Positions 1-64,000 of a stretch of DNA of 64,000 nucleotides are shown one piece after another; positions within the stretch are counted from its first letter, which is position 1, and each line of letters starts with the position of its first letter. This DNA is from Odiellus spinosus (lineage: Eukaryota > Arthropoda > Arachnida > Opiliones > Phalangiidae): positions 12,263,004 to 12,327,003 of the forward strand of contig OY987239.1 of assembly GCA_963920705.1 (NCBI GenBank), given 5' to 3'. The notes beneath the pieces were generated by a model. That model was not told where the DNA came from and ran no database searches. It saw only the letters and a program-made list of their open reading frames with translations. The translations under genes were made by a program, and so were the position numbers.

Positions 1-3000
1 TTTATTAGTTTTTCATTTTCTCCGTATTTTTCTATCGCTTTCATCTGATAAAGATAAATTCATTAAAAAAAACTGATAAATTTAAGACTGGTTGTAAATC
101 TTTACCGTTTTTTTAATTTCTTTTCGCACATTGCGACTGTATTGTATTACAAGTTCTAATTCTTCTTCATCGCATTCGTAACTATAGAAAGAATTTAAAT
201 TATCTCGTATACGACACGAACATACTTTCAGATCGACTCCGTTAGAAAATTTAAAATGTTACTTACTGCATTCCATTCTCGACATTTTTCGCCGCTGTTA
301 ACAACAAATCTAAAACAGTTTCGTCATCCCCGTATCCTTCACCTGAAGAAGTAAAAAAACATCAATGAGAAACTATCGTGACAATATTTATCATGAAACA
401 ATTAGGTCTTTACAGCTATTCTACTTTTTGACGCAGTACCAAATGGACAAACTATTAGTCAAACTATTAGTCAAATTATAGTCAAATTATAGTCAAGTTA
501 CAGTCAAACTATGGTCAAATTATAGTCAAATTATAGTCAAGTTATAGTCAAATTATAGTAAAACTATAAGTCAAATTATAGTCAAATTATAGTCAAATTA
601 TAGTCAAATTATAGTCAAATTATAGTCAAATTATAGTCAAATTATAGTCAAATTATAGTCAAATTATAGTCAAATTATAGTCAAATTATAGTCAAATTAT
701 AGTAAAATTATGGTAAAATTATGGTCAAATTATGGTCAAATTATGGTCAAATTAGAGTCAAATTAGAGTCAAATTAGAGTCAAATTAGAGTCAAATTAGA
801 GTCAAATTAGAGTCAAATTAGAGTCAAATTAGAGTCAAATTAGAGTCAAATTAGAGTCAAATTAGAGTCAAATTAGAGTCAAATTAGAGTCAAATTAGAG
901 TCAAATTAGAGTCAAATTAGAGTCAAATTAGAGTCAAATTAGAGTCAAATTAGAGTCAAATTAGAGTCAAATTAGAGTCAAATTAGAGTCAAATTATATT
1001 CAAATTATATTCAAATTATATTCAAATTATATTCAAATTATATTCAAGTTATATTCAAGTTATAGCCAAGTTATAGCCAAGTTATAGCCAAGTTATAGCC
1101 AAGTTATAGTCAAGTTATAGTCAAACTATGGTCAAATTATAGTCAAATTATAGTCAAGTTATAGTCAAGTTATAGTCAAGTTATAGTCAAATTATAGTAA
1201 AACTAAGTCAAATTATAGTAAAACTAAGTCAAATTATAGTAAAACTAAGTCAAATTATAGTAAAACTAAGTCAAATTATAGTAAAACTAAGTCAAATTAT
1301 AGTCAAATTATAGTCAAATTATAGTCAAATTATAGTCAAGTTATAGTCAAGTTATAGTCAAGTTATAGTCAAGTTATAGTCAAGTTATAGTCAAGTTATA
1401 GTCAAGTTATAGTCAAGTTATAGTCAAGTTATAGTCAAGTTATAGTCAAGTTATAGTCAAGTTATAGTCAAGTTATAGTCAAGTTATAGTCAAGTTATAG
1501 TCAAGTTATAGTCAAGTTATAGTCAAGTTATAGTCAAGTTAGTCAAGTTAGTCAAGTTATAGTCAAGTTAGTCAAATTAGTCAAATTATAGTCAAGTTAT
1601 AGTCAAGTTATAGTAAAACTAAGTCAAATTATAGTAAAATTATAGTCAAATTACAGTCAAATTATAGTCAAATTACATTCCAACTATAGTTAAACTAAAG
1701 TCAGACTATGAAATGATCCTATTTTAATTTTTATATAAAGACCTCTGAAGACCTCTTGAATTAAAAAAGGGGCGTTTAATCAAAGCTTAATTAATCATAT
1801 TAAAACTTACTTTTGCGCTTTTTTCTTAGAGTTCGTTCGTCATTGGAGATATTATTCAATGCCTTAGTTACTTTAGATTTGGCCGTCTGGAACAAGAAAA
1901 TTAAAAGAAGATACGTGTTAAAGAGATACTAGAATTTCAAAACGAGTATTTTTAATCGATTTAAGTTAACGTAATTTTACCCGTGGTTGTTTGCTCGGTT
2001 GTTTTTTCTTCTTATTACCTTCTTCATCAGCCAATATATCCAATTTACGCATTTTTTTCTTCGGAAGGGTTTCGGCCTCTACTTTTAAGAAATTTGTTTA
2101 AAATGGTAAATTATTTTAAACAAGATGCTCAAAGCTACGTAATTTTTTCAAATTGGGCTTTCGTGATTATCTTACCAGAAGGTTTATCACGTTTTCTAAC
2201 TCTTTTATGAACAACGCTGTTCGCAGAATCAGAGCTAAAAGGATTTGAATCGGAGCCTTCAAAGTTTAGTTTCTGATTTAAACCTTGAATTTGTTTTTCC
2301 ATCGATTCTGAAGAATTGAGGTTAGAAGTTGTTGATTCAGGATTGTTCCGCTTTCGTAGCTTTTTACGCGCGTTTGTTGAACTCTCCAGTTCAGAAAGAA
2401 GGTTTCGTTTGAATGATTTTGAACCAATACGCTTCGTAGCAATATTTGATACTGAATCTCCATTTGCAGATTTTCCATCAATTTGTTTTACGAGTGATTC
2501 TCCAACCGATTGCTTTTCTGTTACTGGTGAGTGTTCATCTGACTTCTTGCAAGTTACTGGTGATCCTTCTTCAGATAACTTGAGATTTAATGATGATTCT
2601 CCATCAGATAAATTTACTGTTATTGGTGATTCATCATTGGCTGGCTTGTCATTCACTGGTGATTCATCATTGGCTGGCTCATCATTATCTGGTAATTCTT
2701 CATCGGACGAGTTACCAATTTCTGGAGATTTGAAATCAGATGATTGAGTATTTATTAGTGATTCTTCTCCATCCAATGACTTGCCAAATACTGGTGATGG
2801 TTCGTTTGATTTGCCAATTTCTGGTGATGGTTCGTTTGATTTGCCAATTACTGGTGATGGTTCGTTTGACTTGCCAATAACTGGTGATGGTTCGTTTGAC
2901 TTGCCAATTACTGGTGATGGTTCGTTTGACTTGCCAATAACTGGTGATGGTTCGTTTGACTTGCCAATAACTGGTGATGGTTCGTTTGACTTGCCAATTA

Positions 3001-4577
3001 CTGGTGATGGTTCGTTTGACTTGCCAATTACTGGTGATGGTTCGTTTGACTTGCCAATTACTGGTGATGGTTCGTTTGACTTGCCAATTACTGGTGATGG
3101 TTCGTTTGACTTGTTAACTGGAGTAGGGTCCTTTGATTTGCTAACTGAAGTAGGGTCCTTTGATTTGCTAACTGAAGTAGGGTCCTTTGATTTGCTAACT
3201 GAAGTAGGGTCCTTTGATTTGCTAACTGAAGTAGGGTCCTTTGATTTGCTAACTGAAGTAGGGTCCTTTGATTTGCTAACTGGAGTAGGATCCTTTGGCT
3301 TGCTAACTGGAGTAGGATCCTTTGGCTTGCTAACTGGAGTAGGGTCCTTTGGCTTGCTAACTGGAGTAGGGTCCTTTGGCTTGCTAACTGGAGTAGGGTC
3401 CTTTGGCTTGCTAACTGGAGTAGGGTCCTTTGGCTTGCTAACTGAAGTAGGGTCCTTTGACTTGCTAACTGAAGTAGGGTCCTTTGATTTGCTAACTGGA
3501 GTAGGGTCCTTTGGCTTGCTAACTGAAGTAGGGTCCTTTGATTTGCTAACTGAAATAGGGTCCTTTGATTTGTTAACTGAAGTAGGGTCCTTTGATTTGC
3601 TAACTGAAGTAGGGTCCTTTGATTTGCTAACTGAAGTAGGGTCCTTTGATTTGCTAACTGAAGTAGGGTCCTTTGATTTGCTAACTGAAGTAGGGTCCTT
3701 TGATTTGCTAACTGAAGTAGGGTCCTTTGATTTGCTAACTGAAGTAGGGTCCTTTGATTTGCTAACTGAAGTAGGGTCCTTTGATTTGCTAACTGGAGTA
3801 GGGTCCTTGGACTCGCTAACTGAAGATGATTCTTTAGTCTGTGCTATGTCATTTTCTGGTAAATCTTTATTTCCGTCTAAGACAACTTTTTCCGGTAAAT
3901 CTTTATTCTCTTCTAAGACAACTTTTTCTGGTAAATCTTCATTAACTTCTAAGACAACTTTTTCCGGTAAATCTTTATTCACTTCTAAGTCATTTTCTGG
4001 TAAATCTTTATTTACTGTCAAGTTCTTATTATCTGACACTTGGTTCTTAGACGGTGAACCTTTATTGTTGGTATAACTAATGTCAAAATGAAATGGTCGC
4101 ACTTTTGTGGGCCTCTTACTACAGAAAAGAAATATAAAATGACCATATATTAAGAGATGGGTAGATCTAAGTCTAGAATTATTTGTCTAATGGGGTGTGA
4201 ACGTAAAATATATGCTATTCTTTTATAGAATTTACGAAGCGAAAGTTTCGATATTTGCATGATAAAATATTTTGCGTCGTGACGCTGCCAGCATTAAAAA
4301 ACTTCAAAGGAAGCAGGTTTAACTAATGATTTTATAAATACTATTGTGTTTGGTGGAAAAAGAAATAGTATAACTGCTCTAATTGCATTCTGTGAAACGG
4401 AGACTCAACTCTACGAGGAAATAGGGAATATGGTTGGGCGATAAACGTGCAATTTCGGTACTAGGCATAAATCTAACTTAGATTCTTGTTACATTATTCA
4501 ATTGTTTCTGATTTAAATACAGAAAAAAAGGTGAATTATACTTACTTTCGCCTCTTGTGAAGACGAAAGTTTTCCAT
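1..4577 (-). CDS. Repeat-rich, probably disordered protein gene (3' end beyond window)
   Basis: I do not recognise this protein. Frame and splice signals support exons 4577-4546, 4118-2176, 2081-1981, 1886-1811, 342-267, 181-106 and 44-1 (continuing off the window); every junction keeps frame with GT-AG introns. The start ATG at 4577 begins MENFRLHKRR. The long second exon encodes low-complexity tandem repeats: LPEKVVLE-like units, then about 25 copies of a 9-residue SKSKDPTSV unit, then about 11 copies of a 10-residue GKSNEPSPVI unit, then acidic and Ser-rich sequence. Later exons are Lys/Arg-rich (KKKMRKLD, RKKRK), suggesting nuclear localisation, followed by a more ordered acidic/helical stretch (DDETVLDLLL, DEEELELVIQY). 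No catalytic motif is visible. A nuclear or chromatin-associated scaffold is only a guess from charge and repeats. The intron between 1811 and 342 holds an 11-bp satellite. Confidence 0.6.
440..1722. repeat. 11-bp satellite array (AGTCAAATTAT) in an intron
   Basis: More than 100 head-to-tail copies of an approximately 11-bp unit, AGTCAAATTAT, fill the intron between two exons of the minus-strand repeat-protein gene. Blocks of variants occur in succession (GAGTCAAATTA, ATTCAAATTAT, AGCCAAGTTAT, AGTCAAGTTAT and AGTAAAACTA). This is the homogenised-block pattern expected from local slippage or unequal exchange. Confidence 0.95.
2790..3830 (-). repeat. Coding minisatellite: 30-bp and 27-bp units
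   Basis: Within exon 2 of the minus-strand gene, a 30-bp unit (2790-3117, encoding GKSNEPSPVI) is followed by a 27-bp unit (3118-3830, encoding SKSKDPTSV with S/P and S/T variants). Both unit lengths are multiples of three, so copy-number change keeps frame. The same property creates a spurious long open frame on the plus strand. Confidence 0.95.
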
Positions 4578-4872
4578 CTTCTAGCAGGGTTGATTTTTCT
4601 AGAAAGTAAAGAACGAAGTCTTTATTAGTAAAATACCCGGCAGAAATCTATTATTATAATTGAATTTAAAAACGAATTTTTAGTAAATTTCTTACAATAT
4701 TTCGATTGAAATTAGAAAATTATAAGGAAAACATTTTATTATCTACAAAATCGAAACGTTTTTCCAAGCTAAACGCGCAGCGCTAATTCAAACTGACATT
4801 AGCAGACAAACTTTCAACTTTCAAAGATTGGATCAGGGCGAGACATAAACTGAATCCTCCCATTGCTATTAC

Positions 4873-5091
4873 CAGGGACGGAAATAAGCACAAGTCACTG
4901 GTCATTGTACGATAACTTTTTATTTTTAAGAGGGGGTCACTGGACAAATGTCCGATAAAAAAAAAGTACATTTCAATACAAGAAATGTAGCATTGTCCGG
5001 TAATTTTGTTAAATGTCCGATAGCTTTTGAATTTTTAAGGGGGGTTACTGGACATTTGTCCAATAAGAAAAATTCCTTATTTCCGTCCCTG
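4873..5091. mobile_element. hAT-like MITE, TIR CAGGGACGGAAATAAG
   Basis: A 219-bp element with inverted ends CAGGGACGGAAATAAG and CTTATTTCCGTCCCTG. The flanks GCTATTAC (4865-4872) and GTTATTAC (5092-5099) are an 8-bp target duplication with one mismatch. The CAGGG terminus plus 8-bp duplication is typical of the hAT superfamily. No transposase is encoded. A related end fragment (GGGACGGAAATAAG) lies near 50248. Confidence 0.8.
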
Positions 5092-5543
5092 GTTATTACT
5101 CCAAGGTTCCAAATATTTCCCAATATTGGAATTACGTCATAGACGAATTATATTGTAAACTAAAGCTACATTCACACTAGACATTTCATTACCGTTTCGA
5201 GTATTCAAATCGACTTTTCAAGCATATAATTCCATTTTTAACAAATAACCTCTAGAATTGACCTCAAAATGTTCTATTTTGACCTTTCCAAACAGGTTTA
5301 AAACGCTTTAAAAGTCTACAGTATGAATGTGGCTTTATTATCAGTCCAATCATATGGGACTATGGGTTTATTTGCAGTACATATCAGATCCTACCACCAA
5401 CTTTGAAAAACAGAGCAAACATTAACGATAGTTTCTAAATACTGTTATGTTTCGCTTTATTAATATTGTTAAATATATTCAACAAAATTTGTACATATAT
5501 AATTAGGCCCCAAACCAAAATGAACTCAAATTACAAAAAATTC

Positions 5544-6455
5544 TTAAGTTATCGATATTTGTCTAAGACAATTTAGCCCATCAAGTGCCTGTTTGAAACA
5601 TTTAGGACAATTGAACTTGGGATCAGCCTTTAGATTACTGGCGACGCAGTAGTAACAGAAAACATGACTACAACCCATTTCACACGGTCTAGTAGGAGTT
5701 TCGTTACACAGGGCACACGATTCAAAGTCTCGCTCCGTCCTTGAACTTGCGATAATTGGAGCATTTGGCCAAAGTAGCCTCAAGAATGAATTTTTAACCC
5801 GATAAACGTTTAATAATGGTAAAGCGAAGGATATAAATTCGGCAAACCCATGCCAAAGAAGTTCTCTATTCATATACTCGTATTCGACTTGTCGTAATTT
5901 TTGAGGTTTTGAATTACCGTTTCTAATTTTAAGTAACCTTTCTATAAAATCCTGATATTTTCCATTTCTTAGAAAGATTAAGAAATTTAGTACTGTAGTA
6001 ATTTTGGAAAGAATTGTGACGATACGAGTAAAAGATAATATCTGGTTTTGCCATTTAAGGGATAAATGCGATAATATCAAGTTAGACGTAATCCTTTGGT
6101 TTAACCAACCGCAACAAATATCCATGGTAATTAAAAGTATTTTCTTACGATTGTTGATAAGATTTTGAGTATCAGAGTCAATGTATTCTATATCGAGCAT
6201 TTTTTGGCCAATCGTAGCGCCAGTTTCAAATACAGTGAATTTCCAAAGCAAATACTTGAGTAGAGAATTTATTTCGGGTTGAAAACTTAGCACCCATCGC
6301 GGGTTTAAAACTTGAAGAGCGCTTGTTAAACTTTCTTTTAGTATATTGAAAATTTCACTGTCCAAAGCTAGCGCATCTAACTGATTTACCCTAGAGACAT
6401 GATAGATGGTTTTTTGTTTTGGAACGTTTGTCAACGTTTTATCCTCCATTGACAT
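5544..6455 (-). CDS. PEX2: Peroxisome biogenesis factor 2 (PEX2, RING E3 ligase)
   Basis: An intronless 303-residue frame, close to the usual PEX2 length of about 300. PEX2 is an integral peroxisomal membrane protein. With PEX10 and PEX12 it forms the retrotranslocation ubiquitin-ligase complex that ubiquitinates the import receptor PEX5 so that it can be recycled. The N-terminal two thirds is hydrophobic and fits the Pex2/Pex12 amino-terminal membrane domain (conserved-looking RVNQLDALALD near the start, then several helices). The C-terminus carries a C3HC4 RING at about residues 247-286: CALC, a CEMGCSHVFCYYC core, then CPKC. The start is MSMEDK, with a second Met two codons later. A TTTATT at 5456-5461 is a reverse-strand AATAAA polyadenylation signal just downstream. 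The nearest neighbours are unrelated genes. Confidence 0.92.
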   Translation of the reverse strand: MSMEDKTLTNVPKQKTIYHVSRVNQLDALALDSEIFNILKESLTSALQVLNPRWVLSFQPEINSLLKYLLWKFTVFETGATIGQKMLDIEYIDSDTQNLINNRKKILLITMDICCGWLNQRITSNLILSHLSLKWQNQILSFTRIVTILSKITTVLNFLIFLRNGKYQDFIERLLKIRNGNSKPQKLRQVEYEYMNRELLWHGFAEFISFALPLLNVYRVKNSFLRLLWPNAPIIASSRTERDFESCALCNETPTRPCEMGCSHVFCYYCVASNLKADPKFNCPKCFKQALDGLNCLRQISIT

Positions 6456-7655
6456 ATATAGTATTATATCTATGACGTATTAGATCCTTACAGAAGTTTC
6501 AGTACTTAAAACAATTAACTGTTATTAATAATTATCTTAAAAAAACATCCAAAAGTGTAACTGTGGATTAATTTCAACCTCAACACGACCAGGAAGTTTC
6601 TTTCTGCTCTCTTACATGTCGTCTGCTAGACGTTATGTTTGGGTAGGAAATAAACCATTTTAAAAGCGGTGTTGCTTAGAAAATTATGATCAACCAGCTG
6701 CCTTTCTCTAATTGGCTAGATTCAAAATATGAACGAGTTAATTAACTTAATTTAAGAAGGTCGTTCGCCTGATTGGTCGGGAATAAAATGGCTATCAGTT
6801 ATTGAAAGAAAAATCTATTAATTTAAAGGGAGACTGTTCCATAAGTTAATTGAGTAGCATTTTCGCAAAAAAATTATTGATAAGGTCGCTTTCACGCGGT
6901 CTTTTTAGTAAAAGTACTTAATCCTGCAGATCAACTAGCATTGATACGAAAATTAAAGTTAATTTCGTCATACATCGAATATATCTTTTTATAAATCATA
7001 TATATCTTCTAGAAGATAAGTTATAAACTTATGCTATCACGAAATAGGCTTCAGGGGTGGTTCAAAATTAATTGGGTTGCTATGTCTGAGGTCGGTTTGT
7101 TAGTGACTTGTTGATAAAGAGGCTATATCTAATGCTAATAATTATTTTCTGTCGGCTTGCGAAACGTGTTTGATGAGTTGGAACCAGAGAGAGAATTTAC
7201 ACGAGTTTTGGTAAGGAGGGTGAGGAATGAGGGGGGCCAAAATGTAGATGCAAAATTGAAGAGGAATTAGTTCGTTTTCATACGTGGTTAAAGAAACAGG
7301 AATAAAATATTTCGGGGGAGATGGACTGAGGATAATCTCATTTTTTGCGCAATACGTTGGATTAAGGTTTTTGGAATTCAGAGGCTAAACTTAACCAAGA
7401 CATCTTAGGGTAAGCCCTTGTTTTAACCTCTCAAATAATAAACAAATTGAAATTGAAATTTTTTTCTAATTTGGTTCAATTTTTTGATTGGTTACACCCT
7501 TGCATCCTTGAGCAATAGCATCGACTACCTTGTTCCTAATTTTTAGCCACTAGGGATGCTATTGTTTGTTCTGACGTTAGTGTCGTCTGCTTTCATTAAA
7601 GGCCATGTCTGCTCTGAAATTTGCCCCTTTAAAATATTCTTCTATAATACACAAA
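6456..7655. other. Intergenic: no gene seen
   Basis: About 1.2 kb of AT-rich sequence between PEX2 and a MITE. The first part should hold the PEX2 promoter and 5' UTR. From about 7600 it contains the left part of a dispersed repeat (AAAGGCCATGTCTGCTC...) that resumes after the MITE. No credible coding frame is seen. Confidence 0.6.
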
Positions 7656-8033
7656 GTCTAGCCAAGAAGGATCAGATAAGGAGAGGAAAAGTGGGAACGG
7701 CGCGGCTCCTACTGCGTCGGCCTAAACTCCCACTCTGGGAGAACGGGGGACAGACGGGGGTAGAGATGCTTCGTGGTAAATTGTTGTCACGTGGGTAAAA
7801 CGAATCCTTTACGGGACGCGCTAGCTAGCGACCACGTGACAACAGTTTACCTCGAGAATTTCCTATCCCCCCTTTCCACCCGAGTGGGAGGTTGGCTCTT
7901 CTCTCTCTAACTCAACGCAGCCCCACTTTTCCTCTCCTTATCTGATCCTTCTTGGTCTAGCTTTGACCGTACAATTGGTTATAGTCAATGTCGTCTGCTA
8001 AACTTGAAAATTAGGCGACTTTAAAGTGGATCT
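7600..8033. repeat. Dispersed repeat E, split by MITE B
   Basis: The two halves (about 7600-7662 and 7962-8033) read TCTGCTCTGAAATTTGCCCC ... TAGCTTTGACCGTAC ... GTCGTCTGCTAA ... GGCGACTTTAAAG. Diverged copies occur at about 51115-51255, 59262-59395 and 48125-48235 (reverse). Family unknown. The divergence between copies indicates it is older than the MITE. Confidence 0.7.
7663..7954. mobile_element. MITE family B copy 1 (292 bp, 7-bp TSD)
   Basis: Ends CAAGAAGGATCAGATAAGG and its inverse, with target duplication GTCTAGC at 7656-7662 and 7955-7961. The interior holds CACGTGG/CCACGTGAC and GCTAGCTAGCG palindromes, and there is no coding capacity. It is inserted inside an older dispersed repeat whose halves lie on either side. 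Confidence 0.93.
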
Positions 8034-8277
8034 AAACTAGCCACTTTAAGAAATTAAACTAAGAAGTGACATACTTATAGGGGATAAGTTATTAACTTAT
8101 GGTTGTAGCTATAATCTAACCCTGTAATTTTACATCCCAAATAACCTTCCCATATCTTATCAAAGTATAAAGTTTAGTATTGTACAAATAAAACTTAATT
8201 ATGATAATGAGTTTTAGATAAGCATTTATCTCAAAGATTCAATATAAGACTTATTTTTTATTTGAAGAAGTCAAGAA

Positions 8278-9757
8278 ATGGAGCCAGCAACTAAAGTTAT
8301 CAAAGGTGTAAGAATACCGAAACATTTTTCGGAGGAAGCGGTTATAAAATCTCTAGAACTTCAACCAGAACCAGGAGATCTGATACTTGCCACCTACCCT
8401 AAATGTGGTACCAACTGGCTGAGGCAAATTTTAATTTTACTTCTAAACAACGGATTACCACCAAAAAACGGCAAAGAACTTTTTACCACTATACCGTACT
8501 TGGAATTTATCGGCCCTGATATTTTGTTAAATCAAACATCTCCTAGATGTTATTTAAGTCATTTTGATTACAATAGAATACCGAAATCAAACGAAGCTAA
8601 GTACATTTGCGTCATTCGTAACCCTAAAGACTGTTTGATATCCATGTACCATTTTATGAAAAACGAACGATTCGGTTTCAAAGATGGTGAATTTAAAGAT
8701 CTTTTCAACTTGTTTATAAGGGGTGAAGTTGTTTACAACGATTATTTCGACCATCTCATGTCCTGGTACGAACGAAGGAACGACCCCAATGTCTTGTTTC
8801 TCTATTACGAAAAGATGAAAGATGATATCGAGAAAGCTGTCAAAGATATCGCCACATTTATGGGTTCAAAATACGAAGATATGGTTAAAGGTTTGAACAT
8901 TAATGGATGTATTTCTTAAATCAGAAGCCGATGAAACCCTCCTTTGAAGTCTATTACTCCCGGGTCTTGTCTACCCTTCTCTGTATGGGTTATTCTCAAA
9001 AGGCGCGATTCATACGCCTCCTAACGGTAGATGTTTTCGGAGGGGGAGTTCGTCCACCGAATATCTATAGCAGCCTCGGAGTTCGTCCAAAAAACGTCGT
9101 CGTTTGTGGAGAGAGAGAATTTCCAATTTTCCGTAGACAGGGGGGATGAAGTAGGACCCCTCCGATCTCGTAAAATTGGGAATTTTACCCATATAGAGAG
9201 GAGCGCTATATGGAACATTGGAGTAGTAGACTTCAAAGGAGGGTTTCATCGGCTTCTGCTTAAATCGATTTGAAACGGTAAAATCAAATCGATATGCAAA
9301 TCGTTTTAAGCCTCACGCGTTATCTTCGGCTTTATCTATCGGTTGTTGAAATCGTATCGGTACGAAACTGGTTCCCGAAGCAGTTTCGATAAATCGAATC
9401 AAATCGATTGAAACTGTTTAAAATTGACGCGTTTGATTTTTCTCTTTAAAAGATACCGATGTGTTAAACAACGTCTTGAAATACAGTAGCTTCGATTTCA
9501 TGAAAAGTACCACCAACCAATTAATGAAAACAGTGATGGCTACAAATAAATCTAAATTACTTGGCAAGTCATCAGACGACAATGAAGATATTGATCAATC
9601 AGATCAGGAGACAGTTGAATTTGTCAGGAAAGGAATTGTGGGTGATTGGAAAAACGTCATGACCACGGAACAAAATCAGATTTTGGATTCTTTGATTGAA
9701 AAAAGGATAAAAGGAACTGATATGTATGACTTCTGGAAGGCCATTGGATGTATCTAA
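8278..9757 (+). CDS. Cytosolic sulfotransferase (SULT family)
   Basis: Two exons, 8278-8890 and 9453-9757, join in frame to 304 residues, the normal size for cytosolic SULTs. These enzymes transfer sulfonate from PAPS to hydroxyl or amine groups of small molecules (xenobiotics, hormones, amines). Visible signatures are the 5'-phosphosulfate loop YPKCGTNW, the 3'-phosphate-binding RNPKDCLISMYHF, and the C-terminal RKGIVGDWK. The substrate cannot be read from the sequence. The donor at 8891 (GTTTGA) is weak, but the exon-2 acceptor restores the frame and the family alignment. MITE A copy 1 lies in the intron. A likely polyadenylation signal AATAAA lies near 9990. The two P450s about 28 kb away are also xenobiotic-type enzymes, but there is no evidence of co-regulation. 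Confidence 0.9.
8922..9258. mobile_element. MITE family A copy 1 (337 bp) in sulfotransferase intron
   Basis: TIR CAGAAGCCGATGAAACCCTC... and its inverse; 7-bp target duplication CTTAAAT at 8915-8921 and 9259-9265. No coding capacity. Confidence 0.93.
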
Positions 9758-10497
9758 TCATAATTTGGTTGAAAATTGTCCAAATTGGTCAATTTCAACA
9801 GAAATCGGTCCTGTGGACATGAAGCTAACGTTATTACATGTGTCTAATTTCTTCCAATTTTAGATATTCAATTGTCAGGGGTGGGGGATAAGCATTATTC
9901 AGTTAACTCGTCAGCGTTCTATGTTATGGCCACATCATCATCTGTAATGCATTTGAGTATGGTTTGGCTGAATTGTCTGTAGTTATAAAAATAAAGAGGC
10001 TTTATATCTGTTCATTCTTATCTATGATTATCACATTTTGGTTGACACGTGACTTAATATTCAACAAGAACTTAGCAAACATTGAGTTATTGACGCAATG
10101 AGTGGTTGAGGTCGTTTGGAACTTTGGGGTGGACTGGGCAAACCAAGTAAATCATATTTTCTACCTACGCTACTGTACATATTTATTCTTACAACACAAT
10201 ATGGAAAAACAAAACATGTTTTTTTACGGAGTCACTCGCTATGAGATTTTACACTGGAGTTTATATTCGCCTTAGGTTTGACCACGCTGTCAAGTACTCT
10301 TGCAGGCAATGTATGAACGTTTTTCTTAACATACGCGTTAAACGTTTCGCGGTGTTTGAGAACACGAAAACCGAATTTACATAAACTAGTCATTAATGAC
10401 AGCTATTGTTTACGCGTGCATTTATTATAACCTAAATCAAGACTGCTATGATATTCCTTCTAGATTCTTATTATAACTCTAGAGACAAGTTTGCAAG
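9758..10497. other. Intergenic and IR-1 5' flank
   Basis: The sulfotransferase 3' end is followed by the IR-1 upstream region. About 10240-10490 is alignable with sequence upstream of IR-2 (about 13060-13330) and IR-3 (about 16720-16985): shared stretches include GTTTGACCACGCTGxCAA and CTAGAGACAAG-type sequence just before the first ATG. These are conserved promoter/5' UTR blocks of the tandem duplication unit. No other gene is seen. Confidence 0.6.
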
Positions 10498-12717
10498 ATG
10501 AGTTCCCAACTTCCGAGGAATGGTAAAATATTGACTGGTATTATACAGGTAATCTTAATCTTGCCTTTTTTAACCAGATTAATGCAACTTATACGGACTA
10601 ATACCCTTTTCAAACGAGGCTTAACTAGCCGACTTAACCGAGGTTTAATCACGATTAGCAGAGGTTTATTGAACCTCGGTTAAATATGATTAAATGAAAA
10701 TGAAGCGAGCCACTAAACAGCGCCAAAATTAACAGAGAACAATTAACCTGGGGGCAAACTTTAGAACACGTAATGAGAGTAGTTTTACTCATTTTTATAA
10801 AATATTCAACAGGAATCATTAATGGTGGATTTGTTCAAAGATCTATACCAATTGGCGCAAGATAGTGTTCGTCAATACTCCAACATTAGGTACAATTTAC
10901 TTTGAGTGGCTTGAAATAAGGCTAGTAGGGCTCATTTTGTAGACGTCATATCGGGCTATTCGGAAAAAATAACTTCGACACTCTAGGAAAAAATTTGGAG
11001 AAGATACGACGCTAATTAGCCCACCCCCAAATTATCTGTTGCTAATAATCATCTGACGATCTATTATTTCACAGTGTAGAACTTGTCGAAATTCCAAAAG
11101 ATGATATCAACGAAAAGAACCTTTTTGAAAGTCCCGAACTACCAATGGTAAGTACGTAAGAAAATTCAGGACAAAACGAGCCATTTTACAGTCCAAACTT
11201 GTGCCCGTCGTTAATGTCTATCTCTATTCTTTAAATCGCGTTGAAAATATTGCTAAGATTCTCGAAATCTTTTAGAACACGGACATCCTTATCATGGCTT
11301 TGGATTATAACCTTTTGGCGTCTTACGGGAATTTAAATATCTCGAGGCTTAGCAGGATTTTCCTTCCCAGCAATACCTTCTTGTTGTCTCCCGTACCCGA
11401 ACCGATTACCATCACCAGTTTGAATTTTCTAGCCGTCGAGACAATTGTAAGTTACGCGAATACAGTGTCGAAAAAAAACGTCGATTCAGTATACATTCCC
11501 ATCGTATCATTTGTACAGGTTTCGTGGCTCTTGGTATTTTTCTTGTTCTTGGTGTCGGTTGTCATGTCTCTAGCCATAACGCCCAGATACGAAGCGAAAT
11601 CACCGATAAAAAGATGTTGGCTTCGTTTTAAAAATTTCAAGGCGCACTTGTGGCAAAATGCCAATCTATTCTTTTGCGAAGGTATAGCAATCTTTGTCTT
11701 CAGCTTTCTCAACTTGCTAACGGTGTTAGCTTAGTCTCGGGCAGACATGGTTACATAGAGAATTACAATGTATTTTAATGTTTTCAGGTTACCAGTGGGT
11801 GCCCCGGTCCCTTCCCTGGAGAATCGCCTTCATGAGCTGGTTGTTGGGAGTCATGTTTGTCACTTTCGAAATATCGAGTTACCTCAAGTCGGAATTTTCG
11901 GAAATCAAATACCGAAGAGTGGATACCATCGACGACCTCCTGAAGCAAGCGGGGAAAATTAAAATTGGAATAACGGAATTCGGAGCTGTAGACATACTGT
12001 TCACTAAAAGGGTAATGTTCCAGATAAAAGCTTCGTCCATTCAACCTTGCAAAAAAAAAAAAGCCGATGGTTTAACTCCCATTCGAACCGCAGGCTTTAA
12101 CTGAACCGAGATTCCAAAGACTGGAAGAGATACTGAAAGGCGAACTGGACATTGGAGAAAAGATGGACGTAGTGGAATTGGTCACGGGTGAAGTTTTTGA
12201 GCAAGTGGCCAATCGGAAACTGATTTTCATTTCTGAGAATATTGTAGTTTTAGCCAGTATGAGTCATTACTTTTACCAGCAGGAAAACCTCTTCGACTTC
12301 AAGGAGATCTATTATTTCTCCGAACCGATTGACCAGAGTTACTCTGTCCTCCTTTTCTCAAACAGTTTCGCTCGAACACAACGTTCCGCAGTCGTTAACG
12401 AAATGTAAGTTTGGCCCAGAAACACGCTCGAAGACTAATGACTGCTTTTCAAAGAAACCTTTGTAACGTAAATAATTCTTTCATGTAGGCTGAGAATTAC
12501 AACGGAATGTCAGTTGTATCAACCGGTTCTACGGCGCGTAATGTTCGTGATCGAAATTCTACGATGGTCGGAACCGGCGCAGATGGAAACGAATCAATTA
12601 ACCCTGAAGGGAGCGCAAAGCGTCATCGTACTCTACTTGATCGGAAACGCTATCGCCATCACCTACTTTCTAATCGCCACACTAACGACTCTGATCATAA
12701 ATCTCTATAAGAACTAA
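10498..12717 (+). CDS. IR-1: divergent ionotropic receptor, intact
   Basis: Eight exons: 10498-10548, 10813-10889, 11075-11147, 11276-11446, 11519-11681, 11788-12011, 12094-12404 and 12489-12717. They join in frame to 432 residues. It looks like an arthropod ionotropic receptor, a variant ionotropic glutamate receptor used in chemosensation. Features in order: a short S1 region, TM1 (WLLVFFLFLVSVVMSLAI), a pore segment (GYQWVPRSLPWRIAF) running into the next membrane helix (WLLGVMFVTFEISSYL), the S2 start after it (VDTIDDLLKQ), and a last membrane helix (SVIVLYLIGNAIAITYFLIA) ending LYKN. No amino-terminal domain and no signal peptide are visible, so an upstream exon may be missing from my model. 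Intron 4 is open in this copy but frame-shifted in IR-3, so it is treated as an intron. AATAAA lies at about 12876. Tuning IR versus conventional iGluR is inferred from divergence. Confidence 0.78.
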
Positions 12718-13336
12718 AATGAAATAGCGAATACCCTAGACAAGAACATTTAGGACGAACAATACAAATATTTCAATTGGACTGTAGCGCATTCTTCGCC
12801 TTTAGAAATTTAACATTTAGGCATATATATTTCTGTAACTATTATAGTCTCTCTAAAAATATATTCAAGCTTTGAAATAAATCACAACAGGCTTTGTTCT
12901 CTGAAGGGTTGCTGCCATATATAGCCGCGCATTTATCGAGTTTGGGTAGTGGTTTTGTTGGCGTCCCTCGGTTAGCGTGGATTGAGCGTTTTGCTTTACA
13001 TTTATGCCTCAATTATATATAACCATTACCTAATCTTTAATATTCCAATTAAAGTCACGCTCGTGTTCATTCTCAGTTGGCAAGGTTTATTCCGTCGCTA
13101 TGAGCTTTCACATCGCGTATCGATTGGTCCCAAGTTTGACCACGCTGCCAAATACTCTCGTACGCGTTATTTAAACTATTAGAGAACTCGCTTAGCGAAA
13201 CCAATAGAAACTAACCTCTATTTACTCTTATTATTTTTCGTTTACGCGTGGATTTTATTGCCAAGACGGCTAGTAACTCTGTGGCCAGAACCACAAATAT
13301 TTTAACTCTTATTGGAAGTAGAGACGAGGCGTGAAG
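12718..13336. other. IR-1/IR-2 spacer with conserved 5' flank
   Basis: Contains the IR-1 polyadenylation signal and, from about 12915, a block shared with the IR-3 upstream region near 16613-16985. This looks like the promoter-side part of the duplicated unit. No coding sequence is seen. Confidence 0.6.
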
Positions 13337-13775
13337 ATGGGTTCCCAACGTCCGAGGAACGGTAAAATATTGGCTGGCGTTGTTGAGGTAATTGAAATAT
13401 ATCAGTCAGTACCAGAAAAAATTTGCAAATTACATTCGAATAATAATTAAATCGCGACGAAACTAAAATTATCAAAATACATCATAATTCCTTATTCAAA
13501 ATACAACACTCCGATAACGAGCCACTAGACAGCGACAAAATTAACAGAGATTAATTACCCTGGTGGCGAACTTTAGAAGTCATAAAGGGTGTAGTTTTAA
13601 TCTTTTTAATAAAATATTCGACAGGAAATATTAATGTTGGATATGGTCAAAGATGTCTACCTAATGATACAAGAAAGTGTTCGTCAATACTCCAACATTA
13701 GGTAAATACAGGACCGATGGGCAAGCGAATGAATAACCACACCTCTCATTGCTGTAAAGACCCAAAGAAAAAAAA

Positions 13776-13975
13776 NNNNNNNNNNNNNNNNNNNNNNNNN
13801 NNNNNNNNNNNNNNNNNNNNNNNNNNNNNNNNNNNNNNNNNNNNNNNNNNNNNNNNNNNNNNNNNNNNNNNNNNNNNNNNNNNNNNNNNNNNNNNNNNNN
13901 NNNNNNNNNNNNNNNNNNNNNNNNNNNNNNNNNNNNNNNNNNNNNNNNNNNNNNNNNNNNNNNNNNNNNNNNNNN
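13776..13975. other. Assembly gap (200 N)
   Basis: Exactly 200 unknown bases, which is probably a scaffold-join placeholder length, so the true missing length is unknown. The sequence on the two sides differs sharply in composition. Confidence 1.
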
Positions 13976-14466
13976 AATTGGAACACGGACGTCTCATCCC
14001 AACCCGGCCGATTCGTGAGGTCCTAGGCGTGTACTTGGTTCCCCGGTGGGTTCGTCCCGAACGGACTGCGCCCTACCCGGGGTCGGGCCGAAGGCCCTGG
14101 GTACCGGTTTCCTAGTAGGGGCTAAGCCGGGGCTGCGCCAGCACGTTAATGGGGGGGTACTCTCGTGATAAGCGGGGGTACCAGCCTCGGCGTCATCCTA
14201 CGCCATTGAGTCGGTCTTTGTGGATCACGGTTACATTACGGGGGCCGTATGGCACTGCTGTGAGGAGTTGTGGTCGCCAAGCCGTTCCTCTTCCTTCTGC
14301 TGCCTTAGCCTCTCTGCACGTGTGTGCGGGTGCACTGGCTCTACATAGCCTTGTTTCCGTTCCGGGCGTGGTTTCGCGTGCGGCACTAGCGGACAAATGA
14401 TGAAGCCGCACGCATTGGCGGGGGTGTTGTGTGCTACCCGGCACGGTGCACCCCCTCAACAAACAA
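13976..14466. other. GC-rich island of unknown origin next to the gap
   Basis: About 490 bp that is strikingly GC-rich compared with the AT-rich window (runs such as CCCTACCCGGGGTCGGGCC and GGGGGGGTAC). It has no convincing protein and no match to the other IR copies. It could be the end or UTR of a retrotransposon, a rearranged repeat, or a mis-joined contig end. Confidence 0.6.
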
Positions 14467-15892
14467 ATCTGATGTTTTGACCGTTAGAGGATGCTTATCA
14501 ACTCCAGGGTCCATTGTTAATAGCCCTTGAACAAAAACGTCGATTCAGTATACATTCCCATCGTATCATTTTGTACAGGTTTCGTGGCTATTGGTATTTT
14601 TCTTGTTCTTGGTGTCGGTTGTCATGTCCCTAGCCATAACGCCCAGATACGAAGAGAAATCACCGATAAAAAGATGTTGGCTGAGTTTTAAAAACTTTAT
14701 TCGGAAATTCAAGGCGCACTTGTGGCAAAATGCCAATCTATTCTTTTGCGAAGGTATAACGATAATTAATTGAAGTTCAGCTTTACTCAATTGCCTAAAG
14801 TTTAGCCTTAGTATCGGACAGACATAGTTACGTAGAAAATACATTTTAATATTTTCAGGTTACCCTTTGGTGCCCAGGTCCCTTCCCTGGAGAATCGCCT
14901 TCATCACCTGGATGTTGGGAGTCATGTTTGTCACTTTCGAAATATCGAGTTACCTCAAGTCGGAATTTTCGGAAATCAAATACCGAAGAGTGGATAACAT
15001 CGACGACCTCCTGGAGCAAGCGGGAAAAATTAAGATTGGAATAATGGAAGGCGGAGTCCCGGACCTGCTTGTCGCCAAAAAGGTAATGATAGAGATAAAA
15101 GCTTCGTCCATTTAACCTTGAAAGCGATGGTTTCACGTTCATTCGAACCGCAGGCTTTAACTGAGCCGAAATTCCAAAGACTGGAAGAGATACTGAAAGG
15201 CGAACTGGACATTGGAGAAAAGATGGACATAGTGGAATTGGTCACGGGTGACATTTATGAGCAAGTAGCCGATCGGAAACTGATTTTCATTTGCGCGATT
15301 TTTGACGCTCTTGCTACCATGAGTCATCACTTTTACAATCAAAAAAAACTCTTCGACTTCAAGGAGATCTTTTATTTCTCCGAGCCGATTGACCAGAGCT
15401 ACGCTGCCTCCATTTTCTCAACCAGTTTCGTTGGAACACCACAATCAGCAATCGTGAACGAATTGTAAGTTTGACCCAGAAACAACCCTTCGCGTTGGGT
15501 ATGTTAGATTTTCCCCACACACGCGAGAAATCGACTTTCCAAATTAGGGAAAATCTATTTTTTTTTTTCAAAAACAGTACAAATTGGATAATTCCAATAG
15601 GATTTGATAAAATGAAATAATCTGAATAAAACAATATCTAACGTAAATAATTCCTTGGTGTAGGTTGACAATTTACTATGAATGTCAGTTGATACAACCG
15701 ATTTTACGGCGCGTATATTTCATTATTGAAATTCTACGATGGTCGGAACCGGCGCGGATGGAAACGAATCAATTAACCCTGAAGGGAGCGGAAAGCGTCA
15801 TCTTGCTCTACTTGATCGGAAACGCCATCGCCATTGCCTACTTTTTACTAACCACAGTCGCGACTCTGATCATAATTCTCAATAAAAACTAA

Positions 15893-16988
15893 AATGAAAT
15901 CACGAACACCCTAGACAAGAACATTTAGGATGAACAGTTGCAAACAATTCAATTGGACTGTAGCGCAGCTACGCGTGATATTTCCCTCACCCCTTAACTC
16001 CTTCACCATAGAGATAAGAATATTGCGACACGTTTTTAGTTTCAGAGATCGTAATTTAGTTAAGTTTTTGAAAACATTCCACGAAGTAATAATTTCCCCC
16101 CCAAAATTAAAGTGAACTTTATCCTTATGCCAGTTAATCGTGGCTTCGAACTAGCGCATGCGCGCCTTGGAATGCTTATCAAGTGTTAATGAAATCGTGC
16201 GTCGAATTCTGCCTAAAAACATTCGTATTCGTGTCAACAGCGACACGATACAAAATTGTGAGATCATGGAAAGATGAGATGGTGGTTGGTTTAATCAATT
16301 TGCACCCTTTTCCAGCTTATATCATACACCTTCAATCATACTTCATTCCCGATGGATATAAGACCCTACACCCCCATTGGTGGGTGTGGCTAAACAATCG
16401 GAACAGTTTCTGGAACTTTCCATAACCAGTGGTAGCTACTATAGTTCCAGGATTAAGATTGTTTATGCTCGGCACGTTCCTAAAGCTATTTTTCAGAGTA
16501 AAATTATTTGGTGACGTGACATTTTGCAATGAGCCATTGATTCCTTTTCTTACAGTATATCTCATTATATTCATTAATATTTAGGTCTTTTTGGAATATT
16601 ATATTGTGGGATTTCGCCCAACTGCCCACCGACAAAGTCCGCTACTGCGTTTATTGAGTTTAGGTAGCGTCTAGTTGGCGTTTTTCGGGTTTGCGCAAAT
16701 TTTCAATTTTCCACGTATCAAATAAACACACGCTCGTGTTCATTGTCAGTTGACAATGCCTTTTTGTCGCTATGATCTTACGCATTGGATATCGATTCGC
16801 CTCAGCTTTAACCACGCTGTTATAACATACGCGTGATATCTAAGAACGCGACCACCTAATCTATAGAAACTAGCCACTCTTATTCCCTCGGCCTATTCTT
16901 TAGCAAAACTTTGTAGCATTTTTCGTTGTGGCTCGAAAATGACAATATTTCTCTAGACTCTAATTGTAACTAGAGACAAGGTTGCGAG
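15893..16988. other. IR-2/IR-3 spacer
   Basis: The first part (to about 16185) is matched by sequence downstream of IR-3 (about 35890-36005; shared GCGCATGCGCGCCTTGGAATG). The last part is the IR upstream block. Both ends therefore belong to the duplication unit of roughly 3 kb. A frame at 16183-16425 has no recognisable product. Confidence 0.55.
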
Positions 16989-17498
16989 ATGGGTTCCCAA
17001 CGTCCGAGGAGTGGTAAAATGTTGATTGGCATTGTTGAGGTAATCCTAAATTGATCACGTGTTCGATATAAGTTAAGCAGTCGATATTTTTCATTTGTTC
17101 TTAATCAAAGTGATATATTTGAATAATAATTAAATGGTTAGGGTTTATCCCTAACTATAATAAAAAAGTTATTCGTTACTTCATGGACATTTCGGGTCCA
17201 TCGCCGATATGCTACGAATAGTGTATTTATTTTTTATTGATTTTTTTTAACTAGCGTAATTTTTAGTCTGCATTAAAAATAAGTCAATTGTCCATGAAAT
17301 AACCAACACTTTCATTAATAAACAGAACCCGTTTCTACAGAAGATGTAAGCATTTTTCAAGGTTGGGTTATAGTCAGACTTGAATACGGAATCGTCTATG
17401 GGAAAAAGTTTAAGGTTTATTCTAATCTTATTTTATCTTCTGATTAGTTCAAAGGGGGCTAACCACTCGTGAAATTAGGTGTAGAAGTTAAATGGAAT

Positions 17499-17779
17499 CA
17501 AGGAGGATCAGAGAAGGAGAGGAAATGTGGGGCTGCGTTGAGTTAGAGAGAGAAGAGCCAACCTCCCACTCGGGTGGAAAGGGGGGATAGGAAATTCTCG
17601 AGGTAAACTGTTGTCACGTGGTCGCTAGCTAGCGCGTCTCATAAAGGATTCGTTTTACCCACGTGACAACATTTTACCACGAAACGTCTCTACCCCCGTT
17701 CTCCCAGAGTAGGAGTTTAGGCCGACGCAGTAGGAACCGCGCCGTCCCCACATTTCCTCTCCTTCTCTGATCCTCCTTG
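17499..17779. mobile_element. MITE family B copy 2 (281 bp) in IR-3 intron 1
   Basis: Ends CAAGGAGGATCAGAG and inverse; 7-bp duplication ATGGAAT at 17492-17498 and 17780-17786. It belongs to the shorter 281-bp subfamily. Confidence 0.93.
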
Positions 17780-18181
17780 ATGGAATCAACGTGAAATCGG
17801 GCGAATCAATATGAAATCAGTGAAATCACTTGAAATCTGGTATCAAGAGTACGAATTTTTCGAGAGTCGTTAGCTCCTCGGATTAGTTAATTCTACTTTA
17901 TAATCTAATTATAATTTAGCAAATTATAATAAAAGTTATAAGAATTCGGAGCATTACACTCCGATAACTAGGCTCCACTAGACAGCGCCAAAATTAACAG
18001 AGAACAATGATCCTGGTGACAAACTTTAGAACCAATCCATTTAATAAATTTTCGGCAGGAATTGTTACTTATTGACATGCTACGAGATTTCTTCCGAAAG
18101 TTTAAAGAGAATATTCTTCAATACTCCAACATAAGGTAAATGCATGACCATTATATTTCTGACGATTTTCAAAGTATAATT

Positions 18182-18390
18182 TAGAGACGAGTCGGGCCCA
18201 CCATTTTAAAGACCCGACCCGGCCCGGCCCGACCCGAAAAAAAAAATTCTAAAAAAAACCCGACCCGAAAAAAAGTTTAAAAAAAAAAACCCGACCCGAC
18301 CCGACCCGAAAAATTTCTTTTAAAAAAAAACCCGACCCGGCCCGAATTTTTTTTTTTTAAAAAAACCCGGCCCGGCCCGACCCGACCCGA

Positions 18391-18438
<48 letters not shown>

Positions 18439-18964
18439 GGCCCGACCCGAAAAAAAAACCCGACCCGAAGAACGGCGCTGACTAGTCCGCTTCTGTAACC
18501 AAAGATGCTAAGTTGCTAACCGTTTTTTTGGTGCGCACTCACGTGACATACTTACATCATCTTAGCTTAAGTGTTTTAGTCTGCTCTCTATTTTTCTAGC
18601 AAGGAGTCACGTAGCATGCGCGAAAAAGGACGCGTTACGCGTATTAGAAAATATATTAACAGCCAAGCGCCAAAAAAAGGGGGAATTGGACGCAGAAGCT
18701 GAGTTTGAACGACACGCGTTATAACGTGTGGCCGCCATTCCATCCCCCCTTAATATTCCCTGGCGACGCACTCACAGGTCACGGCAGATATCACACTGTG
18801 GGAGGGTGGGGTAGGGGATGGGATGGTTTACAAGCCGTATTTCCCACGAAGTAAGACGTTTTCCTGCGACGTGCGCCCAAGAGCTAGGGTAATTTTGTGC
18901 CCGACCCGACCCGAACCGTCGGGTCGAAAAAACCCGATTTAATCGGGGGCCCGACTCGTCTCTA
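18182..18964. mobile_element. hAT-like element with CCCGACCCG tandem interior
   Basis: Inverted ends TAGAGACGAGTCGGGCCC and GGGCCCGACTCGTCTCTA flanked by the 8-bp duplication GTATAATT (18174-18181 and 18965-18972). The left interior (18215-18475) is made of CCCGACCCG repeats separated by A-runs; the right interior is unique. The terminus and 8-bp duplication fit hAT. No transposase. It lies in IR-3 intron 2. Confidence 0.85.
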
Positions 18965-19909
18965 GTATAATTTAAAAAAAAAACAAGATGGGCAAGCCCG
19001 AGTTATAACCACACCTCTTACGCTTGTATCCAAAAAAAAAAAAAAAATGGTCTCTTTAGTTACAGTTACTTGACTTTTCCTATTTTCGTCATCAAACAAT
19101 ACAGTAGCTGCACTACCCTCTACCAGGGGGTGCTGTTGCTAATAAGCATTTTATGATGTTTTGTCACAGTGTAGAGTATATTGAAATTTCAAAAGAGGAT
19201 CTTAATGAACAAAACATTTTTGAAAGTCCCGAACTACCAATGGTAAGTACATAAAAGCGTAAGGTTGCATTCTCCCTTTTACCTTTAGCTCTATTCTTCA
19301 AATTGCGTTGTCAATATTGCTAAGACTATCTCGAAATATTTTAGAACATGGACTTTCTTTGTTTGAGTTTCGATTATTCCGCTTTGGCGTCTTACGAGAA
19401 TTTAAATATCTCGAGGCTTAGCAGGATTTTACACCCCAGCATTACCTTCTTGTTGCCTCCCGCACCCGAACCAATTACCATCACCAGTTTGAATTTTCTG
19501 GCCATCGAGCCAATCGTAAGTTACGCGAACACAGTGTCGAAAAAAAAAGTCGATTCAGTATACATTCCCATCTATCATTTGTACAGGTTTCGTGGCTCTT
19601 GATATTTTTCTTGTTCTTGGTGTCCGCTGTCATGTCCCTAGCCATAACGCCCAGATACAAAGAGAAATCGCCGATAAAAAGATGTTGGCTACGTTTTAAA
19701 CATTTTGCCCAAAAATTCAAAACGCACTTGTGGCAAAATGCCAATCAATTCTTTTGCGAAGGTATAGTAATCATTTATCGAAGTTTAAGATTCAGCTTTC
19801 CTCAATTTGCTAACGTTAGTCTCGGGCAGACATTGTTACATCAAGAATTACAATGTATTTTAATGTTTTCAGGTTACCAGTGGGTGCCCCGGTCCCTTCC
19901 CTGGAGAAT

Positions 19910-19915
19910 CGCCTT
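19910..19915. repeat. Polinton target-site duplication, left copy (CGCCTT)
   Basis: CGCCTT immediately left of the element; the same six bases follow its right end at 34298-34303. IR-1 and IR-2 have this sequence once. Six-bp duplications are characteristic of Polinton/Maverick integration. Confidence 0.95.
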
Positions 19916-20328
19916 AGTAGTATATAAAGGGGGGTTCACCCTCACTTGGAGCCGTTGGAGCCGTTGGAGCCGACGGAGCCGACTCCATTTTGGATTTTGA
20001 ACGTCAAACGGAGCCGACGCCATTTTTAATTAAAAAAATTTTTTATTTTTTTTTTTTCTCGCTCCGGGAATCGAACCCGGGACCCATAGTTTGTGAGAGC
20101 GATGACGTAAACAACTTAGCTATTTCAGTTATCAGTTCTTTTCCTTAAACACCACATCGTTCACGTTGGATCAGACATTCGCGTACTATCGGTTAATAGA
20201 AGGGAAGGAGGGATACCCTCTTATCTCTATACTCGCGGACGTGGGTCAATAAAAGTCTTTGATTCACGGTTCTTCTTATCTCTATGTTCATATTTTCGGG
20301 TGTTATCACGTGATTGAAAGTTTAAATG
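19916..20328 (+). repeat. Polinton left terminal inverted repeat
   Basis: About 413 bp, matching the reverse complement of 33896-34297. The visible differences are one extra 9-bp GGAGCCGAC unit here, A/T-run lengths, and about one substitution (CACGGTTC versus CACGATTC). It includes short GGAGCC repeats near the tip and a tRNA-like segment. Confidence 0.95.
20061..20126 (-). other. tRNA-like segment in left TIR
   Basis: Read on the minus strand, it has a good T-arm/B box (CCGGGTTCGATTCCCGG) and an A-box-like TAGCTAAGTTG at tRNA spacing, and a CTCACAA that resembles a Val(CAC) anticodon loop. Anticodon and acceptor stems do not pair well, so it is a tRNA-derived or tRNA-mimicking sequence rather than a confident tRNA gene. 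Both internal promoter elements for RNA polymerase III are present in outline. Confidence 0.5.
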
Positions 20329-20706
20329 TAAAGGCGCGAAGATATGGGAAAAACTGTAAGATTTAGTATTTCTACTGTTTACGATATACCATATGAGGAT
20401 AGGGTTAACTATGAATTTCGTCAATTATGTATGTTTAGAATGCGTATTAAATGCGTGTACGAACCAATATTAAAACCAATACTGCAACTGAAACAAATGA
20501 AATATGAGTGATATGGGAAAACCCAACACGTCATTATATCAAAGGTCGCGTATTTTCATGGTAAAACATCTAGCTCCATCGTATAGATAAAGTCATTTTA
20601 CGAAACTCCTGATACTCATCTAGACCTGCACTCTTCTGGTAAGTTATTTTTTTTTAATTATGACATATATATTCAGTGATACTCCAATACCCTCTCATTT
20701 ATCGAT
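20329..20706. promoter_or_regulatory. Polinton left subterminal region / ATPase promoter
   Basis: About 380 bp between TIR and ATPase start with no coding frame. It must hold the promoter for the left-arm genes; TATATATT lies about 45 bp before the ATG. No defined motif beyond that. Confidence 0.4.
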
Positions 20707-21342
20707 ATGGATTTAAGTCTGCAACACCCTTTTAACGGACTGGTGGCTGGTGTAACGGGATGTGGAAAAAGCGTCTTTGTTGCGAAATTAATTGAGCACA
20801 AGGAAATTAGAATTTCGCCCCCACCCGAACGTATAGTTTGGTGTTATACTGAATACCAGGACAAACTGTTTAATTCCATATCGAGTCATACCCCAAGCGT
20901 GGAATTTCACGAGGGTCTATTGGATGTAGGCACTTTAAACGCCAACGTTAGAAACTTTGTTATATTAGACGACCTTTTATGCGAAATCGCTAATAACAAG
21001 GAAGTTACCAACTTGTTTATTCGAGGATCCCATCATCGAAATACGTCAGTACTAATTTTAATGCAAAACCTCTACTACCCAGGAAAGGAAATTCGAACCT
21101 TGAATCTCAACGCTCATTATCTGATAATTTTCAAAACGCCGAGAGACCAATCAGCGATTCTACATTTGGCGAAACAAATATCTCCAGTCAACAGCAAATA
21201 CGTTGTGGACGCGTTTAGACAAGCTACAGCCATCAGTTACGGATATCTATTCGTCGACCTCAAAGCTACGACCCCGGAAGATAGAAGACTAAAGACCGGG
21301 ATTTTACCAGGAGAACAAGCCGCCATTTTTCTACCAAAATGA
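20707..21342 (+). CDS. Polinton FtsK/HerA-type genome-packaging ATPase
   Basis: A 211-residue frame with Walker A at about residues 15-22 (GVTGCGKS) and a Walker B near residue 85 (NFVILDDLL). Size and motifs fit the short A32-like packaging ATPases of Polintons and related viruses, which drive the genome into the preformed capsid. The start is the first Met after the left subterminal region. The stop overlaps the next start (ATGA at 21339-21342). Motifs and context make the assignment firm; activity is inferred. Confidence 0.9.
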   Translation: MDLSLQHPFNGLVAGVTGCGKSVFVAKLIEHKEIRISPPPERIVWCYTEYQDKLFNSISSHTPSVEFHEGLLDVGTLNANVRNFVILDDLLCEIANNKEVTNLFIRGSHHRNTSVLILMQNLYYPGKEIRTLNLNAHYLIIFKTPRDQSAILHLAKQISPVNSKYVVDAFRQATAISYGYLFVDLKATTPEDRRLKTGILPGEQAAIFLPK

Positions 21343-21818
21343 CCGGAATAATCGAAGCAAACTTCTTCAGAGTTCAAGGCCAATGGATCGTAAAAGAAAT
21401 AACACTATTCGTGAAGGAGACGGGGGAACACGAGGTATGGATCTTTAAAGCACCATTCCCTTTCACGGACTTGTCGTCTAAGGATAAAAGGCAATGTCAA
21501 TGGCTGACGAGGAACAGTTGTGACTTACGCTGGGACGAAGGAGATCATCCATTCGAAACTCAGCCTGAAATTACCAAAATCATTCGAGAGAAAGCCAATA
21601 CTTTTATAACCAAAGGTTTAGAAAAATCTATCGTGTTATCAAGGTTTTTGAACACTGAAGTCGCTAACGCCGAAGATCTTGGTTGCCCGAGACTAGTAAC
21701 TATAATTTGTGGAACGCCTAGAAGTTGTACGTTTCACCGAGACGAAAACAATTGTACGCTCGTGAAAGCTGCCCGATTAGCTACATGGCTCCGCCGAAGA
21801 GAGTACACGAGCAATTAG
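21339..21818 (+). CDS. Polinton protein of unknown function, 159 aa
   Basis: I do not recognise a named domain. It overlaps the ATPase stop by four bases, and its end overlaps the start of the next gene by 34 bp, so it belongs to the compact left-arm cluster. The C-terminal third has Cys and His residues (CPRLVTIICG, CTFHRDENNC) followed by a helical WLRRRE, which might bind zinc. The N-terminal half looks like beta-strand sequence (WIVKEITLFV). Position next to the ATPase suggests a virion or packaging role; this is only inference. Confidence 0.7.
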   Translation: MTGIIEANFFRVQGQWIVKEITLFVKETGEHEVWIFKAPFPFTDLSSKDKRQCQWLTRNSCDLRWDEGDHPFETQPEITKIIREKANTFITKGLEKSIVLSRFLNTEVANAEDLGCPRLVTIICGTPRSCTFHRDENNCTLVKAARLATWLRRREYTSN

Positions 21819-22123
21819 ACTTTCTAAAATATCTGAGTTCGTGTAACGCGTGTCAGCGAAACGCCGCCATTAAATACGCGAGTAAAGAAGAATTAAAAAC
21901 CATCGCCGAATGTTGTATAAATATACTGCAGGGTAACGTTTCTCTCACAGATGACGAGAAGAAGCGACTGAAGAAGCATTGCAATTCCATACGTCGCGTG
22001 GCCAAGAAAAATACTCCTGCTAAACGAAGACAAATTTTAATTCAAAAAGGTGGATTTCTCCCAATATTACTTCCGATAATCAGTTCGATAGCAGGAGCTA
22101 TCCTATCTAAAGTTATCAATTAA
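21785..22123 (+). CDS. Small basic pX-like virion protein, 112 aa
   Basis: Starts at the ATG at 21785 (MAPPKRVHEQ); an upstream in-frame Met lies deeper inside the preceding gene and is less likely. The protein is basic, with a central run (KKNTPAKRRQILIQ) and a C-terminal hydrophobic tail beginning KGGFLPILLPIISSIAG. A basic body followed by a GGFLPxLxPxxxxIxG tail is a recurrent feature of small Polinton and adintovirus proteins compared with adenovirus core protein pX. It would be expected to condense DNA or associate with membranes. Family assignment is by pattern only. Confidence 0.7.
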   Translation: MAPPKRVHEQLDFLKYLSSCNACQRNAAIKYASKEELKTIAECCINILQGNVSLTDDEKKRLKKHCNSIRRVAKKNTPAKRRQILIQKGGFLPILLPIISSIAGAILSKVIN

Positions 22124-22125
22124 AG

Positions 22126-22746
22126 ATGGCGAAAAAAATGCTATTAATTTCCGAGGAGACGTTCCAAAGACTTAATTCGGAGAAAGACCTCAAAGTGGAT
22201 AAAACTTTGGAATTGGAAAAGGTCGATAAAATTAAAGACATTCTCGATGATCCTAATTTGAACAACACGGACAAAATTAATCGCTATAATCACGTGCTCT
22301 CGAGGGTTATTAATAAAAGATCGAAGAAAAAAGTTAAAAAACCGAAAATACAAAATTGGAGTGCGGAGATTGCTTCCGGCGTGCCGTCATATATGTCCTC
22401 GGAGTGTTTAGATTTATACAAGTGGTTAGAGTTAACATTGAAAATTAAATGGACTGACGCCGGGGAGTTGATTTACAACAAGCGTAGAGTCGTAGGATCG
22501 AACATCGTCGATCTCCTAGCTTATTCAGTATCAAAATCCAAGAAAAAAATCGCAGTCACGGGCTCGAAAGAGTTCTACGAATTGTTGTATAAAGTGAACG
22601 CGCCTAGATCTCTAATAAAAATCCGCAAACGTGACGTCATCCCACCCGAGAAGAGGGAATATAAAGTTGAAACGGAAGATGAGTATTATTCTGACGATAG
22701 CGGACCCATGAAGGGTCGCGGTTTCTGTAATTGGATTTCATTGTAA
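22126..22746 (+). CDS. Polinton protein of unknown function, 206 aa
   Basis: Begins two bases after the previous stop. The N-terminal half is charged and helical (EKVDKIKDILDD, KRSKKKVKKPK) and may bind nucleic acid. The middle has NWSAEIASGVP and NIVDLLAYSVSKSKKK stretches that look like conserved Polinton accessory sequence, but I cannot name the family. Near the C-terminus MKGRG fits the adenain cleavage consensus (M/I/L)xGx-G, which would make it a substrate of the element's own protease and hence a virion protein. An AATAAA follows at 22757. Confidence 0.7.
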   Translation: MAKKMLLISEETFQRLNSEKDLKVDKTLELEKVDKIKDILDDPNLNNTDKINRYNHVLSRVINKRSKKKVKKPKIQNWSAEIASGVPSYMSSECLDLYKWLELTLKIKWTDAGELIYNKRRVVGSNIVDLLAYSVSKSKKKIAVTGSKEFYELLYKVNAPRSLIKIRKRDVIPPEKREYKVETEDEYYSDDSGPMKGRGFCNWISL

Positions 22747-22756
22747 TATTTATACC

Positions 22757-22762
22757 AATAAA
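22757..22762 (+). terminator. Polyadenylation signal AATAAA after first left-arm gene block
   Basis: AATAAA 11 bp after the 206-aa frame, before the membrane-protein/integrase block; it suggests that the left arm is transcribed as at least two units. Confidence 0.5.
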
Positions 22763-22810
22763 ATACACTTGAATATATTTTCTCGATTCATTTATTAATT
22801 AGGCTTTGAC

Positions 22811-22999
22811 ATGGAGAGTGGTAATGTCGAGGCTGTCTCTGTAGGACTTTTAGCGTCTCTATTCGAGTCATTTATAAATTCTCCCAAGTTATTAACTGCA
22901 GTTTTAATTGTATTTATAATAATAATTATAGAAGTTAGCGATTTTGTATTCTGGCATTATAGTACTTCGAACAACTGTTCATTCAATGGAAGAACTTAA
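22811..22999 (+). CDS. Small putative membrane protein, 62 aa
   Basis: The frame has one strong hydrophobic segment (LLTAVLIVFIIIIIEV) after an N-terminal amphipathic stretch. It starts soon after the polyadenylation signal and overlaps the integrase start by 14 bp in another frame, which fits the element's packing. No homologue is recognised. It could instead be untranslated leader of the integrase mRNA. Confidence 0.45.
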   Translation: MESGNVEAVSVGLLASLFESFINSPKLLTAVLIVFIIIIIEVSDFVFWHYSTSNNCSFNGRT

Positions 23000-24056
23000 A
23001 AAAATATATAATAAGGTTTCGGATCCGGGCTCTTACGGTAGTGTTGACGGCTTATACCGAGCGGCTAAAGACCGAGGATTAAAGGTTACTGTCAGAGAAA
23101 TAAGCGATTTCCTGAAAACCCAAGATACTTATACGCTTCACAGGAGTGCGAGGAAACACTTCGCTAGAAATAAAACTATAGTCTACGGGATCGACGAACA
23201 GTGGCAAATAGACTTGGCTGATTTGAAGAGTATTACCAGATATAATAATGGTTTCCGTTATCTATTATGCTGTATCGACGTCTTCAGTAAGTTTGCCTTC
23301 GTGGTTGCGATCAAGGACAAGAAAGGAAAGACTATTCTCGGTGCGTTAAACGTCATTTTGGATTCAGGTCGTTCACCGAAACGAATCCAATCGGATCACG
23401 GTAATGAGTTTGTATGCAAGGAAGTACAAAACGAGTTAAAACGTAGAGGGATAAAGTTTTTCGCCCCTGAATCGGAACTGAAAGCGACGATAGTAGAGAG
23501 ATTTAACCGGACTTTGAAGACTCGAATGTATCGATATTTTACGGAAAATAATACCTTCAAATATACCAATGTTCTAAAAGAGATGGTGAAAGCCTATAAT
23601 CATAGTTATCATCGATCTATAAAGTGTAAACCCGTCGATGTCACACCAGCTACATCTAAACGTGTTTGGGAAAATCTATATGGTGACGTCGATTTCTCGA
23701 CTCCGCTTTCTTTCCCCTTTGATGTTGGTGACGTAGTTCGTATAAGTAAACACAAGAATCTCTTCGATAAGGGATACATACCCACATGGTCGGAAGAACT
23801 ATTCAAAATTTCCGAGAGATTAGCTCGTAGTCCTCCTGTATATAAGATACGCGACTTGAAAGAAGAGCTCATTACCGGGATTTTTTACCGAGAGCAACTA
23901 CAGAAAATTGGCAAGGACCTGAGTAACAGCGCTTTTAAAATCGAAAAAGTGTTGAAAAAACGACGCAAGGCTGACGGAAGTATCGAGAGATTCGTCCGCT
24001 GGAAAGGATACCCGCCATCATTCGACAGTTGGGTGCAGGAAATTGACCTTGCATGA
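22986..24056 (+). CDS. Polinton retroviral-type integrase with chromodomain
   Basis: 356 residues from MEELKK; 14 codons upstream there is another in-frame Met, but the chosen one gives the usual N-terminus. The catalytic triad is visible: D76 (in WQIDLADL), D137 (in QSDHGNEF) and E171 (in VERFNRTLK). A C-terminal chromodomain occupies about residues 309-356 (FKIEKVL ... RFVRWKGY ... DSWVQEIDL). The enzyme would integrate the linear element with a 6-bp staggered cut, consistent with the CGCCTT duplication. The chromodomain may steer it to histone marks. The stop overlaps the next ATG (ATGATGA). Integrity is complete. Confidence 0.95.
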   Translation: MEELKKIYNKVSDPGSYGSVDGLYRAAKDRGLKVTVREISDFLKTQDTYTLHRSARKHFARNKTIVYGIDEQWQIDLADLKSITRYNNGFRYLLCCIDVFSKFAFVVAIKDKKGKTILGALNVILDSGRSPKRIQSDHGNEFVCKEVQNELKRRGIKFFAPESELKATIVERFNRTLKTRMYRYFTENNTFKYTNVLKEMVKAYNHSYHRSIKCKPVDVTPATSKRVWENLYGDVDFSTPLSFPFDVGDVVRISKHKNLFDKGYIPTWSEELFKISERLARSPPVYKIRDLKEELITGIFYREQLQKIGKDLSNSAFKIEKVLKKRRKADGSIERFVRWKGYPPSFDSWVQEIDLA

Positions 24057-24892
24057 TGACGTTCTACATAACCCTACCGTCAGACAGTTCTATGAGTTAC
24101 TTTCCAGGGAATACAATCAGTAAATTCCGAACTCATTTGCCGGAATCAGTTAAATTACTAGGTCCGTACGAAGTGGCCTTGGTGGAATTCAGTTATCCCC
24201 GCACATGGAGCAATATGAGATCGTCGTGCTGGATATCGTTAACTAACCACGCGGAAAATATAAATAGCACGAGTCATTCGAGAGTGGTAGAACTCCCCGC
24301 GGGTTACTACGGGAATATAGAAGACCTATTGGAGCAACTCAATTACGACGAAGATGATATCTCGAACGTGACCATACTGAAAAAGGAGACGCCAGTCGAG
24401 GGTGATATGTTTGAGTCGGAGACGACGACGAATGTTAAATACACGTTTAGTTATATCGCGCGATTACGCCGTGTGGAAGTTTCCGTAAAACCGGATCACT
24501 CGTTAACTATACCGGGGGAGTTGGCGGTCATGTTGGGATTTACGAAAGACCATACAAAAACTACGACGATCGTCCACGCGAGAATAGCCAGTTATCCGGT
24601 GGATTTAGACGCGGGTCTACATTCACTCTTCATATATTCTGATATCGTTGAAAGTAGGGCTGTAGGTGACGTTCATGTTCCGCTTCTACGAATAACGAGC
24701 GTTCAAGGGAATGACGGGGATACGGTAGACAGAGAATTTTCACGTCCTCATTACCTCCCAGTTTCCTGCAATTCCTTTCAATCTATCGAAATTAACGTTA
24801 TGAGTGAAATGGGTGTACCCGTCAAGTTCGAAAGAGGTAAAGTTCACGCGACTCTACATTTTAGACCACGAAGAATGTGGTCGCCCTTATAA
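24053..24892 (+). CDS. Penton-like minor capsid protein (single jelly roll)
   Basis: 279 residues starting MMTFYITLPSDSS; the element FPGNTISKFRTHLP followed by GPYEVALVEFSYP is the characteristic N-terminus of the Polinton minor capsid protein, compared with adenovirus penton base and predicted to be a single jelly roll that forms the capsid vertices. The length fits. The start overlaps the integrase stop. The fold assignment rests on family pattern; no structure could be modelled here. Confidence 0.85.
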   Translation: MMTFYITLPSDSSMSYFPGNTISKFRTHLPESVKLLGPYEVALVEFSYPRTWSNMRSSCWISLTNHAENINSTSHSRVVELPAGYYGNIEDLLEQLNYDEDDISNVTILKKETPVEGDMFESETTTNVKYTFSYIARLRRVEVSVKPDHSLTIPGELAVMLGFTKDHTKTTTIVHARIASYPVDLDAGLHSLFIYSDIVESRAVGDVHVPLLRITSVQGNDGDTVDREFSRPHYLPVSCNSFQSIEINVMSEMGVPVKFERGKVHATLHFRPRRMWSPL

Positions 24893-24952
24893 ATAAGCCG
24901 ACAGTATGGACGTGCTCGCCATTCTTATCGAGAGAGTTAAACGAGACGCATC

Positions 24953-25438
24953 ATGAAGCAAAAACCGTCCTCCACCCAGTCGGACTACGATCGTCACTTC
25001 TTAAATCAAATTGGACACGGGATTAAGGTCGACTACGCTAAATATTTCCAAAGTCAAATAGGAAAGGGTTCTATACCCGTATACCAGGGTCTTCCCGTTC
25101 AACAAGGATACGGTCTAGGAAACTTTATCGCCTCGGCCTTCCGACGAGCCGTACCACTTTTGAAGAAGGGAGCCATGTATCTTGGGAAAAAACTGTTAAA
25201 TACTGGATCTAAAATCGTTACTGACGTAGCTAGTGGAATTCCCGTAAAATCCTCGGTTAAATCTCGAGGAAAAGACGCCGCGAGAGATGTCGTAATCAGT
25301 GCCGCGGACGAAATCGCTAGAATGACTGGAAATGGGCATAAAAGAAAGTGTAAGCGTCGAAGGCTAGTCAGTTCAACGACGAACAGGAAGAAGAGAAGAC
25401 CGTTCTTAAAACCCTCCGATATATTTTCTACAATATAA
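24953..25438 (+). CDS. pVI-like minor virion protein, 161 aa
   Basis: The N-terminal part has two similar segments (FLNQIGHGIKV, FQSQIGKGSIPV), then a GYGLGNFIASAFRRAVPLL amphipathic stretch, an Ala/Lys-rich helix and a strongly basic C-terminus (HKRKCKRRR). Small proteins of this layout next to the capsid genes in Polintons have been likened to adenovirus pVI, which links capsid and core. Its stop overlaps the capsid start (TAATG at 25436-25440). The assignment is by position and pattern. Confidence 0.7.
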   Translation: MKQKPSSTQSDYDRHFLNQIGHGIKVDYAKYFQSQIGKGSIPVYQGLPVQQGYGLGNFIASAFRRAVPLLKKGAMYLGKKLLNTGSKIVTDVASGIPVKSSVKSRGKDAARDVVISAADEIARMTGNGHKRKCKRRRLVSSTTNRKKRRPFLKPSDIFSTI

Positions 25439-26784
25439 TGGCTCATATCCATCCCGATTCCCAAGGTTCGGTTAGCTCCGAAGTCGAACTTTTCAACGTA
25501 CCGCTAACGAACGCTAGTATTGTGAGTGGAGAATGGGTTGAGTATAGTCCCATCTCGAACATTAACGAAAATTCAACTCTAACCTTCGCCGTGGCCGGAA
25601 ACTCCGATACGTACATTGATTTGTCCAAAACTTTGTTACATCTACAAGTTAGACTCGTCGACCCAGCGGACGGGAGAACAATTCCAGCGGCGGCAGTAAT
25701 CGATGCGGCTGGGGTAATCACCACACCGGCGGATGTGGTAGCGCCCGTGAATCTGTTTCATTCGAGCCTTTTTAGCGAGGTACACGTTTCCTTGGGTGAT
25801 AGATCGGTAACACCATCGCCGCAGAACTATGCCTACAAGGCCATGTTTCAAACTACCGTGACTTTTGGTGGACCTGCGAAAACGAGTTTTCTAACGGCTG
25901 CCATGTACTACAAGGATACTGCCGGAAAATTCAACACCCCGTCGGACAATGAAGGTTTCAAGAAAAGAGCAAGTTTCGCTAAACAAGGGACCATTGATAT
26001 GATTGGCGCGGTTCACACGGATTTGTGTCAACAGTCTCGTTTTATTCCGAACATGATTGACTTGAAATTTAAATTTATTAAAAGCTCCAACGAATTTTGT
26101 ATTCAAACCTTAGCGGGTGGCGTTAGATGGAAGGTACAATACGAACTCGCTTCCCTGTATATCAGAAAAGTAAAATTAACTCCCGAGATTACAATTGCCC
26201 ACGCCAAATGTCTCGAACTAGCTACCATGAAATATCCAATAACTCGAACGGAGTGTAACTCTTTTTCCATAAACAGTGGAACTAAAATCTGCGTTAGAGA
26301 TAATCTCTTTATGGGACAATTACCCAAACGGGTCCTTTTCGCTCTGGTAGAACAGAACGCCTATCTAGGCGATTATACCCAGTCACCCTTTAATTTCCAA
26401 CACTTTGATTTAAATCATATCGCTCTCTACCTCGACGGAACTAGCGTTCCTCACAAGCCTTTAACCCCTAATTTCGAGGGACATCAGTACATGAGATCGT
26501 ACACTAATCTTTTCACTCAAACATCCCAATGGTTCATTGACGAAGGGAACTTTATCTCACGCGAAGAGTTTCCTGGTGGGAACTGTATTTTCGTATTTGA
26601 TTTGAGTGCTGACCTCAGTTGTTCAGCTTCGCAATTTCAGTTGATAAAGAATGGTAATTTGCGCTTAGAATTAAAGTTCGCCAAGGATTTGCCGAAGACT
26701 GTTAGCGTATTATACTACGCTGAGTTTCAAAATTTAATTGAAATTGACAAAAACAGGAACGTTATTTACGATTATACCAATTAG
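25438..26784 (+). CDS. Major capsid protein (double jelly roll)
   Basis: 448 residues. The N-terminus (SSEVELFNVPLTNASIVSG, then EWVEYSPISNI and YIDLSKTLLHLQVRL) matches the signature of metazoan Polinton major capsid proteins, the group that includes C. elegans F54H12.2-like proteins. These are predicted hexon-like double jelly rolls that trimerise into icosahedral capsid faces. The frame is uninterrupted and begins with a one-base overlap with the pVI-like gene. It is compact but inside the range for the family. Confidence 0.9.
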   Translation: MAHIHPDSQGSVSSEVELFNVPLTNASIVSGEWVEYSPISNINENSTLTFAVAGNSDTYIDLSKTLLHLQVRLVDPADGRTIPAAAVIDAAGVITTPADVVAPVNLFHSSLFSEVHVSLGDRSVTPSPQNYAYKAMFQTTVTFGGPAKTSFLTAAMYYKDTAGKFNTPSDNEGFKKRASFAKQGTIDMIGAVHTDLCQQSRFIPNMIDLKFKFIKSSNEFCIQTLAGGVRWKVQYELASLYIRKVKLTPEITIAHAKCLELATMKYPITRTECNSFSINSGTKICVRDNLFMGQLPKRVLFALVEQNAYLGDYTQSPFNFQHFDLNHIALYLDGTSVPHKPLTPNFEGHQYMRSYTNLFTQTSQWFIDEGNFISREEFPGGNCIFVFDLSADLSCSASQFQLIKNGNLRLELKFAKDLPKTVSVLYYAEFQNLIEIDKNRNVIYDYTN

Positions 26785-26787
26785 AAA

Positions 26788-27252
26788 ATGGACTCTCAGC
26801 AGTTAGCTAAAATAATGGAAAGAGATTCGTTCACTAAAGGTCTGTTTCGAGGTATTTTCGCAGCCGATAATTTACCCAAAACTGTTAAAACCTTTCCTTC
26901 ACTCTATATTGTAAATACGGGATTATCACATACCGAAGGCGAACATTGGACGGCTATCTATTTTTCTAGTAATAAGAATACAGAGTTCTTTGACAGTTTC
27001 GGTAACCCTCCCGACATGTTTAAATTTAACGATTTTGTGGAAAGAAACAGTATAACTGTAACATTTAACTCCAAACAATTACAAGGGAACTTTAGTATGA
27101 CTTGTGGCGGATATTGTGTTTATTTTGCATTGTATAGATGTAGAGGTGTTAAATTGTTTAATATATGTGCAAGATTTAAAAAAGATAAAAATGTTAATGA
27201 TAAAATGATTTCTGAATTTATGTATAAGAGATTTTCAATAAACTTTTTTTAA
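26788..27252 (+). CDS. Adenain-like maturation cysteine protease
   Basis: 154 residues with the peptidase C5 arrangement: catalytic His53 (GEHWTAIYF), acidic residue Asp69 (EFFDSFG), oxyanion-hole Gln99 (KQLQG) and nucleophile Cys106 (SMTCGGYC). In adenoviruses the enzyme cleaves core and minor capsid precursors at (M/I/L)xGx-G or (M/I/L)xGG-x sites during virion maturation. The gene starts three bases after the capsid stop. An AATAAA at 27237 overlaps its end and probably serves the whole capsid-protease transcript. Confidence 0.93.
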   Translation: MDSQQLAKIMERDSFTKGLFRGIFAADNLPKTVKTFPSLYIVNTGLSHTEGEHWTAIYFSSNKNTEFFDSFGNPPDMFKFNDFVERNSITVTFNSKQLQGNFSMTCGGYCVYFALYRCRGVKLFNICARFKKDKNVNDKMISEFMYKRFSINFF

Positions 27253-27600
27253 CAAAAATACTTGTGTTTTTATCTAACCTAACCTAGCTTAATCTAACCT
27301 ACCCTAATTTAAACTAACTTAACCTAACCCAACCTAATTTACACTAAGTTTCACATAGTCGCGGGGCGCGCGCGATTCAAATTTCAAACGCGCGCGGTTA
27401 ATTTACCAACGCGTCGCGGCGTGGTAGTCGCGGGCAGCCCTTCCACCCTGACCTCTGGTTTAGGCTTAAGTATGAATAATAAGCTTAAATATAAATAATT
27501 TCAAAGTTTGATTTCACACTATATTTATTATAAAAACATTTAAATATTCAATAATACAAGATTATCATAAAAAAAAAAATATATATATATATATATTGAA
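27253..27600. other. Junction of the two Polinton gene arms
   Basis: About 350 bp between convergent genes. It holds AACCTAACCTA runs like arthropod TTAGG-type repeats, then a short GC-rich patch (GCGGGGCGCGCGCG, ACGCGTCGCGGCG), then AT-rich sequence with a TA microsatellite near 27581-27596. No coding sequence. Confidence 0.7.
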
Positions 27601-27601
27601 T

Positions 27602-30600
27602 TTATTCCTTTGGAATTCTGAAATGACCATGGGCGAATGTCGAGATTCCATCTATAATGTGACGCTTGTCATCACATGGATTTAGGCAAAGTTTATTTTG
27701 TTGTACCGTGAAGAGTTCGTGTTTTTTGCTTACTATACGTTTCATCGATTCTACGGTTAATTTGTGTTTAAGTAAACAATCGCGATACTGGGAATGGCGC
27801 ACGTTCTTTTTCACCACTCTTCGGCATATTCCTTTAGCGGTTTTCTTTTCTCCTTTGGCGGAAAGAATAGAGTACATTTTGGGTCTTAAACCACAAAATT
27901 CCTGAATCGGAGTTCCGTCTAACTCATCTTTGAACTTGCCGAGGACTTTCTTGTTGCCATCGCTATGTAGTGGATGATCCTTTGGATATCCGGAGAAGTC
28001 GTAGTGTTCTTTCCGTTCGGCAAAGTCCTGATACAGGTCATCCGTGCGAATGTCGTAGGTTAGGGAATCCGTGTCTGTAAATAAGAGTTTGGCGGCGTCC
28101 CCGTATTGAGCTCGGATGACGTCGTAATGAAATTGGTACATTAAGAGTTTCGACAGATCGAGGACGGCAAATCCGGTATATATCGGTCTGTTCAATGTGA
28201 GAGTCTTCTGTCGGCAATGAATTCCGACCAAATCGTTATTGAAGATGGTGAAATGGTCGAATGTTGGAGAGCTGGCCTTTTTGATGGCCCGTTCTGGCGT
28301 CTGGACGAGATGGAAGTTGATACGATTCCTGAGATTTTCCATGGTTTTTCCTGAAATTGAGAACATTATTAGTATTTAATTTAGGTTAGGTTAGGTTAGG
28401 TTACGTACCATAGACAGCGTTATTCATCAATTTGAAAAAGTCTTTTTCAAAGTCGTTGATTGCCAACTTTCTCTTCTCCGTGTTAAAGTCAATGAAAGGT
28501 TTCAACCACGGTCCTTGTGTAAAAACTAATACACGATGAATCTTAGTAATTACCATCCCCTTGGACACATAGTACTTCAGATTTCGGTAATGGATGACAT
28601 ATTTCTCTTTCGTGTAAAGGGAAGGCACGAGTTTCGGGAAGCTGTCAGTCTCCTTTAATCCGAGTTCTTTTAATTGCTCTTTGGAGAAAGCTGATAATTC
28701 ATCGGTGGTGATGACCCGCTTCTCCGGTGCCAGCGGGTAGCAATTATGCTCGTCATGTAGATGCTCCGGGTATTCTAGGTCGACTTCCAATATGAATCCG
28801 GTATCCGCATCGTCAGGATGAATAAGGATAATTTCTTCTGTAAAATCAGGACAGGCCTGTATCCACTTGAAATCTCGCATTGGAAGGTGGTCAGACATGG
28901 CCCTTCCGTAGAGGTTATTGCAATCTGTCAGAAAGAAATGAATAAGCTAATGGAATTTTCGAATAAATGAAAAAAACTTACCAACATAAGCGATGTAGTT
29001 ACTCGGCTTGGATGGGTCAAAGGTTCCCGGTAAGTGTTTGTTGTTGGCATGGGCGAATCTATGACTGATCATAGATACCCCTCCACGTATCCCTTTCTCA
29101 ATGAAAAGGTGCATGTCAGGGTCTATCAGTAGGTCTAATTTAACACCCGTCATGCTTAGGGCACTTTCCCAAGCAAACCCAGGCCCAGTAAAAGCGTGAG
29201 CGTAGTCAAGTTTGTAGAACTCCATACACATGAACCGAAAGCTTTGAAAAACATCCGCCAGAAGCAGCACATCCGATTGTGCGTAAAGGTTGTGGTAATC
29301 ACCTATAAAAATGACAGAGAATATTATTTCTTTAACCTAACCTAACAATAATATTTGACTTACCCAGTTTTTCCAAGTTAAATTTCGTCCAGACCGTCTG
29401 CGCGTGTATATAGTCCTCTTCACTGATGTGTTCATCCGTTAAGGCATTGAAAAATGCATCCTTGGGTGGTAATTCCGTCTCATCGAATTTAGATTCATCG
29501 TCCATATAGTCATACGGATATACCTGCTTACGCAGTAATAATTGGACTTCGTCGGGGATATAGACTGAATTCAGACACGTGAATTTTTCCGGTCCGCTCT
29601 TAGCCAGATTTGTGACTAAAGTTTCTAGAGATGCTGGCATAAATCTGATTGTGTCCAAAAATCTCAGATGACCAAGCGAGAAGGATATATAGCGTTCCTC
29701 ACTAGTAGGGATGCATTTAATGTCTTGATCCTTGATTAGTCCTATTTTGTACATTATTAAATTCGCGTCGTAGCTGAAAAAAAAAACAAAAAAAACACAT
29801 ATGTATAAATATATATATAAAGTTCGAAAAAGAACGAAAATAATAATAATATATATTTACCGGGAAAGGTTGTGAAGAAATACAGGGATGAACTTCGGTG
29901 GCTTGAGTTTTAAATTGCACGAGTTGTGCGCCGCCCCTCTAAACACACCTGTCGTATGGTCGTGGTCGCGTACTTTATAATCCTTGTCGTTAAAAGGATT
30001 ACCACATATGTAGCAGTTTCTAGCCGCTAAAAACTTTAACTCCTCAGCTTGACTAAGATTCATGGGTATGTTTTCCCGAATCTTTTCTTCCAATATGGAA
30101 TATTCCAATAACATGTTTTCAAGAAACTTGTCAGTCGCGTCCTTTCCCCGATATGTGACGGGTTTTGATGGTGATCCGTCCGGACCAACAATGACGTAGG
30201 AAAAACCACAGGATATATGGTTGGATAGTGTAGTTGTAGATGAGAGGGAAGCGTCTGGTAAACATGTTGAAACCTTCGGTAAGATAGCTTCGAAATCGGC
30301 GTAGATAACGTACTTCATCTAAAAAGAAAAATAAATCAAGATAATTAAAAAAAAAAAAAAAAAAAAAAAAATAATAATAATAATAATAATAAGAACTTAC
30401 TCTTTGCCGCCAGCCGATCTTCTTAAATTCCAAGACCGGTTCCTTTACCGGCATAAGGGTTTTTTGAGCTCCGTGATCCTTACAATCTTCGACGTGATTA
30501 TCACGGTTCACCTCGGCGTTAGGTCCCGAAAAACGATGTAAGCAGAATCGGCAATAATGAGTCGCACACCGATGCTTGGTGAAGTCGGACAATAACCGAC

Positions 30601-31948
30601 TTAAATTACGGATAAGACAGTAGTGTTTTTTATCCCCTTGTTTTAAAAGTAGAAGGTCGACTTCGCGATCCTTCGGAGCCGCGTTCTTACTAATAAACTG
30701 TGGGAATATATTTTTCTCGTAACAAAAAATGTTGATACACAGATTATTTTTTTTCTCAAATTTTTCGATGCTTGCTACGTTTATTTCAACCGGAAATTTT
30801 AAATCGTAAATATCTAACTCGTTTTCGAATTCTCTGTATTTTTGCACACGATTGGGATTATCGTTGGGTTGAATGGGGTGTAAGTGTGCTAAAATTGACC
30901 ATAAAAAACACCTATTATCTGTGTTTTTTATGTTTAAGACGGCCTTTTTATCTGCTAGTTTTTTGGGTAGTGCTATAAATGATCCACCGACTAACGGAAG
31001 ATACGTGATAATATTAATCTGCATAAAGAGAATTCTATCTAAAGTAAACCCGCTACCCTTATTCACGAGTTCTTCTATACACTTTTTTATCGTCTCAATA
31101 CAGGAGTCGATTTGCCGTTGAATAATGTCCGGTGTTAGAGTTATTTGCATTTCACTTCGGTGATATGCGAAAAATTCAGCTTCTTGGTTAGTGTTCGCCA
31201 ATTCGCGGACGTATCGAACTCGAATTGCGATATACCATTTCACTCCACGGTCCCTGGTTAATTTATCCCTTAAATAGTTTTCTATAGCTTGACGGTGGCG
31301 ATTAATGTACTCCTCCGGGTCGGTCACCACAGTTCCCGGTGTGAAACGTGCGCATAGTATAGCATGGCCCAATGCTTCAACCTCTTCCAGTTGGTCCGGC
31401 GCCTGAGGATCTTGCGGGATTTCTATATTACCTTCGGGTTGATTTTCTAATTGGTCCATGAAATTGTACAGATCTCGGTCTTCTTGTGAGCTCGGCGTAT
31501 CCGTCGGAAATTCTAAGTGGTCCATAAAGTCCTGTAATCCCTCATCGTCTTGATTCGTCAGAAAGTCCTTTTCCATCTCTGTCATCTCGTCAGCGACCGG
31601 TGCATTGGGTGGCGGTGGTGTTGAAGCATCAATGATTGAAGATGAAGCGTGGGATGTTGAAGGATGCGAAGAAGTAGAGGACGTTGAAGCATCAATGATT
31701 GAATGAGAGGTTGAAGGTTTAGAAGATCTGATCCTCTTAGCTGGAGTGGTTTCAGCGGATGTCCGACGCTTCGATGTATCCGAGGTCGAAGAATGGGTCT
31801 GTGTGTGTTTGGTCAGCACATCTCGTCTTGTAAAGGATTGCTGACATATCGTACACGAGAAAGTAATTTTCTCATGTTTTTCACGTTGATGTCTCAACAA
31901 ATTTTTATTCGACGAGAACTTAGCGTGGCAAATATCACACATAACCAT
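27602..31948 (-). CDS. Polinton protein-primed DNA polymerase B, six exons
   Basis: Exons 31948-30401, 30318-29861, 29773-29364, 29302-28982, 28924-28409 and 28350-27602 join in frame to 1,333 codons plus stop, through five GT-AG introns of 57-87 bp. The N-terminus has two C2H2 zinc fingers (CDICHAKF..., CTICQQSF...), a Ser/Thr/Pro-rich linker, and a domain usual for Polinton polymerases (NRCFLWSILAHLHP). A Cys/His cluster follows (CATHYCRFC). The 3'-5' exonuclease has its first motif as YADFEAI and contains an embedded CYICGNPF/HDHTTG zinc module. Polymerase motifs are present: the Asp-containing A motif in exon 5, B (KLMNNAVY) and C (FTDTDS). It replicates the linear element from its ends by protein priming. 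No disabling mutation was seen. Confidence 0.93.
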
Positions 31949-32532
31949 TTTTGAATTGAAACTACATATATAAACACATTGGATTAGTTTCACACTAAAA
32001 ATAATAAACATAACCCTTTTAAGGGTATAATAGAATGAAATAACTTTTATCTTACAACCATTTTAAGGTTATAACCACCATAAAATAACTATTTCTTGCT
32101 AGTATAACCCTAGAGTCTATGTAAAATAACTGTCATGCTTACCAATACTGAACTTTTCACGATGCTTGAAGAGAGAGCGGTAGATTTACTACAAGCCTTT
32201 ACTCGGAGATGGAGTTGGAGATTGTGATGATTAAGATTTAGAAAATTCACTATTTATACCCTTTCTTATCTTAAACAATGAGCCACTGATTAATTAGGAA
32301 GCGCTAGTTTTTTTCACACTCTGAAAAGACCTTTGAGTTCTATTTGAACTTTGATTTGAAATAACGCCAGCCATTTTGAATTTAACCATGGGAAAATCAA
32401 ATATTTAATTGACTCCTATCCTAGTGAATTATTTCCTTAGCAGAATATCGAAATATTCGGTTTTATTTGCATATTCGCTATCAATATTAAGAAATGGCAT
32501 TCTTTGGTGTTTAAAATCATAATTTTATTTGT
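31949..32532. promoter_or_regulatory. Spacer upstream of DNA polymerase gene
   Basis: About 580 bp between the polymerase start and the end of the PC4-like gene, both on the minus strand. It contains repeated TTATAACCnTTTTAAGG-type motifs at about 32010-32110, possibly promoter elements. No coding frame is credible. Confidence 0.4.
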
Positions 32533-33078
32533 TTACAAATATTGTTTCGAAATACAAATAATTTTAGTCACCATTTGCTTACAAAAATCGAAACTTAAAA
32601 AAGTTGAATTATTAAAGATTTCAGTAATTAATTGGATATTTAAATTATTTACAGCATTTGCAAAGTTAATTTCAACACGTTCCGCCCAATCATGTATAAG
32701 ACAATCATGTTGGTTTTGTGATGGGTGGTTAATGAGACATCCGTTGCATGAGTTTTTAATAAGTTCCGTTAGCTGTAGAATAACGATTTCCTTAATAGCT
32801 TGGAAAACTTTCTTAGATTCGTTAAGCATGATTACAACTTGTTGATGTTTTTCTAGGAGTTTCTCCCATAGAACTGGTCCTATAGCAAATCCATTTTTAG
32901 TGGGGAATAACATCCCATAGTTCTTTCCGTTCCCGGTCGTCATTTCGCGGATATTAAGCATCTTCCGGTCCTGGTATGACTTGAGTTCAACCCGTTTATT
33001 GTTTGACCCTTCCAAGAAAACTGACGAAGGACTTTCGCCCTCGTTTTGGAAGTATTGCGTCCTAGAAATATGAGTCAT
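32533..33078 (-). CDS. PC4-like ssDNA-binding protein, 181 aa
   Basis: The first gene of the right arm. Residues of about 25-70 resemble the PC4/SUB1 fold: VELKSYQDRKMLNIREMT, a short loop, then LFPTKNGFAIGPVLWEKLLE, matching the PC4 pattern of an IREY strand, a PTKKGI turn and a W-containing helix. PC4 proteins bind single-stranded DNA as dimers. The C-terminal half has CNGCLINHPSQNQHDCLIHD, a Cys/His motif that may bind zinc. Next to the polymerase, a replication role (ssDNA protection or transcription coactivation) is a reasonable inference. The start Met is at 33078. Confidence 0.75.
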   Translation of the reverse strand: MTHISRTQYFQNEGESPSSVFLEGSNNKRVELKSYQDRKMLNIREMTTGNGKNYGMLFPTKNGFAIGPVLWEKLLEKHQQVVIMLNESKKVFQAIKEIVILQLTELIKNSCNGCLINHPSQNQHDCLIHDWAERVEINFANAVNNLNIQLITEIFNNSTFLSFDFCKQMVTKIICISKQYL

Positions 33079-33088
33079 ATCAGTTGTG

Positions 33089-33402
33089 AAATAGGTTTTA
33101 CCAATGACGTGTAGGGTTTTACCAAGCGATTCAGCGTCAAATCAGTACTTGAGTTGGGAAATAGGTTTTACCAATGACGCGTAGGTTTTTACCAAGCGTC
33201 ATATCAGTACTTGAACTTGTGAAATAGGCTTTCCCCAATGACGTGTTGGGATTTTATCAGGATATTTCCCAATGATTACTTGAAAAAAACCGACGTATTA
33301 GGCTTAGGAACTTAGGATTTCCCCAATGACGTGTTGGGGTTTACCACGTGTTTAAACATATGGATTCGAATTTCCAATGACGTGTTGGGTTTAACCACGA
33401 GC
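33089..33402. repeat. Subterminal repeats CCAATGACGTGTTGGG in Polinton right end
   Basis: Four or five imperfect copies of a CCAATGACGTGTTGGG-like motif (some as ACCAATGACGCGTAGG) spaced by 35-90 bp, often preceded by GAAATAGG and followed by TTTACCA. Each has a CREB/ATF-like TGACGTG core. A second pair of longer repeats (CATACACGTTGTAA ... GTTCACCAACTTGTTTT) follows at about 33425-33500 and 33550-33620. Confidence 0.75.
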
Positions 33403-33895
33403 TCTAATTGTATATGTATTTCAATTTTCATACACGTTGTAAATAAGCCTTTTCAATTTTAATTTGGGATCGTGATGTTCACCAACTTGTTTTAACCACT
33501 TGTTTCAACTTGTAGTTGACCCAGCGTTTACTTATGATTTGTTTAATTTTCATACACGTTGTAATTAGGCCTAACTTTCCAATTTTAATTTGTGATCGTG
33601 GTGTTCACCAACTTGTTTTGGGGATTATTATTTCAATATCAATTTAGACAAATAATCGTATATTTGCCGTTTAAAATTCTTGTTGGGTATCTTTCACAAT
33701 GATTACTTTGAGATATTCTTGTAGTTATTTGTTAAGATATTTGAATATCCATCTATTTATTTTTCCATTGGGTTTTGGGATAAGACCTGGCATAGGAGAT
33801 AACACGATAAAAGACCCGCGCGAAATTCGAAAACGATAAAGGTTTAAAGAGGTTTCGGTATAGGTTATAGATCCACATTTGATTTGGCACCTTAT

Positions 33896-34297
33896 CATTT
33901 AAACTTTCAATCACGTGATAACACCCGAAAATATGAACATAGAGATAAGAAGAATCGTGAATCAAAGACTTTTATTGACCCACGTCCGCGAGTATAGAGA
34001 TAAGAGGGTATCCCTCCTTCCCTTCTATTAACCGATAGTACGCGAATGTCTGATCCAACGTGAACGATGTGGTGTTTAAGGAAAAGAACTGATAACTGAA
34101 ATAGCTAAGTTGTTTACGTCATCGCTCTCACAAACTATGGGTCCCGGGTTCGATTCCCGGAGCGAGAAAAAAAAAATAAAAAAAATTTTTAATTAAAAAT
34201 GGCGTCGGCTCCGTTTGACGTTCAAAATCCAAAATGGAGTCGGCTCCAACGGCTCCAACGGCTCCAAGTGAGGGTGAACCCCCCTTTATATACTACT
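33896..34297 (-). repeat. Polinton right terminal inverted repeat
   Basis: About 402 bp, the near-identical inverse of the left repeat, ending CCTTTATATACTACT next to the CGCCTT duplication. Confidence 0.95.
34100..34166 (+). other. tRNA-like segment in right TIR
   Basis: Inverted copy of the left-TIR segment with the same B box and A-box-like sequence and apparently no differences. It is followed by A/T-runs that could act as polymerase III terminators on the opposite strand. Confidence 0.5.
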
Positions 34298-35246
34298 CGC
34301 CTTCGTGAGCTGGTTGTTGGGAGTCATGTTTGTCACTTTCGAAATCTCGAGTTATCTCAAGTCGGAATTCTCCGAAATCAAATACACTAGAGTGGATACC
34401 ATCGACGACCTCCTGAAGCAAGAGGGAAAAATTAAAATTGGATTAATGGAAGGCGAAGTCCAGGACATGCTTGTCGCCAGAAAGGTAATGTTCCAGATAA
34501 AAGCTTCGTCCATTCAACCTTGCAAAATGACACCGATGGTTTAACTCCCATTCGAACCGCAGGCTTTAACTGAACCGAAATTCCAAAGACTGGAAGAGAT
34601 ACTGAATGGCGAACGGGACATTGGAGAAAAGATGGACATACTGGAATTGTTCACGGGTGAAGTTTTTGAGCAAGTGGCCAATCGGAAACTGATTTTAATT
34701 TCTGATCAAATTGGGGTTTTATGCGCCATGAGTCATCACTTTTTCAATCAAGAAACCCTCTTCGACTTCAAGGAGATCTTTTATTTCTCCGAGGCGATTG
34801 AGCAGAGCTACGATGTCGCCCTTTTCTCGACCAGTTTCGTGGGAACACCACAATCCGCAGTCATTAACGAATTGTAAGTTTGACAGAAACACGCTTGAAA
34901 ACAAACTCCACACTCACCTTAGAATTTTAGATGAAGGCCTTTTTAATTTGCATTTAGGGACTACCGACTGCGAAGAATAAGAAATTTTCTAACGTAAATA
35001 ATTCCTTGGTGTAATAGGTTGACAATTTACTTTGAATGCAAGTTGATACAACCGGATGTACAGCGCGTATTGTTCATGATCGATATTCTACGATGGTCAG
35101 AGCCCGCGCAGTTGGAAACGAATCAATTAACCCTGAAGGGAGCGGAAAGCGTCATCGTACTCTACTTGATCGGAAACGCCATCGCCATCGTCTACTTTCT
35201 AATCGCCACACTAACGACTCTGCTCATAAATCTCTATAAAAACTAA

Positions 35247-36384
35247 ACTGAAATAGCGAATACCATAGACATTAAACAGAAGGACAAGAAGGGCAAGATG
35301 GCTTAAACGATGTGGCGAAATTTTGCAGAAAATCTATCCAAACTAGCTCGCGTTTCGAATAGGCAAAATGAAATGTCACTAATGATATAGCACTAATGAT
35401 ATGACGTCATGGCTTTTGGATCCGAGTAAATGCCTTCTAGTTCTTCCAGTTATTGTCTATGACTAGTACCGATGAAGTTGAATAACAAAGTCAAATCGAA
35501 CGAACATATAGCGCAAAATTACCACAGGTATTTAGATAATTACCGTTAATTAGTAAACTCGTCCATAAATAAATAAAACACCCGCCACTATCCCTTTAGT
35601 AGAACATAATGCCTTTTTAAACTAATTAAAAATAATGCCTTTTTAAAATATTTAAAAATAATGCCTTTTTAAAATATTTAAAAATAATGCCTTTTTAAAC
35701 TAATTAAAAATAATACCTTTTTAAACTAATTAAAAATAATACCTTTTTAAAATATTTAAAAATAATGCCTTTTTAAAATATTTAAAAATAATACCTTTTT
35801 AAAATATTTAAAAATAATGCCTTTTTAAACTATTTAAAAATAATACCTTTTTAAAATATTTAAAAATAATGCCTTTTTAAAATATTGGTTTTTGAAGACA
35901 TTCCACCAAGTAATAATTTCCCCCTAAAACCAAATTGAACTTTATCCTTATGCCAGTTGATCGTGCTGGCTTCGATTTAGCGCATGCGCGCCTTGGAATG
36001 CTTAGAATTCCAGTTGAAATTTTTGAAATTTAAATTTAAAATAATCGCATCGCACTTTAACATCAGATAGATGAATAACATTGTATAATAATATTAATAT
36101 TTATGAAAGAACTTGTCAACTAAATAATTCTTCGACGAAAAGAGGTAACTGGGTGGCAATGATCTATTTACTTGAAAAGCTGGTTAACCTTCACAAATTT
36201 TATTTTCCACGGCCAATTTTTTTCTTTTGAGAAATTAAATGTTATATAATGTCGAGGCAATAAAGGGAAATCCTCGGGAAAATTATTAATTAAATTAATT
36301 GATTGGATTTTAGTATTTAAATTTATTCTGAATTTTTTCACAATTTTAAATCATTTAGTTCAACTAGAAAATAATATTTCAAAC
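35247..36384. other. IR-3 downstream region
   Basis: It includes the 3' flank shared with IR-2 (to about 36005), interrupted by a 26-bp tandem repeat, then AT-rich unique sequence. No gene is seen. Confidence 0.55.
35610..35885. repeat. 26-bp tandem repeat (AATGCCTTTTTAAA...)
   Basis: About ten copies of a 26-bp unit AATGCCTTTTTAAAATATTT(AAAAAT), with AATACC and CTAATT variants. Confidence 0.9.
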
Positions 36385-36723
36385 CAGAAGCCGATGAAAC
36401 CCTCCTTTGAAGTTTATTACTCCCGGGGGTCTTGTCTACCCCTCTCTGTATGGGTTAGTTTCAAAAAGCGCGATTCGTACGCCTCCTAACGGTAGATATT
36501 TTCGGAGCCGGAGTTCGTCCACCGAATATCTCTAGCAGCCTCGGAGTTCGTCAAAAAAACGTCGTCGTTTGTGGAGAGAGAGAATTTCCAATTTTCCGTA
36601 GACAGGGGGGATGAAGTAGGACCCCTTCTAACTCGTAAAATTGGGAATTTTACCCATACAGAGAGGAACGCTATATCGAACATTAGAGTAGTAGATTTCA
36701 AAGAAGGGTTTCATCGGCTTCTG
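36385..36723. mobile_element. MITE family A copy 2 (339 bp)
   Basis: CAGAAGCCGATG ends; 7-bp duplication TTCAAAC at 36378-36384 and 36724-36730. It is intergenic, between IR-3 and P450-A. Confidence 0.93.
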
Positions 36724-36730
36724 TTCAAAC

Positions 36731-37283
36731 ATATATCGAACAATAGCTAGGCTTATATTTTAATGAAGCGACTATCCGACCAATCAGAGGCTAGATAGTC
36801 TATCCAGCTGTGTTGATTGCGAACCAGTTAATCTATACGCCAAGCGCGGCCCGCCTATTTCTAACACTCTCTCAGGACTCAAAATATAGAGTAGGAAGAG
36901 TCCAAACCACTTGAGCCAGACAGGGGTGATGACTTTTTTACCTAGTTTTAAATGATGGGCTTGTACGTCTACTTGTCACTTTCCTTATAGTATTAAGCTA
37001 GGGGGCGTGGTTTACTTTTATAACACAAGGTCATACACTTTTGATAGAGGTACTATAAACTTCGTACACTAAATTTAATTAACAATATCTGCCGCATTCT
37101 TTAGAAATCATCGAGCAATTGAATGATACTTAACCCTTAGATAAATATAATCAATATAATAGTTAAGAAAAATTGATATATTATTTTAGTCGCGTATGAA
37201 ATTCTTTTTGATAAAGAAAAATATATTATTTAACCTTATCTAATATATGTTAGCAAAATTCGTTTAGACACCATAAATGAAAC
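36731..37283. other. P450-A upstream region with old dispersed repeat
   Basis: About 36770-37000 is an old repeat seen inverted at about 53900-54240 (shared words: CCAATCAG, TTTGGACC/GGTCCAAA-like, ACACTCTC, GTCATCACCCC-like). The remainder is AT-rich P450-A 5' flank. Confidence 0.45.
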
Positions 37284-40200
37284 ATGGAATTTTTGGGCTT
37301 AAAATACGTTTTAATAAATTTTAACTTGGAGCTAATAATATTCAGTTTAACTCTTGGATTATCCTATTTTTTGATACAATATTATAATCACTGGAAACAA
37401 AGACTCCCTCCAGGACCATGGGGACTACCATTCATTGGATATAGACCATTCTTAGACAAAAATATGCCTAAGAAATTCAATCAATTGGCTCAAAAATATG
37501 GACAAATTTTTGGGTAATTTTAGCATTTTTTTTTCTCCCAATGACTATTTTAAATATATTAATTGCACCTATATCGACTTGTAGAATTTCAATTGGACGT
37601 GTTTATGTAGTGGTATTGAATGATTTGGAGCATACAGTAGAAGCCTTTCGACAAGACGCCTCGTCAGGTCGACCACACGAAGCTTTTTATAATTATTCCG
37701 AATTTGAACGTAAGTATCCTAATTTTAATTTGATTTTTAAATTTTGCCTGATTTTTAATAATTAAATAAAAATTCAGGGAATTTTTCACAATTTTCCATC
37801 AATTATTTCAGTTCTAAAATAATATTTGAAACTTAAGTGACTAACCGACCAATCAGAGACTAGATTATATCAAGGAGGATCAGAGAAGGAGAGGAAATGT
37901 GGGGACGGCGCGGTTCCTACTGCGTCGGCCTAAACTCCCACTCTGGGAGAACGGGGGTAGAGACGTTTCGTGGTAAAATGTTGTCACGTGGGTAAAACGA
38001 TTCCTTTATGAGACGCGCTAGCTAGCGACCACGTGATAACAGTTTACCTCGAGAATTTCCTATCCCCCCTTTCCACCCGAGTGGGAGGTTGGCTCTTCTC
38101 TCTCTAACTCAACGCAGCCCCACATTTCCTCTCCTTCTCTGATCCTCCTTGATTATATCCCACGATGATTTAGAATAGCTAATTATTGAGATATTTTGGA
38201 TTCATTTAAGCTAATTAGTATTTTTGAAAATTTGGTGTTGTAACTAACTAACAGCTTCATTAATTAATTTATTTTTCAATTAAATATTTATGTTAATTAA
38301 GATTTTGGACACTCCAACGGTCAGTTATGGAAAGAACACAGAAAATGCGTTTCTGGATATTTTAGACACCTTTTCAGGGATGATGGAAAATATTACCATC
38401 TGCAAACAATTTTGCACGTAAGCTAAGCTGCCATTAACACTCCACTTTATTTAAATATCAGCCTAATCCAAGATTTTAACTAAAATTATAAACAAATATT
38501 AACACTAGAAATAAATTTAAAACTTTACATAAAAATAGGCTTAACTGGATTCATGGAGATGAACTTAATTTCTCCACATTAAAGGGTCATCGCCCAATCA
38601 AATAACGGGCCTTGTCTAATTGGTGGATGATCCTTCAATGGAAAGAAATTCAGGATCTCTATGAATCTAGCTAAGCCTATTTTCTGGATAATTATAAATA
38701 TATTTCTAGTTTTAGGAACATTAAAAATTTGTTAGGTTGCATTATCCCTTTAAAGGGAGGATGCAACCTAACAACAAGTGATTTTTTTATCGATTTCTTA
38801 TTGTTTAAATAGGCCTAATCCACTATTTAAAAAATTTACAAACAAATATTAAACTAGAAATAAATTTAAAACTTACCCTGAAAATAGGCTTAGTGGGATT
38901 CATGGAGATCCTGATTTCCTCGCGTGTCAGGTCTAGCGACCAATCGAACGCGATTGTAAGTCTCGTGGAGATCTCGCGTGAACGACGGGCCTTCGCTTAT
39001 TGGTCGCTAGACCTGACACGGACGCGATTCAGGATCTCCACGAATCCCGCTAAGCCTATTTTCAGGGTAAGTTTTAAATTTATTTCTAGTTTAATATTTG
39101 TATTGTAAACTTTTTATCGATGGATTAGGCCTATTTAAACGATAAGAAATCGATAAAAAATAACTTGTAATTAGGTTGCATTCTCCCTTTAAGTTTTGCG
39201 TGCAAAAAATATATAATTTTTTTGTAATGAACCAACGCTTACAGGATGAAGTGTCGCACTTTGTGACAACTTTATCAGAAGCTGATAAAGATACTAACGT
39301 AGATCTTGGGGATGTCCTAAGCGAAGTAACGAACAACACCATCTTTAAATACCTATTCGGTAGATCTTTGAAGAAAGATGACCCGTTTATCCGTGATATG
39401 AACGAACAACAAAGTCATATACTAGATCAAGGGGCCATCAACGTAGTCACGGCATATTTACCGGAATTACGATTCATATGGCGAAAAATTTTACCAGAAC
39501 AAATCAAATTGAAAAATGCCTCCAAACGAGTCGAGGAATTTATAAGGTATTAGTTTTTAACAGAAGCCGATGAAACCCTCCTTTGAAGTCTATTACTCCC
39601 TGGTCTTGTCTACCCCTCTCTGTATGGGTTAGTTTCAAAAAAGCACGATTCGTACGCCTCCTAACGGTAGATATTTTCGGAGCGGGAGTTCGTCCAGCGA
39701 ATATCTCTAGCAGCCTCGGAGTTCGTCAAAAAAACGTCGTCGTTTGTGGAGAGAGAGAATTTCCAATTTTCCGTAGACAGGGGGGTATGAAGTAGGACCC
39801 CTCCGATCTCGTAAAATTGTGAATTTTACCCATACAGAGAGGAGCGCTATATGGAACATTAGAGTAGTAGACTTCAAAGGAGGGTTTCATCGGCTTCTGT
39901 TTTTAATTATAAATTAGTTACCAAAAAACAACACCTAATACCTTAATATTATCAGCAAAGGTTAGGATATACTAGGAGACACTAGTGTAAAAATCTCATA
40001 TTAACTTTTCCTATATTTCCTATATTTTCACCTCCTTCCTATTTTCTCCTATAATTTAATGTCAATTCCTATAATCTCCTATATTTCTACTCAAAATCTC
40101 TAGTTAAGGGTAAAGTTCTAAATCATACTGTCAGCCGTGGCTGGATAAGATTATTTTAGCTTAACTGTACATTTTCCAGTTAAAATAGTCTGTAAAATTC

Positions 40201-42648
40201 CATACTATTTAAGCAATTGGATCATATTAATACCGTGTTTAAACCGGTGGCGAGAGTTGGGACGCAATAATTAAACATGGTTCCTACTTTTAATTATTTT
40301 CCTATTTTATCCTATATTTTACATAAAATTCTTCATATATTTTCCTATATTTCGCAAAGAAATTTCCTATATAGGATTTTCAAATTTTCAGTGGTCACCC
40401 TGTAATTATTCTTTTTAAACTATAGAATCGAAATTGAAAACCACAAGAATGTGTTTGATTCTGAACATCCTAAGGATTTCATTGATCTTTGTTTACTACG
40501 TCAACAATCAAACGAAAATGGAGCTTTGTATAATGGTATGGAACCTTTACATACGCGGTATAGTTGTAGTGAAGGGAGAGGTGATTTAGACCAAGAAGGA
40601 TCAGATAAGGAGAGGAAAAGTGGGGCTGCGTGGAGTTAGAGAGAGAAGAGCCAACCTCCCACTCGGGTGGAAAGGGGGGATAGGAAATTCTCGAGGTAAA
40701 CTGTTGTCACGTGGTCGCTAGCTAGCGCGTCTCGTAAAGGATTCGTTTTACCCACGTGACAACAATTTACCACGAAGCATCTCTACCCCCGTCTGTCCCC
40801 CGTTCTCCCAGAGTGGGAGTTTAGGCCGACGCAGTAGGAGCCGCGCCGTTCCCACTTTTCCTCTCCTTATCTGACCTTCTTGTTTAGACCCAGTCCAGAT
40901 TAGAAAATAAATAGGCTTAGCTTGATTTCCACGAATCCTGCTAAGCCTAATTTCCAGTTTTAAATTTATTTTAATTAAATTAAATCTTTCTTCTTCTTCT
41001 AGATGGATGGCTTAACAGCGACGTACAAATACTCTTAACTGGGGGTGCTGATACCACTAGGACATCCTTAAAATGGATGTTCATGGTCATGGCTGCTTAC
41101 CCCGAAGTTCAAGATAAGATTTACCAAGAAATTAAACAAGTATTTGGACGTGACAAGAAACCGAGATGGGAGGATCGGTACTTGTTACCTTACACGATGG
41201 CGACCGTTATGGAAACCCAAAGATTCAAAACTCTTATCCCTATTAGTTCAGTTAGATGGTAAGGTATTTATTACAATTGTTATAAGCAAAAGTCTATAAT
41301 TTATATCATAAAAGTAAACAACCCCCGTAGCCTAATACTATCAGAAAATTGGCATGTAAACGTAGTAGCCCATGACTTAAATTAAAAAGTTTTAGACCCT
41401 CGAATAGTATCAGAAGTATATAATAACCCCCTTCGGAGGGAAGTATGAAAGCCCTTATACTACCAATGCTAAAAATCACGAACAACGAGAGCCCGCTGCT
41501 GACTATCTAGGCCACTAGCTCGCGCTGGACTTCTCAATGTCGCTACTCTAGTAAATGGTCTTTGTATAAACAAGACGGCTCGATTTGTGTTTAGAACTTC
41601 CTGTCTCGGGAGTCAGGCTGTCCGTTAAAATGGAGTCGAAGGTTGACTTCGGCTCGCGAGTTCCGGAAGCTCGCGTAGGGAAAATTTAGTCAGGTTCAAA
41701 ATGGTGTAACTATTTTTTGGTAGTAAAGCGGTGTGTCGATCCGCCGCGATTTACGCCGGGCACTCGTTGTTCGTCGATTTTGCCTACCTTTCATACTTCC
41801 CCCCGAAGGGGGTTATTATATACCTCTGATAGTATCTATTAATCTTAGGTATTTTACAATATTTCTACGTTTTTGGTTATAGTGCAGTGGAAGACTTCAC
41901 CGTCAAGGGATACTGTATTCCTAAAGGGGCTATCATCGTTTCTAATTTATGGGCCATTCATAACGACGAAAAATATTGGGATAAACCTTCGGAATTTAAC
42001 CCCGAACATTATCTGACCAAAGACGGTCAATTAGACGCAAATAAGCGGCTTGCCACCTTTTCATATGGTAAATGTTTCACCAGAAGTAGATGAAACCCTC
42101 CTTTGAAGTCTACTACTCTAATGTTCCATATAGCGCTCCTCTCTGTAAGGGTAAAATTCACAATTTTCCGAGATCGGAGGGGTCCTACTTCATCCCTCCT
42201 GTCTACGGAAAATTGGAAATTCTCTCTCTCCACAAACGACGACGTTTTTTTGACGAACTCCGAGGCTGCTAGAGATATTCGCTGGACGAACTCCCGCTCC
42301 GAAAATATCTACCGTTAGGAGGCGTACGAATCGCGCTTTTTTGAAACTAACCCATACAGAGAGGGGTAGACAAGACCCGGGAGTAATAGACTTCAAAGGA
42401 GGGTTTCATCGGCTTCTGGCTTCACTAATAGAGACTAATCTAATCTTAATTATGACACGTCGTCTCTCATAGGTAAAAGAGATTGTCCAGGTAAAAATCA
42501 AGCCAAAATGGAGCTTTTTTTGTTCTTAGCCGGAGTATTGCAAAGATACAAAATACTTCCACCAACTAATGGTGTTTCTTTCGAAGAAAAACCTGGTCTA
42601 ATTACGTACCCTGTTAAACCTTACGTTCGATTTCAAACCAGAATTTAA
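37284..42648 (+). CDS. Cytochrome P450-A (clan 2-like), intact
   Basis: Eight exons: 37284-37513, 37585-37709, 38302-38417, 39245-39546, 40426-40535, 41003-41258, 41883-42067 and 42473-42648. They join in frame to 499 residues, the standard length for a microsomal P450. Features: an N-terminal membrane anchor (LELIIFSLTLGLSYFLIQ), the hinge LPPGPWGLPFIGY, the C-helix WKEHRK, the I-helix GGADTT, the K-helix ETQR (ExxR), the PERF-region equivalent FNPEHY and the heme loop FSYGKRDCPG with its Cys ligand. This haem monooxygenase would act at the endoplasmic reticulum on a hydrophobic substrate that cannot be named here. Introns 2 to 7 carry MITEs or related elements. P450-B is a diverged tandem paralogue. 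Confidence 0.9.
37871..38151. mobile_element. MITE family B copy 3 (281 bp), P450-A intron 2
   Basis: CAAGGAGGATCAG ends; 7-bp duplication ATTATAT at 37864-37870 and 38152-38158. Confidence 0.93.
38447..38749. mobile_element. Degenerate family D element, P450-A intron 3
   Basis: Diverged copy of the foldback family next to it: GCCTAATCC, ACTAGAAATAAATTTAAAAC and AAAATAGGCTTA on the left, and the inverse with GGTTGCATTATCCCT on the right. The left end is not clear. Confidence 0.65.
38754..39188. mobile_element. Family D foldback MITE copy 1, TTAA target
   Basis: Ends AGGGAGGATGCAACCTAA and TTAGGTTGCATTCTCCCT flanked by TTAA on both sides. The two halves are nearly complete inverse copies, so the element is a long hairpin. 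The TTAA duplication suggests mobilisation by a piggyBac- or Kolobok-type transposase. Confidence 0.88.
39561..39899. mobile_element. MITE family A copy 3 (339 bp), P450-A intron 4
   Basis: CAGAAGCCGATG ends; 7-bp duplication TTTTTAA on both sides. It starts 14 bp after the exon 4 donor site. Confidence 0.93.
39950..40412. other. CCTATATTTCC-rich sequence with hAT-like right end, P450-A intron 4
   Basis: AT-rich sequence with repeated TCCTATATTT words. The right side, read in reverse, begins CAGGGTGACCACTG, a hAT-like terminus. The left end may be near ACACTAGTGTAAAAATC. The boundaries are not secure. Confidence 0.4.
40592..40882. mobile_element. MITE family B copy 4 (291 bp), P450-A intron 5
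   Basis: CAAGAAGGATCAGATAAGG end; 7-bp duplication TTTAGAC at 40585-40591 and 40883-40889. Opposite orientation to copies 1 and 3. Confidence 0.93.
41410..41829. mobile_element. MITE family C copy 1 (420 bp), P450-A intron 6
   Basis: Ends TCAGAAGTATATAATAACCC and inverse (consensus TCAGAGGTATATAATAACCC); 5-bp duplication TAGTA at 41405-41409 and 41830-41834. The inner part is GC-richer and has no protein. Confidence 0.9.
42081..42418. mobile_element. MITE family A copy 4 (338 bp, reversed), P450-A intron 7
   Basis: CAGAAGTAGATG / CATCGGCTTCTG ends; duplication GTTTCAC / GCTTCAC with one mismatch. It begins 14 bp after the exon 7 donor. Confidence 0.9.
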
Positions 42649-43350
42649 ATTTAGTTATAATTACTTAAAAATACACCTGAAAAACAAATCCTTTGAAATA
42701 TTCTAACGGCCTCAGTCTAGTTTGCCGGGAAATATATGAGGAAGGGAACGCTTGATTGGCTGATTTTTGTCTTGCGCAAAGACTGATTTTCGAGTTTGGA
42801 AAAAAAAAACGTGTATCTGTCTTCTGCTATAGATGGTCTGTAACATTTCCAAACTCCTACGGCGATTTCGGTAATATCTATATTATTTTATTGATTAATA
42901 GATATTACATCTCAGAACCTAATATTATCGTGATTTAGGTTATTACTAGTGACTATTTATTAACGCAACAAACAGAACCTCCTTTAACACTCATCTTCAG
43001 TTGATAAAAGAAACTTTAATGTAATCTTTTAAGATTATTTACTTCTATAATAGCGTCTTAGATATCGTCTAGGCCTAGTTCATGTAGTTTTAGAAAAATT
43101 AGCAGACTACATAATATAGCCAATAAAATAATAGAACTATCTCTAAATCCTTAACCCTTCTCTAGATGGCACTGCGGTTTGTTCCGCTAATCACGTGGCC
43201 TCTTGGTTTATCCCTTCCTCTTTACACGCGGCCACCCATCATGTTTATTTGTTTTTCAGGTGTATTGGAGAATATTTAACTATTAATTCAATTAAGTTAA
43301 ACGGGATATGTTTAAAAAAAGTATTTTAAATTAATAAAAATAATTTTTAC
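42649..43350. other. P450-A 3' flank
   Basis: AT-rich; no further gene or repeat family seen. Confidence 0.5.
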
Positions 43351-43688
43351 CAGAAGCCGATGACCCCCTCCTTTGAAGTCTATTACTCCCGGGTCTTGTC
43401 TACCCCTCTCTGTATGGGTTAGTTTCAAAAAGAGCGATTCGTACGCCTCCTAACGGTAGATATTTTCAGAGCGGGAGTTCGTCCACCGAATATCTCTAGC
43501 AACCTCGGAGTTCGTCCAAAAAACGTCGTCGTTTGTGGAGAGAGAGAATTTCCAATTTTCCGTAGACAGGGGGGGATGAAGTAGGACCCCTCCGATCTCG
43601 TAAAATTGGGAATTTTACCCATACAGAGAGGCGCACTATATCGAACATTAGAGTAGTAGACTTCAAAGGAGGGTTTCATCGGCTTCTG
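43351..43688. mobile_element. MITE family A copy 5 (338 bp)
   Basis: CAGAAGCCGATG ends; duplication TTTTTAC / TTTTTAT (one mismatch). It is intergenic, between the two P450s. Confidence 0.92.
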
Positions 43689-44220
43689 TTTTTATACATC
43701 GCTTATTGCTTTCCTTTAATTTTGGTAAACAAAAACGCGTTTTTAGGACTAAATGAAATCGATTAAATTTGGTTTGGTACCCCTTTAATTGAAGCTTTGT
43801 TTACACCGTAGTCATAGCAACAATGAACCACGTGATTCTATCTCCCGCGTAAAATCATCGACTGCCTTTAAGTCTGTTACTCTATTATTGCACAACGTCG
43901 GTCAATAAGGAGGATATTAATAAATGCAGCTGCCGAAATAACATTAGATTATTAAACTTTACAGCAACAGGTATGAAAATATTTTCCTAAGCTATGAGAG
44001 TCTTGTATTTAAATATATATATATATGTATAAAGGTTATAAAATTAGGTTAAATTAAGCTATGAAAGGGATTAGGGAAAATTAAGTCTAAATATTCAAGT
44101 TCTGGTTAAAATTCGATTTAATCTGGATCTGGATTCAAGTACTTTTATGAAAAAGACGCCGCGAAAGCGACTTTATCACCCTGTTGTTTCCTGTCTGGGT
44201 AATTTTGTTCTATCTGTAGA
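43689..44220. other. Intergenic, no gene seen
   Basis: AT-rich sequence with a short TA microsatellite near 44016-44027. Nothing else recognised. Confidence 0.5.
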
Positions 44221-44225
44221 TGCTA

Positions 44226-44645
44226 TCAGAGGTATATAATAACCCCCTTCGGGGGGAAGTATGAAAGCCCCTATACTACTAATGCTAAAAATCACGAACA
44301 ACGAGAGCCCGCTGCTGACTATCTAGGCCACTAGCTCGCGCTGGACTTCTCAATGTCGCTACTCTAGTAAATGGTCTTTGTATAAACAAGACGGCTCGAT
44401 TTGTGTTTAGAACTTCCTGTCGCGGGAGTCAGGCTGTCCGTTAAAATGGAGTCGAAGGTTGACTTCAGCTCGCGAGTTCCGGAAGCGCGCGTAGGGAAAA
44501 TTTAGTCAGGTTCAAAATGGTGTAACTATTTTTTGGGAGTAAAGCGGCGTGTCGATCCGCCGCGATTTACGCCGGGCACTCGTTGTTCGTCGATTTTGCC
44601 TACCTTTCATACTTCCCCCCAAAGGGGGTTATTATATACCTCTGA
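44226..44645. mobile_element. MITE family C copy 2 (420 bp)
   Basis: TCAGAGGTATATAATAACC ends; 5-bp duplication TGCTA at 44221-44225 and 44646-44650. Confidence 0.93.
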
Positions 44646-44884
44646 TGCTACTCAATTTCAATTTGGAGTTCCTGAAAATCAGCTAAGCCTATTTCTCGGG
44701 GTAAGTTTAAAATTTTGTTGCATTCACCCTTTAAAAAAAAAAAAAACATAATAAAACTAAGAGCGTCTGCTATGACTCAGTTGTGAACTAAATTATTATT
44801 GGCTCTTCCTAAAAATAAAACTTTCTATTCAAAACAACTTCCATTGGTTCGTGTCTCCCACGACGGGCCTCATAAACCCCTTAA

Positions 44885-45320
44885 AGGGAGAATGCAACCT
44901 AATTACAAGTGATTTTTTATCGATTCCTTATCGTTTAAATAGGCCTAATCCATCGATAAAAAGTTTACAATACAAATATTAAACTAGAAATAAATTTAAA
45001 ACTTACCCTGAAAATAGGCTTAGCGGGATTGATGGAGATCCTGAATCGCGTCCGTGTCAGGTCTAGCGACCAATGAGCGAAGGCCCGTCGTTCACGCGAG
45101 ATCTCCGCGAGACTGACGTCGCGCGCGATTGGTCGCTAGACCTGACACGCGAGGAAATCAGGACCTCCATGAATCCCGCTAAGCCTATTTTCAGGGTAAG
45201 TTTTAAATTTATTTCTAGTTTAATATTTGTTTGTAAATTTTTTAAATAATGGATTAGGCCTATTTAAACAATAAGGAATCGATAAAAAAAAATCACTTGT
45301 TGTTAGGTTGCATCCTCCCT
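44885..45320. mobile_element. Family D foldback MITE copy 2, TTAA target
   Basis: AGGGAGAATGCAACCTAA ends, flanked by TTAA at 44881-44884 and 45321-45324; long hairpin like copy 1. A fragment of a family D right end also lies at about 44683-44735. Confidence 0.9.
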
Positions 45321-45677
45321 TTAAAAAAAACCTGTTTTGCTTCTAGCCATATATAGAAAAAAAAATATTTAGTCTTGTTTGGATCTCTCTGGCTCCTCTC
45401 AAAGCCTAAAAACTCTTAACGCAGATGCCATGTGCCTGTTAATGACGCTAGACGTATTGTACCTCTACACTGTTTCACATTATACTGTACATGTCAGACT
45501 TAAAGTACAATTTATATAGATTTGAAGTGTCTGCAAAACGATCCTATTGAATTTTTTTTAATCTGATAATATTTTATCGTGTTTTGATTGGAAATTTCTT
45601 AAGCGCAGCTTAGATATAGAATTCATTCAAACAGTTCTTCATAGCGGTAATGAAGTGCCTGTCTTTCTTCGTTTAAA

Positions 45678-48600
45678 ATGGATATTTTAAGTAATATTTG
45701 GTGCCAATTGCATTGCAATTTCTACAAAGTTTCAACCGTCATCGTCTTAATATTTGTGCTATATAAAATATGTAGAAAAAAAACTAGTTTAAATCTACCA
45801 CCTGGTCCGAGGTGGTGTTTACCTATTGTTGGATATTTGCCATATATTAGTGGAGAAATTCCTTATTTGACATTTAACAAATTGGCCAATAAATATGGTC
45901 CTATTTTTGGGTAAGTTTAATTTTTATCTACCAATAAATTAATTAAATATTAAATTAAATGTGTAGAAAACTAAGATGATACGCAATTTAAATTAAATTG
46001 AGTAGCAGACAACGTTTGACTAAGGCTTAGGATTATATACTCTAAATTTAGTTTATAATAATCATAATCTAATTAAGATTAATCTCTAACTTGGGTACCC
46101 ATTGAAAACTATTTTACCAGATTGCAAATTGGTTTTCGTTACTGCGTAATTCTGAATGACTATGATTTGGTTAAGGAAGCCTTCAAAAAGGACTGTCTTA
46201 ACGGAAGAGCTCCAGGGACCTTTGAACTACCATCAAAATACCCAAGTATTTCTACATTTATATCAAGAATCTATTCAGGTTCCATAAGAATATGGGAGCA
46301 TAGCTTTAGCCTCTGGTACCATCCTCCCAAACTTTGTAACAAAAGTTCGTCCGCAATTTTCGCAACATTTGTACGCTTAGATCTTTTTTCGGTCGGCTCC
46401 ATTTTTATTACCCAAAATATTATGTCAAGGTCGTTAGTGGCGCGGGTTAATAATAGATGTCAGGAGCGATTTACTTGAAAAATCGATTCGAAGCGGACGA
46501 ACTTTTGCTACAAAGTTTGGGAGGATGGTTATTGAATCGCGGCCCTCCCATATTCTTATGGAACCTGAATGGATTCTTGTTTATATTATAATATCGTCTA
46601 GGCCTAAATCAACTAGTTAAAAAATTAGACAAATATTAGATACAGGGTTGCCATAACAAAATTCCCTGACTTTTTAAGATTTTCTCTGACCAAATTAATT
46701 TTAGTTAGCTTTGAAATCGTTTTACTATTGGAATAGGATTATATTTAATTATTTTTCAGATATTGGTGCAATTAACGGAAAGGATTGGGTAGATCATAGA
46801 AAACATTTCGGTAATTACACACGAATAATTACAAGAACTGAAGCAAGTGGAACTTCGTTACTGGAGGACATTATAGTGGTAGTTATATCAAGAATCCATT
46901 CAGGTTCCATAAGAATATGGGAGGGCCGCGATTCAATAACCATCCTCCCAAACTTTGTAGCAAAAGTTCGTCCGCTTCGAATCGATTTTTCAAGTAAATC
47001 GCTCCTGACATTATATTATTAACCCGCGCCACTAACGACCTTGACGTAATATTTTGGGTAATAAAAATGGAGCCGACCGAAAAAAGATCTAAGCGTACAA
47101 ATGTTGGAAAAATTGCGGACGAACTTTTGTTACAAAGTTTGGGAGGATGGTACCAGAGGCTAAAGCTACGCTCCCATATTCTTATGGAACCCGAATGGAT
47201 TCTTGGTTTAAAGTGATTAACTTAAGGTGTATTATAGAGAGAAGCTGAAAACTTGGTGGATAAAGTAAAATGCAAGCTATACTATAAAGAAAAAGACCCT
47301 GTCAACGTGCGTGAAATCATGGATGAAACCCTGTACAAAATTGTCATAGAATATCTCATGGGTAAAGACAGACTCCGAGTACAAGACGCTCACGTCTTGA
47401 AAGTTTTACTAGGACAACATACTCCGATGTTGAAGACTGGTACCGTGACTGCCATAACTCAGTCATTTTACTGTCTTAGATTCATTATTAAATGGTTCGA
47501 TCCAATGTACGGAGATTACAAAAGGTATACCGAACACTTGGAAAACATGCTCAAGTAAGGATACACATAGCTAGAAAGTTAAGCCTGCCTTAATCAAGGA
47601 GGATCAGAGAAGGAGAGGAAATGTGGGGCTGCGTTGAGTTAGAGAGAGAAGAGCCAACCTCCCACTCGGGTGGAAAGGGGGGATAGGAAATTCTCGAGGT
47701 AAACTGTTGTCACGTGGTCGCTAGCTAGCGCGTCTCATAAAGGATTCGTTTTACCCACGCGACAACATTTTACCACGAAACGTCTCTACCCCCGTTCTCC
47801 CAGACTGGGAGTTTAGGCCGACGCAGTAGGAACCGCGCCGTCCCCACATTTCCTCTCCTTCTCTGATCCTCCTTGCCTTAATCTATATTTTGTTTAACTT
47901 TATCAGGATGGTTGTGGAATTTCACAGACGAGAGGTGCGCGAAGGCGACACCAAAGATTATGTGGATTACCTTCTTAATCAACAGAAAAATAACCCAAAT
48001 GTCGCTAATTACGCAGGTATTTTCTATACTGAGAGGTTTATTCTTATTGGCTACTCAACTTAGTCGGCAAACTTTGCGGGTTAAACCTCGATAGATTCAG
48101 AAAAACGTAACTGATTTTTATATCCCCTTTAAGGTAGCTTTCTTTTCTAGCTTAGCAGACGACGTTGACCATATCAAACAGTACAGTCAAAGCTAGGATG
48201 TCTGCGTAAATGTATTTTAAAGGGGCTGTCTGTCTAAACACTAAGCCTTGGCTACTTTCTAAGACTCAACCCGCCTGGTTTTATTAATTATAATCAGAAG
48301 CTGATGAAACCCTCCTTTGAAGTCTATTACTCCCGGGTCTTGTTTACCCCTCTCTGTATGGGTTAGTTTCAAAAAGCGCGATTCGTACGCCTCCTAACGG
48401 TAGATATTTTCGGAGCGGGAGTTCGTCGAGCGAATATCTCTAGCAGCCTCGGAGTTCGTCCAAAAAACGTCGTCGTTTGTGGAGAGAGAGAATTTCCAAT
48501 TTTCCGTAGACAGGGGGGTATGAAGTAGGACCCCTCCGATCTCGTAAAATTGGGAATTTTACCCATACAGAGAGGAGCGCTATATCGAACATTAGAGTAG

Positions 48601-49425
48601 TAGACTTCAAAGGAGGGTTTCATCGGCTTCTGTTATAATATATCTTGCAATGTTTGCTATATCATATTTCAGATCCTACATTGATTGGAAATCTAGAATC
48701 TCTATTGGCCGGAGGAACACACACGATCAAAACATCTTTAGAATGGTTATTCGCTATTTTATCAGAAAAACAAGATATTCAGGAGAAAATCTACCACGAA
48801 ATTAAATCGGTTCTTGCGGAAGAAGGAAAAATTACGTGGAATAATAGGTCTAAACTTCTTTACACTCAAGCGGTGATATTAGAAAGCTTGAGGCTATACA
48901 CGATAGCTCCGGTGAATACACCGCGATTGTAAGTAATGATATTAAGCTACTTGATATTTGTCGTGGGATTTTAATTATTTCGTTTTAGCACTACTGAAGA
49001 TACTACTATAATGGGGTATGATATTCCTCGAGGGACGGTGGTTTATTCAAATAACTGGAAAATTAACCACGATGATAGTTATTGGGAAGAACCATTCAAG
49101 TTTCTTCCGGAAAGATTCATCGATCAAAACCGTAATGTAATAAACAGCAAATTATCTGAACGTCTGAGTTCATTTTCATACGGTAGGTGTAAAACACTTA
49201 CATTTTTTGTATATTTTTGATTGTTTAAGATTGATTTACTTAATAGGTAAACGCGAATGCCCGGGAAAACTTCATAGTATGATGGAATTACTAATAATAT
49301 TAACGAGCATATTGAAAGACCTAAAAATTCTGTCACCGTCTAACGAGGTTACGATTCTAAGCGAACACCAATCGACAATGTTTTCAATGCCGCAAAATAC
49401 TCTTATTAGATTCCAAATTCGATAA
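45678..49425 (+). CDS. Cytochrome P450-B (clan 2-like), intact frame, altered I-helix
   Basis: Eight exons: 45678-45910, 46121-46245, 46760-46878, 47238-47554, 47907-48016, 48673-48928, 48989-49182 and 49247-49425. They join to 510 residues, with the same intron positions and phases as P450-A; exons 2, 5 and 6 are identical in length. Features: membrane anchor ([14 protein letters not shown]), [21 protein letters not shown]-helix, ESLR (ExxR), FLPERF and the heme loop FSYGKRECPG. The I-helix reads [10 protein letters not shown], where P450-A has GGADTT: the usual acidic residue of the (A/G)Gx(D/E)T(T/S) oxygen-activation motif is His. The function may therefore be changed or lost. AATAAA at 49464. 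Confidence 0.88.
46264..46579. mobile_element. MITE family F copy 1 (316 bp), P450-B intron 2
   Basis: Ends CAAGAATCTATTCAGGTTCC and inverse; 7-bp duplication TTTATAT at 46257-46263 and 46580-46586. Confidence 0.9.
46889..47205. mobile_element. MITE family F copy 2 (317 bp, inverted), P450-B intron 3
   Basis: Same family as copy 1 in the opposite orientation, 10 bp downstream of exon 3. The flanks GTTATAT and GTTTAAA are not a clean duplication, so one end may have been altered. Confidence 0.85.
47595..47875. mobile_element. MITE family B copy 5 (281 bp), P450-B intron 4
   Basis: CAAGGAGGATCAG end; 7-bp duplication CCTTAAT at 47588-47594 and 47876-47882. Confidence 0.93.
48295..48632. mobile_element. 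MITE family A copy 6 (338 bp), P450-B intron 5
   Basis: CAGAAGCTGATG end; 7-bp duplication TTATAAT on both sides. The same intron holds a diverged reverse copy of repeat E at about 48125-48235. Confidence 0.92.
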
Positions 49426-49591
49426 TTAAAATATTAAAATGTATATTTTCATCCTCATAATTAAATAAAACTAAAATATTTGATTGAAAAATTCAAAAGG
49501 TGTTTTCCTCAATGTGATAATGGTCAAAAAATTCAAATATAAAAAGAGAATTCGCTTTTGGGGGTAGAATGATATCAAAATTTGTACTTAC

Positions 49592-49724
49592 AGGTTTGAA
49601 GGTCTCGAAGTAATCCAATTTAGAACTTGAATTCAACACAAAATCGCGATTAAACACACAAAGTTCTTCGTTGATCATTTTTTTAACACTGACGTAGGGC
49701 TTACATTGTTTCCACGCAACCATC
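49592..49724 (-). CDS. Possible exon of an unrecognised minus-strand gene
   Basis: An open stretch (WMVAWKQCKPYVSVKKMINE ...) ends exactly at a good donor (CCT|GTAAGT at 49591) on the minus strand. Codon usage looks coding, but I found no partner exons and no family. It could be a chance frame or a remnant. Confidence 0.25.
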
Positions 49725-49739
49725 CACAATTCGTCTTAA

Positions 49740-50306
49740 GCGCACCATCTGCAAAAATCCGCTGACTCTAACCCTTGGTCACCAAATCCTCATTGTTCGC
49801 TCTTGAAGTTTTAAACTACTTATTTATATTATTATAATCATACTTAACTGAATGTTTTGTGATAATCAGAAACTAGGCAACTTAAACTAATTAATACCGA
49901 TGTATTTTGATAGTTAGAAATATTTCCGACACTTTAATTCAAATTAACTAACCGTGTTAAGGACGACCCATTCAACTATGAACCTATACTGATGACTGAC
50001 GAGAGAGCGGATTGTAACGCTGGTTCAACGACGGAGCCATAAACTATGGCTTTATTTTAGATACGTGATATTGGGAAAGTTCAAATCGTACTTACACATG
50101 TTAAAGATGTTGAGTCAAGGTTATTAATTAAATACAACTAAGCCTCGGCCTTCTACAATCTTTTGTAATTGGCAATCATGAGCAATAAACCTTAACTGCT
50201 CCTTCCAGCGTAATGACACGACCCCCTGTGGGTCAAGGTGCGGATCCGGGACGGAAATAAGCGCGTCCTATAAATTTTTCAAATGTCCCATATCCTTTCA
50301 CTGGCC
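49740..50306. other. Intergenic, no gene seen
   Basis: AT-rich sequence; from about 50245 a fragment of the CAGGGACGGAAATAAG MITE. Confidence 0.45.
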
Positions 50307-50313
50307 GTCTGTC

Positions 50314-50594
50314 CAAGGAGGATTAGACAAGGAGAAGAAATGTGGGGACGGCGCGGTTCCTACTGCGTCGGCCTAAACTCCCACTCTGGGAGAACGGGGG
50401 TAGAGACGTTTCGTGGTAAAATGTTGTCACGTGGGTAAAACGAATCCTTTATGAGACGCGCTAGCTAGCGACCACGTGACAACAGTTTACCTCGAGAATT
50501 TCCTATCCCCCCTTTCCACCCGAGTGGGAGGTTGGCTCTTCTCTCTCTAACTCAACGCAGCCCCACATTTCCTCTCCTTGTCTAATCCTCCTTG
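50314..50594. mobile_element. MITE family B copy 6 (281 bp)
   Basis: CAAGGAGGATTAG end; 7-bp duplication GTCTGTC at 50307-50313 and 50595-50601. Inserted next to the fragment of the CAGGGACGG element. Confidence 0.92.
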
Positions 50595-50601
50595 GTCTGT
50601 C

Positions 50602-51637
50602 CAACTACCTGGTACACTAAAGTCTGGCAATGTCGCCATACCAGATGGTGACGTTAGCCACAACGTTTTAACATAAACGTTGTACTTGAAACAGAGTTAT
50701 TTTTTTAATTGAATTTTATTTAATAATTTACAAAATAACACTACATTTGACTGACGAATCAAAGTTATATTATAGAGTTTCCCATAAGTGTACCGATTAT
50801 ACCAAGATGATGGTACCACTTAACCTTCTTGAAAACAACTTAGATTAGGATAGGCAATTAATATTTCCGTGAATTTCCACGTTTTTGGTGTGAAGGTTTT
50901 ATCAATTTTCGTTAATATTCTCACAAACTAAATGTAGTTAAAATATTCTGGGTGGCGTTCAAAGACGCGTACCGAAGCATACCTCTTAATGTATTTCCTA
51001 TCTATAGAGGCGGTATTTCCGGTACACATAACAGGTGCACGTTTTACTTGGTTGATAAAACCCAACTTTTTATAAAAATTGAAAAAGTGCAGCAGTTTTA
51101 GCAGAGGTCATAACCTCTTAAAGGCCTTATCTGCTCCGAAACTTGCCCCTTTAAAACACTCTTCCCTTACGCACGAAGCCTAGCTTTGACTGTACTATTT
51201 ATTTTGTACAACGTCGTCTGCTAAGCTAGAAAAGAAGGCGACTTTAAAGGGGGTCCCTTTAATTTTTTAATATTAAATAATTTGAAATATTATGGTTAAA
51301 ATTTTATTAATTTCAGACAGTTATCTAAAAAAGGTTGTAAAATAGTTAAAATTTCTCCCATAGACCCAAATTCCTATAAAGTTTTTGCAGAATACATATG
51401 TCTTCGGTGCTACTATACAATTTTACCCAAAAAACTAAAAACTAATAAAATTCCCGATTAATATTAAGAGTATTTACATTATTATTTTTAAATAATTATT
51501 AAGACTAATAGTAATGAAGGTAATGAAAGAAACTGGGGCAAAAGAATCAAACATTAATAATATTATAATTATATTATCGGTAGGATTGTTTCGAGGTTAA
51601 AGATACTAAAATAAAATTGACTCGAATTTGCATTTCT
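50602..51637. other. RasGEF 3' flank
   Basis: AT-rich sequence; repeat E copy at about 51115-51255. It probably includes the 3' UTR of the RasGEF gene. No other gene is seen. Confidence 0.5.
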
Positions 51638-54600
51638 TCATAAAAGTTTCTTACTTGATGGTTCGATTTGATAAGATCTTGCCATATTTTCGGACAAGTT
51701 ACTATAAGGCTTCTTTAATAAGTAATTGCGCGCCCTTTGGTTGCATTCTAAGTCATAAGCTCGGGCCGTAGCTTGGGCCGATCTTAGATAAACTTCGGCT
51801 CTATGTCTAACTTCGATCGTGTTACCCGGTTGTAGAGCGCTGCATTGAACGTGAGACGAACTAAATGGTAGAGATTCTGGATCGTCGAAGACTTTAGTCA
51901 GGTCTAAACGGAAGTTACAATTGTCCACGTAAACGTCTTGACTCGAAGTCAAAGTGTTTTGGGCAAAGGCTTCGGGCATTCTTCGAACTGGGCAAAACAA
52001 ATTCTTGCCAAGTACGAATACCATTAGATAACAACAGGCTCTGTTCTTATGGACAGTTGAATTGCAAGTGTCACACGTCAGGGCGATGGAAATTTGTTCT
52101 TCAACCCATTCTGTAATAAGAAAGATTAGGTATTTACCCCCAACTCCCCGTTTTATTTAAAGGTTTGATATAGTCAGAAGCCGATGAAACCCTCCTTTGA
52201 AGTCTATTACTCCCGGGGGTCTTGTCTACCCCTCTCTGTATGGGTTATTCTCAAAAGGCGCGATTCGTACGCCTCCTAACGGTAGATGTTTTCGGAGGGG
52301 GAGTTCGTCGAGCGAATATCTCTAGCAGCCTTGAGGTTCGTCCAAAAACGTCGTCGTTTGTGGAAAGAGAGAATTTCCAATTTTCCGTAGACAGGGGGGG
52401 TATGAAGTAGGACCCCTTCTAACTCGTAAAATTGGGAATTTTACCAAGAAGGATCAGATAAGGAGAGGAAAAGTGGGAACGGCGCGGCTCCTACTGCGTC
52501 GGCCTAAACTCCCACTCTGGGAGAACGGGGGACAGACGGGGGTAGAGATGCTTCGTGGTAAATTGTTGTCACGTGGGTAAAACGAATCCTTTATGAGACG
52601 CGCTAGCTAGCGACCACGTGACAACAGTTTACCTCGAGAATTTCCTATCCCCCATTTCCACCCGAGTGGGAGGTTGGCTCTTCTCTCTCTAACTCAACGC
52701 AGTCCCACTTTTCCTCTCCTTATCTGATCCTTCTTGATTTTACCTATACAGAGAGGAGCGCTATATGGAACATTGGAGTAGTAGACTTCAAAGGAGGGTT
52801 TCATCGGCTTCTGATATAGTTTACTAACTGGCTAAACTCGGTGGTTCTTTCCATAATGGTCTGGCTGGTCTTAATCTGGACACAGTAGGTCTTCCACGAA
52901 CTCTGGACATAACTTCTCCGAAATAAGGCATAGCTGATAGTTTCCTTGGTTTTTCGATATCGGCGTCCGTTTCCTTACTGATTTCTTCATTAATCAAACT
53001 CTCAAAAGTGCTGGAAAAAAATAGCGTAAATAGCGGGGAGAAATTCAGACGATTTGGTGAAAGATTCGCTTTAAATACTCAGTGAACCATGTAAACATTA
53101 ATATATTATTGTTTAAATGATTTCCTAAATGTCATTTATTATTATTATCACGTAGTATAGCGCTTATTATTTTCTAGGGATTAATTATGTCGGGTTTTTC
53201 CCTGAAACGGATAAACAAGATTCAAGGGGGAGAGAAGTATTTATTGTTCTACAACGATTTAACTTTCATTTTCTAAGGAATGGCATTTTAATATATTCGG
53301 TTGAAAATCAAGGTCGAGGTAAATTACCCAATTGTTTCTTACGGGAAAAACTTGTAGTTCTTATCTTGTTATTATTAAAGTTATCAATTTTTTTCCTAAA
53401 GCCTGTCGCGCATAGAATTTATTAATATTATCAGAGGTATATAATAACCCCCTTCGGGGGGAAGTATGAAAGCCCTATACTACCAATGCTAAAAATCACG
53501 AACAACGAGAGCCCGCTGCTGACTATCTAGGCCACTAGCTCGCGCTGGACTTCTCAATGTCGCTACTCTAGTAAATGGTCTTTGTATAAACAAGACGGCT
53601 CGATTTGCGTTTAGAACTTCCTGTCTCGGGAGTCAGGCTGTCTGTTAAAATGGAGTCGAAGGTTGAATTTCAGCTCGCGAGTTCCGGAAGCGCGCGTAGG
53701 GAAAATTTAGTGAGGTTCAAAATGGTGTAACTATTTTTTGGGAGTAAAGCGGTGTGTCGATCCGCCGCGATTTACGCCGGGCACTCGTTGTTCGTCGATT
53801 TTGCCTACCTTTCATACTTCCCCCCCGAAGAGGGTTATTATATACCTCTGATATTATTAAGATTTCAATGACAGCTTGTCAAAACTTCGTGCCTAGATCG
53901 TGAATTTAATCTGAAGAAATTAAAAAAAAAAATCACGCGTGACGTCGGTTTTACTTTGAATTTCAATACGCTCCCATTAAATAATCAAAGAAATCGGCTT
54001 ATCCAATCAGGAAATATCATATAATTTGGTTAAAATTAGAATATTATCAATAAAGGTCCAGATTTAGATCATAGATAATCACTTAAAAATAACCAAAAAA
54101 AGTCATCACCCCTCTTCTGCTCGAATGATTTGGACCCTTCCTGGATATTTTAAAGTCGGGAGAGAGTGTTGGGATTTAGGCGAGTCGCGCGGAATTTTAC
54201 TTTTGGTCGGTGTGCAACAGCCATAGTTAAATTTAATTTTTTTTTATATTAGAAGAAGCGGCCCATACCTGTTGTGGTCCGGATATTCTTGTAGTAATTG
54301 AGTCCAAGAATCCTGAAGACGAGCTATGGGTGGGCATTGTATACCGGCAAGTAGGGCCTTGGAAGATTGCCAGTTTTGCATGGATCGACACTTTTCGGCG
54401 GCCTGTTTCAAAATAAACACAATTTTACACTTTCAAAAGTTTTTAAAACATTATTTAAAGAAAAAATTAGTAACGACATAAGTAACACATCCTCTAGAAC
54501 ATAAGTGTGACACTTTGAACTAGAGATTCTATTAATTTAAAATCATTTTTTTTATACTTGATCATTTGAGTTTTGATTGATCGGCCAAAGATAGTAAGGA

Positions 54601-57600
54601 TAATAAAAATAATAATTACTGAAAAATTAAATCTAACGTTTAACTTTGACCTCTAGTAATTTGTTCATTTTTAATCTAAATAAAGTAATAAATTATAATT
54701 ACTAAATTACGGTAATTCTATTAGTAATTAGAACTAAAAACATAATCCCCCTAAGCATTAGAAAATAATAATAATAATAATTTAAAGGAAATTCGAATAA
54801 ATTAAAAATGAAAATTTTCACAGAAACAATAAGATTTTTTTAAAACAATTGATTTTAAATGTCTAGAGGAGCATATAGATGTATAAAATACAAATGTAGG
54901 CGGACAAATCGAATTAACTACCTTAGTTTCAAGGTTACCACGCCAGGTAGACCAATAAGAATCAAAATTGCAGTCTAATACACTTCTAAGTAATTTCTCC
55001 TTGGAGAAATAAAGTAGAGAAGACACCAAATTTATTTCCTGCAGTATTTGGTTTATATCAAATGTATATTACTTTTTTTATTATTCTTAGAACCCGGTAG
55101 GGTTCTATGTATTGGGCCCATCATCATCTGTAATGTTATTTTGATTTCCTTAAAAAAATGGACCTTTAGCCAATCAGAACGCTCCATTTCCCCATTGAAA
55201 TAACATTAAAATCGACTCTTTCGAGGACATGTCCCTTGCATCGCAGAACTAAAAGAGGAATTATTTGTTACGGTTAAAATCAATTTTAAGTGGTAGAGCA
55301 AGGTTCGAATGTTGAACTTTTCAAGTTTCATTTAAAAATATTAAGTCTAAGTATTTTAAAATTAATTCTGAAGTTGACCCTTTTTTTGGTACTTAGCTGG
55401 TTTCTCGCATGGCCAAATTCGTAATGTTATTCTATGGGATTTGGTTTTTTGAAAGTGGCTTACCTTTCAGATTTATTTTCTAATACTTCCGGATATTTTT
55501 CAGACTTGGATTTTCCGTGTGGTATGAATTAAGTTTCGAGCTTCATTTTAAGACTAATTTCATAATTTTACACCGATTAGTTGGCCCACAGTCTATTCAT
55601 GAAAACGGAGGAAAAAGTAAGGCGGAGAAATAGATTCGCCAAAAACCTAAGCCTAATTTGACAAATTAGGCTTAGGTTTTATATGGCTTTTTAAAATCAC
55701 GAGCACGAGCGCGCGCGCTTGATTTGGAGGCTATGGGTATTGAACTCTAATGACTTAATTTCTCCTTCTTCATATTTTTGCCGTTTATAGACTGTGACCA
55801 AACTAATCGGGATAAAATTATGAAATTAGTCTTAAAATAAAGCCTGTAAAATATTTGGAAGCATTAGAAAATAAATCTGAAAGGTAAGTCTCTTGCAAAA
55901 AATCTAAATCTCATAGAATAACATTAATTTTCAATTTCTCCGCCTTAAAAGTACTCTCCTTTTTAAAAATGAGTGGAATTCCGAACGACTTGCCATTCCG
56001 AACGGCAATAAGGAAGGTATTAACATCAAAAATAATGAAAAAATTAATTGGAATTTGGTTTAAAGGGCAATGGGGAAAATATAAAGATTTCGCTGCGGCT
56101 GTCGGAGGTATTAACATCAAAATTGCTGAAATAATTAATTTAAATTTGGTTTAAAGGGCAATGGGGAAAATATAAAGATTTCACTGCGGCTGTCGGAGGT
56201 ATTAACATCAAAATTGATGAAAAATTTAATTTAAATTTGGTTTAAAGGGCAATGGTTAAAATATAATGATTTCGCTGCGGCTCTCGGAGGTATTAACATC
56301 AAAATTGATGAAAAAATTCATTTTAATTGGGTTTAAAGGGCAATGGGGAAAATATAATGATTTCGCTGCGGCTGTCGGAGGTATTAACATAAAAAATTAT
56401 GAAAAAAATAATTTTAATTGGGATTAAAGGGCACTGGTAAAAATGTAGAGATTTGACTGGAATCAAGTGCGGCTGCCGCAGCTATTAACATCAAAAATTA
56501 TGAAAAAATTAATTTTAATTGGGATTAAAGGGCACTGGTAAAAATGTAGAGATTTTACTGAATCGAGTGCGGCTCCCCCAGCTATTAACATCAAAAATAA
56601 TGTAAAAATTAATTTTAATTGGGATTAAAGGGCAATGTTAAAATTTAGAGATTTGACTGAATCAAGTGCGGCTGCCGGAGGTATTACCATCAAAAATTAT
56701 GAAAAAATTAATCTTAATTGGGATTAAAGGGCAATGTTAAAATGTAGGGATTTGACTGAATCAAGTGCGGCTGCCCCAGCTATTAACATCAAAAATAATG
56801 TAAAAAATTTTTTTAATTGGAATTAAAGGGCAATGGTAAAAATGTAGAGATTTGACTGAATCAAGTGCGGCTGCCCCAGCTATTATCTTCAAAAATAATG
56901 TAAAAATTAATTTTAATTGGGATTAAAGGGCAATGGTAAAAATGTAGAGATTTTACTGAATCAAGTGCGGCTGCCCTAGCTATTAACATCAAAAATAATG
57001 AAAAAAATAATTTTAATTGGGATTAAAGGGCACTGGTAAAAATGTAGAGGTTTGACTGAATCAAGTGAGGCTGCCCCAGCTATTAACATCAAAAATAATG
57101 AAAAAATAAATTTTAATTGGGATTAAAGGGCACTGGTAAAAATGTTGAAATTTGACTGAATCAAGTGAGGCTGCCCCAGCTATTAACATCAAAAATTGTG
57201 AAATAATTAATTTTAATTGGGTTTAAAGGGCAATGGTAAAAATGTAGAGATCTGACTGAATCAAGTGCGGCTGCCCCAGCTGTTAACATCAAAAATTGTG
57301 AAAAAAATCATTTTAATTGGGTTTAAAGGGCAATGGTAAAAATGTAGAGATCTGGCTGAATCAAGTGCGGCTGCCGCAGCTGTTAACATCAAAAATTGTG
57401 AAAAAATTAATTTTAATTGGGTTTAAAGGGCAATGGTAAAAATTTAGAGATCTGACTGAATCAAGTGAGGTTGCCCCAGCTATTAACATCAAAAATTATG
57501 AAAAAGTTAATTTTAATTGGGATTAAAGGGCAATGGTAAAAATGTAGAGATTTGACTGAATCAAGTGCGGCTGCCCCAGCTATTAACATCAAAAATAATG

Positions 57601-60600
57601 TAAAAATTAATTTTAATTGGGATTAAAGGGCAATGGTAAAAATGTAGAGATTTGACTGAATCAAGTGCGGCTGCCCCAGCTATTAACATCAAAAATAATG
57701 TAAAAATTAATTTTAATTGGGATTAAAGGGCAATGGTAAAAATGTAGAGATTTGACTGAATCAAGTGCGGCTGCCGGAGGTATTACCATCAAAAATTATG
57801 AAAAAATTAATCTTAATTGGGATTAAAGGGCAATGTTAAAATGTAGGGATTTGACTGAATCAAGTGCGGCTCCCCCAGCTATTAACATCAAAAATAATGT
57901 AAAAAATTTTTTTAATTGGGATTAAAGGGCAATGGTAAAAATGTAGAGATTTGACTGAATCAAGTGCGGCTGCCGCAGCTATTAACATCAAAAATAATGT
58001 AAAAACTTATTTTAATTGGAATTAAAGGGCAATGGTAAAAATGTAGAGATTTGACTGAATCAAGTGCGGCTGCCCCAGCTATTAACATCAAAAATAATGA
58101 AAAAATTAATTTTAATTGGGATTAAAGGGCAATGGTAAAAATGTAGAGATTTGACTGAATCAAGTGCGGCTGCCGCAGCTATTAACATTTAAAATTATGA
58201 AAAAATTAATTTTAATTGGGTTTAAAGGGCAATGGTAAAAATGTAGAGATTTGACTGAATCACTTTTTAAAGGGCTAGTCTTTTAATATAGAAGTTAACA
58301 CTTTCGTGTTAGACTGAAGTGACAGATATTATATCAAAAATGTCTTTGCGAACAAAGACCAGAAGGACATGTTATGGCCTTGAATGTCTGAAGTGACAGA
58401 TATTATATCAAAAATGTCTTTGCGAACAAAGACCCAGAAGGACATGTTATGGCCTTGAATGTCTGAAGTGACAGATATTTAATTTTCTTTTAAAACATTA
58501 AACTTAAATACAATTAAATTTTCTTTTAAAACATGAAATTTAAATACAATTAGATTTTCTTTTAAAACGAAATTTAAATATAATCACAATCTGGCACGAT
58601 TTAGAGTTTCAAATTTCAATACAACTGATTTTATTCACTCGGAAATATTTAAGAAAAACATAACAGACGATTTTCTCCCATTGACGCTTAACATTAAATT
58701 TCGCTTGATTATTTTTCAGGGATTACGTGTCAAACAAAACGAAACTTTTCGTTCGATAGAAAAATATACTTAATTTAGCTTTGGCTTTAGGCATAGACTC
58801 AAAGTTCTATGATCTGATCTCATACCTTAGTTGGATAATGTTTTCTATGGATAATGCTTTATTATAACTCCTCGACTTTAGTCGAGGCAATTCGTTCATG
58901 TTAGCTTATGAATGCTTATCAAGGAATTTAAAGGGAAAAAAATTCCCCATATTTTAATTTTTAATCTAGGTTGCAAACGAACAAACCTAATCCATGGATA
59001 ATGTTTTATTACAACTCCTCGACTTTAGTCGAGGCAATTCGTTCATGTTAGCTTATGAATGCTTATCAAGGAATTTAAAGGGAATAAAAATTCCCCATAT
59101 TTTAATTTTTAATTTGGGTTGCAAACGAACAAACCTAATCCATGGATACTGTTTTTTTATAACTCCTAATAACTAATTAGTGGTCCCTTATGGAAATCAT
59201 CATTTTAATTGTACGGTTTTAATGAAAAGAAAAATGAAAGTATTACAATTTATTTAAAAACCTTATCCGCTCTAAAATTCGTCGCTTTGAAATTCTCTTC
59301 CCTCGCGCGCGCAATATAGCTTTGAAAGTACAAATTGTTATGGTTTGCGTCGTCTGCTAAGTTAGAAAAGAAGGTGACTTTAAACGGGCTTTAAAAAACA
59401 CATTTCCCTTTATCATATACCCATTCCAATAAACCGGCGAGTATTTTTAACGATCCGTTCAATTGCGAGTCGTGGAAATTCGGGTTAAACTAAGAAAACA
59501 TAAAGTGGACTCGCGTTATACTGAAAAATAACAGTTCAATACACGTTTTCCCTGAAAAATAATCAAGCGAAATTTAATGTTAAGCGTCAATGGGAGAAAA
59601 TCGTCTGTTATGTTTTTCTTAAATATTTCCGAGTGAATAAAATCAGTTGTATTGAAATTTGAAACTCTAAATCGTGCCAGATTGTGATTATATTTAAATT
59701 TCGTTTTAAAAGAAAATCTAATTGTATTTAAATTTCATGTTTTAAAAGAAAATTTAATTGTATTTAAGTTTAATGTTTTAAAAGAAAATTAAATATCTGT
59801 CACTTCAGACATTCAAGGCCATAACATGTCCTTCTGGGTCTTTGTTCGCAAAGACATTTTTGATATAATCAGGAAAGGTCCCCCTACAATTTTAATTCAT
59901 ATCCAATCAATTAAAAATAGACAAAAACAAGTCATCACTTGGATTTGTACTATCGAGAAGAGTGTTAGAACCCCCCCCCCCCCTAAAACTAATGAATTTC
60001 CCCATCACAACCATTGAGAACCTTGCCCAAATTGCAGGGGCGTCGCTAGGCCTTTTCTTGGGGGCTATAGCCCCCCAAATTTCAATTTAACCCCCCCCCA
60101 CCCAATTTTTGTAAAAAATACATGTGTTTCCCCAGAGTCCCCCTGAATAGCCCCGATTAGCCCCCCAAAAGCCCCGATTAGCCCCCCCAATTGCCCAGAT
60201 TAGCCCCCCCAATTGCCCAGATTAGCCCCCCCAATTGCCCAGATTAGCCCCCCCAATTGCCCAGATTAGCCCCCCCAATTGCCCAGATTAGCCCCCCCAA
60301 TTGCCCAGATTAGCCCCCCCAATTGCCCAGATTAGCCCCCCCAATTGCCCAGATTAGCCCCCCAATTGCCCAGATTAGCCCCCAATTGCCCAGATTAGCC
60401 CCCCCAATTGCCCAGATTAGCCCCCCCAATTGCCCAGATTAGCCCCCCCAATTGCCCAGATTAGCCCCCCCAATTGCCCAGATTAGCCCCCCAATTGCCC
60501 AGATTAGCCCCCCCAATTGCCCAGATTAGCCCCCCAATTGCCCAGATTAGCCCCCCAATTGCCCAGATTAGCCCCCAATTGCCCAGATTAGCCCCCAATT

Positions 60601-62680
60601 GCCCAGATTAGCCCCCAATTGCCCAGATTAGCCCCCAATTGCCCAGATTAGCCCCCAATTGCCCAGATTAGCCCCCAATTGCCCAGATTAGCCCCCCCAA
60701 TTGCCCAGATTAGCCCCCCCAATTGCCCAGATTAGCCCCCCAATTGCCCAGATTAGCCCCCCAATTGCCCAGATTAGCCCCCAATTGCCCAGATTAGCCC
60801 CCAATTGCCCAGATTAGCCCCCCAATTGCCCAGATTAGCCCCCAATTGCCCAGATTAGCCCCCAATTGCCCAGATTAGCCCCCAATTGCCCAGATTAGCC
60901 CCCCAATTGACCAGATTAGCCCCCAATTGCCCAGATTAGCCCCCAATTGCCCAGATTAGCCCCCCCAATTGCCCAGATTAGCCCCCAATTGCCCAGATTA
61001 GCCCCCAATTGCCCAGATTACCCCCCAATTGCCCAGATTAGCCCCCAATTGCCCAGATTAGCCCCCAATTGCCCAGATTACCCCCCAATTGCCCAGATTA
61101 CCCCCCAATTGCCCAGATTAGCCCCCAATTGCCCAGATTAGCCCCCCCAATTGCCCAGATTAGCCCCCCAATTGCCCAGATTAGCCCCCAATTGCCCAGA
61201 TTAGCCCCCCAATTGCCCAGATTAGCCCCCAATTGCCCAGATTAGCCCCCCAATTGCCCAGATTAGCCCCCAATTGCCCAGATTAGCCCCCAATTGCCCA
61301 GATTACCCCCCAATTGCCCAGATTAGCCCCCCAATTGCCCAGATTAGCCCCCCCAATTGCCCAGATTAGCCCCCCCAATTGCCCAGATTAGCCCCCAATT
61401 GCCCAGATTAGCCCCCCCAATTGCCCAGATTAGCCCCCCCAATTGCCCAGATTAGCCCCCCCAATTGCCCAGATTAGCCCCCCAATTGCCCAGATTAGCC
61501 CCCCAATTGCCCAGATTAGCCCCCCCAATTGCCCAGATTAGCCCCCCAATTGCCCAGATTAGCCCCCCAATTGACCAGATTAGCCCCCCAATTGCCCAGA
61601 TTAGCCCCCAATTGCCCAGATTAGCCCCCAATTGCCCAGATTAGCCCCCAATTGCCCAGATTAGCCCCCAATTGCCCAGATTAGCCCCCAATTGCCCAGA
61701 TTAGCCCCCCAATTGCCCAGATTAGCCCCCCAATTGACCAGATTAGCCCCCAATTGCCCAGATTAGCCCCCCAATTGCCCAGATTAGCCCCCCAATTGAC
61801 CAGATTAGCCCCCAATTGCCCAGATTAGCCCCCAATTGCCCAGATTACCCCCCAATTGCCCAGATTACCCCCCAATTGCCCAGATTAGCCCCCAATTGCC
61901 CAGATTACCCCCCAATTGCCCAGATTAGCCCCCAATTGCCCAGATTACCCCCCAATTGCCCAGATTAGCCCCCAATTGCCCAGATTAGCCCCCCCAATTG
62001 CCCAGATTAGCCCCCCAATTGCCCAGATTAGCCCCCAATTGCCCAGATTAGCCCCCAATTGCCCAGATTAGCCCCCCAATTGCCCAGATTAGCCCCCAAT
62101 TGCCCAGATTAGCCCCCAATTGCCCAGATTAGCCCCCAATTGCCCAGATTAGCCCCCAATTGCCCAGATTAGCCCCCCCAATTGCCCAGATTAGCCCCCC
62201 AATTTGAAGATCCTAGCGACGCCCCTGCCAAATTGGTAAGGAAACTGGTGTTAATGTTAAAACTTTCAGTCTGTCTCACCCTAGCGTTATTTCGCCTTGT
62301 TTATATTTAACAGCTCATGTGGGTTTTTTCACAAACAGTAACGGAACAACCCCTTTTTTGTTCGTTACGTGTAGATAATTACAAAACTAATTTATAAATA
62401 GCCTTCCACAAATACCTATTCTATCTTTTAACCATATTTTTGAAGAACGTATATGGCACTGGTAATAATTTAGGGCCAGAAATTTGTTTTATTTTACCCT
62501 TTTTTTTAAAAATTAAATTATCCGAAGATAAAATAAAAAAAAATTACTAATTACCTCGATAATTAAAGCCATAATTTGAGCTCGTTTAGTTGAGTTGTCG
62601 CTTCTAAGTATTTCGCTAGCCACTAACGCAGTGATACGCTCGTAGAATCGCAAAAGTCGGAAAAGATTCGGACATGATTC
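51638..62680 (-). CDS. RasGEF (CDC25-homology) protein, C-terminal exons
   Basis: Four exons on the minus strand, 62680-62555, 54402-54269, 53010-52829 and 52110-51638 (stop), join in frame to 304 residues; the 5' part is outside the window. The first two give the core of a Ras guanine-nucleotide exchange domain: FYERITALVASEIL, KRAQIMALIIE, AAEKCRSMQNWQSSKALLAG, then PPIARLQDSW. The third continues with TFESLINEEIS and a PYFGEVMSR that fits the PYLGxYL region. The last exon ends YLLKKPY ... SYQIEP, like the end of RasGEF domains. Between them about 130 residues rich in Cys (TCDTCNSTVHKNRACC) are not typical. It would load GTP onto a Ras-family GTPase at the membrane; which subfamily is not clear. 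The first intron here is 8.2 kb and full of repeats. Confidence 0.7.
52175..52813. mobile_element. MITE family A copy 7, host of a nested family B insertion
   Basis: CAGAAGCCGATG ends with 7-bp duplication ATATAGT. The copy is 340 bp without the nested element at 52445-52736 and its duplication. It lies in the last intron of the RasGEF gene. Confidence 0.95.
52445..52736. mobile_element. MITE family B copy 7 (292 bp) nested in family A
   Basis: CAAGAAGGATCAGATAAGG end; 7-bp duplication ATTTTAC at 52438-52444 and 52737-52743, sequence that belongs to the family A element. Confidence 0.95.
53431..53851. mobile_element. MITE family C copy 3 (421 bp), RasGEF intron
   Basis: TCAGAGGTATATAATAACC ends; 5-bp duplication TATTA at 53426-53430 and 53852-53856. 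Confidence 0.93.
54403..55420. other. RasGEF intron, proximal part
   Basis: AT-rich intron sequence with no recognised element. A frame at 54802-55029 (minus) has no support. Confidence 0.45.
55423..55924. repeat. Foldback (large palindrome) G
   Basis: About 500 bp whose halves are imperfect inverse copies: AATGTTATTCTATGGGATTT ... AATCTCATAGAATAACATT at the ends, and a perfect central hairpin AAAACCTAAGCCTAATTT / AAATTAGGCTTAGGTTTT at 55642-55680. Probably a non-autonomous DNA transposon; no clear target duplication. Confidence 0.75.
55960..58262. repeat. Satellite with 91-bp then 100-bp units in RasGEF intron
   Basis: About 23 tandem units. The first four or so have a 91-bp period (GGTATTAACATCAAAATTGATG...); the rest have a 100-bp period after gaining an ACTGAATCAAGTG segment. 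All contain ATTAAAGGGCAATGG and ATTAACATCAAAAAT. Confidence 0.95.
58406..59868. repeat. Long inverted repeat with duplicated spacer
   Basis: Arms of about 320-330 bp (about 58406-58738 and 59551-59868) are inverse copies: one reads GTCTTTGCGAACAAAGAC, CCTTGAATGTCTGAAGTGAC and AATCTGGCACGATTTAGAG, the other its complement. The left arm start is itself partly duplicated at 58310-58400. The spacer holds a 147-bp direct duplication (58846-58992 and 58993-59140), each copy with a perfect hairpin CCTCGAC-TTTA-GTCGAGG, and an old repeat E at about 59262-59395. Probably a foldback transposon. Confidence 0.85.
60035..62227. mobile_element. hAT-like element swollen by an internal minisatellite (2,193 bp)
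   Basis: Perfect 16-bp ends CAGGGGCGTCGCTAGG and CCTAGCGACGCCCCTG, flanked by a perfect 8-bp duplication CCAAATTG (60027-60034 and 62228-62235): a hAT signature. Almost the whole interior, about 60150-62205, is a 19-22-bp tandem repeat CCCAGATTAGCCCCCCAATTG with variable C-runs. No transposase. It lies in the long RasGEF intron. Confidence 0.95.
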
Positions 62681-62713
62681 CTAATTAAAAAAAAATGTTT
62701 ATATTATTAGTAA

Positions 62714-63053
62714 CAGAAGCCGATGAAACCCTCCTTTGAAGTCTATTACTCCTGGGTCTTGTCTACCCCTCTCTGTATGGGTTATTCTCAAAAAAGGCGC
62801 GATTCGTACGCCTCCTAACGGTAGATATTTTCGGAGCGGGAGTTCGTCCACCGAATATCTCTAGCAGCCTCGGAGTTCGTCAAAAAAACGTCGTCGTTTG
62901 TGGAGAGAGAGAATTTCCAATTTTCCGTAGACAGGGGGGTATGAAGTAGGACCCCTCCGATCTCGTAAAATTGGGAATTTTACCCATACAGAGAGGAGCG
63001 CTATATGGAACATTAGAGTAGTAGACTTCAAAGGAGGGTTTCATCTACTTCTG
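62714..63053. mobile_element. MITE family A copy 8 (340 bp)
   Basis: CAGAAGCCGATG / CATCTACTTCTG ends; 7-bp duplication TTAGTAA at 62707-62713 and 63054-63060. It lies upstream of the first visible RasGEF exon, probably in another intron. Confidence 0.93.
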
Positions 63054-63060
63054 TTAGTAA

Positions 63061-64000
63061 TTAACAAAAATTTTACACAGTTAATTTAGAGTTTAAGCAA
63101 CATTTTAAGAAAATCTACTACTTTAAATATCGCTGAAGCATCAATTTTAAAATTAGCTCATTCTACCAATTTCCTCATAAATTATAACCAAACAATAGAG
63201 GCTACATACCTAGCTGTTAACAAATGACTGGGCTAGCTTCCATACTTTCACTTAAGTGGATCAAAATTACATATATTCCCCGCACCCCCGACTAAATAAT
63301 CTTTTGTTCGATCTTTAACAATAGAATATTGAAGAAAAAATTAAAAATTAGGCACGTAAGGCCCAATATTTTCATCGCGTTGTTGCGTGATGACTCAGCG
63401 TTTTTCTATTTTAACACAGGATTTCCCCTTAAAAATGAAATTAATTCCTATCGTCTGAACAGATATCAATGACCTAGTAATATTAATTAGACGTAGTCAT
63501 TAATTAAAAATTCGGCTAATCTTCGTGAATCCAGCTAAGCCTATTTTCAGGGTTTTAAAGTTATTTCTTTGGTAAAAGTAAATATAATTATTTTTACAAG
63601 GTTATATTTCCTACAGGTGTACATATTATTGTATCATTACAACTGCCTGACATTGAGATCTAATAACACTTGTCATACGAACAACACACAATCATATGAC
63701 ACACTACAGCTAACATTTACATGGAAAACAACCCAATGCTGAAAAATAAAAATAATAGGTCTAGGTCTGACCATGTAATGCTTTAAGGCAGAAAAATTTA
63801 ATTTTATTTCCGTATTTTCCTACATTATAATAAATTATAAATTATATTATGTCAAAGGTCAACCCTTAAAAAAACTTTTGTTTTTGTACAAAATTGAAAT
63901 TTTGGTTGATTTTGATGGCGATAATTATCTTTGAAACACTTCATAATTGTTATTTCTAACTAAACTATTGAAAAAATGCAATATTAACTAATTAAAACGT
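63061..64000. other. No gene seen
   Basis: AT-rich sequence, probably more RasGEF intron. About 63525-63560 is a fragment of family D (CCAGCTAAGCCTATTTTCAGGG). No exon could be supported. Confidence 0.45.

What the first reader, a model, noticed from the sequence alone, without database searches (positions are those of the whole stretch)
19910..34303. A complete, apparently undamaged Polinton inserted in a pore-region exon of an ionotropic receptor
Both boundaries can be read to the base: AG...CT ends, a 6-bp CGCCTT duplication, and host exon pieces of 43 and 181 bp that add to the 224 bp of exon 6 in the two paralogues. Only about one substitution, one 9-bp unit and A/T-run lengths separate the 0.4-kb TIRs, and all element genes and the rest of the receptor are open. 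This fits a very recent insertion, possibly still segregating, and an element that could be mobile or virus-forming. Exonic insertion with an otherwise open host gene is a natural gene-disruption event in a chemoreceptor family.
Basis: partly seen in the sequence, partly recalled or inferred. Interest (0 to 1): 0.9.

Follow-up and report, generated by a model that had tools for sequence, protein, structure and literature searches.

The report
Virus-like Polinton inside a receptor-gene exon
A 14.4-kb virus-like mobile element of the Polinton kind sits inside, and so breaks, an exon of an animal's receptor-like gene; it belongs to a large, probably recently active population in that genome, whose polymerase gene is split by introns and which includes mirror-image offshoots.

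Summary
The boundaries hold to the base. Window 19916-34297 (14,382 bp) starts AGTAGT, ends ACTACT, has ~0.4-kb inverted repeats and is flanked by CGCCTT; taking the flanks together restores a 224-bp exon that two neighbouring paralogues carry uninterrupted. It is a Polinton/Maverick with integrase-chromodomain, ATPase, double-jelly-roll capsid protein, adenovirus-type protease and polymerase B gene. Corrections: the polymerase gene is open only as six exons with five short GT-AG introns, seen at the same positions in six other copies; the PC4-like gene lacks an N-terminal part that five of ten other copies examined have. The receptor assignment is weak (Lig_chan below cut-off). The element is one of many: at least 35 full-length, stop-free capsid genes >=96% identical in this genome. 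Capsid genes are under purifying selection (dN/dS 0.015-0.071 in 11 comparisons), and capsid and replication modules have been exchanged. Recency fits the repeats (1 substitution in ~400 bp), but the assembly shows no empty allele and segregation is untested. The most unusual by-product is a set of palindromic 'mirror' Polintons: three loci share one palindrome, each with its own 6-bp duplication, and their arms evolve in concert. Membership is standard; introns and mirror derivatives make it a variant.

The parts
19873..19915 (+). left part (43 bp) of the broken receptor-like exon 6, ending in the target-site copy CGCCTT (19910-19915)
   Evidence: splice acceptor TTTTCAG before 19873
34298..34303 (+). 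right copy of the target-site duplication CGCCTT
34304..34484 (+). right part (181 bp) of the receptor-like exon 6
   Evidence: one place in the assembly is 100%, next best 92%
19916..20328 (+). left terminal inverted repeat
33896..34297 (-). right terminal inverted repeat
20067..20122 (-). tRNA-like A-box/B-box module in the left TIR, pointing to the element end (B box 20067-20077, A box 20112-20122)
   Evidence: box consensus recalled
34102..34157 (+). tRNA-like A-box/B-box module in the right TIR (A box 34102-34112, B box 34147-34157)
   Evidence: (T-arm match 34143-34160)
20707..21342 (+). packaging ATPase (Adeno_IVa2, FtsK and Pox_A32 profiles, all below cut-off)
21339..21818 (+). open reading frame of unknown function, conserved in other copies
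21785..22123 (+). small protein with adenovirus pX/mu-like stretch (below cut-off)
22126..22746 (+). open reading frame of unknown function, conserved in other copies
22986..24056 (+). retrovirus-type (rve) integrase with C-terminal chromodomain
24053..24892 (+). presumed penton (minor capsid) protein; name by position and recalled likeness, no profile match
24953..25438 (+). small protein of unknown function, conserved in other copies
25438..26784 (+). major capsid protein, double jelly roll
26788..27252 (+). adenovirus-type (C5) protease, Pfam below cut-off
30401..32011 (-). PolB exon 1 (C2H2 zinc fingers at N terminus)
29861..30318 (-). PolB exon 2 (exonuclease motif recalled; Endonuclease_7 profile)
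29364..29773 (-). PolB exon 3
28982..29302 (-). PolB exon 4
28409..28924 (-). PolB exon 5 (polymerase motifs A and B, recalled)
27602..28350 (-). PolB exon 6 (polymerase motif C, recalled)
32533..33078 (-). PC4-like (p15 coactivator) gene; lacks an N-terminal part that five of ten other copies examined have in full
11787..12011 (+). uninterrupted homologous exon of paralogue 1 (paralogous empty site)
14858..15082 (+). uninterrupted homologous exon of paralogue 2 (paralogous empty site)

Best explanation
Window 19916-34297 is a Polinton (Maverick), a virus-like self-synthesising DNA element, that its own or a sister's chromodomain integrase inserted into exon 6 of the third gene of a tandem receptor-like cluster, duplicating CGCCTT and breaking the gene (anatomy shown; the enzyme's part inferred). 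The element most likely replicates in the nucleus: PolB mRNA is spliced by the host (inferred from five GT-AG stretches at conserved positions), the polymerase copies the linear element by protein priming from its AGTAGT ends (inferred from family knowledge), the capsid, ATPase and protease genes package it or are kept by selection on a packaged stage (inferred from dN/dS), and the integrase inserts copies with 6-bp duplications. It belongs to a large, recombining, probably recently active population in the same genome that also yields palindromic derivatives.
For: Boundaries, duplication, TIRs and empty paralogous sites; same termini and the same 6 bp on both sides at 9 of 9 bounded copies; integrase and chromodomain above cut-off; capsid protein model matches double-jelly-roll capsids, e.g. 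Sputnik 3j26 E 4e-16 and mavirus 6g44 E 8e-15; PC4 profile; introns at the same places in other copies: all 5 junctions read in C8b, C17b, C12 and C8c, 4 of 5 in C8a and C5; 35 of 99 listed capsid matches are full length, >=96% identical and stop-free, window copy included; capsid dN/dS 0.015-0.071 in 11 comparisons with the window copy, one of which (C15) has a stop.
Against: PolB was not recognised piece by piece: no polymerase profile in Pfam for exons 1-6 or in NCBIfam for exons 2-6, none in PHROGs for exons 5 and 6, no polymerase in the PDB for exons 5 and 6, and a single-sequence model of exon 6 failed; its assignment rests on recalled motif order and position. ATPase, pX and protease profile scores are below Pfam cut-offs. 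PC4-like gene may be shortened. Protease dN/dS against C8a and C8b is 0.94-0.95, on only 5 changes each. No relative in IMG/VR. No transcript, virion or excision data.
Confidence: 0.9

Rival explanations
1. The insertion is older and fixed: the receptor-like gene was lost long ago and TIR similarity only reflects copying of one TIR from the other at replication.
For: TIR divergence interval reaches 1.4%; no empty allele in the assembly; PC4-like gene may already be shortened; copies read for comparison differ by 2-4% in many bins.
Against: Receptor exons 5-8 are still open with usual splice sites; point estimate is one substitution in ~400 bp.
Confidence: 0.3
2. The junctions are an assembly mis-join.
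For: Repeated elements are prone to mis-joins; one other copy is split over two contigs.
Against: CGCCTT at both sides, joined flanks restore a 224-bp open exon, and 8 other bounded copies show the same anatomy with other duplications.
Confidence: 0.02
3. PolB is a pseudogene interrupted by stops and frameshifts rather than by introns.
For: No single frame; stops at the ends of each stop-to-stop frame.
Against: Each interruption is a 57-87 nt A/T-rich stretch bounded by GT and AG that keeps phase, and the same positions carry GT-AG stretches of other lengths in six copies whose PolB exons are 46-100% identical in protein.
Confidence: 0.03
4. The mirror elements (C3, C7, C149) are assembly artefacts, or their arm identity is simple gene conversion after insertion rather than a replication product.
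For: Palindromes can arise in read processing; gene conversion between arms also keeps arms alike (both from general knowledge).
Against: Three loci share one palindrome with different duplications CATATT, GAGCTG, TATAGA; arms are not identical in C149 and C3 (4 and 6 substitutions); 109 symmetric against 8 arm-specific differences. Gene conversion after insertion is not excluded.
Confidence: 0.2

Closest known systems
Polinton/Maverick elements of vertebrates (Barreat and Katzourakis 2021, PMC8097293; passages and one section read)
   Same: (AGT)2//(ACT)2 ends, 6-bp duplications, TIRs of similar size, two gene modules on different strands pointing to the centre, same kinds of core genes, purifying selection
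   Different: Intact vertebrate elements are reported there as intronless; here PolB has five introns; there the ATPase is in the PolB module, here with the capsid genes; PC4-like gene and tRNA-like TIR module here, not looked for there
Polintoviruses (Krupovic, Bamford and Koonin 2014, PMC4028283; passages read)
   Same: double-jelly-roll capsid protein, packaging ATPase, adenovirus-type protease, rve integrase
   Different: penton could not be verified by profile here
Adintoviruses (PMC11071296; passages read)
   Same: integrase with C-terminal chromodomain, adenovirus-like structural genes, mixing of capsid and polymerase lineages
   Different: OTU-like N-terminal domain of PolB not detected; exon 1 matched C2H2 zinc fingers
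Snapback subgenomic AAV genomes (PMC8235507; abstract read)
   Same: snapback part-genomes made of one end of the parent, as in the mirror elements of this genome
   Different: a parvovirus; here integrated elements with transposon duplications

Membership tests
Polinton/Maverick | 6-bp target-site duplication | tested here: met
   CGCCTT; 9 of 9 bounded copies
Polinton/Maverick | terminal inverted repeats with (AGT)2//(ACT)2 or similar ends | tested here: met
   motif from PMC8097293
Polinton/Maverick | rve-type integrase | tested here: met
   PF00665 E 7.6e-12, above cut-off; retroviral integrases in PDB
Polinton/Maverick | double-jelly-roll major capsid protein | tested here: met
   AlphaFold model pTM 0.82 and Foldseek matches; by sequence alone Pfam DJR-like domain was below cut-off and the PDB profile search found no capsid
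[quoted passage not shown]
   motifs in the expected order by eye (motifs recalled); no polymerase match piece by piece
Polinton/Maverick | FtsK/A32-like packaging ATPase | tested here: inconclusive
   three related Pfam matches, all below cut-off
Polinton/Maverick | adenovirus-type cysteine protease | tested here: inconclusive
   PF00770 E 7e-4, 19.7 bits against cut-off 21.3
Polinton/Maverick | penton (single jelly roll) minor capsid protein | tested here: inconclusive
   no Pfam or PHROGs match; not folded
Polinton/Maverick | intronless genes (reported for intact vertebrate elements; not a definition of the whole family) | tested here: not met
   five introns in PolB
Adintovirus | PolB with N-terminal OTU-like domain | tested here: inconclusive
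   exon 1 matched mainly C2H2 zinc fingers, no OTU profile
Adintovirus | integrase with C-terminal chromodomain | tested here: met
   PF00385 above cut-off, CBX7/HP1 in PDB
Ionotropic receptor (host gene) | Lig_chan transmembrane and pore domain | tested here: inconclusive
   PF00060 E 3.6e-4, 20.8 bits against cut-off 30.8; no homologue in protein collection or receptor in PDB

The most novel reading that the evidence does not exclude
This genome carries a lineage of 'mirror' Polintons: palindromes of one element end (TIR, PC4-like gene, a zinc-finger frame like the start of PolB, then other DNA) with no capsid, integrase or polymerase core found, that move as units on the enzymes of complete Polintons. 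Their two arms stay identical because each round of replication copies one arm from the other through a snap-back strand, so they are satellites of a DNA transposon-virus, comparable to snapback defective genomes of viruses.
Probability: 0.5. Interest if true: 0.8.

Novelty: new variant of a known kind. Interest (0 to 1): 0.6.

Why it matters
Viral particles of Mavericks have not been observed, according to the abstract of PMC8097293. A host genome with dozens of near-identical, stop-free capsid genes under purifying selection, an exonic insertion, conserved introns in the polymerase gene and palindromic satellites is a place where nuclear replication, packaging and defective-genome formation by such elements become directly testable. 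The exonic insertion is also a natural loss of a receptor-like gene that can be scored in individuals.

Tried and rejected
Considered and rejected: mis-joined scaffold (duplication and restored exon); PolB as a pseudogene (conserved GT-AG positions); a 1-bp deletion in the receptor gene as an earlier inactivation (read as lying in an intron; the contrary reading is given in the observation check). Led nowhere: relatives in IMG/VR with the capsid protein, its alignment and PolB exons 5 and 6, none found; host identification (PEX2 neighbour best match 45%, to Centruroides; receptor no match); tRNA search, 0 genes; PolB profile, PDB and structure tests. Paper searches on Polinton/Maverick with palindrome, hairpin, non-autonomous or defective interfering (15 of 77 listed; 12 of 14 listed) and with introns or splicing (15 of 75 listed; 2 of 2; 10 of 10) listed no title on palindromic Polintons or on introns in arthropod Polintons; passages of one review (PMC6431247) did not mention them. 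Subscription papers such as the founding descriptions of 2006-2007 are, as far as I know, not held, so absence from print is not claimed.

Unanswered: copy counts for the central spacer (window 27253-27601), for the palindrome centre (L043:6280-6501) and for DNA_pol_B_2 in the whole genome, because the genome search was busy; the number of mirror elements and the closest copy of this element are therefore not known.
Full report
Check of the observation. The sequence at 19910-19915 and 34298-34303 reads CGCCTT on both sides of a stretch that begins AGTAGT and ends ACTACT. The two ends align as inverted repeats of 413 and 402 bp with one 9-bp unit, a 2-bp length change and two A/T exchanges in an A/T tract, and one G/A substitution. 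Joining the flanks gives an open exon of 43 + 181 = 224 bp; the same exon is uninterrupted in two paralogues about 8 and 5 kb upstream, each 81% identical in protein over the 75-residue exon query. Exons 5-8 of the broken gene are open by eye with usual splice sites; exons 1-3 were not checked. A 1-bp difference upstream of exon 5 lies in a stretch that I read as an intron (GTAAGT...TACAG, 71 nt here, 72 in paralogue 1). Against this, paralogue 1 is open straight through it, so on the other reading the broken gene would carry a frameshift; for it, paralogue 2 has a 1-bp change in the same stretch. A query of the right exon part finds itself once at 100% and 17 other places, the best at 92% (18 of 18 candidates scored), so the assembly shows no second, empty copy and the gene belongs to a family.

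What the broken gene is. A 361-residue peptide of exons 4-8 gives only a below-cut-off Pfam match to the ligand-gated channel domain (E 3.6e-4, 20.8 bits against 30.8), none of 2234 word-sharing candidates reached E 1e-3, and no receptor in the PDB was matched. 'Divergent ionotropic-receptor-like gene' is the furthest the evidence goes.

What the element is. On the + strand lie an ATPase (three related profiles below cut-off), a pX/mu-like small protein (below cut-off), an rve integrase with a C-terminal chromodomain (both above cut-off), the capsid protein and a C5-type protease just under its cut-off. The capsid protein has 380 homologues at E <= 1e-3 among 5370 candidates; a model from a 20-sequence alignment (pTM 0.82) matches double-jelly-roll capsids of iridovirus, Sputnik, PBCV-1 and mavirus, although a profile search of PDB sequences found no capsid. 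On the - strand lie a PC4-domain gene and PolB.

PolB introns. No single frame covers PolB. Five interruptions of 82, 87, 61, 57 and 58 nt are bounded by GT and AG, are poor in G+C (9-29%), and leaving them out keeps phase over 4065 coding nt. Other copies carry GT-AG stretches at the same places: 5 of 5 junctions readable in C8b, C17b, C12 and C8c, and 4 of 5 in C8a and C5 (the other one was split by a piece border or an exon end was not found), although their PolB exons are 46-100% identical in protein to the window's. Barreat and Katzourakis report no introns in intact vertebrate Mavericks, in agreement, they write, with Kapitonov and Jurka 2006 (PMC8097293, passages). Polymerase identity itself rests on recalled motifs seen by eye in order (YADFEA, HNLS-R-YD across exons 2/3, YHNLYAQSD, DCNNLYG, LMNNAVYG, DTDS); profile, PDB and model tests of the pieces were negative or useless.

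Possible damage. The PC4-like frame starts downstream of a ~60-residue N-terminal part that copies C17a, C17b, C3, C7 and C149 have in full and C8a in part; it was not found in the window, nor in C8b, C12, C8c or C5, the last three being divergent. In the window, short CACGTCATTGG-type repeats stand there. The PC4 domain itself is present. 'Undamaged' is thus not certain. Other copies are broken in places too: for example single stops in PolB exon 1 of C8a and C8b.

The population. A search of the host genome with the capsid protein gave 99 matches; only 94 of 942 candidates were scored, so this is a lower bound. By my count of the listing, 35 of 99 are full length, at least 96% identical and without a stop, the window copy included; 21 more are a second group at 55-56% identity, 19 of them without a stop. 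Between the window copy and 11 others, capsid dN/dS is 0.015-0.071 with dS 0.057-0.130 (one of the 11, from C15, has a stop); ATPase 0-0.078 in 7, integrase 0.05-0.27 in 8, penton 0.07-0.13 in 7; for the protease (6 copies) the ratio is 0.23-0.95 on few changes. Only copies covering 95% of a gene entered these counts. Selection on capsid genes between copies is expected if a packaged stage or shared capsids matter for spread; it does not prove virions.

Modular exchange. Towards C17b, C12, C8c and C5 the structural half is about 90-100% identical in the 500-bp bins from 20,916 to 27,415 that could be read, while the half from about 27,416 on is 62-91%; C17a shows the same drop where it could be read, most of its PolB being absent. 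PolB exons 3, 5 and 6 are at dS 0.65 to saturation there where compared, but 0-0.025 towards C8a and C8b. So a boundary of exchange lies near the spacer between the two convergent modules.

Where copies land. Five of 9 bounded copies lie in tandem arrays on both sides (23-, 14-, 135-, 16- and 23-bp units; the 16-bp array is short, 101 and 42 bp; the 135-bp unit carries a tRNA-Gln-like sequence, named from memory), against 8064 of 49,606 window bases in arrays (binomial P 0.008 for 5 of 9). The background is one window only. Guidance by the integrase chromodomain is an inference; the exon insertion would be an exception.

Mirror elements. C7 14806950-14819846, C149 872999-885839 and C3 6381853-6394095 are palindromes with arms of about 6.1-6.4 kb, TIRs at both ends and duplications GAGCTG, TATAGA and CATATT. 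C7 and C149 share the arm end and a 37-bp loop, which is inverted between them; C3 keeps the same left arm end with part of the centre lost. Their arms hold the TIR, a PC4-like gene and a zinc-finger frame 34-37% identical to the start of PolB; no match to the capsid, integrase, ATPase, protease or other structural genes or to PolB exons 2-6 was found. Substitutions between the two arms: 0 in C7, 4 in C149, 6 in C3. Over 5921 columns without gaps 109 differences are shared by both arms of an element (91 C3, 10 C149, 8 C7), 8 are arm-specific and 1 is other. C15 (duplication GACGCG) and C13 are palindromes of the other end, with structural genes: C15 arms 98.2-99.5% alike with a 1.2-kb stretch missing from one arm; C13 99.8% over 5.4 kb but 93.8% over the outer 1.1 kb, its ends and duplication not determined. 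C1 and C4 show inverted capsid-gene pairs in the listing that were not examined. Replication through a snap-back strand would explain symmetric change; conversion between arms after insertion is the rival.

A tRNA-like module. Each TIR holds an 11-nt A-box-like and an 11-nt B-box-like sequence 34 nt apart, pointing outward, followed by an A-rich tract and a T run (consensus recalled). A B box was found in 21 of 21 ends examined (many are two ends of one element), the strict A+B pattern in 12 of 21, a T run after the B box in 19 of 21; ends with otherwise divergent TIRs keep the B box. Rfam gives only a T-arm match to tmRNA, ARAGORN no tRNA, and the strand folds only modestly better than shuffles (z -1.84). 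Pol III transcription is a guess.

Age. One substitution in ~400 TIR bases gives a 95% interval of 6e-5 to 0.014; at a recalled rate of 3e-9 per site and generation that is 0.01 to 2.3 million generations, 0.4 at the point estimate. TIRs may differ at birth, so this is loose.

Verdict. A real, complete-looking, perhaps slightly reduced Polinton in an exon: a member of a known kind, with introns and a satellite of mirror derivatives that make it a variant worth following.

Noticed in passing
G000 C7:14806950-14819846 (L043, L044), C149:872999-885839 (L047, L048), C3:6381853-6394095 (L041, L042): Three loci carry the same ~12-13 kb palindromic Polinton derivative, each with its own 6-bp duplication; arms evolve in concert.
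   Followed up: partly
G000 C15:2928311-2939573 (L039, L040), C13 about 19324350-19339304 (L045, L046): Palindromes of the other (structural) end of the element; C15 arms 98.2-99.5% alike, C13 99.8% over 5.4 kb and 93.8% over the outer 1.1 kb.
   Followed up: partly
window 20067-20122 (-) and 34102-34157 (+): tRNA-like A-box/B-box module in both TIRs, pointing outward; B box kept in divergent TIRs.
   Followed up: partly
G000 C17:6136716-6147571 (L012, L013): A copy inserted in a tandem array of 135-bp units that carry a tRNA-Gln-like sequence (named from memory), duplication GCGATC.
   Followed up: partly
G000 capsid matches at 55-56% identity, e.g. C7:14527846-14529162: A second group of at least 21 capsid genes, 19 without stops, suggests another Polinton expansion in the same genome.
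   Followed up: no
window 36368-36735, 39548-39905, 42069-42430, 43337-43700, 48276-48644, 62696-63061 and 7656-7958, 17496-17787, 37861-38157, 40586-40889, 47591-47885, 50307-50598, 52438-52742: Two families of ~0.3-0.35 kb dispersed repeats, roughly 90-99% alike, many copies in this window.
   Followed up: no
window 27272-27347 and PolB introns 29303-29363, 28351-28408: CCTAA/TTAGG-like telomere-type repeats in the central spacer and two introns of the element.
   Followed up: no
L029-L033, L035 and L027, L028, L036-L038: Two sets of TIR fragments with one shared flank each, so probably carried along by other amplified repeats.
   Followed up: no
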